Below are positions 1 to 64,000 of a stretch of DNA of 64,000 nucleotides, in pieces; position 1 is the first letter of the stretch, and every line of letters starts with the position of its first letter. Origin of the DNA: Nitrospira sp. (GTDB lineage: Bacteria > Nitrospirota > Nitrospiria > Nitrospirales > Nitrospiraceae). The notes under the pieces are model-generated. The model saw only the letters and a program-made list of their open reading frames with translations, did not search any database and was not told the origin of the DNA. Location: positions 496,001 through 560,000 of the forward strand of contig BQWY01000001.1 of NCBI GenBank assembly GCA_036984305.1, read 5' to 3'. Both the position numbers and the translations under genes were made by a program.

Positions 1-600
1 GATCTGGCTGCCCCTCAAAACAATCTCGGCATTGCGCTGCAGGCCAAAGGCGACCTCGACGGAGCCATTGCCGCCTACCGCATGGCATTTCGGCTCCAGA
101 CTGGATCGGCGGCCCTTCGATACGCGCTCAATCTCGGGGGCGCCCTCAGAAAGAAGGGGGACATCGATGCCGCCGTTGCTGTCTGCCACATCGCACTCCG
201 TATCGACCCCAAATCGGCCGATGCGTATCGCGAATTGGGGTTGGCACATCAGGCTCGGGAAGAGTTCGAGCAGGCCGCGGAAGCCTACCGGCAGGCGCTG
301 GTGTTGGATCCGGAGGAAGCCGCCGTGTACATCAATCTAGGTATCGTGCTGCAGAACCAGGGCGATCTGGATGGTGCCATTGCAGCCTATCGTCGGGCCG
401 TCGCGCTTCAGGCCGAAATCGGGACGGCACAATACAACCTAGGGCTGGCGTCGATTGCCGTCGGACATCGCGAAGAAGCCATCGCGGCGTTCCGAAACTT
501 TTTGCGCGTCACTCCGGATACACCGGAAACGCGCGTCAAGAGAGAGGACGCGCAAGCCCGTCTGCTCAACCTTTCTGATGCAAGGCCGCCTGTCCAATAG
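1..600 (+). CDS. TPR-repeat protein, C-terminal part (5' truncated by window edge)
   Basis: The reading frame is open from the first base and ends at TAG 598-600, so the gene begins upstream of the window. The visible ~199 residues form about five consecutive tetratricopeptide repeats of ~34 residues with the usual pattern (NLGIAL..KGDLDGAIAAYRRA, then LDP between repeats). TPR arrays are protein-protein interaction scaffolds; nothing here indicates an enzyme or a specific partner. The C-terminal ~35 residues leave the repeat pattern and are charged. An internal ATG at position 82 is not the true start, because the TPR pattern continues upstream of it. A missing N-terminal catalytic domain (for example a glycosyltransferase, as in some TPR proteins) cannot be excluded. 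Confidence 0.85.
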   Translation, partial: DLAAPQNNLGIALQAKGDLDGAIAAYRMAFRLQTGSAALRYALNLGGALRKKGDIDAAVAVCHIALRIDPKSADAYRELGLAHQAREEFEQAAEAYRQALVLDPEEAAVYINLGIVLQNQGDLDGAIAAYRRAVALQAEIGTAQYNLGLASIAVGHREEAIAAFRNFLRVTPDTPETRVKREDAQARLLNLSDARPPVQ

Positions 601-627
601 GCATACTCCGGGTAGGCATACTCCGGG
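598..627. repeat. Perfect 15-bp tandem duplication
   Basis: TAGGCATACTCCGGG occurs twice head to tail (598-612 and 613-627). The first copy includes the TAG stop codon of the TPR gene, so the second supplies a back-up in-frame TAG. It looks like a recent slippage duplication. Confidence 0.9.
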
Positions 628-702
628 CAAACGTCTTGCATAAGCGAGAAAATTCCCGTAGGCTCCCCCCGAAATAGGTGTTTCACCTGCGTTGCCCGCA
701 AC

Positions 703-1950
703 GTGCATTCTCTGATGCATATCCCGGCCCCTGTGCGATGTTACGTTCGGCACATAGTGGTCGCTTCGCTTCTGACGAGCCTGACGGGGTGTCTTTCTCC
801 GCTTGCGATGCATGAGGCCGTACTGGAGTACGACCGCACAGTCAGTCGAGTGGAAGCTGAAATGCTTCTGCTCAATATCGCACGGGCGCGGCACTTCCAC
901 CCGAATCATTTCACGGCGTTGTCGAGCGTCGCCGCGACGTTCGAGTTTCAGACGAGTGCGGGAATCGCTGCGGCCGGGTCCAATACGTCCTCTATCGTCG
1001 CTCCCATTTTCGGCGCAACAGCGGCGGAACGGCCGACGATGACCATTGTGCCCATTCAGGGCGAAGAGTTCACAACGCGCATTCTGACCCCGTTTGATGC
1101 TAGCAAAGTCGCATTCCTCTTCCAACAGGACATGGAGCCGGCCATCATTCTGCGTCTCATGGGCCGTGAGTTCATGCTCAGCGGGTATGGCGAATCGGGA
1201 CGGTTGCGCAATGAACCGTATCGAAAAACTGAGTACGAGGAATTTCGGCGGCGCGTGCTGCACTTGTCCTATCTCAACCTCACCCGGCACTTGTACGTCG
1301 GCCCATTGGTGTATGATGAGCCGTACCCGTTGGTCGTCGATCGTCCCCTGACAGGGAACGAGATGCTGGGCAGCCTCGCGCAGGTGCTTCAAGCCTCTCA
1401 GGAGGGGTACCGGTGGATTCCGGATCAAAAGCAAGGCTTTCGCCTCGCACGGAGCGTCACCGGGCGGATCGCCATCACGAACTACGATCCTTCTGCCATC
1501 TCCAACGAGGAGCGGCGGCAGCTGGCCTTGGAAGCCGAGCGAAATCCGCGCCATGCCATTCTGGTCGACATACGCCCGGACCGGCCGGGCGGGGACTATC
1601 CGATGCACGGAACGCTCGTGGTCAGAAGTTTCAATGCCATTCTTCAGTTCCTGGCCCAAGGCATTGCAGATGCGCCCGAATACCATGTCGCCAAAGACCC
1701 GCGGACACTGGAGGTGCCCAGGAACCCTCCCTGGACGGTCGCGGTGGAAGAAGCTGTCGATAAGCCGTCTACGGCCGCCTTCGCGGTGAAGTACCGAGGC
1801 CGTTGGTATGCAATCAGAAGTGCACCGAAAACGACGGGAGGTGTGCAACCGTGGAATCAGGTCGCGTTCCGTCTCTTGAACCAGTTGTTTCAGATGACCG
1901 TGACCGAGGTCTCAAAGGTTCCGACCCCCGCGATCACGATTGCCAAGTGA
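703..1950 (+). CDS. Putative lipoprotein of unknown function (415 aa)
   Basis: Starts at GTG 703 (alternative ATG 715). The N-terminus has a positively charged stretch, a hydrophobic segment and a lipobox (LTGC, cysteine near residue 30), so a lipid-anchored envelope protein is likely. The rest is soluble, with no transmembrane segment or catalytic motif that I recognise. An alanine/serine/glycine-rich stretch follows at about residues 70-110. The segment around residues 40-60 (SRVEAEMLLLNIARARHFHP) resembles a conserved opening seen in uncharacterised lipoproteins of environmental bacteria, but that is recollection only. It is followed after 11 bp by another secreted protein on the same strand, so the two may be co-transcribed. 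No function is assigned. Confidence 0.8.
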   Translation: MHSLMHIPAPVRCYVRHIVVASLLTSLTGCLSPLAMHEAVLEYDRTVSRVEAEMLLLNIARARHFHPNHFTALSSVAATFEFQTSAGIAAAGSNTSSIVAPIFGATAAERPTMTIVPIQGEEFTTRILTPFDASKVAFLFQQDMEPAIILRLMGREFMLSGYGESGRLRNEPYRKTEYEEFRRRVLHLSYLNLTRHLYVGPLVYDEPYPLVVDRPLTGNEMLGSLAQVLQASQEGYRWIPDQKQGFRLARSVTGRIAITNYDPSAISNEERRQLALEAERNPRHAILVDIRPDRPGGDYPMHGTLVVRSFNAILQFLAQGIADAPEYHVAKDPRTLEVPRNPPWTVAVEEAVDKPSTAAFAVKYRGRWYAIRSAPKTTGGVQPWNQVAFRLLNQLFQMTVTEVSKVPTPAITIAK

Positions 1951-1961
1951 GGCGCTGACCC

Positions 1962-2552
1962 GTGCATGCCCACCCCGTTCGACGGACGACCCCAGTGAGA
2001 CGCAGCATGTTGCAGATGATGGTGATGCGATCGGTCACGAGGCTGCTGTGTGTCTGTGCGTACATGCTGGCCTATGAACCGGAACGGTCCAGGGCTGAAA
2101 CACTTGCTCCTCCGACGGCGTCGATTTCAGAACTGTCCTCGATGAAGGTGGAGGGACAACTGGTAAAGGTTCAGGGCCGCTACTACGTCATTAAAGACCG
2201 CGAGGGCAAGGAAGTGTATCTGGAGGTGAGTTCGGATACGGAACTCGCAGGTTCCTTCAAGCCCGGAGATGACGTCGAGGTATGGACCGCACCTGTCGAA
2301 CATGCCATCGCCATCCGCGCCGTGACGCCTGGGGAGAACGGGGACTCGCTCATGTCGGCGACACGTCTGCTGAAGGGGACGCTCATGACTACGGACGGAC
2401 GCTATTACGTGTTACTGGATGCCGACGGGAAAGAAGTCAGAGTGCTGGTCAATGAGGACACGGAATTGGCTGGCGCATTCAAACCCGGCGATCGAGTCGA
2501 AATATTCACCTCACCCATCGAACATGCGGTGGCAATTAGAGCCGCCAAGTAA
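1962..2552 (+). CDS. Secreted protein with two internal repeats (196 aa), function unknown
   Basis: The frame opens at GTG 1962 with GAGG nine bases upstream; ATG 2007 is an alternative start that still leaves a signal-like hydrophobic segment (residues ~22-37). The mature part consists of two homologous ~58-residue units (about 64-121 and 138-196). Each reads G-x-L-V/M..(Q/D)GRYYV...D.(E/D)GKEV...DTELAG(S/A)FKPGD.VE(V/I)..(A/S)P(V/I)EHA(V/I)AIRA. The unit looks like a small beta-rich domain, possibly OB- or SH3-like, but I cannot name the family. The clear internal similarity means the gene arose by domain duplication. It probably shares a transcript with the preceding lipoprotein gene. Periplasmic or surface location is inferred from the signal. 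Confidence 0.75.
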   Translation: MHAHPVRRTTPVRRSMLQMMVMRSVTRLLCVCAYMLAYEPERSRAETLAPPTASISELSSMKVEGQLVKVQGRYYVIKDREGKEVYLEVSSDTELAGSFKPGDDVEVWTAPVEHAIAIRAVTPGENGDSLMSATRLLKGTLMTTDGRYYVLLDADGKEVRVLVNEDTELAGAFKPGDRVEIFTSPIEHAVAIRAAK

Positions 2553-2588
2553 CGTCGCGTTCGCCTTGCCCCTCCCCCGTGGAGCGGA

Positions 2589-3446
2589 TTACTCGGATAC
2601 GTCCTCAGCGGTCTGGTCGTAGGCCCATCCGACCTCGGCGCCCAGGATGAACACCACCGACGCATAGTACAGCCACACGAACAGGAACATGACGCCGCCG
2701 AGAGCGCCATAGAGCGCCAACGTGTCCTGGGCCAATCGTACATACCACGCAAAGCCCCATCGCGCGATCTGAAACAGGAGGGTGCCGGTCAGTGACGCCA
2801 CCAGTAAGGCACGAGTCGACATGTCGCTGGTTGGCGCAAAGCGGTAAAGAACGAACAGGAGCAGCGCCGTAAATCCCACCCCGAAGAATCGCCCCAGGAC
2901 GGATACTCCGGGTAGCAGGAAGGCGCCCCATGAAGGATATTGCTCAGCCACCGTCCCCACGAGCGTCAAGAAAGAAGTCGTAATGACCACCAGAAGAAGC
3001 AGCAGCATGGAGAGGCCCATCACCAAGAGATCCACCGCCATCCCTGAGAAAAACGTGTGCTGGTCTGGAACCTGGAAGACGCGGCTGAGAACCGTCCGCA
3101 CCGCTCCGAAGAGCAGGGTACTGAGGACAAGAAACGAGGCGAATCCGACAAAACCGAGCAAGCCTCGATCGGCGACGACGGCGGACAAATTCCCGGCCAG
3201 CGCTTGCTGTGAGCGCGGCAGAAAGGCCTGTACCACTCCCTGCACCTCGCTCATGGCGCGTTCGGAATCCAGCACGGTGTAGCCCAGCAGGGAGATCATG
3301 AGCAATGCCAAGGGGATGAAATACAGGAGCAGATTGAACGCAAGAGCGCTGGCCAGGAACAACCCGTTGTCGGAGCGGAACTTCGAGAGAGCCAAGCCTA
3401 GCACGGCCCGACTTCGTCGGAGCGGATTGGCGGAGAATTGGCTCAC
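2589..3446 (-). CDS. YihY/virulence factor BrkB family membrane protein
   Basis: This 285-residue polytopic membrane protein has about six hydrophobic segments. Family hallmarks are an N-terminal cytoplasmic stretch, then FLASALAFNLLLYFIPLAL, a conserved APTSDM-like loop around residue 210, and a C-terminal TM region ending FILGAEVGWAYD. Family length is usually 280-320 residues. BrkB/YihY proteins were once called ribonuclease BN; that activity is not accepted, and a transport or envelope role is assumed but unproven. The start ATG overlaps the stop of the upstream AI-2E-family gene by 4 bp (ATGA, 3443-3446), showing translational coupling of two inner-membrane proteins. Confidence 0.88.
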   Translation of the reverse strand: MSQFSANPLRRSRAVLGLALSKFRSDNGLFLASALAFNLLLYFIPLALLMISLLGYTVLDSERAMSEVQGVVQAFLPRSQQALAGNLSAVVADRGLLGFVGFASFLVLSTLLFGAVRTVLSRVFQVPDQHTFFSGMAVDLLVMGLSMLLLLLVVITTSFLTLVGTVAEQYPSWGAFLLPGVSVLGRFFGVGFTALLLFVLYRFAPTSDMSTRALLVASLTGTLLFQIARWGFAWYVRLAQDTLALYGALGGVMFLFVWLYYASVVFILGAEVGWAYDQTAEDVSE

Positions 3447-4564
3447 AGGTCTTTCGGAGCGACCACGAGTTCGATCCGTTCAGCGCGATAGCTTTCCAGC
3501 AACGCGACGCCGATGGCCACAACCAGTGGACCGGCAACGATTCCGACGAGGCCGAAAAATTGGATTCCACCCAGCATGGCGAAAAAGGCGAGCAATGTGT
3601 GCAGCTTCGAGGCTTCGCCCACGACGATGGTGCGGACGACGTAGTCGATGAGGGCAATGAGCATGCCGGCGACGACGAGGACCATCGCGGCACCGTATCG
3701 ACCCTGGAAGAACAGATACAGCGCAACGGGTCCCCAGACCATCGCGGCTCCGACAAGGGGAAGGTAGGCCAACACCGCCATCGCCGCGCCCCACAGAAGC
3801 GGCGTCGGAAGGCCAACGAGGGCGAACGCGATGCCCCCAACGATCCCCTCCAACGCCGCCACCGCCGTATTGCCCAGCACCGCGGCTTTCACCACCTCGT
3901 CGAACCGTTTAATCAACAGCCGTTTGCGCGCGTCGACGAAGGGAAGCAGCAGCGTGATCCACTCTGCCATGGTTTCTCCGTCGCGAAAAAAGTAGAACGT
4001 GCACAGGAGAATGATCCCAAATTCGGTCAGTCCTGAAAGAATGTTGCGGGCGACGTGCGTGAGTTGTTCCACGAGCGCGCGGCCCAACTCCGCAAGGTTC
4101 TCCACAAGGATGGTTCGCAGGTCCGTGCCTGTGACGCGCTGGAACTCCAGGATCTGCTCGATCACCGCGGAGATCCATGGATGCCCGCGCCATTGCTCGA
4201 GGAGCCCCGGGCCTTGCTCCACCAGGGCGACGACGGCGATATAGGTTCTCGCGACTTCTTTCCCGATCAAGATCGACATGTAGGCCAGTGGAAGAATGAG
4301 CCCGATGGTCACTCCGAGACTCATGATCACCGCACTCAGTGACCGGCGTTGTCCTGTTGCCCGGACGAGGCGGCCGTAGAGCGGATACAGGCCGTACGAC
4401 AGGGCGGCCGACCAGATGAGGGGGGAGAAAAAGGGAGAGAAGGTGGCGAAGAGCAGATACGCTAATGCCAGCAGGAGCGCCAACCGGGTTTGCCGGACGC
4501 CGGCGTCGAGCGTCTGTGGTGCAGGTGGTCCCTCGGCAGCCGGTGCGATTCCTTGGCTGTCCAT
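3443..4564 (-). CDS. AI-2E family transporter (PerM-like permease)
   Basis: The start is taken at ATG 4564 (MDSQGIAP...). The open frame extends to 4657, but the extra residues look non-coding. The product has ~373 residues and about eight transmembrane segments: two near the N-terminus, a long amphipathic region (~110-190), then the rest. The C-terminal half carries typical family motifs (LVGLPTPLLWG, YLPLVGAAMVWGP, GGIQFFGLVGIVAGPL). Members of the family (PerM, TqsA, YdiK) include AI-2 exporters and Na+/H+ antiporters, so the substrate cannot be inferred. It overlaps the downstream BrkB gene by 4 bp and is the first gene of this two-gene minus-strand unit. Confidence 0.88.
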   Translation of the reverse strand: MDSQGIAPAAEGPPAPQTLDAGVRQTRLALLLALAYLLFATFSPFFSPLIWSAALSYGLYPLYGRLVRATGQRRSLSAVIMSLGVTIGLILPLAYMSILIGKEVARTYIAVVALVEQGPGLLEQWRGHPWISAVIEQILEFQRVTGTDLRTILVENLAELGRALVEQLTHVARNILSGLTEFGIILLCTFYFFRDGETMAEWITLLLPFVDARKRLLIKRFDEVVKAAVLGNTAVAALEGIVGGIAFALVGLPTPLLWGAAMAVLAYLPLVGAAMVWGPVALYLFFQGRYGAAMVLVVAGMLIALIDYVVRTIVVGEASKLHTLLAFFAMLGGIQFFGLVGIVAGPLVVAIGVALLESYRAERIELVVAPKDL

Positions 4565-5154
4565 CAATCGCGCGGTCCCCTCTGCGCTCGAATCGGTCCT
4601 GCCGAGTGAGTTATGCTCACGGCTCGGTGTAGGCCCGTGGGTGCTCCCGGTAAGCACGAACGTGTCGCGCCCTCGTGCAACCGCGTGATAGTCGTACAGA
4701 TCGTAGCGTCACCAAAGCGCACCGAAGCGCACCGAAGCGGGGCGGGAAGAGATGACACCGCTCCTGGCGCCTCAGCCGAGATGAATTGCTGGCTCGCCAG
4801 GTCAGCCACAGCGTCGGCCACTCGCGAGTGCAAGCTCTCGATATCCCCATGCGCATCAGGTATAGCCCGAGTCGCGCCTTCAAGGCAATGTCCCGGCCCA
4901 CCACAAACCATGACGTTCCAGGGACAGCATCGCTGGCAAATCCTCAGATGATCATTGACATGGCTCATCTGCCCCGGGGCGTAACCGAAAGAGGAGAAAC
5001 TCGCGCACTCCACAGTATCGTGTCTGCCGGCCGCGTGTATGGCTGCGGGAGCCGCGGCGCTGGGTGGGCGTGAGCTTTTTTCACAACCCCCTTCCATAGC
5101 AACGAGCCAGCCCTTACGATAGGCCAAGGACTGTTCACCACGGAGGAATCGATT
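4565..5154. other. 590-bp divergent intergenic region
   Basis: This region lies between the minus-strand AI-2E/BrkB unit and plus-strand glgB and presumably carries both promoters. I see no convincing gene. Open frames on both strands (for example minus 4564-5199) are cysteine- and arginine-rich and lack domain-like patterns. The glgB ribosome-binding site (GGAGG) sits at its right end. No clear sigma-70 hexamers could be picked by eye. Confidence 0.5.
4711..4740. repeat. Three imperfect 10-bp tandem repeats
   Basis: ACCAAAGCGC, ACCGAAGCGC and ACCGAAGCGG lie in tandem in the intergenic region upstream of glgB. They could be slippage products or iterated binding sites; there is no further support for either. 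Confidence 0.6.
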
Positions 5155-7356
5155 ATGGCCTCGCATGACTCCATCGATCGGCTCATTAGGGCCGAACACT
5201 GGAATCCAACCGAGTTATTGGGACCGCACCCTACCACGGTGAATGGTCGAAGCGCTGTACTCGTACGAACGTTCGCTCCTGAGGCACAGCAAGCAGCGGT
5301 CGTGCTGGACGCGCCGGGGAGCGAGCCTGCGCCGATGCGGCAGGTGCACGAGGCGGGTGTCTTCGAAGCGGTACTGCACAAATCCGACGTAGCCCCAAAA
5401 TATCGCGTGCGGACCAAGGATGGGGCGGGGAACGTGACCGAGCGTCACGACCCCTATGCTTTCGCTCCCCTGATAAGCGACCATGACCTTCACCTGTTTG
5501 CTGAGGGCAAGCTGTTTAAAGCCTACGACATGCTGGGTGCCCACGTGCGGGTCGTCAACGGTATCACGGGCGTGCACTTCGTCGTCTGGGCCCCGAACGC
5601 GATGCGCGTCAGCGTCGTGGGGGATTTCAATCAGTGGGACGGGCGACGCCATCCCATGCTCAGCAGAGGCGCAACCGGGCTCTGGGAGCTGTTCGTGCCG
5701 GACATTTCCGAGGGCACAGTCTATAAGTACGAGATCCGCTCGCGCCATGTCGACGTGCCCTTCACCAAAGCCGATCCGTACGCGTTCGCGGCTGAGCTGC
5801 GACCGCGGACTGCCTCCATCGTCCACCGTTTCTCCGGATACCGCTGGAACGATGAGGCCTGGATGACCGCCCGCGCCGAGCGAGATCAGTTGGCTGCGCC
5901 CTGGTCCATCTACGAGGTCAATCTAGGGTCCTGGATGAGGGTTCCCGAGGAGGACAATCGCTGGCTCACCTATCGCGAATTGGCGGACAAGCTCATTCAT
6001 TACGCCAAATATATGGGCTACACCCACCTCGAGCTGATGCCGGTGACCGAGCATCCGTTCGATGGATCGTGGGGCTATCAGTCGACCGGGTATTTTGCTC
6101 CGACCCGCCGGTATGGACAGCCGGAGGATTTCATGGCGTTTGTCGATGCCGCTCACCAGGCGGGCATTGGGGTCATTATCGACTGGGCCCCGGCGCATTT
6201 TCCGGACGATCCGCATGGGTTGGCCTGGTTTGACGGGACACATCTCTACGATCACGAAGATCCTCGGTTGGGGTTTCATCCGGAATGGAACAGCCGGATT
6301 TTCAACTATGGCCGCGTAGAGGTCCGAAACTTTCTCCTCAACAGCGCGCTCTTTTGGATGGATCGCTATCACATCGACGGGCTTCGCGTGGACGCCGTGG
6401 CGTCGATGCTGTATCGGGACTATGCCCGAAAGGCTGGGGAGTGGATTCCCAATCAATTCGGGGGCAATGAAAACCTCGAGGCCGTGGCCTTCCTCAAGGA
6501 GTTGAACGTGCTCGTGCACCAGGAACATCCGGGCGCCGTGACCATTGCGGAGGAGTCCACGGCCTGGCCCGGTGTCTCCAAGCCCACCTACACGGGAGGC
6601 TTGGGTTTTACCTTCAAGTGGAATATGGGGTGGATGCACGACATGCTGGACTATTTTTCCAAGGAGCCGGTCCATCGCAAATACCACCAGAACCAGATCA
6701 CATTCGGCCTGGTCTACGCGTTCCACGAAAATTTCGTGCTTGTGCTGTCACACGACGAGGTGGTGCACGGAAAGAAGTCGTTGATCGACAAGATGCCCGG
6801 CGACAGTTGGCAGCGCTTTGCCAACCTGCGCGCGTTGTTCGGATACATGTATGGGCACCCCGGGAAGAAGATGCTCTTCATGGGCGGGGAGTTCGGACAA
6901 TGGTGGGAATGGAATCACGATGCGAGTCTCCAGTGGGATCTGTGTCAGTATGAGCCGCATCTGGGCATGCAACGTTACGTGCACGATCTGAATTGGCTGT
7001 ACCGGGAAGATCCGGCCCTTCATGAAGTGGACTTCGATTGGACCGGATTCCAATGGATCGACTTCAACGACGGCGAAAACTCCGTGATTGCCTTCATCCG
7101 CAAGGCCCGTGATCAGAACAACATCATCGTCTGCGTGTGCAATTTTACCCCGGTGCCGAGAGTCGGCTATCGCATTGGCGTCCCGTTCTTCGGGTGGTAC
7201 CGCGAGGTGTTGAACAGTGATTCGGCGACCTATGGCGGAAGCAATCTGGGCAACGGCGGGGGCGTCATGGCGGAGTCCGTGGCCTGCCACGGATTTTCCA
7301 ACTCCCTCTCGCTGACGCTGCCGCCTCTCTCGGTCGTGTACTTCAAGCTGAGTTAG
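5155..7356 (+). CDS. glgB: 1,4-alpha-glucan branching enzyme
   Basis: Cytoplasmic enzyme that makes alpha-1,6 branches in glycogen by cleaving alpha-1,4 chains and transferring them. It has 733 residues, the normal length of the long-form GlgB. Order: two N-terminal beta domains (N1 with HWNPTELLGPHP, then the CBM48-type N2 with VVWAPNAMRVSVVGDFNQWDG), the GH13 barrel and a C-terminal beta domain. Active-site residues are visible: Asp413 in GLRVDAV (nucleophile), Glu466 in TIAEEST (acid/base) and the HDE in LSHDEVVHGKKS. The 53-residue spacing of the first two matches E. coli GlgB (405/458). ATG 5155 is preceded by GGAGG. Its 3' end overlaps the convergent ATP-grasp gene by 14 bp. GlgA and GlgC are absent from the window. 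Confidence 0.97.
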   Translation: MASHDSIDRLIRAEHWNPTELLGPHPTTVNGRSAVLVRTFAPEAQQAAVVLDAPGSEPAPMRQVHEAGVFEAVLHKSDVAPKYRVRTKDGAGNVTERHDPYAFAPLISDHDLHLFAEGKLFKAYDMLGAHVRVVNGITGVHFVVWAPNAMRVSVVGDFNQWDGRRHPMLSRGATGLWELFVPDISEGTVYKYEIRSRHVDVPFTKADPYAFAAELRPRTASIVHRFSGYRWNDEAWMTARAERDQLAAPWSIYEVNLGSWMRVPEEDNRWLTYRELADKLIHYAKYMGYTHLELMPVTEHPFDGSWGYQSTGYFAPTRRYGQPEDFMAFVDAAHQAGIGVIIDWAPAHFPDDPHGLAWFDGTHLYDHEDPRLGFHPEWNSRIFNYGRVEVRNFLLNSALFWMDRYHIDGLRVDAVASMLYRDYARKAGEWIPNQFGGNENLEAVAFLKELNVLVHQEHPGAVTIAEESTAWPGVSKPTYTGGLGFTFKWNMGWMHDMLDYFSKEPVHRKYHQNQITFGLVYAFHENFVLVLSHDEVVHGKKSLIDKMPGDSWQRFANLRALFGYMYGHPGKKMLFMGGEFGQWWEWNHDASLQWDLCQYEPHLGMQRYVHDLNWLYREDPALHEVDFDWTGFQWIDFNDGENSVIAFIRKARDQNNIIVCVCNFTPVPRVGYRIGVPFFGWYREVLNSDSATYGGSNLGNGGGVMAESVACHGFSNSLSLTLPPLSVVYFKLS

Positions 7357-8425
7357 CGTCGTTGTTGGCGGTGCCCACGCGGCTCGGGACCGGGAGGGTC
7401 CGATCCGATGGCGTAACGGAAGGATGCCAGCGTAACCCCAGGTCCAAAATGCGCTGCAGGAGCGTCTTGTAGGAGAGACCGGCCGCCTCGGCTGAGTCGG
7501 CGAAATCCTCCCCCTTGGCGATCTGAGGGTTCGGATTTGCTTCCAGCACGTACACGAGCCCCGATGCCGCGAGCCGCAAGTCGATCCGAGCGTAGCCGCT
7601 GAGCCCCAGACAGCGGTACACCCGCTTGGCCAACTGCTGAATCGAGACGCGCTGTTCGTTCGTCAGGTCGGCCACGTCCGACGACACGTCATATTTCTTC
7701 TGATAGCGGTCGCACCACTTGACCCGGGCGGTGGCGACACGTCGAGCGTCGTCCGGCAATTGGCTCAAGTCGAGTTCCCAGACAGGAAACACTCGGAGCC
7801 GTTGGTTCCCCAGTACCCCAACATAGAGTTCCCTGCCTTCGATAAAACGTTCGACCAAGGCGCCGGTGCCGACGTTTTGATGCACGAATCTGATCCGTTC
7901 CTGGAGCTTGTCGTCGTCCTCGACGATCGAGGCCTGCGAGATGCCCAATGAGGCCTCCTCCGACACGGACTTCACGATCAAGGGGAACGGGAAGTCCTTC
8001 GGGCGTTTGACGGATCGGCCCAATGGTACCGTGATGAATTCGGGAATCGGAATATGATGGTAATAGAGGATCTTGTGGGCCACACCCTTGTCGCGGGCCA
8101 ACATCAGGCCTCGAGGGTTGCATCCGGTGTAGGGAACTTTCAAGAGTTCCAGATACGACACCACATTTTGGTCGTAGACGGCCGTGCCGCTGAACTCTTC
8201 CAAGAGATTGAAGGCGATATGCGGTTTCCATTCGTCTACAGCGGTCCTAATGACGCCCAAATCGTCACGTACGCCGAGTGCTCGCACATCATGTCCCACG
8301 GTGCGCAGCGTGGTGACGACGTCGTACTCGGTCCGCCATTCGGCCTTGCTGGTATCGATGCCCGTGACCATGTCGGGCGGCACCAGGTCTTCGTGCATGA
8401 GCGCGAGGATTCGGAGGGGTTTCAT
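7343..8425 (-). CDS. ATP-grasp ligase, D-alanine-D-alanine ligase-like
   Basis: This 360-residue protein has an ATP-grasp fold related to D-Ala-D-Ala ligase. The N-terminal domain holds KPHIAFNLLEEF and the substrate-loop-like TGCNPRGLMLARDKG. The ATP-binding part has PLIVKSVSEEAS and a specificity segment around GALVERFIEGREL. The Mg2+-binding end reads YVLEANPNPQIA. Genuine Ddl enzymes usually end EVNTxPG at this point, so the amino-acid substrate may differ and I do not call it ddl. It starts inside the stop of the upstream zinc-peptidase gene (ATGA, 8422-8425). The two are therefore almost certainly translated together and may act on the same peptide or amino-acid substrate. Confidence 0.82.
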   Translation of the reverse strand: MKPLRILALMHEDLVPPDMVTGIDTSKAEWRTEYDVVTTLRTVGHDVRALGVRDDLGVIRTAVDEWKPHIAFNLLEEFSGTAVYDQNVVSYLELLKVPYTGCNPRGLMLARDKGVAHKILYYHHIPIPEFITVPLGRSVKRPKDFPFPLIVKSVSEEASLGISQASIVEDDDKLQERIRFVHQNVGTGALVERFIEGRELYVGVLGNQRLRVFPVWELDLSQLPDDARRVATARVKWCDRYQKKYDVSSDVADLTNEQRVSIQQLAKRVYRCLGLSGYARIDLRLAASGLVYVLEANPNPQIAKGEDFADSAEAAGLSYKTLLQRILDLGLRWHPSVTPSDRTLPVPSRVGTANNDANSA

Positions 8426-9483
8426 AGGGCCACGCGGTGGTGTCCTCCGTGGAGGTAGTTCATCGTTTGGACGGTCAGCAGAATGGTCACGTCCAATTTG
8501 GCCCTGGCCTCGGGAATCGCAAGACGAAGTTCCTGTTCACGACAGCACGACAGGATGTCGTCGAACACGCGATCAATGGTGTACTGGTACTCACCCGTCC
8601 AGCTCGCGACCTCGCGGCGCACCTCGGCACGAATACGCGAAAGAAACTGCACGGCAGTCGGGTTTTCCTGATAAGCCGGTCCGTCGGAAAAAATGCGCCG
8701 GAGATCGCGATCGTAGATGGTCGGGTGGGGCGACCCGTAGTGTTCTTGCTTGCGGGCATAGTGTTCACGCAAGGTACGGCGGAGGCGGGGCAGCGTATCG
8801 ACCCGCTGTTTCGTGGTGACCGCCGGCCGGGCGCCGGCGAGCGCCGTCATGATCCCGTCCATGTATTCCAGTTTCTTCATGGCCGGCCAGCCTGCATAGC
8901 GTTCGCGCCATTGTGAGTCGGGATTGAGCCAGACGGCAAACGTTTCTGCAAAGTCCTCGTCGGGGTGGCTCTGTGCGTACCACATGTCCAGATGCTGGAC
9001 ATAGTTCTGGCTGTACGGTTTGGGTTTATAAAACGTTGGATAGGGTTGACTGGAGCTCCCGAAGAGCAGCTGGCGCTCACGGCGGCGGCGCAGACGGTAC
9101 GCATTATCGATGGCGTGGCCGGCCTCGTGTCGAAGGATCCGCAGACACCACTCCGGCGTGCCGCCTTCCACCTCCAACATTTGGGCCTGCTCTAACTTGG
9201 CCAGGCGGGGGTGGGCCAGATAGAAGGGGACGGCGATACCCGGGACCCCGTCGGGAGAAAACCACTCTTCGGACAGCCAGAAATGGGGCCGGCACACCAA
9301 GCCACGTGCAGCCAATTCCTCCTGCAAGCGGCGAATGGGTTCCGCGGCGGAACTTTGCTCGATCGTCAGGCGGAGATCGCAGAGCCGTAAGTCGAGCAAT
9401 CGTTCATCGGACCAGTCGGCCCATTCGGGTTCCGAACGCGACGGCGTTTCGGACGCGGCATCTGAGGGGTGAGACGGGTTCAT
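8422..9483 (-). CDS. Putative zinc-binding metallopeptidase (Peptidase_Mx-like)
   Basis: This 353-residue soluble protein has no signal peptide. It contains HEAGH at residues 119-123 (zinc ligands His119 and His123, catalytic Glu120) and a downstream DEDFAETFA segment (Glu180), which probably gives the third ligand. This arrangement fits the family annotated as putative zinc-binding metallopeptidase, for which no substrate is established to my knowledge. The N-terminal ~35 residues are acidic and probably disordered. Its stop overlaps the start of the ATP-grasp ligase gene by 4 bp, a fixed operon-like pair. A protease plus a peptide-bond-forming enzyme suggests peptide modification, but that is inference. 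Confidence 0.75.
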   Translation of the reverse strand: MNPSHPSDAASETPSRSEPEWADWSDERLLDLRLCDLRLTIEQSSAAEPIRRLQEELAARGLVCRPHFWLSEEWFSPDGVPGIAVPFYLAHPRLAKLEQAQMLEVEGGTPEWCLRILRHEAGHAIDNAYRLRRRRERQLLFGSSSQPYPTFYKPKPYSQNYVQHLDMWYAQSHPDEDFAETFAVWLNPDSQWRERYAGWPAMKKLEYMDGIMTALAGARPAVTTKQRVDTLPRLRRTLREHYARKQEHYGSPHPTIYDRDLRRIFSDGPAYQENPTAVQFLSRIRAEVRREVASWTGEYQYTIDRVFDDILSCCREQELRLAIPEARAKLDVTILLTVQTMNYLHGGHHRVAL

Positions 9484-9549
9484 GTCCTGGGTCCCACTCT
9501 CGGCGCAATCCTCCCCGCCCGCCGGATGAACCGTGCACGACGCATAGAC

Positions 9550-10470
9550 CTAGGCCGCGTGGGTCGGTGTCGGAGCTGAGTTCCACCCCGCCACATGGAG
9601 CGGTGGCGGCGTCCCCTGCTTCGGTTCGCCCCAGTAGATCGTCCGATGCGGAAACGGAATCTCAATCCCTTTGGCATCAAAGGTCTTCTTGATTCGTCGA
9701 TTCATTTCGCGTCCGACGCGCCACTGCTGACAAGGATTGGTCTTGATTCGGCACTTGATGATCACCGCCGAGTCCGCGAACTGGTCAACCCCCAGCATCT
9801 CGAGCGGCTCGAGGATGTCGGCCGCAAACTTAGCGTCACCACGCAGCTCCTCCGCGATGTCCTTCAAGACGGCCATGACCTCATCGACGTCTTCTCGATA
9901 CGCGACCCCGACGTCGAACAAATAGTAGGAATACAGCTTTGTCATGTTCTTCACCCGGTCGATCACGCCGTTGGGCACGACATGGACGTTGCCCGACAGG
10001 TCCCGGAGCGTAATCGTGCGGAGTTTGACCTCCTCGACCAATCCACCGACCCCAGCGACCTCCACGACGTCCCCGACGCGTACGGAATCCTCCAGAAGAA
10101 TGAAGAATCCCGAAATCACATCTTTCACGAGACTTTGTCCCCCGAACCCGATCGCCAAGCCGCCAAGTCCCGCCGCAGCCAAGAGCGGTTTGAGATCGAC
10201 GCCCACTTCAGACAGGATCATCATGGTGCCGATTGCCAGAATGAGGACGCGGGCCACGTCCCGGACCACGTGTGTCAACGTATCCACGCGTTTCCGCTGC
10301 CCTGGGCTGTGCAAGGCGCCCTCGTACAGTGTTCGGAACCGAAGGACCAACCGCTTGACCAGGGACAGCAGTATCGCCATGGCGATGAGGATGATCATCA
10401 TGCGCAATCCACTGGTCGATAGCCAGAGGATCGACAGGTCCAAGACGCGGCTCACAGGCGAAGACGACAT
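9550..10470 (-). CDS. Mechanosensitive ion channel, MscS family
   Basis: This 306-residue inner-membrane channel has three N-terminal transmembrane segments. The last is the glycine/alanine-rich pore helix (LAAAGLGGLAIGFGGQSLVKDVISGFFIL), followed by the beta domain (VGDVVEVAGVGGLVEEVKLRTITLRD, then VPNG) and the alpha/beta C-terminal cage. Members open under membrane tension and release osmolytes after hypo-osmotic shock. GGGAGG precedes the ATG. It lies between the zinc-peptidase gene and treZ on the same strand and is one of three MscS-type genes within 7 kb. Confidence 0.93.
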   Translation of the reverse strand: MSSSPVSRVLDLSILWLSTSGLRMMIILIAMAILLSLVKRLVLRFRTLYEGALHSPGQRKRVDTLTHVVRDVARVLILAIGTMMILSEVGVDLKPLLAAAGLGGLAIGFGGQSLVKDVISGFFILLEDSVRVGDVVEVAGVGGLVEEVKLRTITLRDLSGNVHVVPNGVIDRVKNMTKLYSYYLFDVGVAYREDVDEVMAVLKDIAEELRGDAKFAADILEPLEMLGVDQFADSAVIIKCRIKTNPCQQWRVGREMNRRIKKTFDAKGIEIPFPHRTIYWGEPKQGTPPPLHVAGWNSAPTPTHAA

Positions 10471-10535
10471 AGGATGCCTCCCATTCTTATATAAGTGATT
10501 GATGCAAGCGGCTCAAGACCCGACCAAGATTGGGA

Positions 10536-12407
10536 TCACCGGCTTGGGGATAGGAGCACGCAGGCGGCATAGGGTGGAAGTGTCAGTCTCGCTCCATCGG
10601 GTCGAATCGCAAACCGCCGCTCCGTGGCGGTCACCCCCGATCCGCCGTATTCCGTCGCAGATGAGTCGAGGTATCGGTGCCACTCGCCGACCGGTTCCGT
10701 GAGAGACAGCCGTGCCGGCATGGCGTTGAAGCTCAACAATATCAATGCCTGGTCGCCTTGGTCCAGCCATCGATGGAGGATCAAGACCTGCTCCGACTCG
10801 TCGGCTCTGACCGAGTGATGCGAGGAAACGCCGTCGCCGAGCCCGAGAACAGCGACGGATTTTCTCGCCTCGATCAGCGCCATGGTCCACCGCAGCAGGT
10901 CCCGCTGCCGAGCATTCAAGCTGTCCAGGGCGAGCTTCGACCGTAGGAAAGTGGCTTCATCTTGCGGATCCGGGATCTCGTCCGGTTGCCACCCGAAGGC
11001 CGAGAACTCGGAGCGTCGGCCTTGACGGACCGCCTCGATGAGCGTCGGGTCACCGTGCTCGATGAAGTATTGAAAGGGCGCGGTCTCGCCGTATTCCTCA
11101 CCCATGAATAAGAGTGGAATGGAGGGAGACAGGAGGACGACCGTCCGGGCCACCTTGAGGGCGTCCCACGAGAGGGTCGTACTGAGGCGGTCGCCCTTCG
11201 CACGATTGCCGATCTGATCGTGATTCTGGGCAAAGACGACGAACTGGGAGGGCGCGCAGTGCTCAGATGAATTCCCATGCCGTCGTCGGCGGTAGGCGGA
11301 GTAGTGCCCCCCGTGTACAAAACCTTGACGCACCGCGGTGGCCAAATCCTTGAGTCCACCGAAATCCTCGTAGTAGCCCTTTCGTTCGTCGGTCAGGGTG
11401 ACGCGCAGGGCATGGTGGAAATCATCGTTCCACTGGGCATCCAGTCCGAAACCTCCGATCCGTGGTGGATCGATGATGCGGGTGTCGTTGAGATCGCTTT
11501 CGGCGATGACATGCACGGACCGATTGAGGCGGGCGCTCAGCGCGTGGATCTCCCGAGCCATCTCTTTGAGCAAGTGGGTGGCACTGAAATCGAAGATTCC
11601 GTGAATCGCATCCAGTCGCAATCCGTCCATGTGATATTCGGCGATCCAATAGAGTGCATTGCTGATCACGTGATGGCGAACAGCGTCGCTGTCCGGCCCG
11701 TCGTAGTTGACCGCCGATCCCCACGGCGTTCGGTATCGGTCGGTGAAATAGGGGCCGAAGTCTCCCAAGTAGTTCCCCTCGGGACCCAGATGGTTGTAGA
11801 CCACGTCCAGGAGCACCGCCATGCCTGCGGCGTGGCACGCGTCGACAAGCCGTTTGAGCCCATCTGGACCGCCATAGGTCGATTGGGGGGCGAACAAGTG
11901 TACGCCATCGTAGCCCCAGTTACGCCTTCCGGGGAATTGAGCGATCGGCATCAATTCAATGGCCGTGATCCCAAGGGATTTCTTCAGATAGGGGAGCCGG
12001 GGGATGATGGCATCGAAGGTGCCGTCGGGAGTGAAGGTGCCCACGTGAAGCTCATAGATGAGCAACTGGTCGCGCGACACACCGGCCCAACCGGCGTCCG
12101 TCCACCGAAACACGTTCGGATCAATGACAGCCGATGGTCCATGTACGCCTTCAGGCTGGCTGCGCGAGGCGGGATCCGGTCTGCGGAGCGTGTCGTTGAG
12201 CAGGTAGCGGTAGGAGGTTCCTGTCCGAACCCCGTCCACCGTCCCTTCGAAACCACCACCGAAGGACGGTCGAAGCGAAACGACGTGTGGATTCGGCCCG
12301 AGAAGTTCGACCGTAACGCTTCGAGCCTTCGGCGCCCAGACGTGAAACCGGACTCGGTCGGGACCGCACACTCTGGCCCCAAGGTCCAATTCCCATGGTT
12401 CGGTCAC
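10536..12407 (-). CDS. treZ: Malto-oligosyltrehalose trehalohydrolase
   Basis: GH13 enzyme that hydrolyses the alpha-1,4 bond next to the terminal trehalosyl unit of maltooligosyltrehalose, releasing trehalose; it normally works with TreY. The start is set at GTG 12407 because GGGAGGA lies three bases upstream and the family N-terminus (WELDLGARVCGPDRVRFHVWAP) follows at once; the frame stays open to 12476. The product is ~623 residues. It has a CBM48-like N-domain and barrel motifs LLIYELHVGTFTPDGTF, DVVYNHLGPEGNYL, GLRLDAIHGI, VIAESDLND and FAQNHDQIGNR. TreZ and isoamylase are related, but the LHVGTFTPDGT motif and HLGPEGNYL favour TreZ. No treY or treS is seen in the window. Confidence 0.92.
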   Translation of the reverse strand: MTEPWELDLGARVCGPDRVRFHVWAPKARSVTVELLGPNPHVVSLRPSFGGGFEGTVDGVRTGTSYRYLLNDTLRRPDPASRSQPEGVHGPSAVIDPNVFRWTDAGWAGVSRDQLLIYELHVGTFTPDGTFDAIIPRLPYLKKSLGITAIELMPIAQFPGRRNWGYDGVHLFAPQSTYGGPDGLKRLVDACHAAGMAVLLDVVYNHLGPEGNYLGDFGPYFTDRYRTPWGSAVNYDGPDSDAVRHHVISNALYWIAEYHMDGLRLDAIHGIFDFSATHLLKEMAREIHALSARLNRSVHVIAESDLNDTRIIDPPRIGGFGLDAQWNDDFHHALRVTLTDERKGYYEDFGGLKDLATAVRQGFVHGGHYSAYRRRRHGNSSEHCAPSQFVVFAQNHDQIGNRAKGDRLSTTLSWDALKVARTVVLLSPSIPLLFMGEEYGETAPFQYFIEHGDPTLIEAVRQGRRSEFSAFGWQPDEIPDPQDEATFLRSKLALDSLNARQRDLLRWTMALIEARKSVAVLGLGDGVSSHHSVRADESEQVLILHRWLDQGDQALILLSFNAMPARLSLTEPVGEWHRYLDSSATEYGGSGVTATERRFAIRPDGARLTLPPYAACVLLSPSR

Positions 12408-12536
12408 AGTTCCTCCCACATGTCGCTCACACCATACCGACGCGGTGTGCGCTAAACAAGTCCGTGAGATCAACAAATTCCGCTTGCATAAGGATGCTGA
12501 CCCACCTACAAGTCAAGTCGAAAGGGTCGAACCCCG

Positions 12537-13439
12537 TTGGACGCGCTAGCTGACTCCTCCCTTGAGTGGAAGGCACAGGTGGATGAGCGGTGGATTTATA
12601 CGGCGGTGCTTGCCGTGGCGCTGCTGGCCGCCACGCGTCTGGGCGAGTGGGCGATGGAGCGCGCCGTTTCCGATGAGCGATGGCGCTATACCATCCGTAA
12701 AGTCATTCGGACGGCTGCCGCCAGCATCTTTCTTGTCACCGCGATCGGAATATGGGCCCAACGCCTGCAAGGGTTTCTGCTGGTGCTGGGCGCCACGGGG
12801 GCCGGGTTTGCCATCGCGCTGGCGCCCGTCCTCGTGAGTCTTGCCGGATGGGGACTGATCATATCGTCGGGATTATATAAGGTGGGCGACCGCGTCCAGG
12901 TCGGCGGAGTCATCGGGGACGTGACCGATATCGGCATGATTCGTACGTCGTTGCTGGAGATCGGGAACTGGGTGCAGGCCGACCAGTTGACGGGACGCGT
13001 GGTGGCCGTGTCCAACGGGGCTGTGTTCAAGGACCCAGTCTTTAACTACACGCAGGGGGCACCGTACATTTGGGACGAGTTTACGGTGCCGATCGCGTAT
13101 GGACCACAATGGGAGCGGGCGGAAGCGATCATGCGCGAGACGGTCGGTCATGAGACCCGAGAGATCGAAGAATCGGCGAGCGATGCGCTGCGACGTCTTC
13201 CCGGCATCTCGCTGTTGGGGATGCCGGATACGCACGCGCAAGTGTACGTCTCGCTGACCGAACACTGGGTGGCCTGCACGGCGCGCTATGTCGTTCCCGC
13301 CCGCTCCCGCCGAACGGTGAAACATCGCTTGCAGGTGCAGACGCTCAAAGCGCTTGCGCGGGCTGGAATCGAGATCGCTTCGCCGGCACTCACGGTGGTA
13401 CGCTATCCTGCCCCAAGAACGTGGAAGGAGGACGCATGA
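12537..13439 (+). CDS. Mechanosensitive ion channel, MscS family
   Basis: This ~300-residue membrane protein has three predicted N-terminal helices. The pore-lining helix is GATGAGFAIALAPVLVSLAGWGLII, followed by the MscS beta domain (VGDRVQVGGVIGDVTDIGMIRTSLLEIG, then RVVAVSNGAVFKDPVFNYT). It belongs to a different MscS subfamily from the channel at 9550-10470. The frame opens at TTG 12537; GTG 12579, preceded by GGAAGG, is an alternative start. Its stop overlaps the glgX start by 4 bp (ATGA), so channel and debranching enzyme are translationally coupled. It is transcribed divergently from treZ across 129 bp. Confidence 0.9.
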   Translation: MDALADSSLEWKAQVDERWIYTAVLAVALLAATRLGEWAMERAVSDERWRYTIRKVIRTAAASIFLVTAIGIWAQRLQGFLLVLGATGAGFAIALAPVLVSLAGWGLIISSGLYKVGDRVQVGGVIGDVTDIGMIRTSLLEIGNWVQADQLTGRVVAVSNGAVFKDPVFNYTQGAPYIWDEFTVPIAYGPQWERAEAIMRETVGHETREIEESASDALRRLPGISLLGMPDTHAQVYVSLTEHWVACTARYVVPARSRRTVKHRLQVQTLKALARAGIEIASPALTVVRYPAPRTWKEDA

Positions 13440-15574
13440 GAGTGTGGCCGGGAAAGCCCTATCCATTGGGTGCCACGTGGGACGGTGAAGGTGTGAACTT
13501 TTCCTTGTTTTCAGAAAATGCCACCGCCGTGGAATTATGTTTATTCGATGGTCCGGATGCAATTCAGGAATCGTACCGCATCCGTCTGGAGGAACGGACC
13601 GATCAAGTCTGGCACGTCTATATTCCAGGCCTCTGGCCGGGGCAGCACTATGGTTACCGGGTTCACGGTCCGTATGATCCCGGCCAGGGCCACCGGTTCA
13701 ATCCATACAAGCTCTTGATCGATCCGTACGCCAAATCGATCGCGGGAACCGTCGAATGGTCCGATGCGATGTTCGGCTACCGGATCGGCGATCCGCGTGC
13801 TGATCTGACATTGGATGCTCGGGATAACGCCGACAACGTTCCGAAGTCTGTCGTGGTGGATCAGGCGTTTACCTGGGGAGGCGATCATCTGCTCAAGACG
13901 CCGTGGGACAAGACCATCATCTACGAGGTCCACGTGAAGGGGTTGACGGCCCGCCATCCGGACGTTCCGGAGCATATGCGCGGAACCTACTCGGCACTCA
14001 CGACACCCGCCGTCATCGATCATCTCCTGCATTTGGGCGTGACCGCCGTGGAACTCTTGCCCATTCACCAATTCGTGCGGGACAAGCATTTGGCCGATCG
14101 GAACCTGACCAACTATTGGGGGTATAACACGATCGGATTTTTCTCTCCCGACATTCGATACGCGGTCTCACCGGTGCGCGGACGGCACGTGCGCGAGTTC
14201 AAAACGATGGTGAAGACCCTGCACAGTGCCGGCATCGAAGTCATTCTCGACGTCGTCTATAACCATACCGCGGAGGGCAATCACCTGGGCCCGACCTTGT
14301 CGTTCCGTGGAATCGACAATGCGTCCTACTATCGACTGGTCGACCACGATCGTCGGTATTACATGGATTACACGGGATGCGGCAATACCCTCAACGTGAC
14401 GCATCCGCGTACCCTGCAGCTCATTATGGACAGTCTCCGTTATTGGGTGACCGACATGCACGTGGATGGGTTCCGGTTCGATCTGGCATCCGCGCTCGCG
14501 CGCGAACTGCACGCCGTCGATCGCTTGGGGGCCTTCTTCGACATTCTCCATCAGGATCCGATTCTGTCTCAGGTGAAACTCATCGCCGAGCCTTGGGATA
14601 TCGGTGAAGGTGGGTATCAGGTGGGTAACTTTCCGGTCGGATGGGCGGAATGGAACGGGAAGTACCGGGACACGATTCGGCGCTATGTCAAAGGTGACGG
14701 CGGGCAGGTGGCCGAATTGGCGTACCGGCTGACGGGAAGCAGCGACCTGTACAGCATGAGCGGCCGAAGACCGTATGCCAGCATCAATTTCATCACGGCC
14801 CATGACGGCTTCACGCTTCACGATTTGGTCTCGTACAACGAGAAGCACAATCTCGACAACGGCGAGGATAATCGAGACGGGAGCGATGACAATGAAAGTT
14901 GGAACTGTGGGGTTGAGGGACCAACGGACGATCCGAAGATCGTCGACCTTCGCGAACGGCAAAAGCGCAATTTCTTGACCTTGCTCTTTTTTTCGCAGGG
15001 TGTGCCCATGTTGTGCGGCGGAGATGAAATCGGGCGGACGCAAGGAGGGAACAACAACGCCTACTGCCAGGATAATGAAATCAGTTGGTTTGACTGGAAG
15101 CTCGACCGGGCCCAGCGGGATTTTCTCGAGTTTGTCCGTGCGCTCATCGCCTTCCGGAAGCGCCATCCGGTATTGCGGCGACGTCGTTTCTTTCAGGGAC
15201 GACACATCCGCGGCTCCGAGGTGAAGGATATCGCCTGGTTTCGACCGGACGGCAAGGAAATGACCGATGAGGACTGGAACGCCGGCTACGTACGCTCCTT
15301 GATGCTGCGCTTGGCCGGTGATGCCATCAGTGAGACCGATGAGAAAGGGCGACCCGTCGTGGACGACACGTTGCTCATGCTTTTGAATGCGCATCACGGA
15401 CCGCTCGCCTTCACCCTGCCGGCCCACAAGCGCGGCGTACGGTGGCAGCCGCTACTCGATACCGCCATTGCTCCGGGAGCAGAGAAACCCGTCTCCATTC
15501 TCAAGGGAGGGGAGCGCTACGAACTGGAGGCTCGATCGATTGCCGTGCTCCGCATCAGCGAGCGCGCCTCGTAA
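13436..15574 (+). CDS. glgX: Glycogen debranching enzyme GlgX (isoamylase type)
   Basis: Cytoplasmic GH13 enzyme that hydrolyses alpha-1,6 branches, usually of limit dextrins produced by glycogen phosphorylase. ATG 13436 is chosen because AAGGAGG precedes it and MRVWPGKPYPLGATWDGEGVNF is the typical start; the frame extends 15 bases upstream. It has 712 residues, close to the family norm. Motifs: CBM48 N-domain, YEVHVKGLTARHPDVP, DVVYNHTAEGNHLGPT, Asp349 in GFRFDLASAL (nucleophile), Glu385 in LIAEPWDIG (acid/base) and ITAHDGFTLHDLVSYN. It overlaps the upstream MscS gene by 4 bp. A second, more divergent paralogue lies at 53488-55551. Confidence 0.95.
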   Translation: MRVWPGKPYPLGATWDGEGVNFSLFSENATAVELCLFDGPDAIQESYRIRLEERTDQVWHVYIPGLWPGQHYGYRVHGPYDPGQGHRFNPYKLLIDPYAKSIAGTVEWSDAMFGYRIGDPRADLTLDARDNADNVPKSVVVDQAFTWGGDHLLKTPWDKTIIYEVHVKGLTARHPDVPEHMRGTYSALTTPAVIDHLLHLGVTAVELLPIHQFVRDKHLADRNLTNYWGYNTIGFFSPDIRYAVSPVRGRHVREFKTMVKTLHSAGIEVILDVVYNHTAEGNHLGPTLSFRGIDNASYYRLVDHDRRYYMDYTGCGNTLNVTHPRTLQLIMDSLRYWVTDMHVDGFRFDLASALARELHAVDRLGAFFDILHQDPILSQVKLIAEPWDIGEGGYQVGNFPVGWAEWNGKYRDTIRRYVKGDGGQVAELAYRLTGSSDLYSMSGRRPYASINFITAHDGFTLHDLVSYNEKHNLDNGEDNRDGSDDNESWNCGVEGPTDDPKIVDLRERQKRNFLTLLFFSQGVPMLCGGDEIGRTQGGNNNAYCQDNEISWFDWKLDRAQRDFLEFVRALIAFRKRHPVLRRRRFFQGRHIRGSEVKDIAWFRPDGKEMTDEDWNAGYVRSLMLRLAGDAISETDEKGRPVVDDTLLMLLNAHHGPLAFTLPAHKRGVRWQPLLDTAIAPGAEKPVSILKGGERYELEARSIAVLRISERAS

Positions 15575-15697
15575 TCGCAGCATCCCGCGGCGACAGGCAC
15601 CCCTGCGCGCAGATTGGCTCTGGATTGCGGACGGACGTTGGTATAGGATCCACCGCTATCCATTGCTGTCCATGCCTCACATTGCTCCACGGAGTCG

Positions 15698-16558
15698 GTG
15701 CTTTCGGCGAAACAAGGGCACGCGCTTGTGAACCTTCACAGTCTTTGGGACACCGTCTGGGCGACCGTCGAAGGAAGCGTCTCACACGTGGTCGCTTTCC
15801 TCCCGAAGCTCCTGGGAGCCCTGCTGCTCATCCTCGCCGGGTATGTGCTGGCACGGATGGTCGGGGCCGGTACGGCGGCGGTGTTGAAGATGGTGGGTAT
15901 CAATCGGCTGTTGGATCGTACGCCGATCCAAACGCTGCTGGCACGAACCGAATCGCAGAAAACCAGTGCCGACGTGATCGGTACCCTGGTCTCGTGGCTT
16001 ATTTTTCTCCTTTTCGGAATCTCAGCCGCGGATACGTTGGGACTATCCGCCGTGTCCTCGGCGTTGACCGATTTGGCACGGTATCTCCCTCGCGTAGGGG
16101 TCGCGGTGTTGATCGTCGTGCTTGGCATGCTGGCCACGACGTACATCAAAGAGTTGATCGGGCTGGCCTGCCTGTCGGCCGGCATCCCGCAAGGGCCATT
16201 GGTCGCGCAAACGTTTTACGTCGCCGCACTGCTGGTCGTATTCGTAACGGCCATCAACGAACTCGGAATCGACACGATGCTCTTGAACAGTTCGGTCCTG
16301 ATCGCGTTCGGGGGGTTGATAGCCGGGGCGGCCCTGTCGTTCGGACTCGGTGCGCGCGGCGCCGTCGCCAATCTCATCGCGGCGCACTACCTGCAGCCCG
16401 TATTCCGCGTCGGTCAGACGATCCGTGTGGCCGACATACAGGGACAAATTACCGCCATTACCCCGGTCGCCGTGGTTCTCGATACGCCCAACGGACGCAT
16501 CGTGGTGCCAGCCGTGCGATTCCAGGAGGCCAGTACCACCATCGAGCCGTCCGGCTAG
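15698..16558 (+). CDS. Mechanosensitive-channel-like protein with TM_helix repeats
   Basis: This 286-residue membrane protein has about five hydrophobic segments. Two similar stretches (LPKLLGALLLILAGYVLARM and YLPRVGVAVLIVVLGMLATTY) match the conserved TM_helix repeat found in CmpX/MscS-related proteins. A glycine/alanine-rich helix follows (AFGGLIAGAALSFGLGARGAVANLIA) and then a short beta domain (FRVGQTIRVADIQGQITAITPVAVVLDTPNGRIVVPA). It lacks the large C-terminal cage of MscS. GTG 15698 opens the frame; GTG 15728 is an alternative, with AAGGG upstream. Three bases separate it from the MgtE-like gene, suggesting co-transcription with the magnesium block. Confidence 0.85.
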   Translation: MLSAKQGHALVNLHSLWDTVWATVEGSVSHVVAFLPKLLGALLLILAGYVLARMVGAGTAAVLKMVGINRLLDRTPIQTLLARTESQKTSADVIGTLVSWLIFLLFGISAADTLGLSAVSSALTDLARYLPRVGVAVLIVVLGMLATTYIKELIGLACLSAGIPQGPLVAQTFYVAALLVVFVTAINELGIDTMLLNSSVLIAFGGLIAGAALSFGLGARGAVANLIAAHYLQPVFRVGQTIRVADIQGQITAITPVAVVLDTPNGRIVVPAVRFQEASTTIEPSG

Positions 16559-16561
16559 CAG

Positions 16562-17452
16562 ATGAACGCGGAGTCCCGCCTCACCCTGGCGTACTTGAAA
16601 GCCTATCCGCTCGAGGCTGTGAAGCAACTCGAAAGCTGGCCCGCGCAGGAGGTGGTGGCGGTGTTGTCGGACTATGCGGAGGACGAGATCGCGGCTATCC
16701 TCGAGCATGCACCGGCGCATGTCGCCGCGGATGTTCTACTCCTGCTTCCCCGTGATCGAACCGTCACCATTCTAGCCTCGCTTCCGTCCCCGGCTGCCAT
16801 TGGAGTCTTACGACAGTGTGACCGGCAGCTCCAGCGCGAGCTGTTATCCCAGCTGGATACCATCGTCGGTCCAGGCCTTCGATCGAACATTCTCCATGCT
16901 GAAGGTTCTGCGGCCAGTCTGGCCGACCCCCGCATGCTCACACTGGCCCCGGACGTCTCCGTCGCCAGTGCGCTGGAGTGGATCAAGCGCAACCCCCAAC
17001 GGGCCACCTATTACCACTATGTGGTGGAGCGAGACGGCGCGTTGGTCGGGATGGTCACAACCAAGCAACTTCTGATCGCCGAGCCCACGCAACTGGTAGC
17101 GACGATCATGACGGATCAGATCGAAACGGTCCCTGCGGACGCGGCGGGTGAAGAACTGCGGCAACATCCCCAGTGGCGACGCTATCCCATGCTTCCGGTT
17201 GTAGACCGAAACGGATTACTGGTCGGGGTCCTTCGGCATCAGGCCCTGCAGCGGTTGCGCGATGAGGGCATCGTCCCGGCCGCAGGCAACGTGCTTTCTG
17301 ACACCCTGATCAAGGTGTGGGAAACCTACGCGCTGGTCGGGTTGCGGATCATGACGGACCTAGTCCAGGTGGTCGAAACAAGCATGACCGAGGCGCCGAG
17401 GGATCCGCGCCAGGAAGGACGCCCCGATGATCCGACACCGGCAACTTCATGA
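16562..17452 (+). CDS. Soluble MgtE-like protein: MgtE N domain plus CBS pair, no membrane domain
   Basis: This 296-residue protein has the cytosolic half of an MgtE magnesium channel but no membrane segment. Residues ~10-120 show the helical MgtE N-domain pattern (LESWPAQEVVAVLSDYAEDEIAAIL), and ~125-250 carry two CBS motifs (VVERDGALVGMVTTKQLL and VVDRNGLLVGVLRHQAL). The C-terminal ~45 residues form one helix, then a proline-rich tail. In MgtE the N and CBS domains bind Mg2+ and close the pore, so a stand-alone copy could be a Mg2+ sensor or regulatory partner. It overlaps the following full-length mgtE by 26 bp, which supports that idea; function is inferred. Confidence 0.8.
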   Translation: MNAESRLTLAYLKAYPLEAVKQLESWPAQEVVAVLSDYAEDEIAAILEHAPAHVAADVLLLLPRDRTVTILASLPSPAAIGVLRQCDRQLQRELLSQLDTIVGPGLRSNILHAEGSAASLADPRMLTLAPDVSVASALEWIKRNPQRATYYHYVVERDGALVGMVTTKQLLIAEPTQLVATIMTDQIETVPADAAGEELRQHPQWRRYPMLPVVDRNGLLVGVLRHQALQRLRDEGIVPAAGNVLSDTLIKVWETYALVGLRIMTDLVQVVETSMTEAPRDPRQEGRPDDPTPATS

Positions 17453-18725
17453 AGCCTTCTTCGCGGGCCATCCCGAGGAAGCGGGGCACCTCTTGGAATC
17501 GTTCGAGACGGAGGAGATCGTGGATTTGCTCCGTGTCACCCCTCCACGTGTGATTGCGGAATTGCTGTCTTCCATGAACCCCGCGCTGGCCGCCGAGACC
17601 TTGTGGTCCTTGCCGGACGACGTGGGCACGCAGGTGCTCCGCTCCTTTACCCCCGACGACGCGGCTGCCCTGCTTGGCCGTATGAACCGCGCGCGCCAGC
17701 GTGTGCTGCTCCGAAACGCGCCCCAGGCCTTGGCCAAAGAAATTCGGCTGTTCATGGCCTATCCGCCCGAATCCGTGGGCAGTTTGATGGATGCCGGAGC
17801 CTACGCCTTGCCTGAGGATTTTACCGTTGAGGAAGCCGTCCGGGACGTTCGTAAGCGCGCGCCGAAAGATCTCTATGACGTCTACATTCTCGATCGCAGG
17901 CGGCATCTGGTCGGGGTCCTGTCCGTACGCGACCTGCTTCTCTTGGATCCGGAAGAACGGTTGCAGTCCGTGATGCGGCGCGATGTGCCGCATATTCACC
18001 CGATGGCCAATCGGGAAGAGATTGTCGAGGTGTTCGAATCCCAGCGTCTCATGAGCATCCCAGTCGTGGATTTGGATCAGCGATTGCTCGGCACCATCAA
18101 ATACGAAGACATCGTCAAGGCGAGTCAGGAGGATGCCACGGCCGACCTCCAAACGATGGTCGGCGCCAGCCGAGACGAGCGCGCGCTCTCCCCGATCTGG
18201 TTCTCCGTACGGAAGCGCCTCGGATGGTTACAGGTCAATCTCCTCACGGCCTTCCTGGCGTCCTCGGTTGTCGGGATGTTCGAGGACGTCATCGCGCGAT
18301 TCACGGCGCTGGCGGTCTTGTTGCCGGTCGTGGCCGGGCAGTCTGGCAATACGGGCGCACAGTCCTTGGCGGTGGTCATGCGAGGACTCGCGCTGCGGGA
18401 CATCCGGCCGGCACAGTGGCTGCGTGTGAGCGGGAAAGAATTCGGCGTTGCACTCTTCAATGGCGTGGCCGTGGCCGCGACGACGTCCGCGGCCGTCTAT
18501 TGGTGGAGCCGCTCCCCGGGTCTGACGCTGGTGATCGCCGTGTCGATGGTCACGTCGATGTGTATCGCTGGCTTCTCAGGGGCGATTATTCCCATCATGC
18601 TCAAGTCGCTCAATCAAGACCCGGCCCAATCGTCCTCCATTATCCTGACGACCGTCACGGATGTGGTGGGTTTCTTCAGCTTTCTCGGCCTGGCGACGGC
18701 ATTCTCTCAGCTCTTGTCGTCGTAG
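17427..18725 (+). CDS. mgtE: Magnesium transporter MgtE
   Basis: This 432-residue Mg2+ channel has the complete family architecture: helical N domain (residues ~1-115), CBS pair (~125-250, with VYILDRRRHLVGVLSVRDLL and IPVVDLDQRLLGTIKYEDIV), a connecting helix and five C-terminal transmembrane helices (~275-430). Pore-region signatures are present: VVAGQSGNTGAQSLAVVMRG in the second TM region and TTVTDVVGFFSFLG in the last, where the aspartate corresponds to the ion-selectivity Asp of Thermus MgtE. The start overlaps the preceding soluble MgtE-like gene by 26 bp. A convergent CNNM-type gene follows after 26 bp. Confidence 0.95.
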   Translation: MIRHRQLHEAFFAGHPEEAGHLLESFETEEIVDLLRVTPPRVIAELLSSMNPALAAETLWSLPDDVGTQVLRSFTPDDAAALLGRMNRARQRVLLRNAPQALAKEIRLFMAYPPESVGSLMDAGAYALPEDFTVEEAVRDVRKRAPKDLYDVYILDRRRHLVGVLSVRDLLLLDPEERLQSVMRRDVPHIHPMANREEIVEVFESQRLMSIPVVDLDQRLLGTIKYEDIVKASQEDATADLQTMVGASRDERALSPIWFSVRKRLGWLQVNLLTAFLASSVVGMFEDVIARFTALAVLLPVVAGQSGNTGAQSLAVVMRGLALRDIRPAQWLRVSGKEFGVALFNGVAVAATTSAAVYWWSRSPGLTLVIAVSMVTSMCIAGFSGAIIPIMLKSLNQDPAQSSSIILTTVTDVVGFFSFLGLATAFSQLLSS

Positions 18726-18751
18726 GAACCGAAGCCCTCACGCCTCTCGTT

Positions 18752-19774
18752 TCAGGAGCGTTTGGCGATCCCTCGCAAAAGACGTCCGAGCAAATCGGCC
18801 CCGGTGATGAGTCTGCGTTGCGCTCCCCACAGCAGGATGGCGTCATTGCCGATCAGATGGTCTCCGGACGGCGTGCGATCGAAGTTCAGCTGCTGGATGA
18901 CTTTTCCCAACGGCTCGGTGCAATCGCGCACGATGACCGGGCGATGGCAATACGCCGTTGGATCGGTGACGTCGGACGTCAACAGGGCGTGTCGGAGAAA
19001 TCCGTCGGCATCCATGATGAAGTGCGGTTCGGACTGCTCATCCGTAATGATGACCCAAGGTCTGTCCGAGGCGTTGATACGTTGAATCAGGGGATCATCG
19101 GGACGTTTTTGAAATGGGGGGAAGATCGGGATCCCCTCTCGAATCGGAAGATGGAGCATACTGGCCGGGTCGATGGGAACGCCTTCTTGTTCGATGGGAA
19201 TGTCGTCGATGGTGAGGAAATTCAGCGCGCCGATGGCTTCGACGCGGCTGACTTCCGTGTGCTCGTTGTCCATGTGGCGGCGTAACAGTTCCTTGATCTC
19301 TGATTCGCGAAAGTACGCGACCGCTTCCTTGCCGAGCCAGGCGTCGAGGATCAGCGCGGAGGGTTTGACGACGGGAAACAGCATCAGACGGTAGAATCGC
19401 AACAGTGGGGCAAACAGCGCCGCTACGCGGACGCCGTGGCGGGAGCAGTAGGCCTGCGGAACGATTTCACCGAGGATCGTGATGAGAAACGTCGAGAAGA
19501 GAAACGCCGTGACGCCCGCCATCACCGAATTCGAGAGCAGTGTCAGCAGCACGTTGATCCCGACATTGCCCCAGAGAATCGTGGCCAGAGTTTCATTAGC
19601 GTGGTCGCGCAGCTGGAGGACGGCGCGGGCGCTGTAGTTCCCGCTCGCCGCTTCCGCTTCCAGGCGCAGACGCCCCAGGCTGAAGACGGCAAGGTTGAGT
19701 CCTGAGAACAATCCCGATTGCAGCAGACAGACTCCAATCCCAATCCACGTGAGCCACTCGGCGGTCATGCCCAT
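18752..19774 (-). CDS. CNNM/CorC-type (DUF21) transmembrane protein
   Basis: The protein has ~340 residues from ATG 19774. The frame stays open to 19903, but the membrane domain begins just after MGMTAEWLTWIG, and no good ribosome-binding site separates the candidates. The N-terminal DUF21/CNNM region has about four hydrophobic segments (LLQSGLFSGLNLAVFSLGRLRLE, ILWGNVGINVLLTLLSN, FLITILGEIVPQAYCSR). A basic stretch and a divergent CBS-like C-terminal part follow (~170-340); the usual C-terminal CorC_HlyC domain seems absent. CNNM proteins are linked to Mg2+ and Co2+ transport, which fits the convergent mgtE 26 bp away. Confidence 0.83.
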   Translation of the reverse strand: MGMTAEWLTWIGIGVCLLQSGLFSGLNLAVFSLGRLRLEAEAASGNYSARAVLQLRDHANETLATILWGNVGINVLLTLLSNSVMAGVTAFLFSTFLITILGEIVPQAYCSRHGVRVAALFAPLLRFYRLMLFPVVKPSALILDAWLGKEAVAYFRESEIKELLRRHMDNEHTEVSRVEAIGALNFLTIDDIPIEQEGVPIDPASMLHLPIREGIPIFPPFQKRPDDPLIQRINASDRPWVIITDEQSEPHFIMDADGFLRHALLTSDVTDPTAYCHRPVIVRDCTEPLGKVIQQLNFDRTPSGDHLIGNDAILLWGAQRRLITGADLLGRLLRGIAKRS

Positions 19775-19923
19775 TGTCACAAGAGGTGCATAGCGGATCC
19801 GGCGACCCACTCTAGCAGGATGGGGAAGGGGCTTCCAGCGTCTGTTCGTCACGCGTAGCAGGGGCGTGCGCGATACGAGACGACGAACACGGCGCGGGAG
19901 CAAATGTGGCCGATTGGGCCGGG

Positions 19924-22900
19924 TTACGCTTCTGTGGATTGCTCAACAGGAGATTCGGGAGCGATCTGACGGCGGGGCGATTTTGAGGGCCGCTTGGGCA
20001 CCCGCCCTTCGATCCACTCGTACAGAACCGGGAGGACGACCAGGGTCAAGAGGGTCGAACTCGTCAGGCCGCCAATGACCACCACGGCGAGCGGTCGCTG
20101 GACCTCAGACCCGATGCCGTGCGCCAATGCCATGGGCACAAGTCCCAACAGGGCGACGAGCGCGGTCATCAGCACCGGCCGTAGTCGCAAGAGGCAGCCT
20201 TCTACGACGGCCTGGTTGACATCCATGCCTTCTCGGCGTAGGGCGTTCATATAGGAGACCAGCACGATGCCGTTGAGGACGGCGACGCCGAACAGGTTGA
20301 TGAATCCAACCGACGCGGGGACGCTGAGGTACTCGCCGGTCACCCAGAGCGCCACGATTCCCCCGATGAGGGCGAACGGCAGGTTGAGAATAATCAAGAG
20401 CGCTTGTTGAAGAGAGGAAAACGAGGTGAACAATAAAATGAAAATGACGACGATCGTCAGCGGCACGATCACTTGAAGCCGGCCCATCGCCCGCTGCATG
20501 TTCTCAAAGGACCCCCCCCAGTCAATCGTATAGCCCAGCGGCAGCGGAACTTCATTGGCGATACGAGTCCTGGCTTCCGCCACGATACTGCCGATGTCCC
20601 GTCCATGCGTATTGAAGCCTACCGACAGATATCGCTGGAGGCCCTCGCGGCTGATGCGACCGGGGCCCTCGTGCATCCGAATGGTGCCGAGTTCGCTCAG
20701 AGGGACGAGTGCCCCGTCCGCCGCGGTCAGCCGGATGTTCCCAATGGCTTGAATGCTGTTTCGATCCCGCTCGGGATAACGAACGAATAGATCGAATCGC
20801 CGGTGTCCTTCATAGACTCGGGTCGCGCTTTGGCCGCCAATCGCGGTGGCGATGACCTCTCGCACGTCCGCGACGTTAATGCCGTATCGGGCAATTCTCG
20901 CCCGATCGATGTCGACGGTCAGATACGGCTGCCCGAAGAGTTGCTCGAGCTTCACGTCCTTGACTCCACGGATAGTGGACAGCACGCCGGCGAGTTCATC
21001 TCCCTTCTGACGAAGGATGTCGAGATCCGGCCCGATCAGCTTGGCCGTGGCTTCCGTGCGCACGCCGGAAATCAACTCATCGACGCGCTGCTGAATCGGC
21101 TGGCTCAACAGGAAGCTGGCGCCCGGGACTCGCGCGAGCCGCTCGCGAATCTTTTCTTTCAGCTCCGGCATGGTGGAGGCGCTGGTCCAGGTGTCCATCG
21201 GACGCAGCACCACGACCGGGTCGCTCTCGTTCGGCTCTTGCGGATCGTTTCCCAGTTCCGTCCGGCCGATTTTCGAGACCACTCGCTCGACTTCGGGAAA
21301 CCCCATGACGGCCCGCTGCATCTCCCGTTCGATTTTGATCGATTGGTCCAACGAGATGCTGGGCAGTCGGATCGTTTGCGGGGCCAAACTGCCTTCGTTC
21401 AGGATCGGAATAAACTCGGTGCCCAAAAAGGGGAACAGTACGATGCTGCCGGCTAGGAGTCCTAGGGCCGATCCGACGACGAGCAGGCGGCGACACAAGG
21501 CCCACTGCAGAACGGGCAAATAGACTCGCTTCGCCCATTGCAAAACCACAGGATCCGCCGCGTGACCCCCTCTCAGCGCGAGTGCGCACAATACCGGAGA
21601 GAGAGTGAGCGACAGCAGGAGGGAAACCGACAGGGCGATCATGATGGTATAGGCCATCGGCTTGAACATCTTCCCTTCCATGCCCTGCAGCGACAACAGA
21701 GGGAGAAATACGATCGTAATAATCACGATGCCGAACACCACCGGGCGGGAGACCTCGCGGGCTGCGCGGAGCACCACGGCGCTGCGCGAGAGACCGTCCT
21801 CTCGGCGCACATTCAAGTGCCGATGGATGTTTTCCACCATGACGACCGACCCGTCCACCACCATGCCGATGGCAATGGTTAATCCACCCAGCGACATCAG
21901 ATTGGCTGTCAAACCGGCTTGCCCCATCAGCAGAAAGGTTGCGAAGGGGGTCAGCACCAACGTGCCCGTGACAATCAAGGCGCTGCGTGTGTCCCCAAGA
22001 AACACGAAGAGGACGATGACCACCAGGACGATGCCCTCACCCAACGCCCGATACACGGTCATGAGCGCGGCGGAAATCAGTTCGAGCCGATCGTAAAAGG
22101 GGACGATCCGCCAGCCGGGAGGAAGCAAGCCGCTCTTTTGAATTTCGGTGACCTTTCGCTTGATGGCCTCGACGACCTGACTCGCATTTCCGCCCCTGAG
22201 CATGAGCACGATGCCCGTGACGACTTCATGGTCGCCGTTCAGGAGGGCGGCCCCGTGGCGGACGGCATGGCCAATGCGAGCTTGTGCAACGTCGTGGACG
22301 AGCACGGGGGTTCCACCCTCCTCCTTCACCACGATGGCCTCGATGTCGTTTAGGCTTTGGATCAACCCTTCGCCTCGGATGATATATTTCTCGGCATGCT
22401 TTTCGAGAATGTTGCCGGCGGCGTTGGCATTGTTATTGGAGATCGCGGTAAAGACGTCGTGCAGAGTCAGGTCGTACTTACGCAGAAGGTCCGGATCCAC
22501 GATGACTTGGTACTGCTTGACAAATCCCCCCAAGGAATTGATGTCGATGACTTCCGGCACGCTCTTCAAAATCGGGCGTATCAGCCAATCCTGGATGGTG
22601 CGCTGTTCGATCAATTGCCGCTCCATGGCTGCCGGGTTGGCGTTGGGCGGGACCGGCGCCTCCAAATAGTATTGATAGACCTCGCCCAAGCCGGTGCTGT
22701 TCGGCATCATCATGGGCTCGGAACCGGACGGGAGGAATTCACGCACCTCGATCAATCGTTCCAGCACCAGCTGGCGTGCCAGATTGATGTCCATCTCGTC
22801 ATCAAAGACGATGGTAATCAGAGACAGGCCGACCTTCGTCAGGGAGCGCAAATGCGTCAGATGGGGGACCCCCATGACTTGCTGTTCGATGGGGTAGGTG

Positions 22901-23094
22901 ACGAGCCGCTCGACCTCTTCCGGCGAGAGGCCTGGCGCCTTCGTGACCACTTGGACCAGCACGCTGGTCACATCCGGAAACGCGTCGATCGGAATGGTGC
23001 GAAACGCATACACGCCTGCCACCCCGAGCATCGCCATGAAGGTGAGGATGAGAAAGGGGCGACGCAGCGAAAACTCGATGAGGGCGTTAACCAT
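19924..23094 (-). CDS. czcA: Heavy-metal efflux RND permease, CzcA type
   Basis: This 1056-residue inner-membrane RND pump has twelve TM helices in two repeats, each with a large periplasmic loop. It drives metal-cation export by proton antiport through a tripartite complex. The TM4 signature AIGMVVDGSVVMVENIHRHL contains the Asp and Glu of the HME-RND proton relay. The motif LGNDPQEPNESDPVVVLRP resembles CzcA/CnrA (divalent Zn, Co, Ni) more than CusA (monovalent Cu, Ag), so a divalent substrate is favoured but not proven. It begins 3 bp after the adaptor gene and is last in the unit small protein-CzcC-CzcB-CzcA. Confidence 0.93.
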   Translation of the reverse strand: MVNALIEFSLRRPFLILTFMAMLGVAGVYAFRTIPIDAFPDVTSVLVQVVTKAPGLSPEEVERLVTYPIEQQVMGVPHLTHLRSLTKVGLSLITIVFDDEMDINLARQLVLERLIEVREFLPSGSEPMMMPNSTGLGEVYQYYLEAPVPPNANPAAMERQLIEQRTIQDWLIRPILKSVPEVIDINSLGGFVKQYQVIVDPDLLRKYDLTLHDVFTAISNNNANAAGNILEKHAEKYIIRGEGLIQSLNDIEAIVVKEEGGTPVLVHDVAQARIGHAVRHGAALLNGDHEVVTGIVLMLRGGNASQVVEAIKRKVTEIQKSGLLPPGWRIVPFYDRLELISAALMTVYRALGEGIVLVVIVLFVFLGDTRSALIVTGTLVLTPFATFLLMGQAGLTANLMSLGGLTIAIGMVVDGSVVMVENIHRHLNVRREDGLSRSAVVLRAAREVSRPVVFGIVIITIVFLPLLSLQGMEGKMFKPMAYTIMIALSVSLLLSLTLSPVLCALALRGGHAADPVVLQWAKRVYLPVLQWALCRRLLVVGSALGLLAGSIVLFPFLGTEFIPILNEGSLAPQTIRLPSISLDQSIKIEREMQRAVMGFPEVERVVSKIGRTELGNDPQEPNESDPVVVLRPMDTWTSASTMPELKEKIRERLARVPGASFLLSQPIQQRVDELISGVRTEATAKLIGPDLDILRQKGDELAGVLSTIRGVKDVKLEQLFGQPYLTVDIDRARIARYGINVADVREVIATAIGGQSATRVYEGHRRFDLFVRYPERDRNSIQAIGNIRLTAADGALVPLSELGTIRMHEGPGRISREGLQRYLSVGFNTHGRDIGSIVAEARTRIANEVPLPLGYTIDWGGSFENMQRAMGRLQVIVPLTIVVIFILLFTSFSSLQQALLIILNLPFALIGGIVALWVTGEYLSVPASVGFINLFGVAVLNGIVLVSYMNALRREGMDVNQAVVEGCLLRLRPVLMTALVALLGLVPMALAHGIGSEVQRPLAVVVIGGLTSSTLLTLVVLPVLYEWIEGRVPKRPSKSPRRQIAPESPVEQSTEA

Positions 23095-23097
23095 CGC

Positions 23098-24345
23098 CTA
23101 GGCGTCCGGCTTGAGGAGTTCGGCTTTGAGGATGAAGGCGCCGTGCGTGACGACGGGTTCCCCTTCTTCCAGGCCGTCCAGGATCTCCACCAGCGTTCCA
23201 TTAGAGTTGCCCACGCGGATCGATCGAGGTTCGAAGCTCGATTCGTCGCTCTGGACGAACACAAAGGTCTTGTCCTGGTCGTGCTGCACGGCAGCTTCCG
23301 GGATGGTCAATGCCGCTGCTATAGGCTCCGAGGAGACCCGAATGGTTGCGAACATTTCGGGTTTAAGCCGCCCAAGCGGATTGGGCAGCGTGAGCCGGAG
23401 TTGCATGGTGCGCGTAATGGGGTCCAACACGTCACCCACGTAGTTGATGGAGCCCTGCACCACATCGTCAGGATAGGCCGCGAGCCGCACCTCTACCAGT
23501 TGGTTGGGTATGGAGGCGGCGTTCTGCACGTAGGGGATGTCTTTTTCCGCAACGTTGCCGACAACCCAGACGGTCGAGAGGTCGGCGATGACGAACAGCT
23601 TTTGCGTCGTTTCCACCACTTCGCCGATCGTAATGTTCCGGCCGATCACGCGGCCCGCAAACGGAGCCAAGAGCGGCACTTCCGAGTGGATTTTCTGCGT
23701 GCGCTCCAGAGTTTCGATTTCAGATTCGGACATGCCGAGCAGGCGCAATCGATCCTTCGCCTCGTTGGCCTCAGCCCGAATGCTGATCATCTCTCCCTCC
23801 CGGCGCTGCGCTTCGGCTTGGCCGATCACTTTCTCTTTGAGCAGAAATTTGGCCCGTTCATAGGCATGCTCCGCCACGTGGCGGCGAGCCCTGGCTTTCA
23901 AGTAGCCGGATTGGGCCAAGCCCAGGTCGCTGCTGTAGAGCATGGCGAGCAATTGCCCGTGTTCCACCATCCGTCCCAAATCGACATGAACGGCCATCAC
24001 GCGGCCCCGTACTAGTGTGGTGATCTCCGCGAGCGCATTCTCATTCGGTCGCACAATGCCGGGGAAGTCTCGGTACGTTCGGAACTCCGTGCGTTGCACC
24101 GGCTGCACTGTGACGCCGGCCCGCTGGAGATCGTCGGGAGACAATTGCACGAGGCGGATACTTTCCTCCTCCACCACAGCACGCCCTTGGGCTTCGCTGG
24201 GGCCACGGTCACAACCCGTCGTGACGCAGAATGCGACGAGAAGTACGGCAAGGCGGCTGGAGATCCCTCTCCTCCGCAAGCCCGCCGGGGCTGTCACGTG
24301 TGGAACGTCAGGAGGTATGAACAATCCAACCAATCGGGACATCAT
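23098..24345 (-). CDS. czcB: RND efflux periplasmic adaptor (CzcB/CusB family), lipoprotein
   Basis: This 415-residue membrane-fusion protein links the CzcA-type pump to the outer-membrane channel. It has a lipobox (CVTTGC, cysteine about residue 45), so it is probably lipid-anchored. Order: beta-barrel start, lipoyl-like half (LVRGRVMAVHVDLGRMVEHGQ), an alpha-hairpin coiled coil of ~100 residues (LKEKVIGQAEAQRREGEM...), second lipoyl half (PFAGRVIGRNITIGEVVE), beta-barrel and membrane-proximal domains. ATG 24345 has a GGAG-like site upstream. No His-rich metal-binding tail is visible. Gene order and 3-bp spacing to czcA mark one operon. Confidence 0.92.
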   Translation of the reverse strand: MMSRLVGLFIPPDVPHVTAPAGLRRRGISSRLAVLLVAFCVTTGCDRGPSEAQGRAVVEEESIRLVQLSPDDLQRAGVTVQPVQRTEFRTYRDFPGIVRPNENALAEITTLVRGRVMAVHVDLGRMVEHGQLLAMLYSSDLGLAQSGYLKARARRHVAEHAYERAKFLLKEKVIGQAEAQRREGEMISIRAEANEAKDRLRLLGMSESEIETLERTQKIHSEVPLLAPFAGRVIGRNITIGEVVETTQKLFVIADLSTVWVVGNVAEKDIPYVQNAASIPNQLVEVRLAAYPDDVVQGSINYVGDVLDPITRTMQLRLTLPNPLGRLKPEMFATIRVSSEPIAAALTIPEAAVQHDQDKTFVFVQSDESSFEPRSIRVGNSNGTLVEILDGLEEGEPVVTHGAFILKAELLKPDA

Positions 24346-24361
24346 GCGCGCTCCAATCGAA

Positions 24362-25642
24362 TTATAGTGTGCCCCCCAAGGCCCGCTCCAAACGGGTTAG
24401 GGCAAGCGAAAGTCCGTATTTCGCCAAATTATAATCTATGACGATTTGACGCTGAACGCGCTGAGCATCGAGGACGTCCAACAAGCTCGAGGCGCCCTGG
24501 CGAAAACTCAATTGGGCGATCCGAAGCGCTTCGTCGGCCTGTTTCATGAGCCCTCGCTCGTAGACGACAATCAATTCCTGGGCTGTTTCCGCCTCACGGG
24601 CGTGTTGGGTGATTTCACGATGCAGATCGTTTCGTAGACGAAGCAATTCCGCTTCTTCGCTTCGTTGCGTGCCGAGTGCCGCGGCGATATGTCCCTGCTG
24701 GCGATACCAAATGGGGGTAGGGACACTGACCCCCCCGACGACGGCCTCTCGGCCGACGTCGCGCGCGTATCCACCGAAGAATGTGATGTTCGGCACTCTG
24801 GCGTGTCGCTCTTTGGAGACGGTGTATTCAGCCTGTTCCACGAGCTTTTCCTGGCGTTGAATTGCGGGGTGTTGCGCGAGGCTACGGGCGGCGATACGCT
24901 CCGGGATGAGCTGGTCCGAATAGATCCTGAACTGCCCCAAGACCCTATATCGGGTCCCCAATGCACCGGCCGTCAAGGTATCCAGGGCGACCAGCCGGAT
25001 TCGCACGACGTTGGTCGCGCGCATGAGTTCCTGTTTCGCCTTGAGCACCTCCACCTCGGCCTTGACGGCTTCGAATTGCGCGCCTTCGCCGGAGCGCACT
25101 CTGGCTCTGACGATGCGCGCCACCTCCTCGACGGTGTCCACATTCTGCTGAAACAACTCAACGGTCCGCTCCGCCAGCAGAAGGTCATAAAAGGCCGTGC
25201 GGACATCCGCGATCAAATTGAGCTTGACGTCATCAAGCCCGACGGTGGCGCTACGCAGGCCGGCTTCGGCGGCGTCGTGACGGGCGGACCGCTTCCCCGT
25301 CCATTCGATCGGTTGCGTGACGATGAGTCCCGTCTCATTGATTCTCGTCCCGTTACTGGGGTCGCGAAGAGCTGCATTGGCCGTTTGGTAGGTAATCGTC
25401 GGGTTCAAATAGGCGTCGGCTGACACGCGGTCACCTTCGCGCTGATCAATGACCCCGCGCGCGCCCTCGATGGTCGGATGGCGCTGAAGCGCCAAGTCGA
25501 GGATCGTGTCCAGCGTGTATACGGGTAACTCCCCCTTCGCCGGAGGGGGAACGGGAAGCGGATCTTGGGCCGAGGCCCATCGGCTGCACGGGCACCATAT
25601 AATAACAACCAGGATCAATATGTACCAAGGACGAGCCGGCAT
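24362..25642 (-). CDS. czcC: Outer-membrane efflux channel, TolC family (CzcC-like)
   Basis: This ~426-residue outer-membrane channel subunit has a signal peptide (MPARPWYILILVVIIWCP...ASA, cleavage near residue 26). It then has two TolC-type repeats of long amphipathic helices with the usual PTIEGARG and GEGAQFEAVKAEVEVLKAKQEL segments and C-terminal SLLDVLDAQRVQ. ATG 25642 is preferred over TTG 25663 because AGGAGGAGG lies seven bases upstream. It sits 16 bp before the adaptor gene and completes a CzcCBA tripartite exporter. No metal-specific residues can be read from the channel subunit. Confidence 0.9.
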   Translation of the reverse strand: MPARPWYILILVVIIWCPCSRWASAQDPLPVPPPAKGELPVYTLDTILDLALQRHPTIEGARGVIDQREGDRVSADAYLNPTITYQTANAALRDPSNGTRINETGLIVTQPIEWTGKRSARHDAAEAGLRSATVGLDDVKLNLIADVRTAFYDLLLAERTVELFQQNVDTVEEVARIVRARVRSGEGAQFEAVKAEVEVLKAKQELMRATNVVRIRLVALDTLTAGALGTRYRVLGQFRIYSDQLIPERIAARSLAQHPAIQRQEKLVEQAEYTVSKERHARVPNITFFGGYARDVGREAVVGGVSVPTPIWYRQQGHIAAALGTQRSEEAELLRLRNDLHREITQHAREAETAQELIVVYERGLMKQADEALRIAQLSFRQGASSLLDVLDAQRVQRQIVIDYNLAKYGLSLALTRLERALGGTL

Positions 25643-25716
25643 GGCTTGCCTCCTCCTGAACAATTCGAATCCGAGTCCGTCCGACGGACGGGTGGAACTA
25701 GCGGATCGCGATCGCG

Positions 25717-26031
25717 TCAGTTGGAGATGGTCGGAGGGTGGAACGGTTGCGAGGCCAAGAGGGCGACCTGAGGATCGGCGCCCCTTCCAGCGCGCGCGCC
25801 TCTGAGACTTCGGGCGAAGTCCGCCCGCGGGGCACCCAACACTTCTTCGGGCGCTTCGGCGGGCGCCTGCTCTTCAAAATCGTGCAGCTCCCCCGTACTT
25901 CCGACGCCACGCTCATCGGCCAGATCCTCGATGGATTCACTCAAATCGACCAAATCTTGTGCGATCGAGGCCCCGGATAATCCGGTAGACAGTAGCAATG
26001 CGACGAATAGTGCGGACAGGATGCGCAGCAT
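25717..26031 (-). CDS. Small secreted protein at the head of the czcCBA-like operon
   Basis: About 104 residues from ATG 26031 (the frame opens at 26070; ATG 26052 is another candidate). A clear signal peptide (MLRILSALFVALLLSTGLSGASIA-QD) is followed by an acidic low-complexity part (SESIEDLADE, FEEQAPAEAPEEVLGAP) and an arginine/alanine-rich tail. No cysteine or histidine cluster is present, so it is not an obvious metal chaperone. It lies 74 bp ahead of the CzcC-like gene on the same strand and may be the first cistron of the operon. I do not recognise a family. Confidence 0.55.
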   Translation of the reverse strand: MLRILSALFVALLLSTGLSGASIAQDLVDLSESIEDLADERGVGSTGELHDFEEQAPAEAPEEVLGAPRADFARSLRGARAGRGADPQVALLASQPFHPPTISN

Positions 26032-26296
26032 GGTGGTTGGAGAATAACTCATTCCGGTAGCCCCGCCCACTGAAATCTCAGCGGTCTACCAAATCAAACG
26101 AATATAGCCATGGGACGGTGATCGCACACACAACCATCTATCCAATACCAGGTGAGGGTTCCCGTATGAAACTAGGGACATCCCCAGGACCCTTGTTGAT
26201 AAGCCCGAACCGTTTCCTAGAATGTCGTGAAGCGGCTGCCCCCTCCGCATGCCTGGTTCGGCTTGAGAGCAGCAGACACAGCACACGTGATCTTGT

Positions 26297-27937
26297 TCAA
26301 CGAGCGACTGGCGTTCGCAAATCTCGATACTTGATTCGGTCGGCCGGATCGGCATCCACGTCGATGCCACCTGCAGTCGGGGGCTTCTCGAGGTCGACAT
26401 ATTGTAACGTCCCGAACGGTTGAATTTCGTCGTCCGTGGGCAATTGGCCGCGGGTCCATCCTCCCCCGAGTGCTCGGACCAGGGCCACGGACGATCTCAG
26501 GAGATCAGCCTTGATTTGTGCCAAGTCAATACGCGATTGGAGCACCGCGACCTGGGCATAAATCAGCTCGAGGCTCGAGGCCAACCCGCCTTGGTACAGT
26601 TCCATCGTCAAATTTTGCGTCTTCAGCGTGGCGCCGACCGTCGCGTCTTGCCGATCCACGGCCGTGGTGAGCTGCTTCGTCAAGCTCAAGTTGTTTTCGA
26701 CTTCCCGGAAGGCGTTGAGAACCGTCGATCGATATCGATCCTCCATTTCTCGATACGCCGCCCAAGACTTTTGTAGTTGAGCACGCCGGTACCCACCCTG
26801 GAACGCGGGCAAGGCCACGCTGGCCCCATAGGACCAGAAGCTGGTCGCGAGATTCGCGATTTCGATGGCGCTGAAGTTGACGTCGAGGATGCCTCCGTCT
26901 GCTCCGAACCGTACATCGGGGAAAAACGCGGCGCGAGCAATGCCGATCGCCCGGTTCGCCTGGGCCATCCGGCGCTCCATCCCGGCGACGTCCGGCCGGC
27001 GTTCGAGCAGGGTCGACGGGATCGTCTGTGGAATTGTGAACTTGGCCACGGTGATGTCCTCGGCCGGGCTGATCGTAAACCCCGCCGGGGCCATGTTCAC
27101 GAGCGCGGCGATGGTTTGCTCCGTGACCTGCCGCTGGCCCTGAACCTGGGCCAGCTTCGTTTCCGTGCTGAAGAGCAGCGATTCCACGCGGGCCACGTCG
27201 AGGGCCGATGCGATCGCTCCGGCAAACTGCGTCTTCACGAGGGCGAGGGATTCCCGGTACAGGGTGATCGATTGGGTATAGATGGCAATCTGCGCGTCGT
27301 ACCCGCGCAAGGTGAAGTAGTTCGCCGCGATTTCTGCCTGTAGGCTCAGGCGGGCGAGACCCCAGTCCGCCGCTCGTTCCTGGGCTCGGTAGGTCTCCAC
27401 GCGCGTCGCGTTGCGAATTGCCGACCAGAAGTCCGGCTCCCAGGATGCCAGCCCGGCACCGGCCGCCAAAGACCCGGTCAACGGAGTATCAGGGTCTCGC
27501 AAAAAGGAATCGACATGGTACCGACTTTGAGTGGCTTTCCCGCCCAATCCGAGTTGCGGAATTCGCTGGGACCGTACCTGCATCATCGTATCGCGCGCCT
27601 GGACGAACCGCTCCGCCGCCGCCTGAAGTTCGGGATTCGCCGCCATGGCCTGTTCGACGATTCTGTTGAGGGTCGGGTCGTCGTACAGTTCCCACCAATT
27701 GGTGCGAAGTTCGGCGTCGGAAGGGTTGGCTTCAACGAAGGGGCTCGCCCCATGCCAGGAGGCGGGAACGACGTAGTCAGGCGGCTCATAGGGAGGCGCC
27801 AAATCCACGTGCGGCAGCCAATCACGATTACATCCCGGCACAAGCACGATCACCAGCAGCAACAGACAACACCGTCCACTCTGGCTGATCCGCAGGCGCA
27901 CGCTGTCTTTTGGGGTTCGTGAGGAGAGGTCGCTCAC
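26297..27937 (-). CDS. RND efflux outer-membrane lipoprotein (NodT/OprM type)
   Basis: This 546-residue outer-membrane channel has a lipobox (VLVPGC, cysteine ~36), typical of the NodT/OprM branch. Two OEP repeats follow, with characteristic VDLAPPYEPP..VPASW near the N-terminus, WWELYDDPTLNRIVEQAMAANPELQAAAERF, DVARVESLLFSTETKLAQVQGQR and RRPDVAGMERRMAQANRAIGIARAAFFPDV. The frame starts at GTG 27937; no better start is apparent. It follows the adaptor gene after 13 bp and is the last gene of the second RND operon. The outer face may serve multidrug or solvent export; the substrate is unknown. Confidence 0.92.
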   Translation of the reverse strand: MSDLSSRTPKDSVRLRISQSGRCCLLLLVIVLVPGCNRDWLPHVDLAPPYEPPDYVVPASWHGASPFVEANPSDAELRTNWWELYDDPTLNRIVEQAMAANPELQAAAERFVQARDTMMQVRSQRIPQLGLGGKATQSRYHVDSFLRDPDTPLTGSLAAGAGLASWEPDFWSAIRNATRVETYRAQERAADWGLARLSLQAEIAANYFTLRGYDAQIAIYTQSITLYRESLALVKTQFAGAIASALDVARVESLLFSTETKLAQVQGQRQVTEQTIAALVNMAPAGFTISPAEDITVAKFTIPQTIPSTLLERRPDVAGMERRMAQANRAIGIARAAFFPDVRFGADGGILDVNFSAIEIANLATSFWSYGASVALPAFQGGYRRAQLQKSWAAYREMEDRYRSTVLNAFREVENNLSLTKQLTTAVDRQDATVGATLKTQNLTMELYQGGLASSLELIYAQVAVLQSRIDLAQIKADLLRSSVALVRALGGGWTRGQLPTDDEIQPFGTLQYVDLEKPPTAGGIDVDADPADRIKYRDLRTPVAR

Positions 27938-27950
27938 AGATCACCAGCGG

Positions 27951-29162
27951 TCACTTGGCTGAGGCTTCCTTTGACCCGGACGTGTGGTCGGGCTCGGGAC
28001 TGGTGAGGAGGTCGTACCCCTTCGACGGCGTGACGACCCGCACACTGTCACCTTCGAGCAAAGCAACACTGGGGTTGTTCACGATGCGGTCAGTCGAAGA
28101 GACCCCTTCGGCCACCTCGACCGTGCTATCCATGAGCTTGCTCACGGTGATCGGTTGGAAATGGATGTGGTCATCCTCCGTGACCAGCGCGACTTGCGTT
28201 CCATGCTCCTGAAACACCAACGCGGTGGATGGGATGGTGAAGACCTTTCTGTCGACCGGTGCTGTGAGATGCACCTGGGCGAAAGATCCCGGCCACAGAG
28301 CCCTGTCCTCGTTGTCGATGGTAAAGACAGTGACGGCGGTTCGGGTGCTTACATTAAATCCTTTGGCGACGGTCAAAAACTTGGCGGTAAATCGACGGTT
28401 GGGAAGCTGTGGTGCCGTCACTTCCGCCGTCAGGCCCGGTTGCAGGAAGGGCCCAAACGTCTCCGGCACGTTCACAAAGAGACGCAGGGTGTCGACGACG
28501 GCCACGGTGAAGAGGTTCGTGATGCCCCCGGGAGTGTTGAGTTGGCCCTCCTTGCTGACCAAGTCGCCGACGTTGATATTGCGCTGAATCACCATCCCCT
28601 CAAAGGGCGCGACGATCTTCTTGAAACCGATGAAGGCTTCAATGTTTCGCACTTTCTGTTCCGCCGCCTTCACGACCGCCTCCTGCGCCTGCATGTGTTT
28701 TTCTTGTACCGTAATCGCCTGCTCGGAGACGGCATGGGATTGGCGCATCGCCTGATAGCGCTTGGCGGTGACTACGGCAAGCGCATACCGGGCCCGTTCC
28801 GATTCGAGATCGGCTTTGGCCTGGCTGTATTCGGCGTCGAGGTCCGGCGTATTGATCTCGGCCAGAATATCGCCTTTCTTCACTTCGTCGCCGTAGTCCT
28901 TGTACCACATCTTTACGTAACCCGTGACGCGCGCGTAGATCGGCGCCTCGTACCACCCTACGATGTTGCCGGGAAGCGTGATGGTCTCGCTCGGTGGCAC
29001 CGGCTTGGGGTTCACAACGGCCACGGTTTGGACCGCGTTCTCGTGCGTCTGCTCGCGCAGCAGCGCGGCATCGCTCCCGCTGAGGTAGGTCCGGTAGCCG
29101 ATGTAGACGGCGACAAGCGCAATGATGATCAACGCAATGCGTGTTCCTTTGGGTGATTTCAT
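27951..29162 (-). CDS. RND efflux periplasmic adaptor (HlyD/AcrA family)
   Basis: About 403 residues from ATG 29162, which overlaps the stop of the upstream permease half by 4 bp (ATGA). A single N-terminal membrane anchor (TRIALIIIALVAVYIGYRTYL) without lipobox is followed by a lipoyl half (APIYARVTGYVKMWYKDYGDEVKKGD), a coiled-coil hairpin (residues ~120-190, with SEQAITVQEKHMQAQEAVVKAAEQKV), the second lipoyl half (APFEGMVIQRNINVGDLV), and beta-barrel and membrane-proximal domains. An open frame continues upstream to 29537, but that part is a shadow of the permease. It couples the split RND permease to the NodT-type channel. Confidence 0.93.
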   Translation of the reverse strand: MKSPKGTRIALIIIALVAVYIGYRTYLSGSDAALLREQTHENAVQTVAVVNPKPVPPSETITLPGNIVGWYEAPIYARVTGYVKMWYKDYGDEVKKGDILAEINTPDLDAEYSQAKADLESERARYALAVVTAKRYQAMRQSHAVSEQAITVQEKHMQAQEAVVKAAEQKVRNIEAFIGFKKIVAPFEGMVIQRNINVGDLVSKEGQLNTPGGITNLFTVAVVDTLRLFVNVPETFGPFLQPGLTAEVTAPQLPNRRFTAKFLTVAKGFNVSTRTAVTVFTIDNEDRALWPGSFAQVHLTAPVDRKVFTIPSTALVFQEHGTQVALVTEDDHIHFQPITVSKLMDSTVEVAEGVSSTDRIVNNPSVALLEGDSVRVVTPSKGYDLLTSPEPDHTSGSKEASAK

Positions 29163-30859
29163 GATGAGACCTGCCCCTTTGGCGGATGCGGTTTCCGCCC
29201 ATGGACAATCGCATACACACACGGCACGAATAAGAGAGTGAACACAGTGGCGAGGAGCAAGCCACCGATGACCGCACGCCCAAGCGGTGCGTTTTGAGAG
29301 TACCCGGTGGCCATGGGGACCATGCCGAGAATCATGGCTGAGGCCGTCATGAGCACCGGACGGAAGCGGGTTGTCCCGGCCTCGATGGCGGCCTTCACCG
29401 CGTCGCCATGTTCTTGAATGCGCTCGCGCGCGTAGGAGACGATCAAAATCGAATTGGCGGTGCCTGTCCCCATGGTCATAATGGCGCCCGTCAGCGCGGG
29501 TTCTGAAATCCGAGTATGGGTCACGAACAGCGACCACGCGATGCCGGCCAGTGCGCCGGGCAATGCCGTGATAATAATAAACGGATCCAACCAGGATTGG
29601 AAATTCACGACGATCAGCAGATAGACCAATATAATCGCCGCCAGCAGTCCGAAGATGAGTTCGCGGTAGGCATCGTACATCAGTGAGGCCTGGCCGTGAA
29701 TCTCCAGCGCCGCGCTTCGAGGCATTTCGGGTTCCATGTCCTTGGCGATTTTCTTCACGTCCGCCAGCACCCCTCCGAGATCGCGGCCTTCCGCGGACAC
29801 GTAGATGTCGAACAGCGGCATGATGTTGCCATGTGTGACCACGCCCGGCGTACCTTGCGCTTCGATCTGGGCCAGGTTGCCGAGAAGTTGAACGGCGGAA
29901 TCGCCCGAGCCATTGGTCGAAGCATCCACCGGAACGGTCTTCAGGCTGTTGATGCTGTTGATCTGTGGCTGTGGGGTATAGACGTTGATCAAGTAGGACA
30001 TGCCGGTGCTGGGATCCAGCCAGTAGATTTGGTCGACCTGTTGGCTTCCGGCCGTCGTCATGAGCAGGTTGTCGGCCATATCCTTCAAGGTCCGGTTGAC
30101 ACCAAATCCGAACGTTCGGTTGCCCTCCACCATGAGGGTAGGCGTGCGCATGGTCTGTTGGATGACGACGTCCACGGCCCCGGGGATTTCACGGAATTTC
30201 CCCAGCAATTTGCGAGCGAACTCGTAGTTGGGATACATGTCGGGGCCGTTGATCTGCACATCAATCGGCGCCGGTGCTCCGAAGTTGAGAATTTTCGCCG
30301 TGAGATCGGACGGCTGGAAGGTGAATTCGGTTCCCGGAAACCGCTCTTTCAATCCCTTGCGGAGCACGCGCCGAAAGTCCCAGACCGGCGACTTTTCGTT
30401 CTTGAGGAGGATCGTCAGATCGCAATCCTGTGAACCAATCGTGGGTGTTGGAATGAAGGCCAGGTTGTGCGGTCCGACCGGCAGCCCGCAATTACTGACA
30501 ATATTTTCGACCTGACCTGGCAGCAACTCCTCAATACTATTGGACACCAAGGTCGCGATGCGCGCCGACACCTCGATGCGCGTCCCGAGCGGCGCTCGCA
30601 GATGCATCTGGATGACCCCGGATCTGATCTCTGGGAAGTAGTCACGCCCGAGGAAGAAGAAGATACTGACGGAACACAGCGCGAAAGCCAGAGAGAACAC
30701 GACGAATGACCGGCGATGGGCGACCACTCGTTCCAGCAGCGATCCATACCGGTCTCGGGTCTGATTGAATCGGTGCTCGAAGCCCTGCTGGAACCGGACG
30801 AAGACGTTGCGCGAAACGGGCGCCCCCCCGTGTCCATCCGGACTAGGCGCTGGCGGCAT
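29159..30859 (-). CDS. RND efflux permease, C-terminal half (separate ORF)
   Basis: This 566-residue ORF corresponds to the second half of an AcrB-type RND permease. It has a ~45-residue N-terminal lead, TM7 (FVVFSLAFALCSVSIFFFLG), the second periplasmic loop with the FxPTxxxG-like VPVDAS/FIPTPTIG region, and TM8-12 (IAWSLFVTHTRISEPALTGAIMTMGTG, VLMTASAMILGMVPMA, VIGGLLLATVFTLLFVPCVYA). It begins at ATG 30859, 17 bp inside the end of the N-terminal half and in another frame, with GAGGAG seven bases upstream, so it can be initiated independently. The break lies in the cytoplasmic linker between TM6 and TM7. Either a real two-subunit permease or a frameshifted single gene is possible. Confidence 0.88.
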   Translation of the reverse strand: MPPAPSPDGHGGAPVSRNVFVRFQQGFEHRFNQTRDRYGSLLERVVAHRRSFVVFSLAFALCSVSIFFFLGRDYFPEIRSGVIQMHLRAPLGTRIEVSARIATLVSNSIEELLPGQVENIVSNCGLPVGPHNLAFIPTPTIGSQDCDLTILLKNEKSPVWDFRRVLRKGLKERFPGTEFTFQPSDLTAKILNFGAPAPIDVQINGPDMYPNYEFARKLLGKFREIPGAVDVVIQQTMRTPTLMVEGNRTFGFGVNRTLKDMADNLLMTTAGSQQVDQIYWLDPSTGMSYLINVYTPQPQINSINSLKTVPVDASTNGSGDSAVQLLGNLAQIEAQGTPGVVTHGNIMPLFDIYVSAEGRDLGGVLADVKKIAKDMEPEMPRSAALEIHGQASLMYDAYRELIFGLLAAIILVYLLIVVNFQSWLDPFIIITALPGALAGIAWSLFVTHTRISEPALTGAIMTMGTGTANSILIVSYARERIQEHGDAVKAAIEAGTTRFRPVLMTASAMILGMVPMATGYSQNAPLGRAVIGGLLLATVFTLLFVPCVYAIVHGRKPHPPKGQVSS

Positions 30860-32360
30860 GTGCAGACTCCTCGTTGTGGTGCCCCTTGAGTAGGTACTTG
30901 GCCATGGTCGGCACCAGCGTGCGCGACAGAATAAACGAGGCGAGCATGGCGAAGATCACGGCCTCCGCCATGGGCTTGAAGAGATAGCCGGCGACACCGC
31001 CGAGTTCGAAGAGCGGGAGCCATACGATCGCGATGCACAGGGTCGCCACGAAGGTCGGCACCACGATTTGGTTGGCGGCATCAACTATCGCGTCTTCGAG
31101 CGGCTTGCCCATTTCGATGTGGCGATCGATGTTCTCGATCATCACCGTCGCATCGTCGACCAGAATGCCAACGGCCAACGCCAATCCGCCCAGGGTCATG
31201 ACGTTGATGGTCTCACCGAGATAGTACAGACAAATGAGCGAGGTCAGGATCGACAGCGGGATCGAGGTCCAGACGATGAGTGTCGCACGCCATGAGCCGA
31301 GCAGCAACAGGACGATCAGTCCGACCAACGCGCCGGCCGACGCCATCTCGTGAACGACGTCCTTGATGGAATCCTTGACGAAGGTTGAGGCATCGTCGAG
31401 GAGCGTGATCTTCACTCCCTCCGGGACGATCTGCTCGATGCGTGGGATCATCTTCTTGATCCCATCGACCACCTCCAGGGTCGAGGCCTCCGTGCTTTTC
31501 ATCGCGACGAGAATGACGGTTTGTTTGCCTTTCACCAAGACGGCGTTCTGCTGAACCCGGCCCATGAGGCGGACCGTGGCGACGTCGCGCAAATAGATGT
31601 AGGCGTTGCCCTCCCGTTTGATCGGGATGTCGGCAAAATCGTCAATCTTCAGCGGTGAGGCATTCGTCTGCACGATCCAGTCGGTGCTCTTGATCTTGAC
31701 GTCGCCGGACGGCAGTACAAGATATTGCTGCATGAGCACTTTATGTACGTCGGATGGAGTGATGTTGCGCGCCAGGAGTTTTTGTTGATCGAGGTTGACC
31801 ATGACCTGCATGTCCTGCCCACCGTACGGATGTGGCAGAATTACCCCTGGGACCGTCACGAGCAAGGGGCGAATCCTCATGTACGCCAGGTTATAGAGCT
31901 CCGCCGGCGTCAACTCCTCTGAGCTGACTTGGAGCATGGCGACCGGGATGGAGGAGGGTGCCAGCCGCATGATCATGGGCGGAGAAATATCCGGCGGCAA
32001 CGCCTTGACGACGGTCTGCGCAATGGCGGTGATGTCCGCTTCGGCTCGACCGACGTCGACCTCATCTTGGAGAAAGATATTGGTGATGCTGATGCCGTAG
32101 TAGGAGTGGCTATGGATGTACTTGATGCCTTCCACAGTCGAGGTGAGAAAGCGCTCGAACAGATAGGTGATGCGCCCTTCTACCTTCTGGGGCAAAAGGC
32201 CAGCGTAGGCCCAGACCACGGAGGTAACGGGAATCGTGATGTTGGGAAATACGTCGGTCGGCATCTTATGGATCGTCATGCCTCCGAACACGAGGATGAG
32301 GATGGACATGACGACGAAGGTGTAGGGTCGTCGCAACGCGATCAGGACGAGTTGATTCAT
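30843..32360 (-). CDS. RND efflux permease, N-terminal half (separate ORF)
   Basis: This 505-residue ORF corresponds to TM1-TM6 of an RND permease: TM1 (YTFVVMSILILVFGGMTI), DVFPNITIPVTSV, the first periplasmic loop (~35-335), and TM2-6. The TM4 proton-relay motif AVGILVDDATVMIENIDRH carries the adjacent aspartates. It ends with TAG after ...HNEESAHAASA, just past TM6. The proton relay is therefore here, while TM10-11 partners lie in the following ORF. It is the first gene of the operon half1-half2-adaptor-channel. The upstream 568-bp region presumably holds the promoter, shared divergently with the ModA-like gene. Confidence 0.9.
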   Translation of the reverse strand: MNQLVLIALRRPYTFVVMSILILVFGGMTIHKMPTDVFPNITIPVTSVVWAYAGLLPQKVEGRITYLFERFLTSTVEGIKYIHSHSYYGISITNIFLQDEVDVGRAEADITAIAQTVVKALPPDISPPMIMRLAPSSIPVAMLQVSSEELTPAELYNLAYMRIRPLLVTVPGVILPHPYGGQDMQVMVNLDQQKLLARNITPSDVHKVLMQQYLVLPSGDVKIKSTDWIVQTNASPLKIDDFADIPIKREGNAYIYLRDVATVRLMGRVQQNAVLVKGKQTVILVAMKSTEASTLEVVDGIKKMIPRIEQIVPEGVKITLLDDASTFVKDSIKDVVHEMASAGALVGLIVLLLLGSWRATLIVWTSIPLSILTSLICLYYLGETINVMTLGGLALAVGILVDDATVMIENIDRHIEMGKPLEDAIVDAANQIVVPTFVATLCIAIVWLPLFELGGVAGYLFKPMAEAVIFAMLASFILSRTLVPTMAKYLLKGHHNEESAHAASA

Positions 32361-32928
32361 ATCCTAAGCTCTGGAGAATTGGGCGGGGCCCACACTCAAA
32401 CTCTCAACATCCATTCCGATTGTCACCGTGCATTCGTTTCAGGCCAATTCTGAGCACCGGACGTTCTCAACTTCACTGCCGGGTTGGACATCCGATGCCA
32501 ACCACCCCGAATGCCTGTGGAGAATATAGCAAATGCCTTGCCGAGTTTACCTACTCGTCGCTTGCAAGGAAACGGGGCGCAGTTCCTTGGCGTTCTATAA
32601 TGAAGTGAAGCACCCGATTGCGGAATGCTCTTAACACGACGAGAGTAGGTCGTCCAGAGGAGTTCTAGTCATTGCGCGCAGAGCGCGCCGTGCGGTAGCG
32701 CTCACTCCCAGGTCGGTGACCGTGGATCTGGCACCGGTCGCCTCCAGCACCACCCTTGGTTCTCATGGTTAATCAATGGGATAGCCTGTTTCCACAGTTG
32801 TCTCATGGCGTGACATCGATGGGTATTGATCTTGCGTCAGTGCAACACGTGGGGTCACGGCGACCTCGTAGGTCCAGTTCGTGCCGCAATAAACTTTGAT
32901 ACGAGTGAAACGAAAAGCGGAGCGCACA
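32361..32928. promoter_or_regulatory. 568-bp divergent intergenic region
   Basis: It separates the minus-strand RND operon from the plus-strand ModA-like gene and should contain both promoters. A perfect TATAAT occurs at 32596-32601 on the plus strand, but no matching -35 hexamer lies 16-18 bp upstream. Short open frames here show no protein-like pattern. Confidence 0.4.
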
Positions 32929-33747
32929 ATGCTGAAAATGCTGAAAAGTTTGATCGGCCTCGGACTTGTTCTTGCTTTTGCCTTCGGCACATTTGGCCAG
33001 ATGGCGGTTGCGGAAGCCGCTGATCTGACTGTCGGCGCTCCGCCCAGTTTGCGACCGACATTCGCTGAAATCCTCCCGCTGTTCGAACGTGAGTATGGGG
33101 TATCGGTGCAAGTTGTCTATACTCCCTCAGGCACTCTAAGCCGGCAGGTCGAAAACGGAACGGCAATCGACGTGTTCCTTGGCGCCGGCATGGCGGAGGT
33201 GGAACGTCTGCACCGCAAGGGCCTGACGCTCGATGGCCGTCCCCGGGTGTATGCACAAACGTCTCTTGTGCTGGTCATGTCGACCGACTCACCCGGCATC
33301 TTGGTCTCCTTTGACGATGCACTGCCTAATCGCGCCACGCGTATCGCCATGGGCGACCCCCGTGTCTCATCCTTGGGAAGCATCACGGCCCAGGCGCTCA
33401 CGAAGGTGCACCCCCGGTATAAAGACAGGTCGCACCTTCTCTATGCACCCCATAGCGAAGACATCATGCAACTGATCCACAAGGGAAAGGCTGATGTGGG
33501 ATTAGTTTATCGCATCGATGCGATCAGCAGCACCAAGATCAGAATCAGCGATGAATCCCCTATCGGCGAGTATCTGCCAGTGCAATTCGGCCACGCGATT
33601 GTATCGACCTGCCGGGAATCTTCGCTTTCTGCCGCACACGCGTTTTCCGAGTTTCTCATGAGTTCTCGAATTCAGAAGCTACTCCTGAAGTATGGATTCG
33701 AACCAATCCCGGCCAGTACGCAGTCGCTGGTCTCCCAACGTAACTGA
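32929..33747 (+). CDS. Orphan periplasmic substrate-binding protein, ModA-like
   Basis: About 272 residues from ATG 32929; the frame extends to TTG 32896, but the signal peptide begins with MLKMLKSLIGLGLVLAFAFGTFG...AEAA. The mature protein matches the molybdate-type class II binding fold: DLTVGAPPSLRPTFAEILPLFERE, YTPSGTLSRQVENGTAIDVFLGAG, GDPRVSSLGSITAQALTK and KADVGLVYRIDA. ModA uses the serines near the first two segments to bind the oxyanion. No ModB or ModC gene is near, so it works with a distant transporter or as a sensor. Molybdate, tungstate or another oxyanion cannot be distinguished. Confidence 0.85.
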   Translation: MLKMLKSLIGLGLVLAFAFGTFGQMAVAEAADLTVGAPPSLRPTFAEILPLFEREYGVSVQVVYTPSGTLSRQVENGTAIDVFLGAGMAEVERLHRKGLTLDGRPRVYAQTSLVLVMSTDSPGILVSFDDALPNRATRIAMGDPRVSSLGSITAQALTKVHPRYKDRSHLLYAPHSEDIMQLIHKGKADVGLVYRIDAISSTKIRISDESPIGEYLPVQFGHAIVSTCRESSLSAAHAFSEFLMSSRIQKLLLKYGFEPIPASTQSLVSQRN

Positions 33748-34615
33748 CAAGTAATTCGCGGTGGGACCCGCAGCCCGGTCTCCGTAACTCCATCGTGGAT
33801 AATCCCATCTCTCGCATGCACGCCCCCGTCTCTCGCGAGAATACGTTGCACGAGCAGGACAGTCTCCCATCGAACTTCTCCTCGCACGAGAACCGGACCA
33901 CGAGCCGCTTCTGACGTCTGTGCAGAAGCGCTCACGTCGCACCGTGCGAGTGCTCTCAACGAACCCTCACACGAGCAGGGAGCCCGTGCCTGCGTGAGCG
34001 GGGCGCTCTCCGTCGTCTTGACATTCAAGGTGTTGGGGGTGGACCGCGTGCCCCGAATGGCGGGACCGAAAATTGCTCGGTCAGAAATTGGCCGGGAACG
34101 TTTTCCTCACACCAACGGGAGTGACGCGGAAATGTCACGGCCATCAGCGGAGGCTTCCGGTGTCTTTACTCTTCCTCCACCCGCGCGACTGCCATTTTGA
34201 CACAGAGATCCCAATCCTCCTGCGTACGGATCGACGCGTCGCCTTCTCCGAGCTTTTTCAACGGCTTCATTGGCCCAGTTGCGCTCGGTCCCTAGAGCCG
34301 ATCGAACGCTTTAGTCGGGCGTATCAATGGAAACTGATGCCTCCCCTCTGGGGTTGTGAGATTGGTGATGGAAACTGAGGTGCTCCCAGAGGCTCAAGGG
34401 CGGAAGTGCCCTGCCAGGCTCTCGCAGTGGCGCATGTAGGCCTATGCCGAGGGAGCCATCCATGCCGCCGACATAAGAAATAGCGAAACGCCTATAGATC
34501 GAAGGAGCGGAAGACGGTGTAGTGAGTCGCAATCGAGAGATTCTTTCGTGGTCCCGAGCACCGTGCCGTGGGACATGGAACCCTCGGTCCGGACCCCATC
34601 TTCGGAGTGCGGAGC
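33748..34615. other. 868-bp region without a recognisable gene
   Basis: The longest gap in the window. Open frames on both strands are short, arginine/serine-rich and patternless. I find no tRNA-like cloverleaf, no terminal inverted repeats and no transposase fragment. A TTGACA at 34018-34023 lacks a -10 box at proper spacing. A weak stem (GCGG/CCGC) lies shortly after the ModA-like stop and is not a convincing terminator. Confidence 0.5.
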
Positions 34616-34942
34616 ATGAAATGGCGCATGGCGCGCAAGCTGGTGGTTGTCCTGGGATACGGCGGCGTACTCGTGGCCCTTTCTTGCACGCGTCCCGCCA
34701 CACCGCTCGATCTTCTATCTTGGGATCCCAACGACGATCAACGGAAAATTGCGTCGTACTATGCCAAGGAGGCGGCCACGCTTCGGCAAAAGGCCGCCCT
34801 GGTTTCGGAGCAGGCTACAGCCTATGGGTTATTGTTCGGTCGGGACTCGGAGTGGGCGACGAGCGCACGACTTTTAGCAGAGTTCTACCTAAGCAAGGCT
34901 GACGAACAGGAGCGACTCGCCAATCAGCATTCGCGCCGGTGA
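34616..34942 (+). CDS. Small lipoprotein with helical domain, function unknown
   Basis: About 108 residues from ATG 34616; GTG 34568 and ATG 34628 are other candidates, and none has a strong ribosome-binding site. The signal ends in a lipobox (LVALSC), so the mature protein is probably membrane-anchored. The mature part is mostly helical with coiled-coil-like heptads (KIASYYAKEAATLRQKAALVSEQA and SARLLAEFYLSKADEQERLAN). It precedes the SPFH lipoprotein gene by 79 bp on the same strand and could be its partner. Family not recognised. Confidence 0.68.
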   Translation: MKWRMARKLVVVLGYGGVLVALSCTRPATPLDLLSWDPNDDQRKIASYYAKEAATLRQKAALVSEQATAYGLLFGRDSEWATSARLLAEFYLSKADEQERLANQHSRR

Positions 34943-35021
34943 GACGGCATCGCTCTCAAGAAGCCGCGGTGCAATGGGAGATAGGCGACGACGGACTTTT
35001 GGACGTCACAAGGAGGGGAGG

Positions 35022-35912
35022 ATGTCACGCACATCGATTCATGGTGCTCTTTTCCTAGTGGTGGTCCTATGGTTGGCGGTAACCGGTTGCGCCGGAACCA
35101 GTGTCCAACCCGGGCAGCGGGGTCTGTTCTGGCATCCGTTTACGGAAGGGCTCTCCACCGAGCCGCTTGGGTCGGGGTTTTATTGGCGGGCGCCATGGAA
35201 CAGCGTCTATCTGTATGACGTCCGTTGGCAAAGCTATACGGAGACTGTCGACGCCCTGAGTTCAGACGATCTCCTTGTCCAACTCAAGACTGCCATCATC
35301 ATGCGGCCGATGCCCGAGGAAGTGTATTTTCTCGCCCAGGAAATCGGCCCCGATTTCTACCCTCGTGTCGTCAAACCTGAGTTGCTGGCGGCAGTCCGTA
35401 GCGTGGTATCCGGATATGCCATGGTCCACGTGCCGGAGCGAAGTGCCGAGATTGCCAGCAAAGTCCAAGCTGTCGTGGTCGAGAAACTGAAGGGCAGACA
35501 TCTTGAGGTGGGCAGTGTGGCTCTCGCCGACATCGAGTTGGCGAAGGTCGTCCTGGATGCCGTCGAGCGGAAGCAGGCCAAAGAACAAGAGAAGGAGCAG
35601 AAAGAGTTCGAGCTCATCATCGCTGAAAAGGACGCCGAGATTGCCCGTCGGCATGCCCGCGGTCAGGGGGATGCCGTACGGATTCGTTCCGAGGGTGAGG
35701 CAGAGGGACTGCGTATCCGTGCGGCCGGGCAGGCCAAAGCTCAAGAGACCATTAGCAAGACACTCACCGCGGAGTATCTCCGATACAAGTTGTACGACAG
35801 CCCAAATTCGAAACTCGTGCTGTTGCCAGATAAGTTGAGCGTGCCGATCTTAGTGAACCCGGGCGGGGACTCGATGCACCGCGTGGTCACACCCGACTCA
35901 TCGACACCCTAG
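35022..35912 (+). CDS. SPFH/Band 7 (prohibitin-like) lipoprotein
   Basis: About 296 residues; ATG 35022 is chosen because AAGGAGGGGAGG lies just upstream. A lipobox (LAVTGC, cysteine ~23) replaces the usual N-terminal transmembrane anchor. The SPFH/prohibitin domain follows (~30-190: VQPGQRGLFWHPFTEGL, GFYWRAPWNSVYLYDVRWQSY, VVKPELLAAVRSVVSGY). A long coiled coil (~190-240, KQAKEQEKEQKEFELIIAEK) and a conserved A/G-rich tail (RIRAAGQAKAQETISK) come next. Prohibitin-like proteins form ring scaffolds that recruit or restrain membrane proteases. Lipidation implies the outer leaflet of the inner membrane or the outer membrane, on the periplasmic side. Confidence 0.86.
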   Translation: MSRTSIHGALFLVVVLWLAVTGCAGTSVQPGQRGLFWHPFTEGLSTEPLGSGFYWRAPWNSVYLYDVRWQSYTETVDALSSDDLLVQLKTAIIMRPMPEEVYFLAQEIGPDFYPRVVKPELLAAVRSVVSGYAMVHVPERSAEIASKVQAVVVEKLKGRHLEVGSVALADIELAKVVLDAVERKQAKEQEKEQKEFELIIAEKDAEIARRHARGQGDAVRIRSEGEAEGLRIRAAGQAKAQETISKTLTAEYLRYKLYDSPNSKLVLLPDKLSVPILVNPGGDSMHRVVTPDSSTP

Positions 35913-36061
35913 GTGCGGACGGGGTGAGCACGGTCAGTTGGCTATTCTTTTCGGCCGCGACCGTATGCCTATGCTGGGGGCGGCGAATGCGCAGAGTGCC
36001 GGTCCGCAAGGGTTCGAGGACGGCCGTGAACACAATGGGCAGAAGGCGATTGAGGTGACGT

Positions 36062-36343
36062 GTGACATGCAGCCGATGCGGTGGCTTCACGATCGTCGAG
36101 TGGAGTGAATGTCAGGTCCTCGAAGTGCGCGGTGTATCGCCGCGCATCACGCGCTGTGTCAATTGCGGAAATCTCGAGGATCCGGTGATTCAGTCGAACC
36201 GCAGCTGTGTCGCGATCGGCTGCTCAGATGGGCAAGGTGCCGGAACAAATTCACCGTCGCAGCGACAGCCTGGCTGCGATTCAAAATCCTATGAGGAGGC
36301 AGGTCATGGTGGGCTACGGCAAGCGCGTGCTCGTCGTCGATGA
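36062..36343 (+). CDS. Small zinc-ribbon protein (two CxxC motifs)
   Basis: 93 codons from GTG 36062, with GAGGTG upstream. Two CxxC knuckles (CSRCGG at residues 3-8 and CVNCGN near residue 32) spaced ~26 residues apart form a likely zinc ribbon, ending in LEDPVIQSNR. I recall similar short MTCSRCGG...NCG proteins in Nitrospira-type genomes. The last ~45 residues look unlike protein and may result from a shifted frame. Its 3' end overlaps the start of the response-regulator gene. A nucleic-acid-binding role is possible but unproven. Confidence 0.55.
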   Translation: MTCSRCGGFTIVEWSECQVLEVRGVSPRITRCVNCGNLEDPVIQSNRSCVAIGCSDGQGAGTNSPSQRQPGCDSKSYEEAGHGGLRQARARRR

Positions 36344-36704
36344 CGAGGCCGACATGAGGGCATTGGTAGGACTTGTTCTCGACAAGATAGGCTATGTCGT
36401 TGTCGAGGCGTGCGATGGGTTGGAAGCCACTCAGGAGGTCCGAAGACGACATTTTGATGTCATCGTCACCGACCTCAACATGCCGAATCTCGATGGTGTG
36501 CAATTGATGATGCATGTTCACGAGCGGTTCCCCGACATGCCCGGCATTTTATTGACCGGTGAGCCGATCGAGTGTCTGGATCACAGGACGCGCGCTCAAT
36601 TCATTGAGTGCCTTCAGAAGCCCTTCGATATCGGCCATTTGCTCGACGTGGTGCACCTGGCGTCGCATGTCCGGCCCTACGTCATGAGCGGAAACGACCT
36701 GTGA
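36306..36704 (+). CDS. Receiver-only response regulator
   Basis: 132 residues from ATG 36306, chosen because GAGGAGG sits seven bases upstream; a longer frame begins at 36207. A single CheY-type receiver domain: acidic pair in VLVVDDEADM, phosphoacceptor Asp in VIVTDLNMPNLDG, the conserved Thr in GILLTGEP, and Lys in CLQKPFDIGHLL. No output domain follows. Such proteins relay phosphate or bind a target directly. No histidine kinase lies next to it; the closest kinase is encoded at 39300-41405 on the other strand with its own regulator. Confidence 0.88.
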   Translation: MVGYGKRVLVVDDEADMRALVGLVLDKIGYVVVEACDGLEATQEVRRRHFDVIVTDLNMPNLDGVQLMMHVHERFPDMPGILLTGEPIECLDHRTRAQFIECLQKPFDIGHLLDVVHLASHVRPYVMSGNDL

Positions 36705-36949
36705 CAATTCGTCGTGGGGGCCTCACAGGTCCGTGATGTCGCGTCTATCCAATCCCACCGTCTCTCTATGGCCCCGACAGTGAAAGAGATGTGCTCGCAA
36801 ATCGACGAACCGTCCGCGGGCATCGATATCGCACAAAGCACCGCATACCGATATCTCCTGCCTGTGACTTCCGTCTCAATTCTCCCTCGTGGGGCCGCAT
36901 GTAGCACTGGCGTTTCCGTGCGGGGATGAGGTAGCCTAGCGCTGAGCCT

Positions 36950-38395
36950 ATGCCGAATTCCCAGCGAGACTTCGAACTTCTGTGCATCGGAAGCGGACCG
37001 GCAGGACAACGAGCCGCGATCCAAGCCGCCAAACTCGGCAAGCGCGTTGCAGTGGTGGAGCGACGACAGATTCTCGGAGGCATCTGTGTGGCGACGGGGA
37101 CGATTCCCAGCAAGACCTTCCGCGAGGCGGTCCTGTCCTTCATGGCGCAGGACCATCTCTCAGATGGGAACGGCGGGCACCATTTGAAACGGCGCCCTAC
37201 GGCGGATCAGTTGCTGCATCGAGTGAACTCCGTCATCCAACGCGAGGCGCAGGTCGTCGAGGATCAGCTCTGGCGAAACGATATCCAGCTCCTGACGGGC
37301 GAGGCGTCCTTCAAGGACCCGCATACCCTCGTTATTGCTTCAGGCGACGAGATACGGACCGTGACAGCGGACAATGTGCTGATCGCCGTCGGCACGCAGC
37401 CGTCAGTTCCTCATGGGGTCCATGCCGACGGCGAGTTTATCCTGACCAGCGCCCAGGTGACGCAATTGAAAAGCCTCCCCCGTCGCATGGCCGTTGTGGG
37501 GGCTGGGGTGATCGGGATTGAGTATGCGTCGATGTTCGCGGCCTTGGAACTCGATGTGATCGTGATCGACAAGCGCGACCGACCGCTGGCCATGGTAGAC
37601 GAGGAGGTGGTCGATGAACTGATGCATCAAATGCGCAATCACGACGTCACCTTCAGGCTTGGAGAGGCGGTCGAACGAATCGAGGTTGCGGACGGCCGGC
37701 CTCCACAGGTCGTGATGCGGTTGGAATCGGGTAAGGTCATTGTTTCCGACCTCGTGCTCTTTTCTGCAGGCCGGGTCGGCGCCACGGCCCAATTGAACCT
37801 CGAGTCGATCGGACTTCAAGCGGACGCGCGTGGGCTCCTCAAGGTGGACCAACAGTTCCGAACGTCGATCCCCCATATCTTCGCGGCAGGCGACGTGATT
37901 GGTTTCCCCAGTCTGGCGGCCACGTCGGCCGAACAAGGCCGGTTGGTGGCCTACGGCGCTTTCAAACTGAACGCACCGCCCATGGCCGCGCATTTCCCGG
38001 TCGGGATCTATTCGATTCCAGAAATTTCGATGGTGGGGGCGCACGAGCACGAATTAACGGTACAGCGCGTCCCCTATGAGACGGGGGTCGCGAGGTACAG
38101 GGAAATCGCCCGTGGGCAAATCTTGGGCGACGATTCCGGTCTGGTGAAGCTGCTGTTCCACCGGGACAGTCACGAACTTCTGGGCGCCCATGCAATCGGG
38201 ACCGGAGCCACCGAGTTGATCCACATCGGCCAGGCCGTGCTGGGTCTGAACGGCGGTCTGGCGTACTTTCTCAACACGGTCTTCAACTACCCTACCCTCG
38301 CAGAGTGTTACAAGGTCGCCGCGCTCAATGCCGCAAATAAGCTCGATCGTGAGGAGATACTGTTACCTCGCCAACCTTCGCAAGCGGCCCCGTAG
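36950..38395 (+). CDS. sthA: Soluble pyridine nucleotide transhydrogenase
   Basis: This 481-residue cytoplasmic flavoprotein moves hydride between NADPH and NAD+. It has the disulfide-reductase fold: FAD-binding CIGSGPAGQRAAIQAAKLGK, then GGICVATGTIPSKTFREAV. The second cysteine of the redox pair found in lipoamide or glutathione reductase is replaced by threonine, a hallmark of SthA. The NAD(P)-binding site is VVGAGVIGIEYASMFAALEL, and AAGDVIGFPSLAATSAEQGR and the dimerisation domain follow. The length matches the family (~465). It stands alone on the plus strand with 245 bp in front. Confidence 0.93.
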   Translation: MPNSQRDFELLCIGSGPAGQRAAIQAAKLGKRVAVVERRQILGGICVATGTIPSKTFREAVLSFMAQDHLSDGNGGHHLKRRPTADQLLHRVNSVIQREAQVVEDQLWRNDIQLLTGEASFKDPHTLVIASGDEIRTVTADNVLIAVGTQPSVPHGVHADGEFILTSAQVTQLKSLPRRMAVVGAGVIGIEYASMFAALELDVIVIDKRDRPLAMVDEEVVDELMHQMRNHDVTFRLGEAVERIEVADGRPPQVVMRLESGKVIVSDLVLFSAGRVGATAQLNLESIGLQADARGLLKVDQQFRTSIPHIFAAGDVIGFPSLAATSAEQGRLVAYGAFKLNAPPMAAHFPVGIYSIPEISMVGAHEHELTVQRVPYETGVARYREIARGQILGDDSGLVKLLFHRDSHELLGAHAIGTGATELIHIGQAVLGLNGGLAYFLNTVFNYPTLAECYKVAALNAANKLDREEILLPRQPSQAAP

Positions 38396-38667
38396 GAAGA
38401 CGAGTGCGACCGACCATCCCGCAACCTGAGCCCAGAGAAACGGTTCGAACAGCCGGGCGACGTGGCGAGGTCTGACCTTTTCGACAAGGGCCCTCCTCGC
38501 CTGCTTCAGTTTCACGCCTGTGCGCGTCGTCGGCCAGAGTGAAGCCGATCCCGATCATGCGCCGGCATGCGAAGACGGCCGGAAGGTACTCAAGCGCGGA
38601 GCTGTTCAGCCCGCACTGACCGTGTGGCTATTGTTCCTCACCATGGGGACTGCTCGACCCGCCGGCG

Positions 38668-39303
38668 CTATTCGACCAGACGATGCTCGAGCGCGTATCG
38701 GATCAAGTCCGCCGTCGAGTGAAGTTTGAGCTTTTCGAGAATTCGCGCCCGGTAGGTGCTGATGCTTTTCACGCTCAGACACAATTCGTCGGCGATCGCC
38801 GTCACGGTTTTTCCTTTTGCCATGAGGTTCATGACCTGGAACTCTCTGTCGGAGAGACTGTTGTGCGGGGGCAGGTTTGCGCCACCGTTTTGGAGTTGCA
38901 CGGCGAGCAGTTCGGCCACCGAGGGACGAATGTATCGCCCGCCGGCCAAGACCTTCCTTGCCGCCATCACCATCTCTTCCGCGACGCTTTCTTTCGTGAG
39001 GTATCCGGCGGCTCCCGCTCGTACCGCGCGTACGGCGAATTGGTCTTCCGGATGCATGCTCAAGATCAGAACGGGGACCTCCGGATGCGACGCCTTCAAC
39101 TCCTGAAGAGTCTCAAGGCCGCTCCGGCCGGGCATCGTCAGATCGAGGACGATGAGACTCCACTGGTGTTTGTTGGCTTGCTCCAACGTGTCAAACGCCG
39201 TACTGGCTTCGCCGATCTCAGCCTGGGGGAACGCTTCGGCCAAAATTTGTTTGACCCCCCGGCGAACCGACGGATGATCATCAGCAATCAGGATTCGGGT
39301 CAT
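38668..39303 (-). CDS. NarL/LuxR-family response regulator
   Basis: About 211 residues from ATG 39303, which overlaps the stop of the histidine kinase gene by 4 bp (ATGA). N-terminal receiver domain: ILIADDHPSVRRGV, phosphoacceptor Asp in LIVLDLTMPGRSG, LILSMHPE, and Lys in GYLTKES. C-terminal LuxR helix-turn-helix: LSDREFQVMNLMAKGKTVTAIADELCLSVKSISTYRARILEKLKL. DNA-binding transcription factor controlled by the coupled PAS kinase. The longer open frame to 39387 is not needed. Target genes cannot be seen. Confidence 0.94.
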   Translation of the reverse strand: MTRILIADDHPSVRRGVKQILAEAFPQAEIGEASTAFDTLEQANKHQWSLIVLDLTMPGRSGLETLQELKASHPEVPVLILSMHPEDQFAVRAVRAGAAGYLTKESVAEEMVMAARKVLAGGRYIRPSVAELLAVQLQNGGANLPPHNSLSDREFQVMNLMAKGKTVTAIADELCLSVKSISTYRARILEKLKLHSTADLIRYALEHRLVE

Positions 39304-41405
39304 CGAATGCCTCCCGCGAGCGGAATCTCGACGGAGGCACTCGTTCCGCGATCGAGGTGCCCGCTGATCGCGAACTTGCCTCCCCATTGTTCCGCCCGCT
39401 CACGCATCCCCAACAATCCCAAGGACGTCTTGCTATTCAGTTCTTGATCGGTAATGCCGCGACCGTTGTCCGTCACTTCGAGGGTCAGCACGCCGGTCGA
39501 GAATGCAAGGCGGACCGAAACCCGGGTCGCCGAGGCGTGGCGCGCCACATTCGTCAGCATCTCCTGAAATACCCGAAAGAGTGTCGTAGCCTGCTCAGGA
39601 CCGATGGGAATGGGACTGGGCGGCACCGACACGCTGCAGGCAATGCCGGTTCGTTTCTCGAAATCCCGGCTCTGCCACTCGATGGCTGCCGAGAGGCCGA
39701 GTTCATCCAAGATTCGGGGCCGCAACATGGTCGCGATCTGTCGAACGGCCTGAATCGTAATCTCAATGTTTCGCATGACATCATCGAGTCGCGTACGCAG
39801 GTCGATGCGGGATTCCCGACTCTCCGAGCTGGAGACATGTTTTGCCACCCATGCGAGGTCGATCTTCGCGGCCGTCAGCGTTTGCCCAAGTTCATCATGA
39901 ATCTCCCTCGCGATTCGCGCGCATTCGTCTTCCCGTACTGATTCCAGTCGTTTCCCCAGCGCGCGTAGGTGGACATAGGATTCACTGAGCTGTTGCTCCA
40001 TCTGCTTGCGTTGGCTCATGTCCACCATGAGGCCGATCAGCCCGGATATGGTGCCGGTGCGATCTCGGAGCGGAGCGGTGGAGAGGCTGATGTGGATTCG
40101 CCTCCCATCCTTTCTGGATCGCACCAATTCCATATCCGTAAAGGCGTTGCCATTCATGACGCGCTCTCGCAACCGTCGATGTTCGTCCTGCTGTTCCGGA
40201 GCGATGGTGGGAAGAGGACGCCCTAACACCTCATCTTCCGTCCAGCCGAACATGCGCTCCGCGGCCGGGTTCCAGAGCTGGCACGTGCCCGCTTCATCGA
40301 GGATCACAATCCCGACCGGCGACGCACTCACCAGCGCACTGAGTCGTTCGTTGACCTGTCGGAGCCTATCCTCCGCCTCCCTCTGGGTCGTGATATCGAG
40401 CCAGACACCGGCGAGTTGCTTCCCCGTCCCATCCGAATCATCCTGAAGCACCGCGTTATCATGAAACCAGCGATACGTCCCATCGGCGACTTGCCATCTA
40501 TATTCGATCGCTATTTGTTCCGTTTTTTCGATCTGATCGAACGCGGACAGCACCCGCTCACGATCGTCCGGATGGAGACGCGCCGCCCAGAGAGCCGGAT
40601 TCTCCAAGAACGCACTGTTGGGGAAGCCGCTCACGTTACGAATGTTGGCGCTGACCCAAAGCGCGCCAAAATCCCCTGTCCCCTTTGCCGCATAGGTGAC
40701 CACCGGCAGGGCCGTGAGAATCATGTGTTGCTTGGCCTCGCTCGCCTTCAGGTCGGCCTCCACTTTACGACGCCCGGAATGATCCAGTCGATAGGCCATG
40801 GATGAACCAAGCACGAACGTCAGGAACAGGACGGTCCCCCCTCCGGCCCATACGGTCGTCGAGCGGCCCAGTGCGGCTCGTTTCTCCGATAGCTCAGCCA
40901 GCGTTCGGTCTTCTTCGTCGATCGCTTCCTGGATGAGTCGATGAATGTCGTCCATCGTTGCATCCTGGGAGTATCGAGGACCAGGTACGTGCTCGCCCTT
41001 CGACTCGTGAACACTCTCTGTTTGTATAGACCGCTCGGCAAGGTCGATTCGCTTCGCAACGAGGTGCTCAAGGGTGGCAAAACGATGCTGCTGGCTCCGC
41101 CGGCCCTGGATCAAGGCGCGCGTCTGCGTCATTTTATCGTTCAGCCGACTGACCGCGTCATAATAATACGGCTCGACCAGCTCGCTCTCTTCGGCAAACA
41201 TAAAAGTTCGATGGCTGGCATCCACTTCATCCACCAGGGCTTTGAGATGCTCGAACGTCGATCGAATCTCCTGGCCATGGGCCACATTCGAGGCTAACGC
41301 CATAAATGCGTTCGTGCTCCAATAAAAAAGAGTAGCCAAGCACAGGAACCCGCTCAGCACAAATCCTACGCCAATCCAGAATCGATGATTCTCAAGCGTT
41401 CGCAC
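39300..41405 (-). CDS. PAS-domain sensor histidine kinase (NarX/DesK-type HisKA_3)
   Basis: About 701 residues from GTG 41405, which has GGGGGAG seven bases upstream and leads directly into TM1 (FWIGVGFVLSGFLCLATLFYW); the frame stays open to 41561. A CHASE3-like extracytoplasmic region follows (~30-190), then TM2 (STTVWAGGGTVLFLTFVLGSSMAY), a PAS_3-type domain (~235-340), a second PAS (~355-470, SPVGIVILDEAGTCQLWNPAAERMFGW) and HisKA_3 with phosphoacceptor His503 in AREIHDELGQTL. The HATPase domain is last (NVARHASATRV, DNGRGI, GLLGMRERAEQWGG). It phosphorylates the NarL-type regulator encoded by the overlapping next gene. The signal is unknown; no haem or metal ligand pattern stands out. 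Confidence 0.93.
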   Translation of the reverse strand: MRTLENHRFWIGVGFVLSGFLCLATLFYWSTNAFMALASNVAHGQEIRSTFEHLKALVDEVDASHRTFMFAEESELVEPYYYDAVSRLNDKMTQTRALIQGRRSQQHRFATLEHLVAKRIDLAERSIQTESVHESKGEHVPGPRYSQDATMDDIHRLIQEAIDEEDRTLAELSEKRAALGRSTTVWAGGGTVLFLTFVLGSSMAYRLDHSGRRKVEADLKASEAKQHMILTALPVVTYAAKGTGDFGALWVSANIRNVSGFPNSAFLENPALWAARLHPDDRERVLSAFDQIEKTEQIAIEYRWQVADGTYRWFHDNAVLQDDSDGTGKQLAGVWLDITTQREAEDRLRQVNERLSALVSASPVGIVILDEAGTCQLWNPAAERMFGWTEDEVLGRPLPTIAPEQQDEHRRLRERVMNGNAFTDMELVRSRKDGRRIHISLSTAPLRDRTGTISGLIGLMVDMSQRKQMEQQLSESYVHLRALGKRLESVREDECARIAREIHDELGQTLTAAKIDLAWVAKHVSSSESRESRIDLRTRLDDVMRNIEITIQAVRQIATMLRPRILDELGLSAAIEWQSRDFEKRTGIACSVSVPPSPIPIGPEQATTLFRVFQEMLTNVARHASATRVSVRLAFSTGVLTLEVTDNGRGITDQELNSKTSLGLLGMRERAEQWGGKFAISGHLDRGTSASVEIPLAGGIR

Positions 41406-41942
41406 GATAGTACTCCCCCACAGGATTGATCTCTGTTCATGGGGCTGCGCAAATCCCGCGGATTTTGAGGCCGGATCCATCCAACGCCAGTCTAACCAAT
41501 ACTGATGAACCAATGCCGATTGAGGCCTGTATCGTAACGCTTTGAACGTATATGAGGCCATCGGCCTCGGAACAATTCCCCTGTCGGCGTATTCCTACAT
41601 GGTGGTTGATCGAATGTGCACGATTCAGCCGTGCGAGAGCCGGGAATTGATACGGCGCGGTCTTGGTCGAGTTCGGCGATCGGATTGAATGCCTCGTAAT
41701 CCCGCACATTATGAGGCGAGGCATCCGGTCGGTGACCAGATGGCCTCCACGGTGGCACGCACAGGTTCGTAGGCCCTTCCTATCTGCGCGTCTTCGCACC
41801 GCGGGATCGTCCTACGACCGACAGTCATCGGCCGACGGGAACACCGGCGCACATCCGACGGGAGATTTGGGTACAGCCTGATGGTTCGGCACGCTCCTGT
41901 GTTGTGTACTACCAAGGCAACATCACGCGAAAGGCAGCCCGC
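41406..41942. other. 537-bp intergenic region upstream of the kinase gene
   Basis: Divergent space between the kinase (minus) and a small secreted protein gene (plus). A short hairpin, GAGGCC-ATC-GGCCTC, lies at 41554-41568. Open frames here have no recognisable features. Both promoters are expected inside, but I cannot locate them. Confidence 0.4.
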
Positions 41943-42524
41943 ATGTCAGTTCCTCCAAGATTCTCTCACGGGAGGTTCCTCGTCCTTGCCGTGACCATCA
42001 ACCTGATGCCGGTGCCGACTATGGTTGCCGAGGCTGCCGCTGGCGAGTCTGCTCTTCCAGTCCTGTCCACACAGGATTCAACTGAACAACAGAGGCTTGC
42101 TGCCGTTCACCCTCCACGCACGCGGCCGATCACCGATCAGGTCCGGCGACTCCATCTCATCCAACCTCCAGCCCACTCCCACCGGCCACAAGGGTCGACG
42201 CCCGCGTCCCTCGTCAAGAAACGAGCCCTCCCTCTTCTCAGGTGGACAGCGCCGCACATCGATCGGTTGTATCGCCACCACCAAAAATCGATGGCGAACC
42301 CTGGTCTCTTGATCGGGCCGGTTCAAGAAAGCATGACGACGGGAACGTCGGTAGGACGAACGGCGGAGCCGACGATCGGATCCAAATATGCTCAGTCACC
42401 GTCGACTCCATCCACGCTCGACGGTCGACCGCTGATCGCCGTGCCTCTCCGCCAACCCTACCGAGGAGTGGAATTCTTTCGCATGGATGAGGCGACACAT
42501 CAGGCCTTGAGCAATGGGAATTGA
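41943..42524 (+). CDS. Putative secreted protein, proline/histidine/arginine-rich, unknown function
   Basis: About 193 residues from ATG 41943. A signal-like N-terminus (RFLVLAVTINLMPVPTMVAEAAA) is followed by a polar chain rich in Pro, His, Arg, Ser and Thr with little hydrophobic core (AVHPPRTRPITDQVRRLHLIQPPAHSHRPQGS), so it may be disordered. The end (VPLRQPYRGVEFFRMDEATHQAL) looks more structured. AAAGG lies upstream at a long spacing. No family recognised; a non-coding frame is possible, although no longer competing frame exists here. Confidence 0.45.
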   Translation: MSVPPRFSHGRFLVLAVTINLMPVPTMVAEAAAGESALPVLSTQDSTEQQRLAAVHPPRTRPITDQVRRLHLIQPPAHSHRPQGSTPASLVKKRALPLLRWTAPHIDRLYRHHQKSMANPGLLIGPVQESMTTGTSVGRTAEPTIGSKYAQSPSTPSTLDGRPLIAVPLRQPYRGVEFFRMDEATHQALSNGN

Positions 42525-42861
42525 CGCGCCACAGCACGCTCGACGTCGAGCGTCCTACATACGTTCGGACCGGTCCAAAGGGCCCCAGTCTTGGCGTCCC
42601 CATCTCAATGTCGATCTTGCAATGGGCATGTGTAGGTCTCCGCCGACGGACGGTCTCTCCGCCGCCGACACGGAATTTAGCGGGCCGCCTATGGACCGAA
42701 AAATCGGAAGACAGTTTAGTGAAACGCAATCGGTGACCCGGCCTGTGGACCCGAGTAGGGGGACATCAACCGGGGCCGGTCCGACACCTGCAACGAGAAC
42801 CTAAAAGAGAACACGGACTCGCATCGCTGACATCACCGCCTACCTCACCAAGGAGGGAGCC
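42525..42861. other. 337-bp intergenic region
   Basis: It contains the perfect palindrome listed separately and the AAGGAGGGAG ribosome-binding site of the next gene at its right end. Open frames here are patternless. Confidence 0.45.
42536..42553. repeat. Perfect 18-bp palindrome
   Basis: ACGCTCGACGTCGAGCGT is fully self-complementary and lies 12 bp after the stop of the preceding secreted-protein gene. No T-run follows, so it is not a canonical terminator. It could be a dimeric operator or a simple hairpin. Confidence 0.7.
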
Positions 42862-43101
42862 ATGGTCGATGCCCATCCCACCCATCGGCAGGTACTCGAA
42901 GTCATCATTCGGTCGCCGGACAGGGAACTGGAGGAAATTGTTTTCGACTGTCCCACACTCACGTGGAATCAAGTCTTCCTCGCGATCGATCGCCTGAGCC
43001 GGGAAGGCGTCATCAGGATGGTACCCAAAGGGCGTGGCATCTATACGGTGCATCTTGCGGGTGACCCACAGGCGGAAGCGCTTCGACAGGTTTTGGCATG
43101 A
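42862..43101 (+). CDS. Small winged-helix-like protein
   Basis: 79 residues, ATG 42862 with AAGGAGGGAG directly upstream. The pattern HRQVLEVIIRSPDRELEEIVFDCPTLTWNQVFLAIDRLSREGVIRMVPKGRGIYTV reads as a winged helix: helix, turn-helix, then a wing with glycine turn. A small DNA-binding or regulatory protein is plausible. It is followed at once by a receiver-domain gene whose longest frame starts inside its stop codon (ATGA, 43098-43101), suggesting a regulatory pair. Confidence 0.72.
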   Translation: MVDAHPTHRQVLEVIIRSPDRELEEIVFDCPTLTWNQVFLAIDRLSREGVIRMVPKGRGIYTVHLAGDPQAEALRQVLA

Positions 43102-43178
43102 CCCGTGATCTCATGGCCCGAGCACCTCAGCGTCGTGTGCTGCAGGAGAAACGCTCTCAATTAGACAAGGAGCGCACC

Positions 43179-43589
43179 ATGGATGAGCACGCGAAGAGAA
43201 TTCTCATTGTAGACGATCAGGAGAGCAATCGTCGTCTGCTGGCGGACGTGCTTGCCGAGGCACGGTACAGTGTCCACATGGCTTCCGACGGATACGAGGC
43301 ATTCGTCCACATGCGCCGTACACGATATGACGCGATCGTGACCGACTGGGAGATGCCTAGGGTCAACGGCCAGGAACTCGTGACGCTAGTCCGCTTCCTG
43401 TGGCCGTACACACCAATCATTGTCGTCTCTGGACAGGCGAGGCCTTCCTCCTACGGCGAACATAGAGGCACGGTGGCCTGGTTACGGAAACCCTTTGCGG
43501 TACACGATTTATTGGACTTGCTTGATCACGCGATCGACACAGGGGCCCACCGGCACCGCGATGGATCGGCCGCCACTGCTTCCGTCTAG
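43179..43589 (+). CDS. Receiver-only response regulator
   Basis: 136 residues from ATG 43179 (AAGGAG six bases upstream); the frame also contains ATG 43098, coupled to the preceding stop, which would add 27 residues. CheY-like receiver: RILIVDDQESNRRLL, phosphoacceptor Asp in AIVTDWEMPRVNG, VVSGQA, and Lys in WLRKPFAVHDLLDLL. The C-terminal ~15 residues are polar. No output domain. It sits between a winged-helix-like protein and an HtrA-type protease, hinting at a local stress circuit. Confidence 0.88.
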   Translation: MDEHAKRILIVDDQESNRRLLADVLAEARYSVHMASDGYEAFVHMRRTRYDAIVTDWEMPRVNGQELVTLVRFLWPYTPIIVVSGQARPSSYGEHRGTVAWLRKPFAVHDLLDLLDHAIDTGAHRHRDGSAATASV

Positions 43590-43632
43590 TAAAGGTAGCA
43601 GCACAATCGGTCCCTCAGAGCGGGAGTCCACG

Positions 43633-44784
43633 ATGAAGCGCCCGATCCTTGCGTGGTTCATGACGGGAGTGTTCTGTCTTGGTACAGGAGTACCCTCCGC
43701 CACGCTCTGCGCGGCCAACCGGGAGGACGAGAGGATCGTCCGACTCTACCAACGGCTGGCTCCGGCGACCGTTCTTCTTTCCGCCACCTATGAGCCCGCT
43801 CGTGCTGCTCCTGACTCAGTGACAACCGGTGTCGGCGCGGGATTCATGGTCGAAAGCACCGGAACTCTCCTGACGAATGCCCATGTCGTGGAGGGAGCCA
43901 AGACCGTAACGGCGACGCTCTTCGACGGGACGCATCTGCCGGTCGAGGTCCTCGCGATCGATTCGGATCAAGATATTGCCATTGCCCGGCTTCCGGCGGA
44001 CCATGTTTATCCGTCGGTGGTCATCGGTGATTCGGACGCTCTCCAAGTAGGACAACAGACGCTTGTCGTGGGAAGCCCATTCGGCCTGGGCTTTACGCTT
44101 TCCAGCGGCCTCATTAGCGGGCTGGGGCCACCCGCCGCCGCTCACGGGCCCCTTCCCCCCCACATCATCCAAACAAGTGCCCCGATCAACCCTGGCAACA
44201 GCGGAGGACCAATCGTCAATGTGCAAGGTCAAGTGATCGGTATCGCGACGGCAACCCTCATGGGAGCTCAGGGCATCGGCTTCGCAATTCCCATCAACAT
44301 CGCCAAACAAGTGCTGGCAGAATTCTCGAAGCGGGGAAAGTTGGCACGACCTTGGTTGGGAATTAGCGGGAAGTTCCCCACGGACGAATTGACCGCCCTC
44401 CTGGCGATTCCCCTGGCCGGCGGCCTGCTCATCGAAGAAGTGGACGACAACAGTCCGGCCGCGTTGGGTGGGCTCAAGGCGGGAACCATCCGTGCGACGA
44501 TCGAGGGTGTCCAATGGGTTCTGGGCGGCGATGTGTTGATGGCCATCGATGGACAGCCCACGAGGGACCCGGCGGCTTTTCGCAGAGCCGTTAAATTGTT
44601 GACACCGGATGAATTCGTGCAGCTTGAGGTCTTACGCGAAGGGACGCGCATGCAGCTGATCGTCCTTCTTCGTGAACGTCCCGCCGGATCGTTGCGGCCC
44701 AAACCGGTGCCTCATCAGGCAGCAGTCGTTGCGCCGGCCATTGGGGGTCTCGGGATGCGGGCCGTGCCGCACCTGGGGTTCTGA
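43633..44784 (+). CDS. HtrA/DegP-like serine protease with PDZ domain
   Basis: 383 residues from ATG 43633 (GGGAG upstream); the open frame reaches back to 43420 only as a shadow of the regulator gene. Signal peptide (MKRPILAWFMTGVFCLGTGVPSATLC-AA), so periplasmic. Trypsin-like S1C domain with an intact triad: His84 in TNAHVVEG, Asp114 in DQDIAIARL, Ser190 in NPGNSGGPIV; the spacing matches DegP. One C-terminal PDZ domain (~240-350: RPWLGISG, GGLLIEEVDDNSPAALGGLKAGT). Degrades or refolds misfolded envelope proteins. Unlike DegP it has one PDZ domain, resembling DegS, but lacks a retained membrane anchor if the signal is cleaved. Confidence 0.92.
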   Translation: MKRPILAWFMTGVFCLGTGVPSATLCAANREDERIVRLYQRLAPATVLLSATYEPARAAPDSVTTGVGAGFMVESTGTLLTNAHVVEGAKTVTATLFDGTHLPVEVLAIDSDQDIAIARLPADHVYPSVVIGDSDALQVGQQTLVVGSPFGLGFTLSSGLISGLGPPAAAHGPLPPHIIQTSAPINPGNSGGPIVNVQGQVIGIATATLMGAQGIGFAIPINIAKQVLAEFSKRGKLARPWLGISGKFPTDELTALLAIPLAGGLLIEEVDDNSPAALGGLKAGTIRATIEGVQWVLGGDVLMAIDGQPTRDPAAFRRAVKLLTPDEFVQLEVLREGTRMQLIVLLRERPAGSLRPKPVPHQAAVVAPAIGGLGMRAVPHLGF

Positions 44785-45218
44785 GACAGGGACATCGGCG
44801 CCACGTGATCACACGTTGCAAACTGTTGCGTACAGGGAGATCGCCCTCGGAGTCGTGGCCAGAACCTGCTTCGATCATACGGAACTTTCAGCTGCATGCA
44901 TCCGGCGATACACTGCCCACGAACGACAGTGCCTGCACAGTACCAGCGCATGGTCGTAAAGGAACGCCGAGTTGTCCAAGCGGGACCGTATCTCGGAACG
45001 GGGGCATTGGCGGGACGGGTGGCCCATTGCGTGACTACGTGCGGTTCATCGATCCCTCGTTTCCATTTGAAAATGCCGGAATCTCGGAGTCGGCGTCACG
45101 GAAGTCGATGCCGCTCCGGCAGTATCGGTCGCCCTCGTGTGGCATTCTGGATAAGGAATGACGGCCAGACGATGGTGTCGCATTGGCGACGCACTCAACT
45201 GTCAAGCGGGAGGTACAG
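44785..45218. other. 434-bp intergenic region
   Basis: Between the HtrA-like gene and the DUF2934 gene. No gene-like frame is present. A GGGAGG ribosome-binding site for the next gene lies at the right end. No terminator with T-run is visible after the protease gene. Confidence 0.45.
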
Positions 45219-45422
45219 ATGAAGCAAGAGAAGCGGAACAAGAAGCGAGTCATACGGGACGTCGGCAATGGAGCGGATGCGAGGGACCGCTCAAACAGCA
45301 CGCTCCGGCCGCGTGTCGCCGAAACGGCCTACTTTCTGTATGAGCGGCGCGGGCGGGCCGATGGCCATGATCTGGAGGATTGGCTCGAGGCAGAGGCGAT
45401 CGTCAGGAGTGAAACAGAATGA
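45219..45422 (+). CDS. DUF2934-family small protein
   Basis: 67 residues from ATG 45219, preceded by GGGAGG; the frame opens at 45183. A basic lysine/arginine-rich N-terminus (KQEKRNKKRVIRDV) is followed by the DUF2934 motif VAETAYFLYERRGRADGHDLEDWLEAE. The function of the family is unknown; members are small, helical and frequent in Nitrospira- and Burkholderia-like genomes by my recollection. It lies directly before a decayed cytochrome c reading frame. Confidence 0.8.
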   Translation: MKQEKRNKKRVIRDVGNGADARDRSNSTLRPRVAETAYFLYERRGRADGHDLEDWLEAEAIVRSETE

Positions 45423-45427
45423 GGCGC

Positions 45428-45694
45428 ATGGCGGGTTCCGGTCAACGCCCTGGGGAAGAAGATTGCTCATGCCACTCACCGACGAATGGGTGACGGGCAC
45501 TGATTCACGGAGAGGGCGGAAAGGTCCGTCTGAGCTCGTCCTCTGTGGAGGGCAAACGCTCAGATCGCCAGTGGCATCTTCGGCATTTCCGCAATCCGCA
45601 GTCCGTTTCGCCCGGTTCGATCATGCTGGATTTTCCACTCAATGAGCGGGATCTCAACGATTTGACGAGCTACATGTTAAGTCTTCGGAGTGGA
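45428..45694 (+). pseudogene. Decayed monohaem cytochrome c
   Basis: One frame reads from ATG 45428 through an in-frame TGA (45491-45493) to about 45694 and resembles a small class I cytochrome c along its whole length. It shows CSCH in place of CxxCH, then after the stop HGEGGKVRLSSSVEGKRSD (compare the usual GGK-GPDLSSVG), QWHLRHFRNPQSVSPGS, FPLNERDLNDLTSYMLSLR. The last segments are typical of the C-terminal half, where a PGSxM methionine ligates the haem. With the haem-binding motif damaged and an internal stop there is no functional product. No leader peptide is visible. It directly precedes nirK, so it may once have been its electron donor. Confidence 0.6.
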
Positions 45695-45755
45695 CAATCC
45701 GGGGATCGCGAAGGCCGGCAATGCGACGGCTGCACGAATCTGGAGGAGGATCCAC

Positions 45756-46856
45756 ATGATTGCATCCCATACAGGCTTAGTTGTGGCCGTGCTGGCGCTC
45801 GTTTTCGCCGGATGTCCCGGGCGATCCGATAGTCCACAGGGAGGCGATGCAGAACGTGCCTCCACAACCGGGGCTTCCGGCGCCGGCGCCCCCGCTTCCA
45901 ACAAAATCGATCGTCCGACATCGGGTCCGAGCATCGCGCATGCTCCGACGGACTTGCCGCCGCCGCTAGCCAAACGTGCTCCCCAGAAAGTCCGGATCGA
46001 CCTCGAGACCGTCGAACTCGACGGGCAACTGGCGGACGGCACGACCTATACCTACATGACCTTCAACAAGCAGGTGCCAGGTCCATTACTGCGCGTCCGG
46101 CAGGACGACACGGTGGAGCTACACCTGAAGAATCCGGCAGCGAGTCAATTCGCCCATTCGATCGACCTTCATGCGGTGACGGGACCGGGCGGCGGCTCCG
46201 TGCTGACACAGGCTCCTCCGGGCAATGAAAAGGTGGTGACGTTCAAGGCGATCAAGCCCGGTCTCTTCGTGTACCACTGTGCGACCGCAATGGTGGCGGA
46301 GCATATTACCAACGGCATGTACGGCATGATTTTGGTCGAACCACCAGAAGGGCTGCGAAAGGTTGACCGTGAATTCTATGTCATGCAAGGGGAACTATAT
46401 ACGGATCGGCCGTTCGGCGACTACGGATTACAACGGCTGGATCGCGCTGCCTTGCTGGCGGAACACCCGGCATACGTGCTGTTCAATGGGGCGGTGGGGT
46501 CGCTCACCAAGGAGCATCCCCTCGAGGCGAAGGTGGACGAAGTGCTCCGGATCTATTTCGGCGTGGGAGGACCCAATCTGATCTCGTCGTTCCATATCAT
46601 TGGAGAACACTTCGACCGTCTCTATAATTTGGCGTCTCTGACGAGCCCGCCGCTGACCACCGTTCAGACGGCGCTCGTGCCGCCCGGGGGAGCCGCCGTG
46701 ATCGAGCTGAAAGTGGAGGTCCCCGGACGATACCTACTGGTCGACCATGCACTCTCCCGCATGGAGAGGGGACTGCTTGGATTTCTGCAGGTCGAAGGTC
46801 CCCAACATCCTGAGTTGTATCACGAAGGCAGCACGGAGCGTTCGGAACCCAAGTGA
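45756..46856 (+). CDS. nirK: Copper-containing nitrite reductase, lipoprotein form
   Basis: 366 residues from ATG 45756 (GGAGGAGG upstream; the frame extends to 45690). NirK reduces nitrite to nitric oxide. Lipobox LVFAGC (Cys20) implies a lipid anchor; an Ala/Ser/Pro-rich linker (~21-75) precedes two cupredoxin domains. All copper ligands are visible. Type 1: His134, Cys175 in VYHC, His183, Met188 in NGMYG. Type 2: His139, His174 and His331 in VDHAL. Catalytic Asp137 and His280 are also present. The compact HCATAMVAEHITNGMYG spacing resembles the NirK of nitrifiers rather than denitrifiers. It follows a ruined cytochrome c gene; an unrelated LOG-family gene comes 587 bp later. Confidence 0.9.
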   Translation: MIASHTGLVVAVLALVFAGCPGRSDSPQGGDAERASTTGASGAGAPASNKIDRPTSGPSIAHAPTDLPPPLAKRAPQKVRIDLETVELDGQLADGTTYTYMTFNKQVPGPLLRVRQDDTVELHLKNPAASQFAHSIDLHAVTGPGGGSVLTQAPPGNEKVVTFKAIKPGLFVYHCATAMVAEHITNGMYGMILVEPPEGLRKVDREFYVMQGELYTDRPFGDYGLQRLDRAALLAEHPAYVLFNGAVGSLTKEHPLEAKVDEVLRIYFGVGGPNLISSFHIIGEHFDRLYNLASLTSPPLTTVQTALVPPGGAAVIELKVEVPGRYLLVDHALSRMERGLLGFLQVEGPQHPELYHEGSTERSEPK

Positions 46857-47443
46857 GCAGGGTGGGATGTGTGGCGCCCCACCGGGTACGGGTCCGAGCT
46901 TCGCATGGATCGGTCTCGGACCAAGGGCATCGTTCCACGGCTTAGCATTAGGACAATAAGACCGCGACTTCCCAAGGAACATCGGGGCCGCTCTGTCACG
47001 CAAGCAAGGGTCCTCGCTACCTTCTCCTGAATCCGTGCACTCAACAGGCGGTGGGTCCTGGTGAGAACGGCAAAAGAAGCGGGTTGGCGGGGACGGTGTT
47101 TCCCGCAAGGCTTGGGGTGGAATGGAACCATCCACGATCGGGACCTGTAGAGCAACGCCCCCCTCATGGTGAGCAGGAAGCCTGGTCGTCATCGAAAATC
47201 GCCCGCGTTGCGCGAACTCACAGACGGAAGGCTCGATTTTACTTGGGTATTAACCTTGCATTTCATGCATTTATCGGAGAACCATGCGGAGTGATGTCGC
47301 TCGATGAAAAGATATGACGGACATGCGCCAACAGACCTTGCGCGCGCTAGCCCTTCGGTGCGTGCCTCGGCGGGCAGACGACACCCGAGGGAGGTTGGCG
47401 GCGGCATGGCTCGTCCCGCTGGTCGTTCAGGAAAGGAGACGCA
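46857..47443. other. 587-bp intergenic region after nirK
   Basis: A weak stem, GGTGGG (46861-46866) with CCCACC (46878-46883), follows the nirK stop without a T-run. An AT-rich island at about 47240-47275 (TTGGGTATTAACCTTGCATT) may include the promoter of the LOG-family gene. No coding frame is convincing. Confidence 0.45.
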
Positions 47444-48238
47444 GTGAACTCACCACAGGATGCCCCGTCCTCCACCGGTCCCGCTTATCACAACCAGGCC
47501 TTCCTTGAGAGCGATGATGGTCGACCGATTCGCATTCTGGCCGATTATCTCGAGCCGTTGTATCGCTTGCGAAATCAGGAGGTGCACGACACCATCGTGT
47601 TTTTCGGCTCGGCGCGAATGAAGGAAGATGGACCGCTGAGTCGGTACTATGAGGAGGCTCGTGCGCTCGCCCGGCTCTTGACCGAATGGGCGCGTGATCA
47701 GCCCGGTTCCAAGCGGTTCGTGATCAGTTCAGGCGGAGGGGGCGGCATCATGGAGGCCGCCAATCGGGGCGCTGCCGACGCCGGCGGCAGCACGATCGGT
47801 TTCAATATTGGATTGCCGCACGAACAACGGCCGAATCCCTATGTTACGCCGGAACTTCTGTTCGAGTTCCACTATTTCTTCATGCGCAAGCTCTGGTTTT
47901 CCCATCTGGCCAGAGCCTTGATTGCATTCCCCGGTGGGTTTGGGACGCTCGATGAGTTGTTCGAAATGCTGACGCTGGCCCAGACGCGCAAGCTCGACCG
48001 CGACGTCCTGATTGTGCTCTATGGACCTGACTATTGGAACGAAGTCCTGGACCTTGGCGCGCTCGTGCGACACGGCATGATCGACGCCAAGGACTTGAAG
48101 CTGTTCCATGTCGTGGATGACGTGCGCTCCGCGTTCGAACTCTTGCGCGCCAAATTACCGACCGACGTGGAGGCGACCTATCCTGCCATTGCCAAGTCCA
48201 CCATCGTCAAGAATGGGCGGACGGCAAAGATTGCATGA
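47444..48238 (+). CDS. LOG-family protein (TIGR00730-like nucleotide phosphoribohydrolase)
   Basis: 264 residues from GTG 47444, with AAAGGAG upstream. Rossmann-like LOG fold: TIVFFGSARM, VISSGGGGGIMEAANRGA, GFNIGLPHEQRPNPY, and the signature PGGFGTLDELFEMLTL (~163-178). LOG enzymes release the nucleobase from cytokinin riboside monophosphates or related nucleotide monophosphates. Bacterial homologues often have broader nucleotide 5'-monophosphate activity, so the substrate is open. The N-terminal ~35 residues precede the fold, as in the longer subgroup. It stands 115 bp before glgP. Confidence 0.9.
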   Translation: MNSPQDAPSSTGPAYHNQAFLESDDGRPIRILADYLEPLYRLRNQEVHDTIVFFGSARMKEDGPLSRYYEEARALARLLTEWARDQPGSKRFVISSGGGGGIMEAANRGAADAGGSTIGFNIGLPHEQRPNPYVTPELLFEFHYFFMRKLWFSHLARALIAFPGGFGTLDELFEMLTLAQTRKLDRDVLIVLYGPDYWNEVLDLGALVRHGMIDAKDLKLFHVVDDVRSAFELLRAKLPTDVEATYPAIAKSTIVKNGRTAKIA

Positions 48239-48353
48239 GTCTCAACCTGGTCTCAGGCGCATCGCCGGTGTGCCGGCGTTGCGGGGCCTGAGCCAGGCGG
48301 TTGAAGGCCCCGGCGCTTCAACGGTATGAGTTACGTGGATCCCGGAGGAAACC

Positions 48354-50873
48354 ATGCAGGAATACGTACTTAACCGGCCCCTTCCTCGTGGTCTTGAACG
48401 GTTGGTGGACCTTGCCCTCGATTTGCGCTGGACCTGGAGCCATGCCACCGACCGGCTCTGGGAGTGGTTGGATGCCGAGGCGTGGGAGCAAACCGGCAAT
48501 CCGCTGTATATCTTGCAAAGCGTGCCGCAAACGCGTCTGGAGGAGGCAGCCGCGGACCCGAATTTTAAGACACAACTACAAGAATGGCTGGCACAGCGGC
48601 AACGCTACCTGCAGGATCCGGGCTGGTTCGGTCGAGAGCATAAAGACCGAGCCCCCACGAGAGTCGCCTACTTCAGCATGGAGTTCGGGCTTGGAGAGGC
48701 GCTCCCGATTTATTCGGGAGGCCTGGGAATTCTCGCGGGAGATTTCATGAAGACCGCCAGCGATCTGGGGGTTCCTGTGGTTGGAGTCGGGTTGCTGTAC
48801 CAGCAGGGGTACTTTCGGCAGACATTGGACGTGGATGGCCGTCAGAGCGAAGCCTTTCCCTATAACGACCCCATGATGCTGCCGATCACCCCTGCTCAGG
48901 ATCGCGATGGCGGATGGTTGCGGGTTCGTCTTGCGTTGCCTGGCCGGTCTATCATCATTCGTGTCTGGCAGGTCGACGTGGGGAAAGCCAGGCTGTATCT
49001 GTTGGACAGCAACGACCCCCTGAACCATCCGCCGGATCGAGGTGCCACGGCCCACCTCTATCCGTCGGAGCCCAGATTGCGGCTGATTCAAGAGATCATT
49101 CTCGGGATGGGCGGCTGGCGAGTGCTCGAGGCACTAGGGCTCGATCCAGAAATCTGCCATCTCAATGAGGGGCATGCGGCGTTCGCGGTACTGGCGCGGG
49201 CCGCCGCGTTCATGCGCAGGACGGGCCAGCCCTTCCCGGTGGCGCTCAGAGCGACCAGAGCAGGTAACATCTTCACGACACACACGCCGGTGGAAGCGGG
49301 CTTCGATCGATTTGCGCCGGAGCTGCTCTCTCCCTATGCCGCCGCGCTTGCCGAGGTGATTCGTGTGCCTGTCCGGGATGTGCTGGCACTGGGACGCCAG
49401 GATCCCGACGATCGGAACGAGCCGTTCAATATGGCTTTTCTGGCTTTGCGTGGGAGTGGAGCGGTGAATGGCGTGAGCGCGCTCCACGGTTCCGTCAGCC
49501 GGAGCATCTTCCAGCCGCTCTTCCCGAGGTGGCCTCATGTTGAGGTTCCGGTCGGGCATGTCACAAATGGAGTGCATGTGCCCTCGTGGGACTCTCAAGA
49601 GGCGGATACGCTCTGGACGCGGACCTGTGGCAAAGATCGGTGGCTGACTCAGCTCGAGCACGTACGTTCGGCGACAGAACGGGTCAGCGACAGCGACATC
49701 TGGGCGCTTCGTTCCTCTCAGCGGCATGAGTTGATCCGGTATGCACGCCGCCGGCTGGTCCGGCAGATGCGGGAGCGCGGGGCATCGGCTGAGCAGGTTC
49801 GACTCGCCGAGCACGTGCTGGATGCGAATACGATGACGCTGGGATTTGCCCGGCGGTTCGCAACCTACAAGCGTCCGACACTTCTCCTGCACGATCCCGA
49901 ACGGCTGGCGAGTATGGTGTGCCATGCGGATCGGCCTGTTCAGCTCATCGTGGCGGGAAAGGCTCATCCCCATGATCAGGAGGGCAAGGATCTGGTGCAG
50001 GCCATGACCCGGTTTACGGCGCGGGACGATGTGTGGGAACGCATCGTGTTTCTCGAGGACTATGATATGACCTTGGCCCAGTTTCTCGTCGCCGGTATTG
50101 ATGTCTGGCTGAATACTCCACGAAGACCGTGGGAAGCGTGCGGCACCAGCGGGATGAAAGTATTGGTCAATGGGGGGCTCAACCTTTCGGAACTGGACGG
50201 CTGGTGGGCCGAGGCCTACGCGCCGGACGTCGGATGGGCCCTTGGGGACGGCCGGGAACATTTCGAGACCGATTACGATGCAGTCGAAGCGACGAGGCTC
50301 TACGAACTGCTGGAGCAGAAAATCATTCCTGAATTTTATGCCCGAGGTTCGGACGGACTTCCGGTCGCATGGCTGGCACGGATCAGAAACAGCATGTCGC
50401 GCCTGACACCCCAGTTCAGCAGCAACCGGATGGTACGCGAGTACGTCGAGAGGTTGTACCTTCCGTCCGCTGCCGAGGTAAGGAGGCGGATGGAGAATGG
50501 CGGTAAGGCCGCGGCGGAATTGGAAGCCTGGCATCGGGCTTTGGCGGACGCATGGCGAGGAGTTCGGTTCGGAGATGTGCGAGTCAGAGAGAAGGATGCC
50601 CGTCGGTACATTGAGGTGCAGGTGTATTTCGGCGACCTCGATCCTGATCATGTGCGGGTGGAGCTGTATGCTGACCCCAAAGCGACGCAGGGCCGGCCAA
50701 CGCGCGTCACGATGACGCGGCTCGAGGCGATTTCCGGTGCCCTGAACGGCTATCTGTATGTGGCGGAATGCTCATCCGACCGACCGCCTGGAGACTTCAC
50801 GCCACGCATCGTGCCGTATCATCCTGAGGCCAACGTGCCCCTTGAGGAGTCGTTCATTCTCTGGAAACACTGA
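48354..50873 (+). CDS. glgP: Alpha-glucan (glycogen) phosphorylase
   Basis: 839-residue cytoplasmic enzyme that releases glucose 1-phosphate from alpha-1,4-glucans using pyridoxal phosphate. It belongs to the shorter archaeal/bacterial phosphorylase branch: an N-terminal DUF3417-like helical domain (~1-110, with LALDLRWTWSHATDRLWEWLD), then YFSMEFGLGEALPIYSGGLGILAGDFMKTASDLGVP, HLNEGHAAFAVL and TFATYK-like RRFATYKRP. The PLP-lysine segment is ACGTSGMKVLVNGGLN (Lys602). ATG 48354 follows GGAGG. It pairs functionally with the GlgX-type debranchers; the P-type ATPase gene follows after 87 bp. Confidence 0.95.
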   Translation: MQEYVLNRPLPRGLERLVDLALDLRWTWSHATDRLWEWLDAEAWEQTGNPLYILQSVPQTRLEEAAADPNFKTQLQEWLAQRQRYLQDPGWFGREHKDRAPTRVAYFSMEFGLGEALPIYSGGLGILAGDFMKTASDLGVPVVGVGLLYQQGYFRQTLDVDGRQSEAFPYNDPMMLPITPAQDRDGGWLRVRLALPGRSIIIRVWQVDVGKARLYLLDSNDPLNHPPDRGATAHLYPSEPRLRLIQEIILGMGGWRVLEALGLDPEICHLNEGHAAFAVLARAAAFMRRTGQPFPVALRATRAGNIFTTHTPVEAGFDRFAPELLSPYAAALAEVIRVPVRDVLALGRQDPDDRNEPFNMAFLALRGSGAVNGVSALHGSVSRSIFQPLFPRWPHVEVPVGHVTNGVHVPSWDSQEADTLWTRTCGKDRWLTQLEHVRSATERVSDSDIWALRSSQRHELIRYARRRLVRQMRERGASAEQVRLAEHVLDANTMTLGFARRFATYKRPTLLLHDPERLASMVCHADRPVQLIVAGKAHPHDQEGKDLVQAMTRFTARDDVWERIVFLEDYDMTLAQFLVAGIDVWLNTPRRPWEACGTSGMKVLVNGGLNLSELDGWWAEAYAPDVGWALGDGREHFETDYDAVEATRLYELLEQKIIPEFYARGSDGLPVAWLARIRNSMSRLTPQFSSNRMVREYVERLYLPSAAEVRRRMENGGKAAAELEAWHRALADAWRGVRFGDVRVREKDARRYIEVQVYFGDLDPDHVRVELYADPKATQGRPTRVTMTRLEAISGALNGYLYVAECSSDRPPGDFTPRIVPYHPEANVPLEESFILWKH

Positions 50874-50960
50874 CGTGGTGTTCGATATCGGCCGTGAAGG
50901 CGTGAGCGATCACGAGATCCTTCGCCGTGGAGATTCCCGACCGGACGAGGAGGCAGCGTC

Positions 50961-53384
50961 ATGAAGGCCCGACAAGATGCCAGCATCACGCTGGAAGCGT
51001 CGCCGACCGGCCTTACACAGGTGGACGCGCAAGGTCGGCTGACTCAATACGGGTATAACGAGCTCGCAGAAAAACAGACGCGTCCCCTCGTGCAATTCTT
51101 GTTATACCTCTGGGGGCCGATTCCCTGGATGATCGAGGCGGCTGCGCTTTTGTCGGCGTTGGTTGGCGATTGGACTGATTTCGGGATCATCGTCGTACTG
51201 TTGATGGCGAACGCCGTCGTGGGTTTTTGGGAGGAGCATCAAGCGGGCAATGCCATCGCCGCGCTCAAGGCCAAGCTCGCGTTACAGGCTCGAGTCAAGC
51301 GCGATGGCATCTGGCGCATGATGCCGGCCCGAGAGCTGGTGCCGGGAGACCTGATTCGGCTTCGCATCGGAGACATCGTGCCGGCAGACGCGACGCTGTC
51401 GGCAGAGGATCCTCTCGAAATCGATCAGTCGGCCTTGACCGGCGAATCGCTGCCGGTGACCCGAGGACAAAGGGAACTCGTCTATTCAGGGTCGATCGTT
51501 CGACGGGGTGAAAGCGACGCCAGCGTCACGGCGACGGGATCAGCGACCTACTTCGGGAAGACGGCGCGCTTGGTCCAGGAAGCGCAGACGACCAGCCACT
51601 TCCAACGCGCCGTGCTGAAGATCGGTGACTATCTCATCGTCATCGCGATCGTGCTGGTGGTGTTGATACTCGGGGTGGCCTTGTTCCGTCACGACCCCAT
51701 GCTCACGACGTTGAAGTTTGCCCTGGTGCTGACGGTGGCATCCATCCCCGTGGCCATGCCGACCGTGCTGTCCGTGACGCTCGCCGTCGGGGCGCGATTG
51801 TTGGCGCTCAAACAGGTTATCGTGAGCCGGCTGGCGGCGATCGAAGAACTGGCCGGGATGGATGTCTTGTGTTCGGACAAGACCGGGACGTTGACCCAAA
51901 ATCGACTCACGCTCGGGGAGCCGTTCTGTCTGATTCCTGGCGGGAAGCGCGAGGTCATCCTGGCTGGGGCCTTGGCGTCTCGGGCCGAAGATCAAGACCC
52001 GATCGATCTGGCTGTCATCGGCGGACTCGAGAATCCCGATGAACTCCACGCCTATCAAGAGCTGCACTATCAGCCGTTCGACCCAGTGCACAAACGAACC
52101 GAGGCGACGGTGAAGGATTCAACCGGCCGCGTTTTCAAGGTGACCAAAGGAGCGCCGCAACTCATTGTGGGGATGGCCGTGAACCGCGACGCGGTGCTGG
52201 CCCAGGTGGACCAGGCGATTGGAACATTCGCCGCGCGCGGATTTCGCTCGCTCGGCGTCGCTCGAACGGACGAACAAGGCCGGTGGCAATTGCTGGGCGT
52301 CTTGCCCCTATACGATCCACCTCGGGAGGACTCGCGGGCGACGATTGAGGCCGCGAAGGACATGGGAGTCAGCGTCAAGATGGTGACCGGCGACCAACTG
52401 CCCATCGCGAGGGAAATCGCTGGGCTGCTCGGAATGGGGCAGCATATCCTCGACGCCAGGCTTTTCTCCGAGACGGAGTCCCATCAGACGGGACAATTGG
52501 CGGACGCCATTCAGCGAAGCGACGGCTTCGCGCAGGTATTCCCCGAGCACAAGTACCACATCGTCGAGGTGTTGCAACAGAACGGACACATCGTCGGAAT
52601 GACCGGCGACGGAGTCAACGACGCCCCCGCGCTCAAGAAGGCGGATGCGGGAGTGGCGGTGGCGGGGGCGACCGATGCGGCGCGTGCGGCGGCGGATATC
52701 GTGCTGCTGACCCCGGGCCTCTCCGTGATCATCGATGCGGTACGAGAAAGCCGACGCATCTTTCAGCGCATGACGAACTACACCGTCTACCGCATCGCGG
52801 AGACGATTCGAGTCGTGCTGTTCATGACCTTTTCCATCCTGGTGTTCAACTTCTATCCCGTGACGGCGGTGATGATCGTGCTGCTGGCATTACTCAACGA
52901 CGGGGCCATTCTGTCGATCGCCTATGACCGAGCCACCTACTCGGATCGGCCGGAGGTCTGGAACATGCCGAAGGTGCTGGGGGTCTCTACCGTGCTCGGG
53001 TTGGCGGGAGTTGTGGCCTCATTTGGTCTGTTTTACTTGGGCGAACATACGTTCCAGCTCGATCGGGAACTGATCCAGTCGCTCATGTATCTCAAACTCT
53101 CCGTGGCCGGACATTTGACGGTCTTCGTCACCAGAACCAGAGGTCCGTTCTGGTCCATCAAGCCCGCCCTTCCATTGTTCGCCGCGGTGGTCGGCACTCA
53201 AATCGTGGCGACGCTGATTGCCGTGTACGGCGTGTTCATGCCGCCGCTGGGCTGGGGCTGGGCAGGATTCGTATGGGGCTATGCCATGGCATGGTTCTTC
53301 ATCAATGATCGTGTGAAACTGCTGGCGCATCGAATCTTTGATCGATCACCATCCGGAATGTTGTCTCGAAAAGGGGTGGCATGA
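50961..53384 (+). CDS. Plasma-membrane H+-ATPase, P3A type
   Basis: 807-residue P-type ATPase. ATG 50961 has GAGGAGG upstream. It has an N-terminal cation-ATPase domain (GLTQVDAQGRLTQYGYNEL), TM1-2 (PWMIEAAALLSALV), an actuator with LTGESLPV, phosphorylation Asp306 in CSDKTGTLTQNRL, nucleotide-binding KGAPQLI, hinge MTGDGVNDAPALKKADAGVAV and six C-terminal TMs. Length, lack of N-terminal metal-binding domains and the PIPWMIEAA motif match the P3A proton pumps of fungi, plants and some bacteria rather than Ca2+ or metal ATPases. It would extrude H+ using ATP. Another cation remains possible. It lies between glgP and a glgX-like gene. Confidence 0.9.
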   Translation: MKARQDASITLEASPTGLTQVDAQGRLTQYGYNELAEKQTRPLVQFLLYLWGPIPWMIEAAALLSALVGDWTDFGIIVVLLMANAVVGFWEEHQAGNAIAALKAKLALQARVKRDGIWRMMPARELVPGDLIRLRIGDIVPADATLSAEDPLEIDQSALTGESLPVTRGQRELVYSGSIVRRGESDASVTATGSATYFGKTARLVQEAQTTSHFQRAVLKIGDYLIVIAIVLVVLILGVALFRHDPMLTTLKFALVLTVASIPVAMPTVLSVTLAVGARLLALKQVIVSRLAAIEELAGMDVLCSDKTGTLTQNRLTLGEPFCLIPGGKREVILAGALASRAEDQDPIDLAVIGGLENPDELHAYQELHYQPFDPVHKRTEATVKDSTGRVFKVTKGAPQLIVGMAVNRDAVLAQVDQAIGTFAARGFRSLGVARTDEQGRWQLLGVLPLYDPPREDSRATIEAAKDMGVSVKMVTGDQLPIAREIAGLLGMGQHILDARLFSETESHQTGQLADAIQRSDGFAQVFPEHKYHIVEVLQQNGHIVGMTGDGVNDAPALKKADAGVAVAGATDAARAAADIVLLTPGLSVIIDAVRESRRIFQRMTNYTVYRIAETIRVVLFMTFSILVFNFYPVTAVMIVLLALLNDGAILSIAYDRATYSDRPEVWNMPKVLGVSTVLGLAGVVASFGLFYLGEHTFQLDRELIQSLMYLKLSVAGHLTVFVTRTRGPFWSIKPALPLFAAVVGTQIVATLIAVYGVFMPPLGWGWAGFVWGYAMAWFFINDRVKLLAHRIFDRSPSGMLSRKGVA

Positions 53385-53487
53385 CGGTTGACCGGGTCTG
53401 GTTCGCTGGCGGCTTTGACGCGCGAAATGGGCTCTTCGGTGATGGCGAGACGCAACGCATGGTCTCGAGTCTCGGGGATGCCGTTTC

Positions 53488-55551
53488 ATGAACAAGTGGA
53501 CTGAGACAGAAGGGGCACCCTTCCCCTTAGGCGTGACATGGATGGAAGAGGAGCAGGCCTTCAATTTTGCGCTCTTCTCTGAACATGCGACCGATGTCAC
53601 CTTGTTACTCTACTCGCCGCACGATCTCGTCCGTCCGGCGATGGAATACCGACTGAATTACCTGACACACAAATCCGGACGGGTCTGGCACTGCCGACTC
53701 CCGGCGTCGCAGTTGCAGAGCGTCGACTATTACGCGTATCGAGTTGACGGGCCACACGATCCGGCCAATGGGCATCGGTTTGATCCTGAAAAAATCCTGC
53801 TCGATCCTTTTGCCAAAACCGTGTTCTTTCCGGACACCTATCGCCGGGAGGCCGCGAGTTCAGTTGGGCCCGATGCCGGACGAGCTCCGCTGGGGCTGCT
53901 TCGAGTCGTGCAGCCGGAGCGCCATCGTGCCAGCGAACCTGCTCCGGTTCACACCAGCGACCTGATTATGTACGAACTGCACGTGAAGGGATTCACGAAG
54001 CGAGCGAACTCCGGCGTGAGTGCCGACAAGCGCGGGACCTATGCGGGGCTGGCCGATAAGATTCCCTATTTGAAAGAGCTTGGGGTTACAGCGGTGGAGC
54101 TCATGCCAGTGCACCAGTTCGACTCGCAGGAAGGCAATTATTGGGGATACATGTCCTTGAATTTCTTCTCGCCCCACGAGGGCTATGCGGCGAACAAAGT
54201 CCCGGGAAAGCAAATTGCGGAATTCCGAGCGATGGTGGAAGCCTTTCATGCGGCGGACATCGAGGTCATTCTCGATGTCTGCTACAACCACACAACGGAA
54301 GGCGATGAGAACGGACCGTGTTACAGTTTTCGCGGCATCGACAACACGACGTATTATCTGCTGAAAGAGGACCGACGGCGGTATCGGAACGACACGGGGA
54401 CGGGCAACGTGCTGCATTGCGCCAACCGCTACGTCCGGAAAATGATCGTTGAGAGCCTGCGGTATTGGGCCGCAGAAATGGGAGTGGATGGTTTCCGCTT
54501 CGATCTCGCCTCCATTTTCACCAGAAGCGACGACGGGTCAATTGATCTGGACGCTCCGCCGATCATCGCCGAAATCAGCGCCCACCCTGATCTGTCGGGA
54601 CTCCGCTTGATTGCCGAGGCGTGGGACGAAGCGAGCTATCAGTTGGGACGCACCTTCCCCGGCATGACGTGGCTGCAGTGGAACGGGCAGTTCCGGGATG
54701 ACGTGCGCGCTTTTCTCAAGGGCGATTCCGGCACAGTCGAGCGACTCATGACGCGCCTCTACGGCAGCGACGATTTATTCCCCGATCGATTGGCCGACGC
54801 GTATCATGCCTACCAGAGCGTCAACTTTGTCACGTCGCACGATGGCTTTTGCCTGTACGATCTGGTCTCGTATAACACGAAGCATAATGAAGCGAATGGC
54901 CATGGTAACCAGGATGGCGTGGACCAAAATTTCAGTTGGAACTGCGGTTGGGAAGGGGATCTGCAAGTCCCGGCCGAAGTGCTGGCCTTGCGCAAACAGC
55001 AGATCAAGAACTTCTGTTGCTTGCTGCTGTTGGCCAACGGGACCCCGATGTTCTGCGCGGGTGACGAATTCATGCATACCCAGGGAGGCAACAACAATCC
55101 CTACAATCAGGACAACGATACCACCTGGCTCGACTGGGATCGTCTGGTCCAACACCGGGACATATTTCGCTTCTTCAAGGGCATGATCGCTTTCCGGAAA
55201 GCACATCCCTCGCTGGGGCGCAGCCGATTTTGGCGTGAAGACGTTCGGTGGCACGGCGTCGGTCCCGATCCCGATCGCGCCTATCACTCGCATAGCCTCG
55301 CATTCTTCTTGTCAGGGGCATCGCAAGGCGATCACGACCTCTATGTGATGATCAACGCCTACTGGGAGCCGCTTCCGTTTCTCATTCAGGAAGGACAGCC
55401 GGGCGAGTGGCGCCGGGTCATCGACACAAGTTTGCCAAGCCCTGCCGACATTCTTGCCCCGCGCGAGGGGCTGGTCCTGCGATCGCGCATCTATGACGCG
55501 AAGGCGCGTTCGGTCGTCGTCTTGGAACGAACTCACCTCGCCATTGGTTGA
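53488..55551 (+). CDS. Second GlgX/isoamylase-type debranching enzyme
   Basis: 687-residue GH13 protein paralogous to the glgX product at 13436. CBM48-type N-domain (PFPLGVTWMEEEQAFNFALFS), YELHVKGFTKRANSGV, DVCYNHTTEGDENGP, nucleophile Asp339 in GFRFDLASIF, acid/base Glu377 in LIAEAWDEA, VTSHDGFCLYDLVSYN, and TQGGNNNPYNQDN. Catalytic residues are intact. The conserved EPWD becomes EAWD, and the C-terminal domain is shorter, so substrate preference may differ (isoamylase or TreX-like). It follows the ATPase gene by 103 bp on the same strand. Confidence 0.92.
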   Translation: MNKWTETEGAPFPLGVTWMEEEQAFNFALFSEHATDVTLLLYSPHDLVRPAMEYRLNYLTHKSGRVWHCRLPASQLQSVDYYAYRVDGPHDPANGHRFDPEKILLDPFAKTVFFPDTYRREAASSVGPDAGRAPLGLLRVVQPERHRASEPAPVHTSDLIMYELHVKGFTKRANSGVSADKRGTYAGLADKIPYLKELGVTAVELMPVHQFDSQEGNYWGYMSLNFFSPHEGYAANKVPGKQIAEFRAMVEAFHAADIEVILDVCYNHTTEGDENGPCYSFRGIDNTTYYLLKEDRRRYRNDTGTGNVLHCANRYVRKMIVESLRYWAAEMGVDGFRFDLASIFTRSDDGSIDLDAPPIIAEISAHPDLSGLRLIAEAWDEASYQLGRTFPGMTWLQWNGQFRDDVRAFLKGDSGTVERLMTRLYGSDDLFPDRLADAYHAYQSVNFVTSHDGFCLYDLVSYNTKHNEANGHGNQDGVDQNFSWNCGWEGDLQVPAEVLALRKQQIKNFCCLLLLANGTPMFCAGDEFMHTQGGNNNPYNQDNDTTWLDWDRLVQHRDIFRFFKGMIAFRKAHPSLGRSRFWREDVRWHGVGPDPDRAYHSHSLAFFLSGASQGDHDLYVMINAYWEPLPFLIQEGQPGEWRRVIDTSLPSPADILAPREGLVLRSRIYDAKARSVVVLERTHLAIG

Positions 55552-55863
55552 ACGCAGTCGCGATCAACATGACGAGAAGGGGATTTGACGATCAAGACTT
55601 GGGCTCTCGAGCATGACGTAATTCCGGATCAGCCGACCGCTCGCCTGGTCCCATTCGGAAGCACTTACAATGGGCCCGCCGGACACATCCGGGGGAGCTA
55701 ATATTGCGGTGCAGTCCGCCGTACTATTCGGAACGCCTGCCCTGTCGCGCGACCTACGGTCCCCATTGCACAAGGATTGGGTGCAAGGTACAGGTATAAG
55801 CAGAAGGTCTGGCTGGGCGCAGCCTCTCGGCGCGCCTAAGTCGCTCCGGATGGAGGCAATGCC
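55552..55863. other. 312-bp intergenic region
   Basis: No gene-like frame. A TATAAG at about 55795 lacks a properly spaced -35 box. Presumed promoter region of the secreted TPR protein; no terminator hairpin is obvious after the debranching enzyme. Confidence 0.4.
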
Positions 55864-57564
55864 ATGCGTGAAGCGTCACTCAGGAGACGGCTCGGGTTTG
55901 CGCTGCTGATGAGCCTGATGCTCCTGGCGCCACTGGCTTCACTTGACAGCGCGGCGCATGAATCGGCGAAGCTCGGAAAACTCGGCACGGTCCACTTTCC
56001 CACCTCCGCCCGGTCGCGCGATGCGCAAGCACATTTCCTGCGCGGGGTTGCCGCCTTGCATTCCTTCTGGTACCCCGTCGCGCTCGAAGAATTTCGTGCC
56101 GCGACCGAAATGGAGCCCGACTTCGCCATGGCCTACTGGGGACAGGCCATGACCTACAATCATCCGCTATGGGGCGATCCACAAGAGACCGATGCGGCGC
56201 GCAATGCGCTGTCCCACGTTACAAATTCAGCGGGAATGACGCCACGCGAGCACGCCTACCTGGCGGCCGCAAAAATCCTATATGGCCAAGGGGAAAAGCG
56301 GGATCGAGACCGTGCCTATGCGGCGGCGATGGAAGAGATCTATCGCACACATCCGGACGACCTCGAAGCGGCTGCGTTCTATGCGCTGGCACTCTTAGGA
56401 GCGGTGCAACCTCACGATCCGACGGCGCTGCGCACCCGCATGAAAGCCGGCGCACTGGTGCAGGAAGTGTACAGGCGCGAGCCCGACCATCCGGGGGGCG
56501 CGCACTATATGCTGCACGCGTTCGATGACCCCGACCATGCCGTGTTGGCGCTCCGGGCGGCGGAACAATATGCTGAGATCGCACCAGGTGCGCCGCATGC
56601 GTTGCACATGCCTTCGCACATTTTCCTCCAACTTGGTCTCTGGTCTGAGTCGGCGTCGTCAAATGCGGCGTCCTGGGCCGCGTCGGAGCAGTGGGTCCGC
56701 GACCGCGGGCTCCGCATCGACCAACGCGATTATCATAGCCTGCATTGGCTCTTCTATAGTTACATCCAGCAGGCCCGGTATGAAGAGGCGAAGCGGCTGC
56801 TCCAGATCATGCAAGAGAGCCTGCCGCAATTCTCAACCGACGATCCCTACAATGTGTTGTACGGACTCTATGTCGAAGCGCAAATGGCTGCCGGCTATCT
56901 GACAGCCACCCGGCAATGGGACATGCGGGAGACCATTCTGAGTCATTCGCGCCCAGCAGTGGATGTCCCCCCGGCGGCTTCCCCGAGCAAGGTGCAGTCG
57001 ATGACGACACTCGCCAGGACGCCGGCGCTCTTCGCGGCCGGCTTTGCGAGCGCAATGGTGGGAGCGCCGGAATGGCGAGTGTCGCAAGAACAGTTGCGCG
57101 GCGTTCGTCAGCACATCGACGGCATGGATCTGCCGCTCCTTGCCGCGCTGCCTGAGATCCTTGAGGTGCAGGAGCTTGAGATCACCGCCGTGGCGGCCGC
57201 CGCCCAACAGCGCTTTGATGAGGCGATCGAGACGATGACCCGGGCGATACGACTGGTGCAGGCGATGCCGCCGCCATCGGGACCTCCGCCCGTTATTACG
57301 CCGCCGCATGAGTTGTTCGGCCAGATTCTCTTGCTGGCGAATCGTCCGGAAGAGGCTGCGGAGGAGTTCGCTCTCGCCCTGCGGCGTCACCCCAATCGCG
57401 CGGCATCCCTGCTCGGAGCAGCGCGGGCCGCATCCCGGCAGGGTGACCGGCTGGCCGCCGCCAAGGCCTACGCCACGCTGGCTCGACAGTGGGCACAGGC
57501 GAGTGCGCAATGGCCAGATGTCGAGGAGGCGAGACTGTATCTGAAGGAGGTGGGCACACCCTAG
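55864..57564 (+). CDS. Secreted TPR-containing protein
   Basis: 566 residues from ATG 55864. Signal peptide (RRRLGFALLMSLMLLAPLASLDSAAHE), then TPR-like helical repeats. The opening segment DAQAHFLRGVAALHSFWYPVALEEFRAATEMEPDFAMAYWGQAMTYNHPLW is a strongly conserved opening of a family of periplasmic TPR proteins seen in many soil and water bacteria. A conserved HYMLHAFDDPDHA and HALHMPSHIFLQLGLW region follows (~205-260), then further TPR units near the C-terminus (~480-560). The two His-rich segments could bind metal, but no enzymatic role is known to me. Monocistronic by spacing. Confidence 0.83.
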   Translation: MREASLRRRLGFALLMSLMLLAPLASLDSAAHESAKLGKLGTVHFPTSARSRDAQAHFLRGVAALHSFWYPVALEEFRAATEMEPDFAMAYWGQAMTYNHPLWGDPQETDAARNALSHVTNSAGMTPREHAYLAAAKILYGQGEKRDRDRAYAAAMEEIYRTHPDDLEAAAFYALALLGAVQPHDPTALRTRMKAGALVQEVYRREPDHPGGAHYMLHAFDDPDHAVLALRAAEQYAEIAPGAPHALHMPSHIFLQLGLWSESASSNAASWAASEQWVRDRGLRIDQRDYHSLHWLFYSYIQQARYEEAKRLLQIMQESLPQFSTDDPYNVLYGLYVEAQMAAGYLTATRQWDMRETILSHSRPAVDVPPAASPSKVQSMTTLARTPALFAAGFASAMVGAPEWRVSQEQLRGVRQHIDGMDLPLLAALPEILEVQELEITAVAAAAQQRFDEAIETMTRAIRLVQAMPPPSGPPPVITPPHELFGQILLLANRPEEAAEEFALALRRHPNRAASLLGAARAASRQGDRLAAAKAYATLARQWAQASAQWPDVEEARLYLKEVGTP

Positions 57565-57761
57565 AACCTATCTCACAATTGCTACAGCAACAGTGGTGGG
57601 AGGGTGTTCGTGGAACTCGGTCGGCTGGCGAGTGGTGAACCGCGCCAGCCTCGCCCTGATGCGGTGATGTTGGGCACGGCGGCTTGACGAGCTCGGATTG
57701 GCGGGTCGCCTTTAGGAGCAGGTCGGATCGGCGACCAGTAGCGGGGCTGGCCTGCCGGCCT

Positions 57762-57785
57762 CAGCCTCCGCCATGGCGAAGGCTG
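57762..57785. repeat. 24-bp near-perfect palindrome
   Basis: CAGCCTCCGCCATGGC followed by GAAGGCTG is self-complementary except for one mismatched pair (57768/57779). It has no loop, so on DNA it is a dyad rather than a transcription terminator. Confidence 0.65.
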
Positions 57786-57827
57786 GCGGACTCATCTCCT
57801 CCAGCCGTACAAGAGAGGAGAGGGGGG

Positions 57828-57860
57828 CGGGGACATACCCCTCGCAAGCTTGTCCCCGCT
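57828..57860. repeat. Inverted repeat, 9-bp arms with 15-nt loop
   Basis: GCGGGGACA (57828-57836) and TGTCCCCGC (57852-57860) form a strong GC-rich hairpin. No T-run follows on either strand. It lies 82 bp upstream of the monooxygenase start, so it may be a regulatory leader hairpin or a mobile repeat remnant. Confidence 0.65.
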
Positions 57861-57942
57861 CGGAGTCTTCCGTCACGGTGTCAGGCTCTACACGCAATGT
57901 TGACATAGGCTGTAGTTTCACGACAACACGCGGAGCATTCTC

Positions 57943-59103
57943 ATGACTTCGGCCGCAACGACAGCCCGTCCACTCATCGTCGGTGCCGGTCCGGTCGGCT
58001 TGGGCGCCGCTTTGTTCCTGGCACGCGAGGGCGTCGCCGTGCGGCTCGTCGATCAGGCCGAACGACCGTCCACGCATTCGAAAGCGCTGGCCGTCAATCC
58101 CCGCACGCTGGATCTTCTGGAGTCGACAGGCGTCACCAAGCACATGATAGAGATGGGCACGCCGATTCGTAGTGCCCAATTTTGGTACCAGAACGCCACG
58201 GTGGCCGAGCTTTCCTTCTCCACCCTGCGGCATCGCTATCCGTGGATGCTCGCTCTTTCCCAATCCTCGACCGAGGAGCTGCTTGAACGCGCATTGGCCG
58301 CTCACGGTGTCACCGTGGAGCGCGGTGTCGCGCTCATACGTTGCGTCGCTCAGAAAGATGGGGCGTCGGCCACACTGCGGCTCGGGAGCGGCGAACAGGA
58401 ATCGGTGACGTGTCCATGGCTGCTGGCTGCCGACGGCGCCCGGAGTGCGGTGCGCGAGCAATTGCGGGTCGACTTCGAGGGGACGACGTTTGGCCGGCCC
58501 TGGCATCTCGCCGACGTGCCGCTCTCGACCGCCCTTCCCGGCGATCGAGCCCACGTGTTCTTTCTCGAGGAGGGGGGATTTCTGTTCATGCTGCGCGTCG
58601 AACATGATCGACGGGTGCAGTCCTCCGGAGATCCGTTGTGGAGGGTCATGAGTAATCTCACCGATCCGCTGTCACGGCTCACACAGGCCAGGGTGACTGG
58701 TGAACCGGTCTGGACATCGAGTTTTCATATCTCGCATCGGATCAATGCAGCCATGCACGTGGGACACGTCTACTTTGCCGGTGATGCGGCTCATGTCCAT
58801 TCGCCGATTGGGGCCCGAGGCATGAACCTTGGGCTGGAAGACGCCTTCGTCTTCAGCCGCCTGGTGTTGCGGGGAGAGTTGGCGCAGTATGAACGTCTTC
58901 GGCGCCCCACCGACCACTTGGTGGTCAAACGCGTGGAACGGCTGACGAGGCTGGCACGTGGTGAATCCTGCATCAGTCGGGCCATGCGTCGCTTCGTGTT
59001 GCCGGTCATTCTGCGCATCCCGCCGATTCGCCGCTTCATGATCGGGGTCGTCACGGGTCTCGACCATGAGGTGGGCCGCGATGATCGGACAGGTATGGCA
59101 TGA
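57943..59103 (+). CDS. FAD-dependent monooxygenase (class A, PHBH/UbiH-like)
   Basis: 386 residues. N-terminal FAD-binding LIVGAGPVGLGAALFLAREG, the DG motif in LLAADGARSAVREQL, and the second FAD motif YFAGDAAHVHSPIGARGMNLGLEDAFVFSRLV, in the order typical of para-hydroxybenzoate hydroxylase-like enzymes. These hydroxylate aromatic or polyketide-like substrates with NAD(P)H and O2. SKALAVNPRTLDLLESTGV is the usual substrate-domain entry. The C-terminal ~60 residues are helical and basic, with IPPIRRFMIGVVTG perhaps membrane-associated. No pathway genes are nearby, so the substrate is unknown. Confidence 0.9.
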   Translation: MTSAATTARPLIVGAGPVGLGAALFLAREGVAVRLVDQAERPSTHSKALAVNPRTLDLLESTGVTKHMIEMGTPIRSAQFWYQNATVAELSFSTLRHRYPWMLALSQSSTEELLERALAAHGVTVERGVALIRCVAQKDGASATLRLGSGEQESVTCPWLLAADGARSAVREQLRVDFEGTTFGRPWHLADVPLSTALPGDRAHVFFLEEGGFLFMLRVEHDRRVQSSGDPLWRVMSNLTDPLSRLTQARVTGEPVWTSSFHISHRINAAMHVGHVYFAGDAAHVHSPIGARGMNLGLEDAFVFSRLVLRGELAQYERLRRPTDHLVVKRVERLTRLARGESCISRAMRRFVLPVILRIPPIRRFMIGVVTGLDHEVGRDDRTGMA

Positions 59104-59181
59104 AGCTCGGATGGTCACAGGGGATCACGGGTGTGGCGGCTAGGCACGGACGGCCGCATTGTTTGAATTGGTGAAACCCCT

Positions 59182-61656
59182 ATGGTAGCATCCTCCGATA
59201 TGGGTGGTCCCACCACGGGAAAGCGCGCGGACACCCGCAAAGCACCTCCCCAACGGTCGTCTCTTCAGCGCGAGATCGTCGCGGTCGTGTGCCTGACCCT
59301 CGGGGTGCTCCTGCTCCTGAGTTTTCTCTCCTACGTCCCATATGAACGACCATCGGGCAGTGCGTCCGGCGGGCTGCTTTCCTCCAGCTCGGGCCGGAAC
59401 TTGATCGGCGCCGTCGGCGCCGGAACGGCGGACTGGCTGTTCGGATTGATCGGTGGCGCGGCGTATGCGCTGCCGCTGGCCCTATTCCATCTCGGGCTTC
59501 GTTGCTTTACGCAAGAACCTCCCTCGGTCCCGCTCAAGACCGCCGCCTATTCCCTCGGAGGACTCCTGGCGCTCAGTGGGCTCCTTCACCTCGAAGTCGT
59601 CGGCGTCCCGACCATCTCGTCGGGGCTCGTGCAACGGGGGCAGGCGGGAGGCTGGGTAGGGCAGGCGCTGGCCGGCACATTGAGGGCGTACTTTGCGAGT
59701 ACCGGGGCGCACATCATTCTTTTTTCCGCCGTGGTTGTCTCGGTGCTCCTGGCCACCTCCCTTTCGTTGGCACACCTCGCGGCGCGTCTCAGGGGATGGA
59801 GCCGGTTGGCCGCAGAAGCGGCCGCGACGATTCAAGAATGGGTGGAGGAACGGCTCGACGATCGGAGCAAGCGCAATAAACGGGTGAAATCGAAGTCCGC
59901 CAAGACCGGCCGTTCACGAAAGGCGGTGGAGTCCGTTATCGAAGAGGTGATTCCATCCGAGATGGAGGAGGCGGAATCGGAGACGCCGGAATGGACGGAA
60001 CCAGTCATTGCGCCCAAGCCGGTTGCCGCTGTGGTCGAAGAAGCGATCGAGATGCCGGGCCCACCAGCCCGACAGGCCGATGCCAGCGATTATGTCCTGC
60101 CCGATCCCCGAGAATTGCTGACAGAACCACAGTACACAGCGGCGCGCATGACCGACCAGGAATTGAAAGCCCAGTCGGAGGTCTTGGCCAAGGCGCTGAT
60201 GAGCTTCGGCATCGAAGGCAAGGTGACGGAAGTTCATCCCGGTCCGGTCGTCACGATGTACGAATTCGAGCCGGCCCCCGGTGTCAAAGTCGCGCGTATC
60301 GTCAATTTGGCCGACGACCTGGCTTTGGCCATGAAAGCCATGAGCCTTCGGATCGTCGCGCCGTTGCCGGGCAAGTCGGTCGTGGGTATCGAAGTGCCGA
60401 ATCGCCAGCGCGAAACCGTGTCGTTCCAGGAAGTGGTCATGAGCGATGGATTCGCCCGCTCGCGGTCGAAGATCGTCTTCGCGCTGGGAAAGGACATTTT
60501 TGGCGTTCCGACGACGGCCGATTTGCGAACGATGCCTCATGTCCTCGTGGCGGGGGCCACCGGAGCCGGCAAGAGCGTCAGCTTGAATACGATGTTGTTG
60601 AGCGTGCTTTTCAGAGCGAGACCCGATGAAGTGAAGCTCTTGCTCATCGATCCCAAGATGCTCGAGCTGCAGGTGTACGACGGCATCCCCCATCTTCTGC
60701 GACCGGTCATCACCGATCCAAAGTCTGCCACGCGTGGCCTGGGATGGGTCGTGCAGGAAATGGAGCGCCGGTACAAGCTGCTTGCCGAGGCTGGGGTGAG
60801 AAATATCGAGGGCTATAATCGATGGGTCGGCAAGGAGCAAGGGGTGGGCGAGACCGAACGCGGGACAAGAGGGCCACAAGAGCAAGCCGAGTTGCCGATC
60901 GAGTTTCTGACGCAGGAAGAGCGGCTCTCCGCCGGCGAGCACGCGGATCCGGACGTGATGGCACCGTCGAAAATCCCGAAAACGCCGCCCGAACCCCTGC
61001 CCTTCATCGTCGTGATGATCGACGAATTGGCCGACCTCATGATGGTCGCCCCGAAAGACATGGAGGACAAGATTGCGCGCTTGGCCCAGATGGCGCGAGC
61101 GGCCGGCATCCATCTGGTGTTGGCGACGCAACGGCCTTCCGTCGACGTGCTGACCGGGCTGATCAAAGCAAACTTCCCCGCTCGGATTGCGTTTCAAGTG
61201 GCCTCCAAAACCGATTCCCGAACGATCCTGGACGCGAACGGTGCCGAGGCGCTGCTGGGGCGAGGCGACATGCTCTATTCGGCCTCGGGCACCGGGCGTC
61301 TGATGCGAATCCACGGATCCTTCGTCAGTGACGAGGACGTGCGCCGTGTCGTGGCCTTCGTGAAGAAACAGGCGACTCCGGTTTATAATCAGGAAGTCTT
61401 GCTTGCGCGCCAGGAAGAGGCGGCGGAAGAGGAAGCCCGCGACGAGGTTTACGAACAAGCCAAGGAACTGGTCTTGTCGACGGGCCAGGCGTCTGCCTCG
61501 TTGATCCAACGGCGGTTGCGTGTCGGGTATCCGAGGGCCGCCCGTATGATCGAACAGATGGAACAGGACGGGATCGTCGGTGCGGCCGGGCGAGATGGAC
61601 GGCGGGAAGTGTTGGGACGCCGCGGTCCGGTCGGACAAGCCTATGGAGAATCATGA
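59182..61656 (+). CDS. ftsK: DNA translocase FtsK/SpoIIIE
   Basis: 824-residue septal DNA pump that clears and resolves chromosomes at division. N-terminal membrane domain with four to five TM segments (~35-205), an acidic linker (~215-300), then alpha and beta motor domains with Walker A GATGAGKSVSLN (Lys464) and Walker B-like LPFIVVMIDELADLMM. IHLVLATQRPSVDVLTGLIKANFPARIAFQVASKTDSRTILD follows, then the gamma winged helix (ASASLIQRRLRVGYPRAARMIEQME) that reads KOPS-type sites. A ~45-residue insertion lies before PLPFIVV (~555-605). Its stop overlaps the lolA start by 4 bp, the classic ftsK-lolA order. Confidence 0.96.
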   Translation: MVASSDMGGPTTGKRADTRKAPPQRSSLQREIVAVVCLTLGVLLLLSFLSYVPYERPSGSASGGLLSSSSGRNLIGAVGAGTADWLFGLIGGAAYALPLALFHLGLRCFTQEPPSVPLKTAAYSLGGLLALSGLLHLEVVGVPTISSGLVQRGQAGGWVGQALAGTLRAYFASTGAHIILFSAVVVSVLLATSLSLAHLAARLRGWSRLAAEAAATIQEWVEERLDDRSKRNKRVKSKSAKTGRSRKAVESVIEEVIPSEMEEAESETPEWTEPVIAPKPVAAVVEEAIEMPGPPARQADASDYVLPDPRELLTEPQYTAARMTDQELKAQSEVLAKALMSFGIEGKVTEVHPGPVVTMYEFEPAPGVKVARIVNLADDLALAMKAMSLRIVAPLPGKSVVGIEVPNRQRETVSFQEVVMSDGFARSRSKIVFALGKDIFGVPTTADLRTMPHVLVAGATGAGKSVSLNTMLLSVLFRARPDEVKLLLIDPKMLELQVYDGIPHLLRPVITDPKSATRGLGWVVQEMERRYKLLAEAGVRNIEGYNRWVGKEQGVGETERGTRGPQEQAELPIEFLTQEERLSAGEHADPDVMAPSKIPKTPPEPLPFIVVMIDELADLMMVAPKDMEDKIARLAQMARAAGIHLVLATQRPSVDVLTGLIKANFPARIAFQVASKTDSRTILDANGAEALLGRGDMLYSASGTGRLMRIHGSFVSDEDVRRVVAFVKKQATPVYNQEVLLARQEEAAEEEARDEVYEQAKELVLSTGQASASLIQRRLRVGYPRAARMIEQMEQDGIVGAAGRDGRREVLGRRGPVGQAYGES

Positions 61657-62405
61657 TACGCGGCTTGGATGAACAGACAAACAGCAATGCCGGTCGAGTG
61701 CGGCCATGGGTGCTCGTCTTTATCGTGGTGATGTCAGGTGTGCTCGCCTCTCCATCATGGGTCTCTGCCGAGGACGAGAAGGCGCTCAAGGAGGTCAGAT
61801 CGGTCGTCCACAAACTTCAGGCTCGCTATGAGAAGACGAAGGACCTGCAGGCCGAATTTACGCAGAAGACGAAGGTGGAAGGCTTTTCCACTCCGATCAC
61901 CTCATCCGGCCGCCTGCAGATCAAGCGCCCAGGGCGGCTCCGTTGGGATTATCTGGATCCGAGCCGAGAAGAAATCTACGTCAATCAAGACGACGTCAAG
62001 ATGTTTGTTCCGGAGCATCAACAAGTGCTCGTTGGCAAGTTGACCCAGATGTCGGCCTCGAAGGCTCCCTTGCAACTGCTCCAGGGCATCGCGAAGCTCG
62101 ATTCTGAGTTCGATATTACGCCCGCACCCGGCGATGCGAGGGGAGCGGGGGGGCTTCCGCTCGTCAATCTGGTGCCGAGGGGCGGAGAGGGCCAAACCGT
62201 CAGACCGTATCAGGCGATTGTTCTGGAGGTGCATCCGAAGACCTCCTATATCAAGAGCTTGACGTTGCACGAACTCAGTGGCAATGTGTCCACGTTCGAG
62301 TTCTCGAATGTGAAAGCGAACAGCGGTATTCAGGATTCGGTGTTCGAGTTTACGGTTCCGCCGGGGGTCGAGGTCGTTCGGGCGCCGACCTTTCGCGCGC
62401 CGTGA
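61653..62405 (+). CDS. lolA: Outer-membrane lipoprotein carrier protein LolA
   Basis: 250-residue periplasmic chaperone that ferries lipoproteins from the LolCDE complex to the outer membrane. Signal peptide ~residues 10-38 (WVLVFIVVMSGVLASPSWVSAED). Mature part shows the LolA pattern: YEKTKDLQAEFTQKTKVEGF, GRLQIKRPGRLRWDYLDPSREEIYVNQDDVKMFVPEHQQV, and the C-terminal FEFSNVKANSGIQDSVFEFTVPPGVEVV. ATG 61653 overlaps the ftsK stop (ATGA). Many lipoproteins in this window would depend on it. Confidence 0.93.
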   Translation: MIRGLDEQTNSNAGRVRPWVLVFIVVMSGVLASPSWVSAEDEKALKEVRSVVHKLQARYEKTKDLQAEFTQKTKVEGFSTPITSSGRLQIKRPGRLRWDYLDPSREEIYVNQDDVKMFVPEHQQVLVGKLTQMSASKAPLQLLQGIAKLDSEFDITPAPGDARGAGGLPLVNLVPRGGEGQTVRPYQAIVLEVHPKTSYIKSLTLHELSGNVSTFEFSNVKANSGIQDSVFEFTVPPGVEVVRAPTFRAP

Positions 62406-62456
62406 CCAAGGTGGCGGTCGTCCGACTGGACTGCGAGCGCTCCGGCGTCGAATCGC

Positions 62457-63224
62457 ATGGGGAATGACATGACGGCTCCTCAGATTGAGGCTGGGTTTTC
62501 AACCGATCTCGAGCAGGCGTTGCGAGGATTCGATCGCGAGCGGCTGCGACGCGAATACTGGGACCAGAACGAGTTTCTCTATATCCCCCAGTTTCTACCG
62601 CGTGCAGTCGTCGAAGACTATTTCGTCCCGCAGGCGCAGGCGCTGAAGCCCAAGCTGAACCGCAACTACATTCCCGGCCATAAGCAAGGCGGGAGCATCA
62701 GCTACTATCAGGTCATTCAGGAGGCACCGCATTTCCTGGACTTATACCGCTCACCGCACTTTGCCGAGTTCCTGATGTTTGTGACGAACGCGCGGCTCGA
62801 ACTCTGTCCGGATGATGACCCCCACGCCTGTGCCCTCTATTACTACACGCAGCCGGGCGATCACATTGGGTTCCACTACGACACGTCCTATTACAAGGGA
62901 GCGCGCTATACGATTTTGATGGGACTGGTCGACCGGTCGCAACAGTGCCGGCTGGTCGCCCATCTGCACAAGAACAATCCGGGCCGCGCCGTCCAGGAAC
63001 TCGAATTGGCGACCGCTCCCGGCGATATGGTGATCTTCAATGGCGACAAGTTGTGGCATGCCGTGACGCCGTTGGGGGCCGGGGAAGAGCGCATTGTGCT
63101 CACCATGGAATACGTCACCAATCGAAACATGACGCCGTTCAATCGAATGTATTCCAACCTCAAGGACGCCTTCGCTTATTTCGGATTGCGCGCGCTCTTA
63201 GGCCGTCCCGCCGCCACCTCCTGA
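62457..63224 (+). CDS. 2-oxoglutarate/Fe(II) dioxygenase-like protein
   Basis: 255 residues from ATG 62457 (ATG 62469 also possible). The Fe(II) facial triad is visible: His140 and Asp142 in FHYD, His201 in KLWHAVTP, and the 2-oxoglutarate-binding Arg212 in ERIVL, embedded in a double-stranded beta-helix pattern. The N-terminal segment (REYWDQNEFLYIPQFLP) resembles phytanoyl-CoA dioxygenase and HalD-like hydroxylases. Reaction: oxidation of an unknown substrate with O2 and 2-oxoglutarate. It lies 51 bp after lolA on the same strand. Confidence 0.82.
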   Translation: MGNDMTAPQIEAGFSTDLEQALRGFDRERLRREYWDQNEFLYIPQFLPRAVVEDYFVPQAQALKPKLNRNYIPGHKQGGSISYYQVIQEAPHFLDLYRSPHFAEFLMFVTNARLELCPDDDPHACALYYYTQPGDHIGFHYDTSYYKGARYTILMGLVDRSQQCRLVAHLHKNNPGRAVQELELATAPGDMVIFNGDKLWHAVTPLGAGEERIVLTMEYVTNRNMTPFNRMYSNLKDAFAYFGLRALLGRPAATS

Positions 63225-63232
63225 AGAAGTGT

Positions 63233-63275
63233 TGAGTGCTGAGAGCGGATACTCAGAACCCGCACTCAGCACTCA
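63233..63275. terminator. Perfect 11-bp inverted repeat between convergent genes
   Basis: TGAGTGCTGAG (63233-63243) and CTCAGCACTCA (63265-63275) form a hairpin with a 21-nt loop, located between two convergent stop codons and reaching into the kinase gene's last codons. No T-run follows. It may be a bidirectional terminator or a dispersed CTCAGCACTCAG-type intergenic repeat. Confidence 0.6.
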
Positions 63276-64000
63276 GGACTTGCTTTGGCGCTGCCGCGAA
63301 ACCATCGGTCGATGACTTGCTTGAACTCCTGCGCGTCCAAGGGCTTGAGCAGGTAGGCTTGCGCGCCTGCCTTCATGGCTTGTAGGGCACGGTCTTGTCC
63401 CGTCGCTGCCGTAATCATGACAACGGGAAGATGGTGCTGTCGCTGGCGGACCTCTTGGAGAACGTTCAGGCCATCAATGTGAGGCAGGCCGATATCCAGA
63501 ATGAGTCCATCGAACGTCCCACCCTCCAGGCACCCGATGGCCTCACGGCCGTCGGGAGCGGTCAGCACATCGTATCCATCGGCCGTGAGCCGATCGGTCA
63601 GCAGTTGCCGAATGTCCGGATCGTCGTCAACCAAGAGGATCCGTTTTGAATTCGACTGTGCACCCCGGTCGTGCGCGCGACGAGGACGCAGCCGAGGAAG
63701 CGTGACGTGGAACGTTGATCCTCCGCCTTCGCGGCTGTCGACCGAGATCGTGCCACCGTGAAGATCGACGAGTTGCTTGACGATGGACAGGCCAAGCCCT
63801 AAGCCTTCCTTCTTGGACGATTTCTGATGGCGGGTGGCGCGGTAAAACGGATCGAAGAGATGCGGAAGATCGCACGCGGCGATCCCCTCACCGGTGTCCG
63901 AGACGGAGATGCGGGCCTTCTCGATCCCTTCCGGCTCCACTGTGACGCGCACCGATCCGTGCCGCGGGGTATATTTGAGGGCGTTTTCGATGAGGTTGGT
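63266..64000 (-). CDS. Hybrid sensor kinase, C-terminal part (truncated by window edge)
   Basis: The frame is open to the last base of the window, so the N-terminus lies outside. It starts in the HATPase N box (NLIENALKYTPRHGS), then the G1 box (VSDTGEGIA), F box (LFDPFYR) and G2 box (GLGLGLSIVKQLVDLHGG). A receiver domain follows: RILLVDDDPDIRQLL, phosphoacceptor Asp in GLILDIGLPHIDG, and Lys in AYLLKPLDAQEF. This is a histidine kinase with an attached C-terminal receiver, as in phosphorelays. The sensory input cannot be seen. It ends convergently with the dioxygenase gene. Confidence 0.9.
   Translation of the reverse strand, partial: TNLIENALKYTPRHGSVRVTVEPEGIEKARISVSDTGEGIAACDLPHLFDPFYRATRHQKSSKKEGLGLGLSIVKQLVDLHGGTISVDSREGGGSTFHVTLPRLRPRRAHDRGAQSNSKRILLVDDDPDIRQLLTDRLTADGYDVLTAPDGREAIGCLEGGTFDGLILDIGLPHIDGLNVLQEVRQRQHHLPVVMITAATGQDRALQAMKAGAQAYLLKPLDAQEFKQVIDRWFRGSAKASPEC

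Follow-up and report, generated by a model that had tools for sequence, protein, structure and literature searches.

The msc-sol-mgtE locus

The window analysed here is a 64-kb stretch within the 4.35-Mb genome of Nitrospira sp., and all coordinates are given relative to it. In it, the genes msc, sol and mgtE follow one another closely on the same strand (Table 1). An earlier note on this DNA had described a soluble protein overlapping a full-length mgtE by 26 bp, which the open reading frames bore out. The note had delimited the unit as 16562-18725; this took in sol and mgtE and left out msc, which ends only 3 bp upstream of sol. As judged from homologues, the true start of msc may lie approximately 30 bp further downstream than the longest-ORF start. 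The stretch AGGAAGGA is located inside sol, upstream of the mgtE ATG.

Table 1. Genes and features at the msc-sol-mgtE locus, in window coordinates.
Feature	Position	Strand	Description
glgX	13421-15574	+	Glycogen debranching enzyme, upstream of msc
msc	15698-16558	+	MscS-like membrane protein, 286 aa (longest ORF)
sol	16562-17452	+	Soluble protein with MgtE_N and CBS pair (Sol), 296 aa
Sol C-terminal helix, residues 247-276	17300-17389	+	Motif LxxxWExYxLxGxxxMTD; position of the MgtE plug helix and membrane domain
sol/mgtE overlap	17427-17452	+	26 bp
mgtE, module-specific subfamily	17427-18725	+	432 aa; pore motif GQSGNTGAQ; pore Asp (Tt D432) retained
CNNM-domain protein	18752-19903	-	PF01595; no CBS match

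The region 5155-15574, all of it upstream of the module, contained the genes for GlgB, TreZ and GlgX together with a full MscS (9550-10470, reverse strand) and a second MscS beta-domain protein (12537-13439). This osmolyte/glycogen and mechanosensitive gene cluster hints, by association only, at an osmotic or carbon-storage physiology. Control of the module by an M-box or another riboswitch was considered and rejected on the basis of an Rfam scan, in which no upstream element was found: the window gave no match at gathering scores, and the interval 15300-17600 gave none at E values up to 5. Elsewhere in the window, two overlapping ORFs were noticed at 29159-32360 on the reverse strand. One of them, of 505 aa, matched ACR_tran over positions 4-498 of the 1021, the N-terminal half of the pump of RND type, and the pump gene may be split in two.

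Sol consists of the cytosolic MgtE domains and a helix of its own

Profile searches with Sol matched PF03448 (MgtE_N, 2.3e-7) and PF00571 (CBS, 7.5e-8) and no membrane domain. With respect to the MgtE channel family, the MgtE_N domain and the CBS pair were thus present and the PF01769 pore domain absent, and the pore-helix positions 325-332 were gapped in all 30 rows of the Sol alignment. Residues 10-235 of Sol aligned without gaps to the same residue range in its MgtE neighbour at 26% identity. The AlphaFold2 model of Sol (pLDDT 82) displayed the N domain, the CBS pair and, modelled at low confidence, the C-terminal helix 247-276. Its top structural matches were cytosolic domains of MgtE (5x9g_C: VIA Z 23.2, rmsd 3.3, 231 residues).

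All 56 distinct Sol proteins were 277-323 aa long (longest ORF). A C-terminal motif with LW[EQ]xY, the L being only loosely kept, was present in 51 of them, and the remaining five had a related aromatic helix. The maxima of the 19-residue mean hydropathy ranged from 0.88 to 1.77 in 30 Sol representatives, located before residue 240 in 26 of these, and were at least 1.98 in 30 module MgtEs. The possibility that Sol is a membrane protein was therefore rejected, as none of the 30 representatives had a stretch matching the membrane-like peaks of the MgtE partners. A loss of membrane helices by frameshift, raised in the earlier note, was looked for in the homologues by the same length and hydropathy data and was seen in none.

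Of 194 close pairs, 40 were analysed for dN/dS of sol. The printed values for which dS was defined lay at 0.025-0.167, dS being high or saturated in many pairs. Judged from the sequences, Sol is under purifying selection and is not a broken mgtE, because it is conserved, is apparently selected against change and carries its own conserved C-terminal helix.

The MgtE of the module

The 432-aa protein encoded next to Sol matched MgtE_N, CBS and PF01769 (2.5e-31), reached 280 bits against the TIGR00400 cutoff of 232.75 and has the pore Asp432, all of which identify it as an MgtE channel. Together with the profile matches of Sol, they confirmed a protein with MgtE_N and CBS only next to a complete partner. 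The pore Asp432 was retained in 30 of 30 module MgtEs. In phylogenetic trees, the pore domains of the module MgtEs formed one group with weak support (62/34); their N/CBS parts split into two groups with long branches and did not form a single one.

We also considered the loss of the intrinsic gate as a special feature of the module. The Tt (Thermus thermophilus) positions N332/N424 are Ala/Ser in module MgtEs, and N332A/N424A mutants of MgtE are described in the excerpted text of PMC8104411, from which the gate positions were taken, as having raised sensitivity to Ni2+. The candidate was rejected because 16 ordinary MgtEs from relatives also lacked Asn at these positions (Leu/Cys; Gly/Ser or gap).

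The MscS-like gene msc

The protein encoded by msc matched the PF05552 helices and gave no match to the MscS C-terminal domain PF21082, which was matched by the neighbouring MscS at 9550-10470. The beta-domain match was below threshold in the msc of the window (PF00924, 19.4 against a cutoff of 20.2), and the msc of locus L138 scored 27.4, above it. The best Foldseek matches of the msc model were MscS proteins with an E value of 8e-6 but a TM score of only 0.24; the model is of low confidence, and at pTM 0.42 the pore of msc is uncertain. Its putative likeness to the MscS/YnaI family would comprise the pore helix and the beta-domain; msc differs in the missing match to the MscS C-terminal domain. 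A gene of the msc type was not found at 17 loci of ordinary MgtE (16 genes), most of them with a flank of approximately 1.5 kb. Two distant msc relatives (L152:4590-6244, 40% and L153:5041-6741, 37%) were without sol and near a transglycosylase gene.

Distribution and conservation of the module

Fifteen of 99 relative genomes carried 22 sol, 22 msc and 22 mgtE genes of the module type, counted at identity floors of at least 34%, 49% and 58%, respectively. The mgtE copy of genome G070, counted among the 22, was in two pieces (74%, and 42% for the N piece). By their coordinates, the three genes were adjacent in the order msc-sol-mgtE at all 22 places, and at these identity levels none of them was found in the genomes outside the 15; the next-best matches outside the module in the 99 relatives were 38% for MgtE and 40% for msc. 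The module was missing from 84 of the 99 relatives and is therefore accessory. Two distant Sol relatives (30% and 26%; G096 and G083) were apart from msc, in genomes also holding the module; they correspond to the loci L040 and L049 described below. The conserved neighbourhood on which the earlier note had made its idea depend was thus present, both at these 22 places and at the loci from named genomes described below.

The order msc-sol-mgtE was found in the window and in 18 of 20 loci from relatives. In one exception, L040:4284-6454, a divergent Sol relative is followed by an MgtE-like protein with N and CBS domains. The latter is degenerate, with no PF01769 match and no pore motif, and msc was not found there. 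At the other exception, L049:5490-6362, a Sol relative stands by itself, and no msc or mgtE was found within the 12 kb of this locus.

Among 52 loci from named genomes, 50 held sol; L104 (Flavobacterium) has an ordinary MgtE, and L103 begins inside the module with sol cut off. Of those 50, 48 had msc immediately before sol and 47 had an mgtE after it; the five absent partners, two of them msc, coincided with contig ends. The closest named relatives of Sol were in Nitrospira MAGs, and 49 of the 50 titles were Nitrospirota or members thereof. The single Verrucomicrobia MAG (L071, a 3.3-kb contig) is probably misbinned. As the scan of named-genome contigs used two peptide patterns and missed the divergent modules L135-L140, divergent modules may exist outside Nitrospirota. 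These six divergent loci belong to other families and, in part, to one further class; five of them had msc-sol-mgtE, and in L139 the sequence begins at the edge of a contig. In a sample of 395 genomes of the phylum, at least 25 had a sol-type ORF.

Altogether, 56 distinct loci had all three genes in the same order. Duplicates (named copies of L033-L052; L141-L144) and contig-edge loci were dropped before these counts, as were L071, L103, L104, L139, L040 and L049. L050 and L079, which share a contig, were dropped as well, since their module mgtE (L050:3209-4509) is present as two ORFs of 217 and 188 aa, reflecting decay or an assembly error. In the 51 loci with measured gaps, the genes were on one strand, with a gap of at most 5 bp between msc and sol, and with sol and mgtE contiguous or overlapping. 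The 30 Sol representatives and two divergent relatives formed one tree group with support 98/97, and the branching of Sol resembled by eye that of its MgtE partners, including the two copies present in several genomes. The distance matrices of the three proteins were correlated at r 0.94-0.97 across the 56 loci, which shared ancestry alone gives as well. As far as gene order and sequence tell, the three genes are a real conserved and co-inherited module.

The flanks of the module varied, and since they were short at many of the 56 loci, the following counts of neighbours are lower bounds. GlgX- or MalQ-like ORFs were upstream in 25 of the 56 loci, a CNNM-like ORF was a downstream neighbour in 16 (one being an 86-aa fragment), and a soluble protein of approximately 255 aa was downstream of mgtE in 20 (e.g. 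L037:3871-4638). The CBS pair of this downstream protein was identified by Pfam in L037 and by similarity in the 19 other loci. The CNNM-like ORF and the downstream CBS-pair protein were never found together at one of the 56 loci.

Magnesium ligands and nucleotide site

The Mg2+-ligand positions of Thermus MgtE and the ATP-site positions of MgtE were taken from the excerpted texts of PMC5882242 and PMC5529423, respectively. Six ligand acids of the N and CBS domains were scored (Tt E59, D91, D95, D226, D247 and D250) in a selection of 30 Sol and 30 MgtE rows, and a larger set of 56 and 53 rows agreed. Thermus MgtE has all six. Sol retained on average 0.2 of 6, with none at all in 24 of 30 proteins, and the module MgtEs retained on average 0.9 (30 rows). 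Ordinary MgtEs of relatives were also poor in ligands (mean 1.8 of 6 in 16 rows, some gapped or truncated), so the module MgtE does not stand out sharply by its loss. The pore of the module MgtE thus looks intact, and both Sol and MgtE appear to have a weak form of the known Mg2+ brake or none.

At the ATP positions, Sol had Tyr at 170 in 25, Lys or Arg at 187 in 28 and Phe or Tyr at 227 in 28 of 30 proteins, and the ribose-binding Asp (188) was replaced by Gln or Glu in 26 of 30. Charge complementarity between Sol and MgtE at the CBS dimer (D226/D250) was examined and rejected, both proteins being mostly basic or neutral there.

Related systems

The earlier note knew of no described system of this kind, which does not hold for soluble MgtE fragments as such. 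According to the excerpted text of Shin et al. 2014 (PMC4072509), most NrmT genes have a neighbour that encodes an MgtE-like cytosolic fragment, for which feedback regulation is proposed; rescue was no better when the A. capsulatum fragment was expressed together with its NrmT. Like Sol, this fragment is a stand-alone MgtE cytosolic domain next to a metal transporter and a proposed regulator. It differs in having an NRAMP partner and five of the six ligands, whereas Sol has MgtE and MscS-like partners and its ligands are gone. The neighbours of Sol were msc and mgtE and no NRAMP at every named locus with room and at five of six divergent loci. The six fragments of the NRAMP-associated kind that were scored here (L145-L150, the NRAMP neighbour being confirmed in L146) had five of six ligand acids each.

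In L146 (Nitrospirota), a PRC-MgtE_N-CBS protein is followed by an NRAMP, according to Pfam. At the loci L145-L148, the MgtE_N/CBS protein is 420 aa long and the next ORF encodes 407-412 aa; the two frames overlap by 4 bp at three of these loci and are 41 bp apart at the fourth. Among the matches listed for the phylum sample, many frames of 420-440 aa resemble the L145-L148 kind and are candidates only.

The cytosolic domain of Thermus thermophilus MgtE (2yvy, 5x9g) has the fold of N domain and CBS pair in common with Sol, but lies within the channel chain and has Mg2+ ligands and a plug helix; Sol has neither and is encoded on its own. An MscS-like gene next to a Mg2+ channel homologue has a parallel in Pseudomonas aeruginosa, where cmaX (a CorA homologue), cfrX and cmpX (a predicted MscS) are described in the excerpted text of PMC7641640 as a putative operon transcribed from at least two promoters; the likeness of CmpX to msc is one of description. 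Stand-alone MgtE fragments are thus already known, and a description of the msc-sol-mgtE arrangement was not found in searches of the open-licence PMC literature.

A possible role for Sol

MgtE is a model channel that closes as cytosolic Mg2+ rises, and CBS pairs commonly dimerise. We consider Sol, with a probability of about one half, to be a regulatory subunit dedicated to the Mg2+-channel module that msc, sol and mgtE encode, and infer its binding partners and signal. Most likely, Sol is a regulatory subunit of a special MgtE subfamily and does not itself sense Mg2+; it is perhaps coupled to the MscS-like partner. Sol would join the N/CBS module of the co-encoded MgtE, or use its aromatic C-terminal helix to dock on the membrane parts, and bound Sol would set when the MgtE pore opens. 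Because Sol and its MgtE are both poor in the known cytosolic ligands, cytosolic Mg2+ is probably not what they respond to, and with the Mg2+-sensing residues lost the cluster would therefore probably control Mg2+ flow by another signal. This is probably a nucleotide bound to the CBS pair, membrane tension relayed by the MscS-like partner, or both. If this is true, relatives of nitrite oxidisers would show that a detachable subunit and a signal other than Mg2+ can govern MgtE pores, and the question of what a soluble MgtE half does, already posed by the NrmT-associated fragments, would have a directly testable case in this module. In an extended and clearly more speculative version, the three proteins would form one Mg2+ channel complex, possibly gated by both tension and nucleotide, in which Sol, as an MgtE-derived subunit not sensing Mg2+, gates the MgtE pore and also binds the minimal MscS-like protein, linking the membrane or osmotic state to the Mg2+ flux.

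Sol might instead chiefly serve the MscS-like protein, replacing its missing C-terminal domain as a cytosolic gate or coupling tension to the Mg2+ pore. The constant position of msc directly upstream of sol, the absence of msc without sol at 49% identity or more in the 99 genomes, the lack of PF21082 in msc as compared with the neighbouring MscS, and the P. aeruginosa operon, as excerpted, are consistent with this. However, the kinship of Sol is with the cytosolic half of MgtE, whose target in Thermus is the very pore of MgtE, and the two distant msc relatives near a transglycosylase gene do without Sol, and we regard such a role as rather improbable.

Somewhat less probable still is a role in the cytosol as a sensor for signalling or energy state, in which Sol would bind adenine nucleotides and have its targets elsewhere, e.g. 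among the adjoining glycogen/trehalose enzymes. The partial ATP-site residues of the CBS pair, the GlgX/MalQ-like ORFs upstream and the second soluble CBS-pair protein downstream would fit a sensor of this kind, but the ribose Asp is mostly lost and such neighbours were not seen at the other loci (many of them short-flanked), where msc and mgtE were constant.

The earlier note had suggested a separate gating or signalling subunit. A distinct conserved protein tied to a full MgtE is upheld by the data, and the Mg2+ sensing that went with it is not. A Mg2+-sensing feedback subunit like the NrmT-associated fragment agrees with the MgtE-type domains, fold and gene order of Sol, yet it is unlikely in view of the 0.2 of 6 ligand acids in Sol versus 5 of 6 in the NRAMP-associated kind.

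A functionless, decaying duplicate of mgtE might account for the faster divergence of Sol (33-53% identity to the window protein versus 56-78% for MgtE; printed values, every eighth of 55), but is highly improbable, being contradicted by the dN/dS well under 1 in the computed pairs, by the uniform length and C-terminal motif and by the co-retention across families and one other class.

Follow-up and report, generated by a model that had tools for sequence, protein, structure and literature searches.

The RND permeases of the AcrB/MexB/MdtB type (HAE-1) are single chains of about 1030-1050 residues. In the Nitrospira locus described here, by contrast, the two repeats of such a permease are encoded by separate genes. 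Homology over the full length, the Asp pair in TM4, and an operon with an adaptor and an outer-membrane channel are common to both, while the position of the TM10 Lys is occupied by Ala in the Nitrospira C half and in the fused members of its family, unlike in the AcrB type. A two-chain precedent exists in the superfamily, since the two 6-TM chains of SecD/SecF form one RND-type unit (PMC8277102). However, SecD/SecF is a protein-translocation accessory without an adaptor or outer-membrane channel, and the N half of the split permease matches SecD weakly (E 6e-4; 19 bits against a cut-off of 244), which places the pair outside SecD/SecF. The heterotrimeric pumps MdtBC and MuxBC also have more than one permease gene per operon. 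In these, two full-length permeases encoded by tandem genes share a trimer (PMC10872679), whereas each chain of the split permease corresponds to half a protomer. Coupled gene pairs with conserved overlapping stop and start codons, like the present pair, are collected in the GeneTack catalogue of frame transitions, although the term RND is absent from the main text of that paper (PMC3711429). No report of a split HAE- or HME-type permease was found in a literature search with incomplete coverage of subscription papers. A large recent survey of RND proteins dropped hits shorter than 852 aa (PMC10872679), so that half-length pumps would have been missed and left out of its counts. A natural two-chain RND pump of the drug/metal type would be a native system for learning how the repeats fold and find each other, and for asking how proton flow is coupled across a chain boundary. 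It would also exemplify a gene fission that has persisted through multiple genera, for which the fused sister genes serve as controls.

A tripartite RND operon with its permease in two genes

The window analysed here is a stretch of 64,000 nucleotides of a Nitrospira sp. contig. As shown in Table 1, it contains two overlapping minus-strand ORFs of 505 and 566 aa, which encode the two halves, N- and C-terminal, of one RND permease of the AcrB type, in place of the single 12-TM chain of about 1000 aa expected for an HAE-1-like permease. The initial annotation had read the two ORFs in this way, and their coordinates were as described there. The Pfam model ACR_tran (PF00873, 1021 positions) is covered completely across the two, by the N half at positions 4-498 (E 7e-117) and by the C half at positions 500-1021 (E 2e-71). 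Since the halves match adjoining parts of the model, they add up to a complete permease that is interrupted between the repeats. The boundary at 498/500 agrees with the break proposed initially, and the cut falls within the cytoplasmic linker that joins TM6 to TM7. The separate ATG, the GAGGAG and the 17-bp overlap claimed for the second ORF were all found in the sequence, the overlap being ATGCCGCCAGCGCCTAG in the window. The adaptor gene in turn overlaps the C-half stop codon, and the close coupling thus extends along the operon. The adaptor and the channel scored above the cut-offs of TIGR01730 and TIGR01845, and the order N half, C half, adaptor and channel is kept in the split loci and in most fused loci.

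Table 1. Positions of the features, in the window or in the locus named
Feature	Position	Strand	Remarks
N-terminal half-permease gene, 505 aa	30843..32360	-	TM1-6 and first periplasmic porter region; TM4 Asp pair VDDATV
C-terminal half-permease gene, 566 aa	29159..30859	-	linker helix, TM7-12 and second periplasmic region
17-bp overlap, C-half ATG to N-half TAG	30843..30859	-	C half in the +1 frame
GAGGAG, Shine-Dalgarno-like, 7 nt upstream of the C-half ATG	30867..30872	-	
Periplasmic adaptor (membrane fusion protein), 403 aa	27951..29162	-	4-bp overlap (ATGA) of its ATG with the C-half stop
NodT-type outer-membrane efflux channel	26297..27937	-	last gene of the conserved operon N-C-adaptor-channel
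Tandem duplication of the N half only	L148:972-5218; L149:1042-4592; L176-L182		

The genome has roughly a dozen further full RND genes, and each of them is in an uninterrupted frame. One unsplit RND permease gene lies in the window itself (around 20011-23079), adjoining a second outer-membrane channel (24362-25663) which resembles the divalent-metal exporter component IhpA at a score below the cut-off.

Conservation of the split in Nitrospirales

In 61 related genomes, the N and C halves have best homologues of 80-88% identity, which for the most part occupy frames of their own of about 500-570 aa. A relative of the C half at E<=1e-200 was found in 81 of the 235 genomes of the order. In 50 of the 235, the C half is a frame of its own, 564-598 aa in length, and these genomes represent 13 genera and 2 families by genus and family codes. 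Several of them are single-contig genomes. The complete genome of Nitrospira moscoviensis NSP M-1 (L074) carries the split, and the UBC2 chromosome (L073) belongs to the named set too. A split restricted to one strain was rejected, since the genomes of relatives are split too.

A comparison of the junction covered 34 split sequences, none identical to another. Of these, 30 have an overlap of 17 bp and two have one of 32 bp, while the odd loci L090 and L046 differ; apart from these two, every sequence has its C half in the +1 frame. The window junction is unlike most in having the stop codon TAG rather than TGA, and in that its N tail carries an insert. Neither chance nor error accounts for a split that recurs with the same phase and the same overlap length in about 30 diverged homologues. 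The initial annotation had named uninterrupted close relatives together with a base error as evidence against a real split. The closest relatives, single-contig genomes among them, turned out to carry the split for the most part as well, with the phase unchanged.

The dN/dS values of split pairs are 0.02-0.19 for both halves, and those of fused pairs span much the same range (0.02-0.15). Between the window and three relatives, the values are 0.08-0.11 for the N half and 0.09-0.11 for the C half. Judging from these substitution patterns, both halves behave like functional proteins, and purifying selection on them is as strong as in the unsplit relatives. With the split conserved and both halves under selection, the suggestion of a genuine two-subunit pump is well supported.

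Duplicated N halves

Nine genomes with 4 genus codes have two N halves followed by one C half, or N1-N2-C (G002, G022, G124, G125, G181, G184, G185, G186, and G192). G124, G125, and G192 are single-contig assemblies. Where the N half is duplicated without a second C half, N1 remains an intact ORF. The five fixed differences between N1 and N2 in genus g6 are confined to residues 2-42, and the remainder is largely homogenised, as if by gene conversion (the N1/N2 pS is 0.02-0.10 within a genome, and pS is about 0.31-0.33 between genomes). In G002, the first N half has a tail of the window type and has lost its own C half, while the second N half is joined to the C half by TAATG. It is conceivable, if rather speculative, that the fission made RND permeases modular. 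N1 and N2 would then share one C half to give mixed or alternative protomers, that is, a half-exchangeable pump with tunable specificity. Two lineages have, near the N and C genes, a small ORF that looks PII-like (KMLIIVARDSML.., about 100-125 aa; L148:2672-3046 and L090:10035-10346).

Probable fission and re-fusion

Fused homologues of 61-76% identity were found in Methylococcales, Nitrosomonadaceae, and Nitrospira paralogs. Of the 34 split sequences, 33 fall into one clade of 37 in the tree of 82 permeases, together with four fused genes. The SH-aLRT of the clade holding the window is 92 in this tree, against 18 in a second one, and the mixture-model tree places the window in a poorly resolved fork with the fused L087. 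Constraining the split sequences alone as one clade was rejected (p-AU 0.0052), which points to re-fusion. The re-fused L093, L094, and L140 retain an out-of-frame ATG at the homologous place. In the linker alignment, the fused sister L087 (CACAACGCGTCGCAGGCGCAGGAGCAC) and the split L131 (CACCATGTCGCAGCCGCATGAACAGCAC) show a net difference of 2 nt. This comparison suggests that a net loss of 2 nt created the ATG and the frame change together.

The trees fit one old fission by a small linker indel and about two re-fusions, with weak branch support for a single origin. The split of the window may have a separate origin, which is compatible with the tree, while the same ATG-to-stop arrangement, with its length and phase, argues for a common one. 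The re-fusions and the fused paralogs indicate that the split is dispensable for function; thus it could be tolerated rather than advantageous. In L080 (293-2686) and L153 (complement 7960-10353), a fused paralog adjoins the split operon. Its open frame of 822 aa spans the N half and only about 277 C-half residues; a truncated RND gene thus lies next to an intact split one.

Translation at the junction and possible explanations

The predicted anti-Shine-Dalgarno pairing at the C-half ATG has a mean of -5.5 kcal/mol, compared with -3.0 kcal/mol for out-of-frame ATGs in the same N genes and -6.2 kcal/mol for the own starts of the N genes. The C-half start was taken as the best-pairing in-frame ATG near the stop codon, which slightly favours the value of -5.5, and most loci have just one candidate there. 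The SD-like sequence is weak at about 10 of the 34 split loci.

The locus is probably the result of an ancient, selectively maintained fission of a tripartite RND permease, with coupled translation and two chains assembling as one pump. An indel in the linker between TM6 and TM7 (net loss of about 2 nt) would have shifted the frame, so that the N half ended at a nearby TGA and a new ATG just upstream became the start of the C half, giving the 17-bp overlap. Ribosomes would finish the N half, terminate, and then initiate or re-initiate at the overlapping ATG, with help from the SD-like sequence that the N-half gene contains. This would yield two 6-TM polypeptides in coupled amounts. Within the membrane, the N and C chains may come together as one RND protomer, to which both contribute proton-relay residues, and three such pairs may form a trimer working with the co-encoded adaptor and outer-membrane channel.

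Could the overlap be a site of programmed +1 ribosomal frameshifting, producing a single full-length permease alone or alongside the halves? Every overlap of 17 or 32 bp is in the +1 phase, the overlap is short and conserved, and frameshifting and coupling can co-occur at one site according to the GeneTack work (PMC3711429). However, no slippery heptamer or homopolymer common to the junctions was found in the 34 split sequences, where the last sense codon before the N-half stop is variable (GCA, GCC, GTT, CCA, GCT, CAG, ACA, and GAA). Covarying structure is almost absent from the junction RNA, with a compensatory change in 2 of 24 predicted pairs, and an SD sequence with an ATG suits a start codon. 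Moreover, the TAATG junction of G002 is in another phase, and an intact N half lacking its own C half is hard to explain if the product is one frameshifted chain. Frameshifting therefore seems improbable, and two translationally coupled polypeptides are likelier, since there is no conserved slippery site. The chance that the split is a pseudogene or a sequencing or assembly error is negligible. A frame change close to seven consecutive G is what an error typically looks like, but the run lies beyond the TAG stop codon, as the initial annotation had pointed out, and the same split recurs in dozens of independent assemblies, complete genomes included. The dN/dS values far under 1 in both halves do not suit a pseudogene. 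Conservation and dN/dS thus reject this explanation.

Coupled translation and assembly of the two chains as one pump do not require that the split be beneficial. As a variant compatible with the fission favoured above, the split may be neutral, persisting because few mutations reverse it. About two re-fusions without a visible change in selection are in line with this, as is the topologically self-contained nature of each half. On the other hand, the overlap length, phase, and start codon have been kept across a large synonymous divergence, and N halves have been duplicated alone more than once, hinting at a use of modularity. I consider neutrality a serious possibility, with the odds somewhat against it.

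Relay residues, structure models, and host range

By homology, the split permease is probably a proton-driven tripartite exporter. The first Asp of TM4 (D402, in VDDATV) is invariant among 25 aligned members. The position of the TM10 relay Lys, which is K940 in AcrB, was assigned via motif alignment and is Ala (A468, in GTGTANSIL) in 25 of 25 members, split and fused. With the CusA/CzcA model TIGR00914, the halves score 231 and 195 bits against a cut-off of 701 that was set for a full-length chain. The curated multidrug cut-offs, also set for full-length chains, are likewise not reached by the halves. In a Foldseek search, the AlphaFold model of the N half resembles AcrB, OqxB, and CusA across about 500 residues. 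What Foldseek confirmed with the AlphaFold models is the RND fold only, the C-half model being of low confidence (mean pLDDT 63); thus, the structural inference rests on homology. A link of the permease family to metals is possible. At more than 60% identity, the family is found mostly in nitrifiers (Nitrospira and Nitrosomonadaceae) and methanotrophs. In the fused members from Nitrosomonadaceae, the cytoplasmic linker is rich in His, with up to 10 such residues; the fused relatives considered for the host range and the His-rich linker were L115, L118, L125, and L136.
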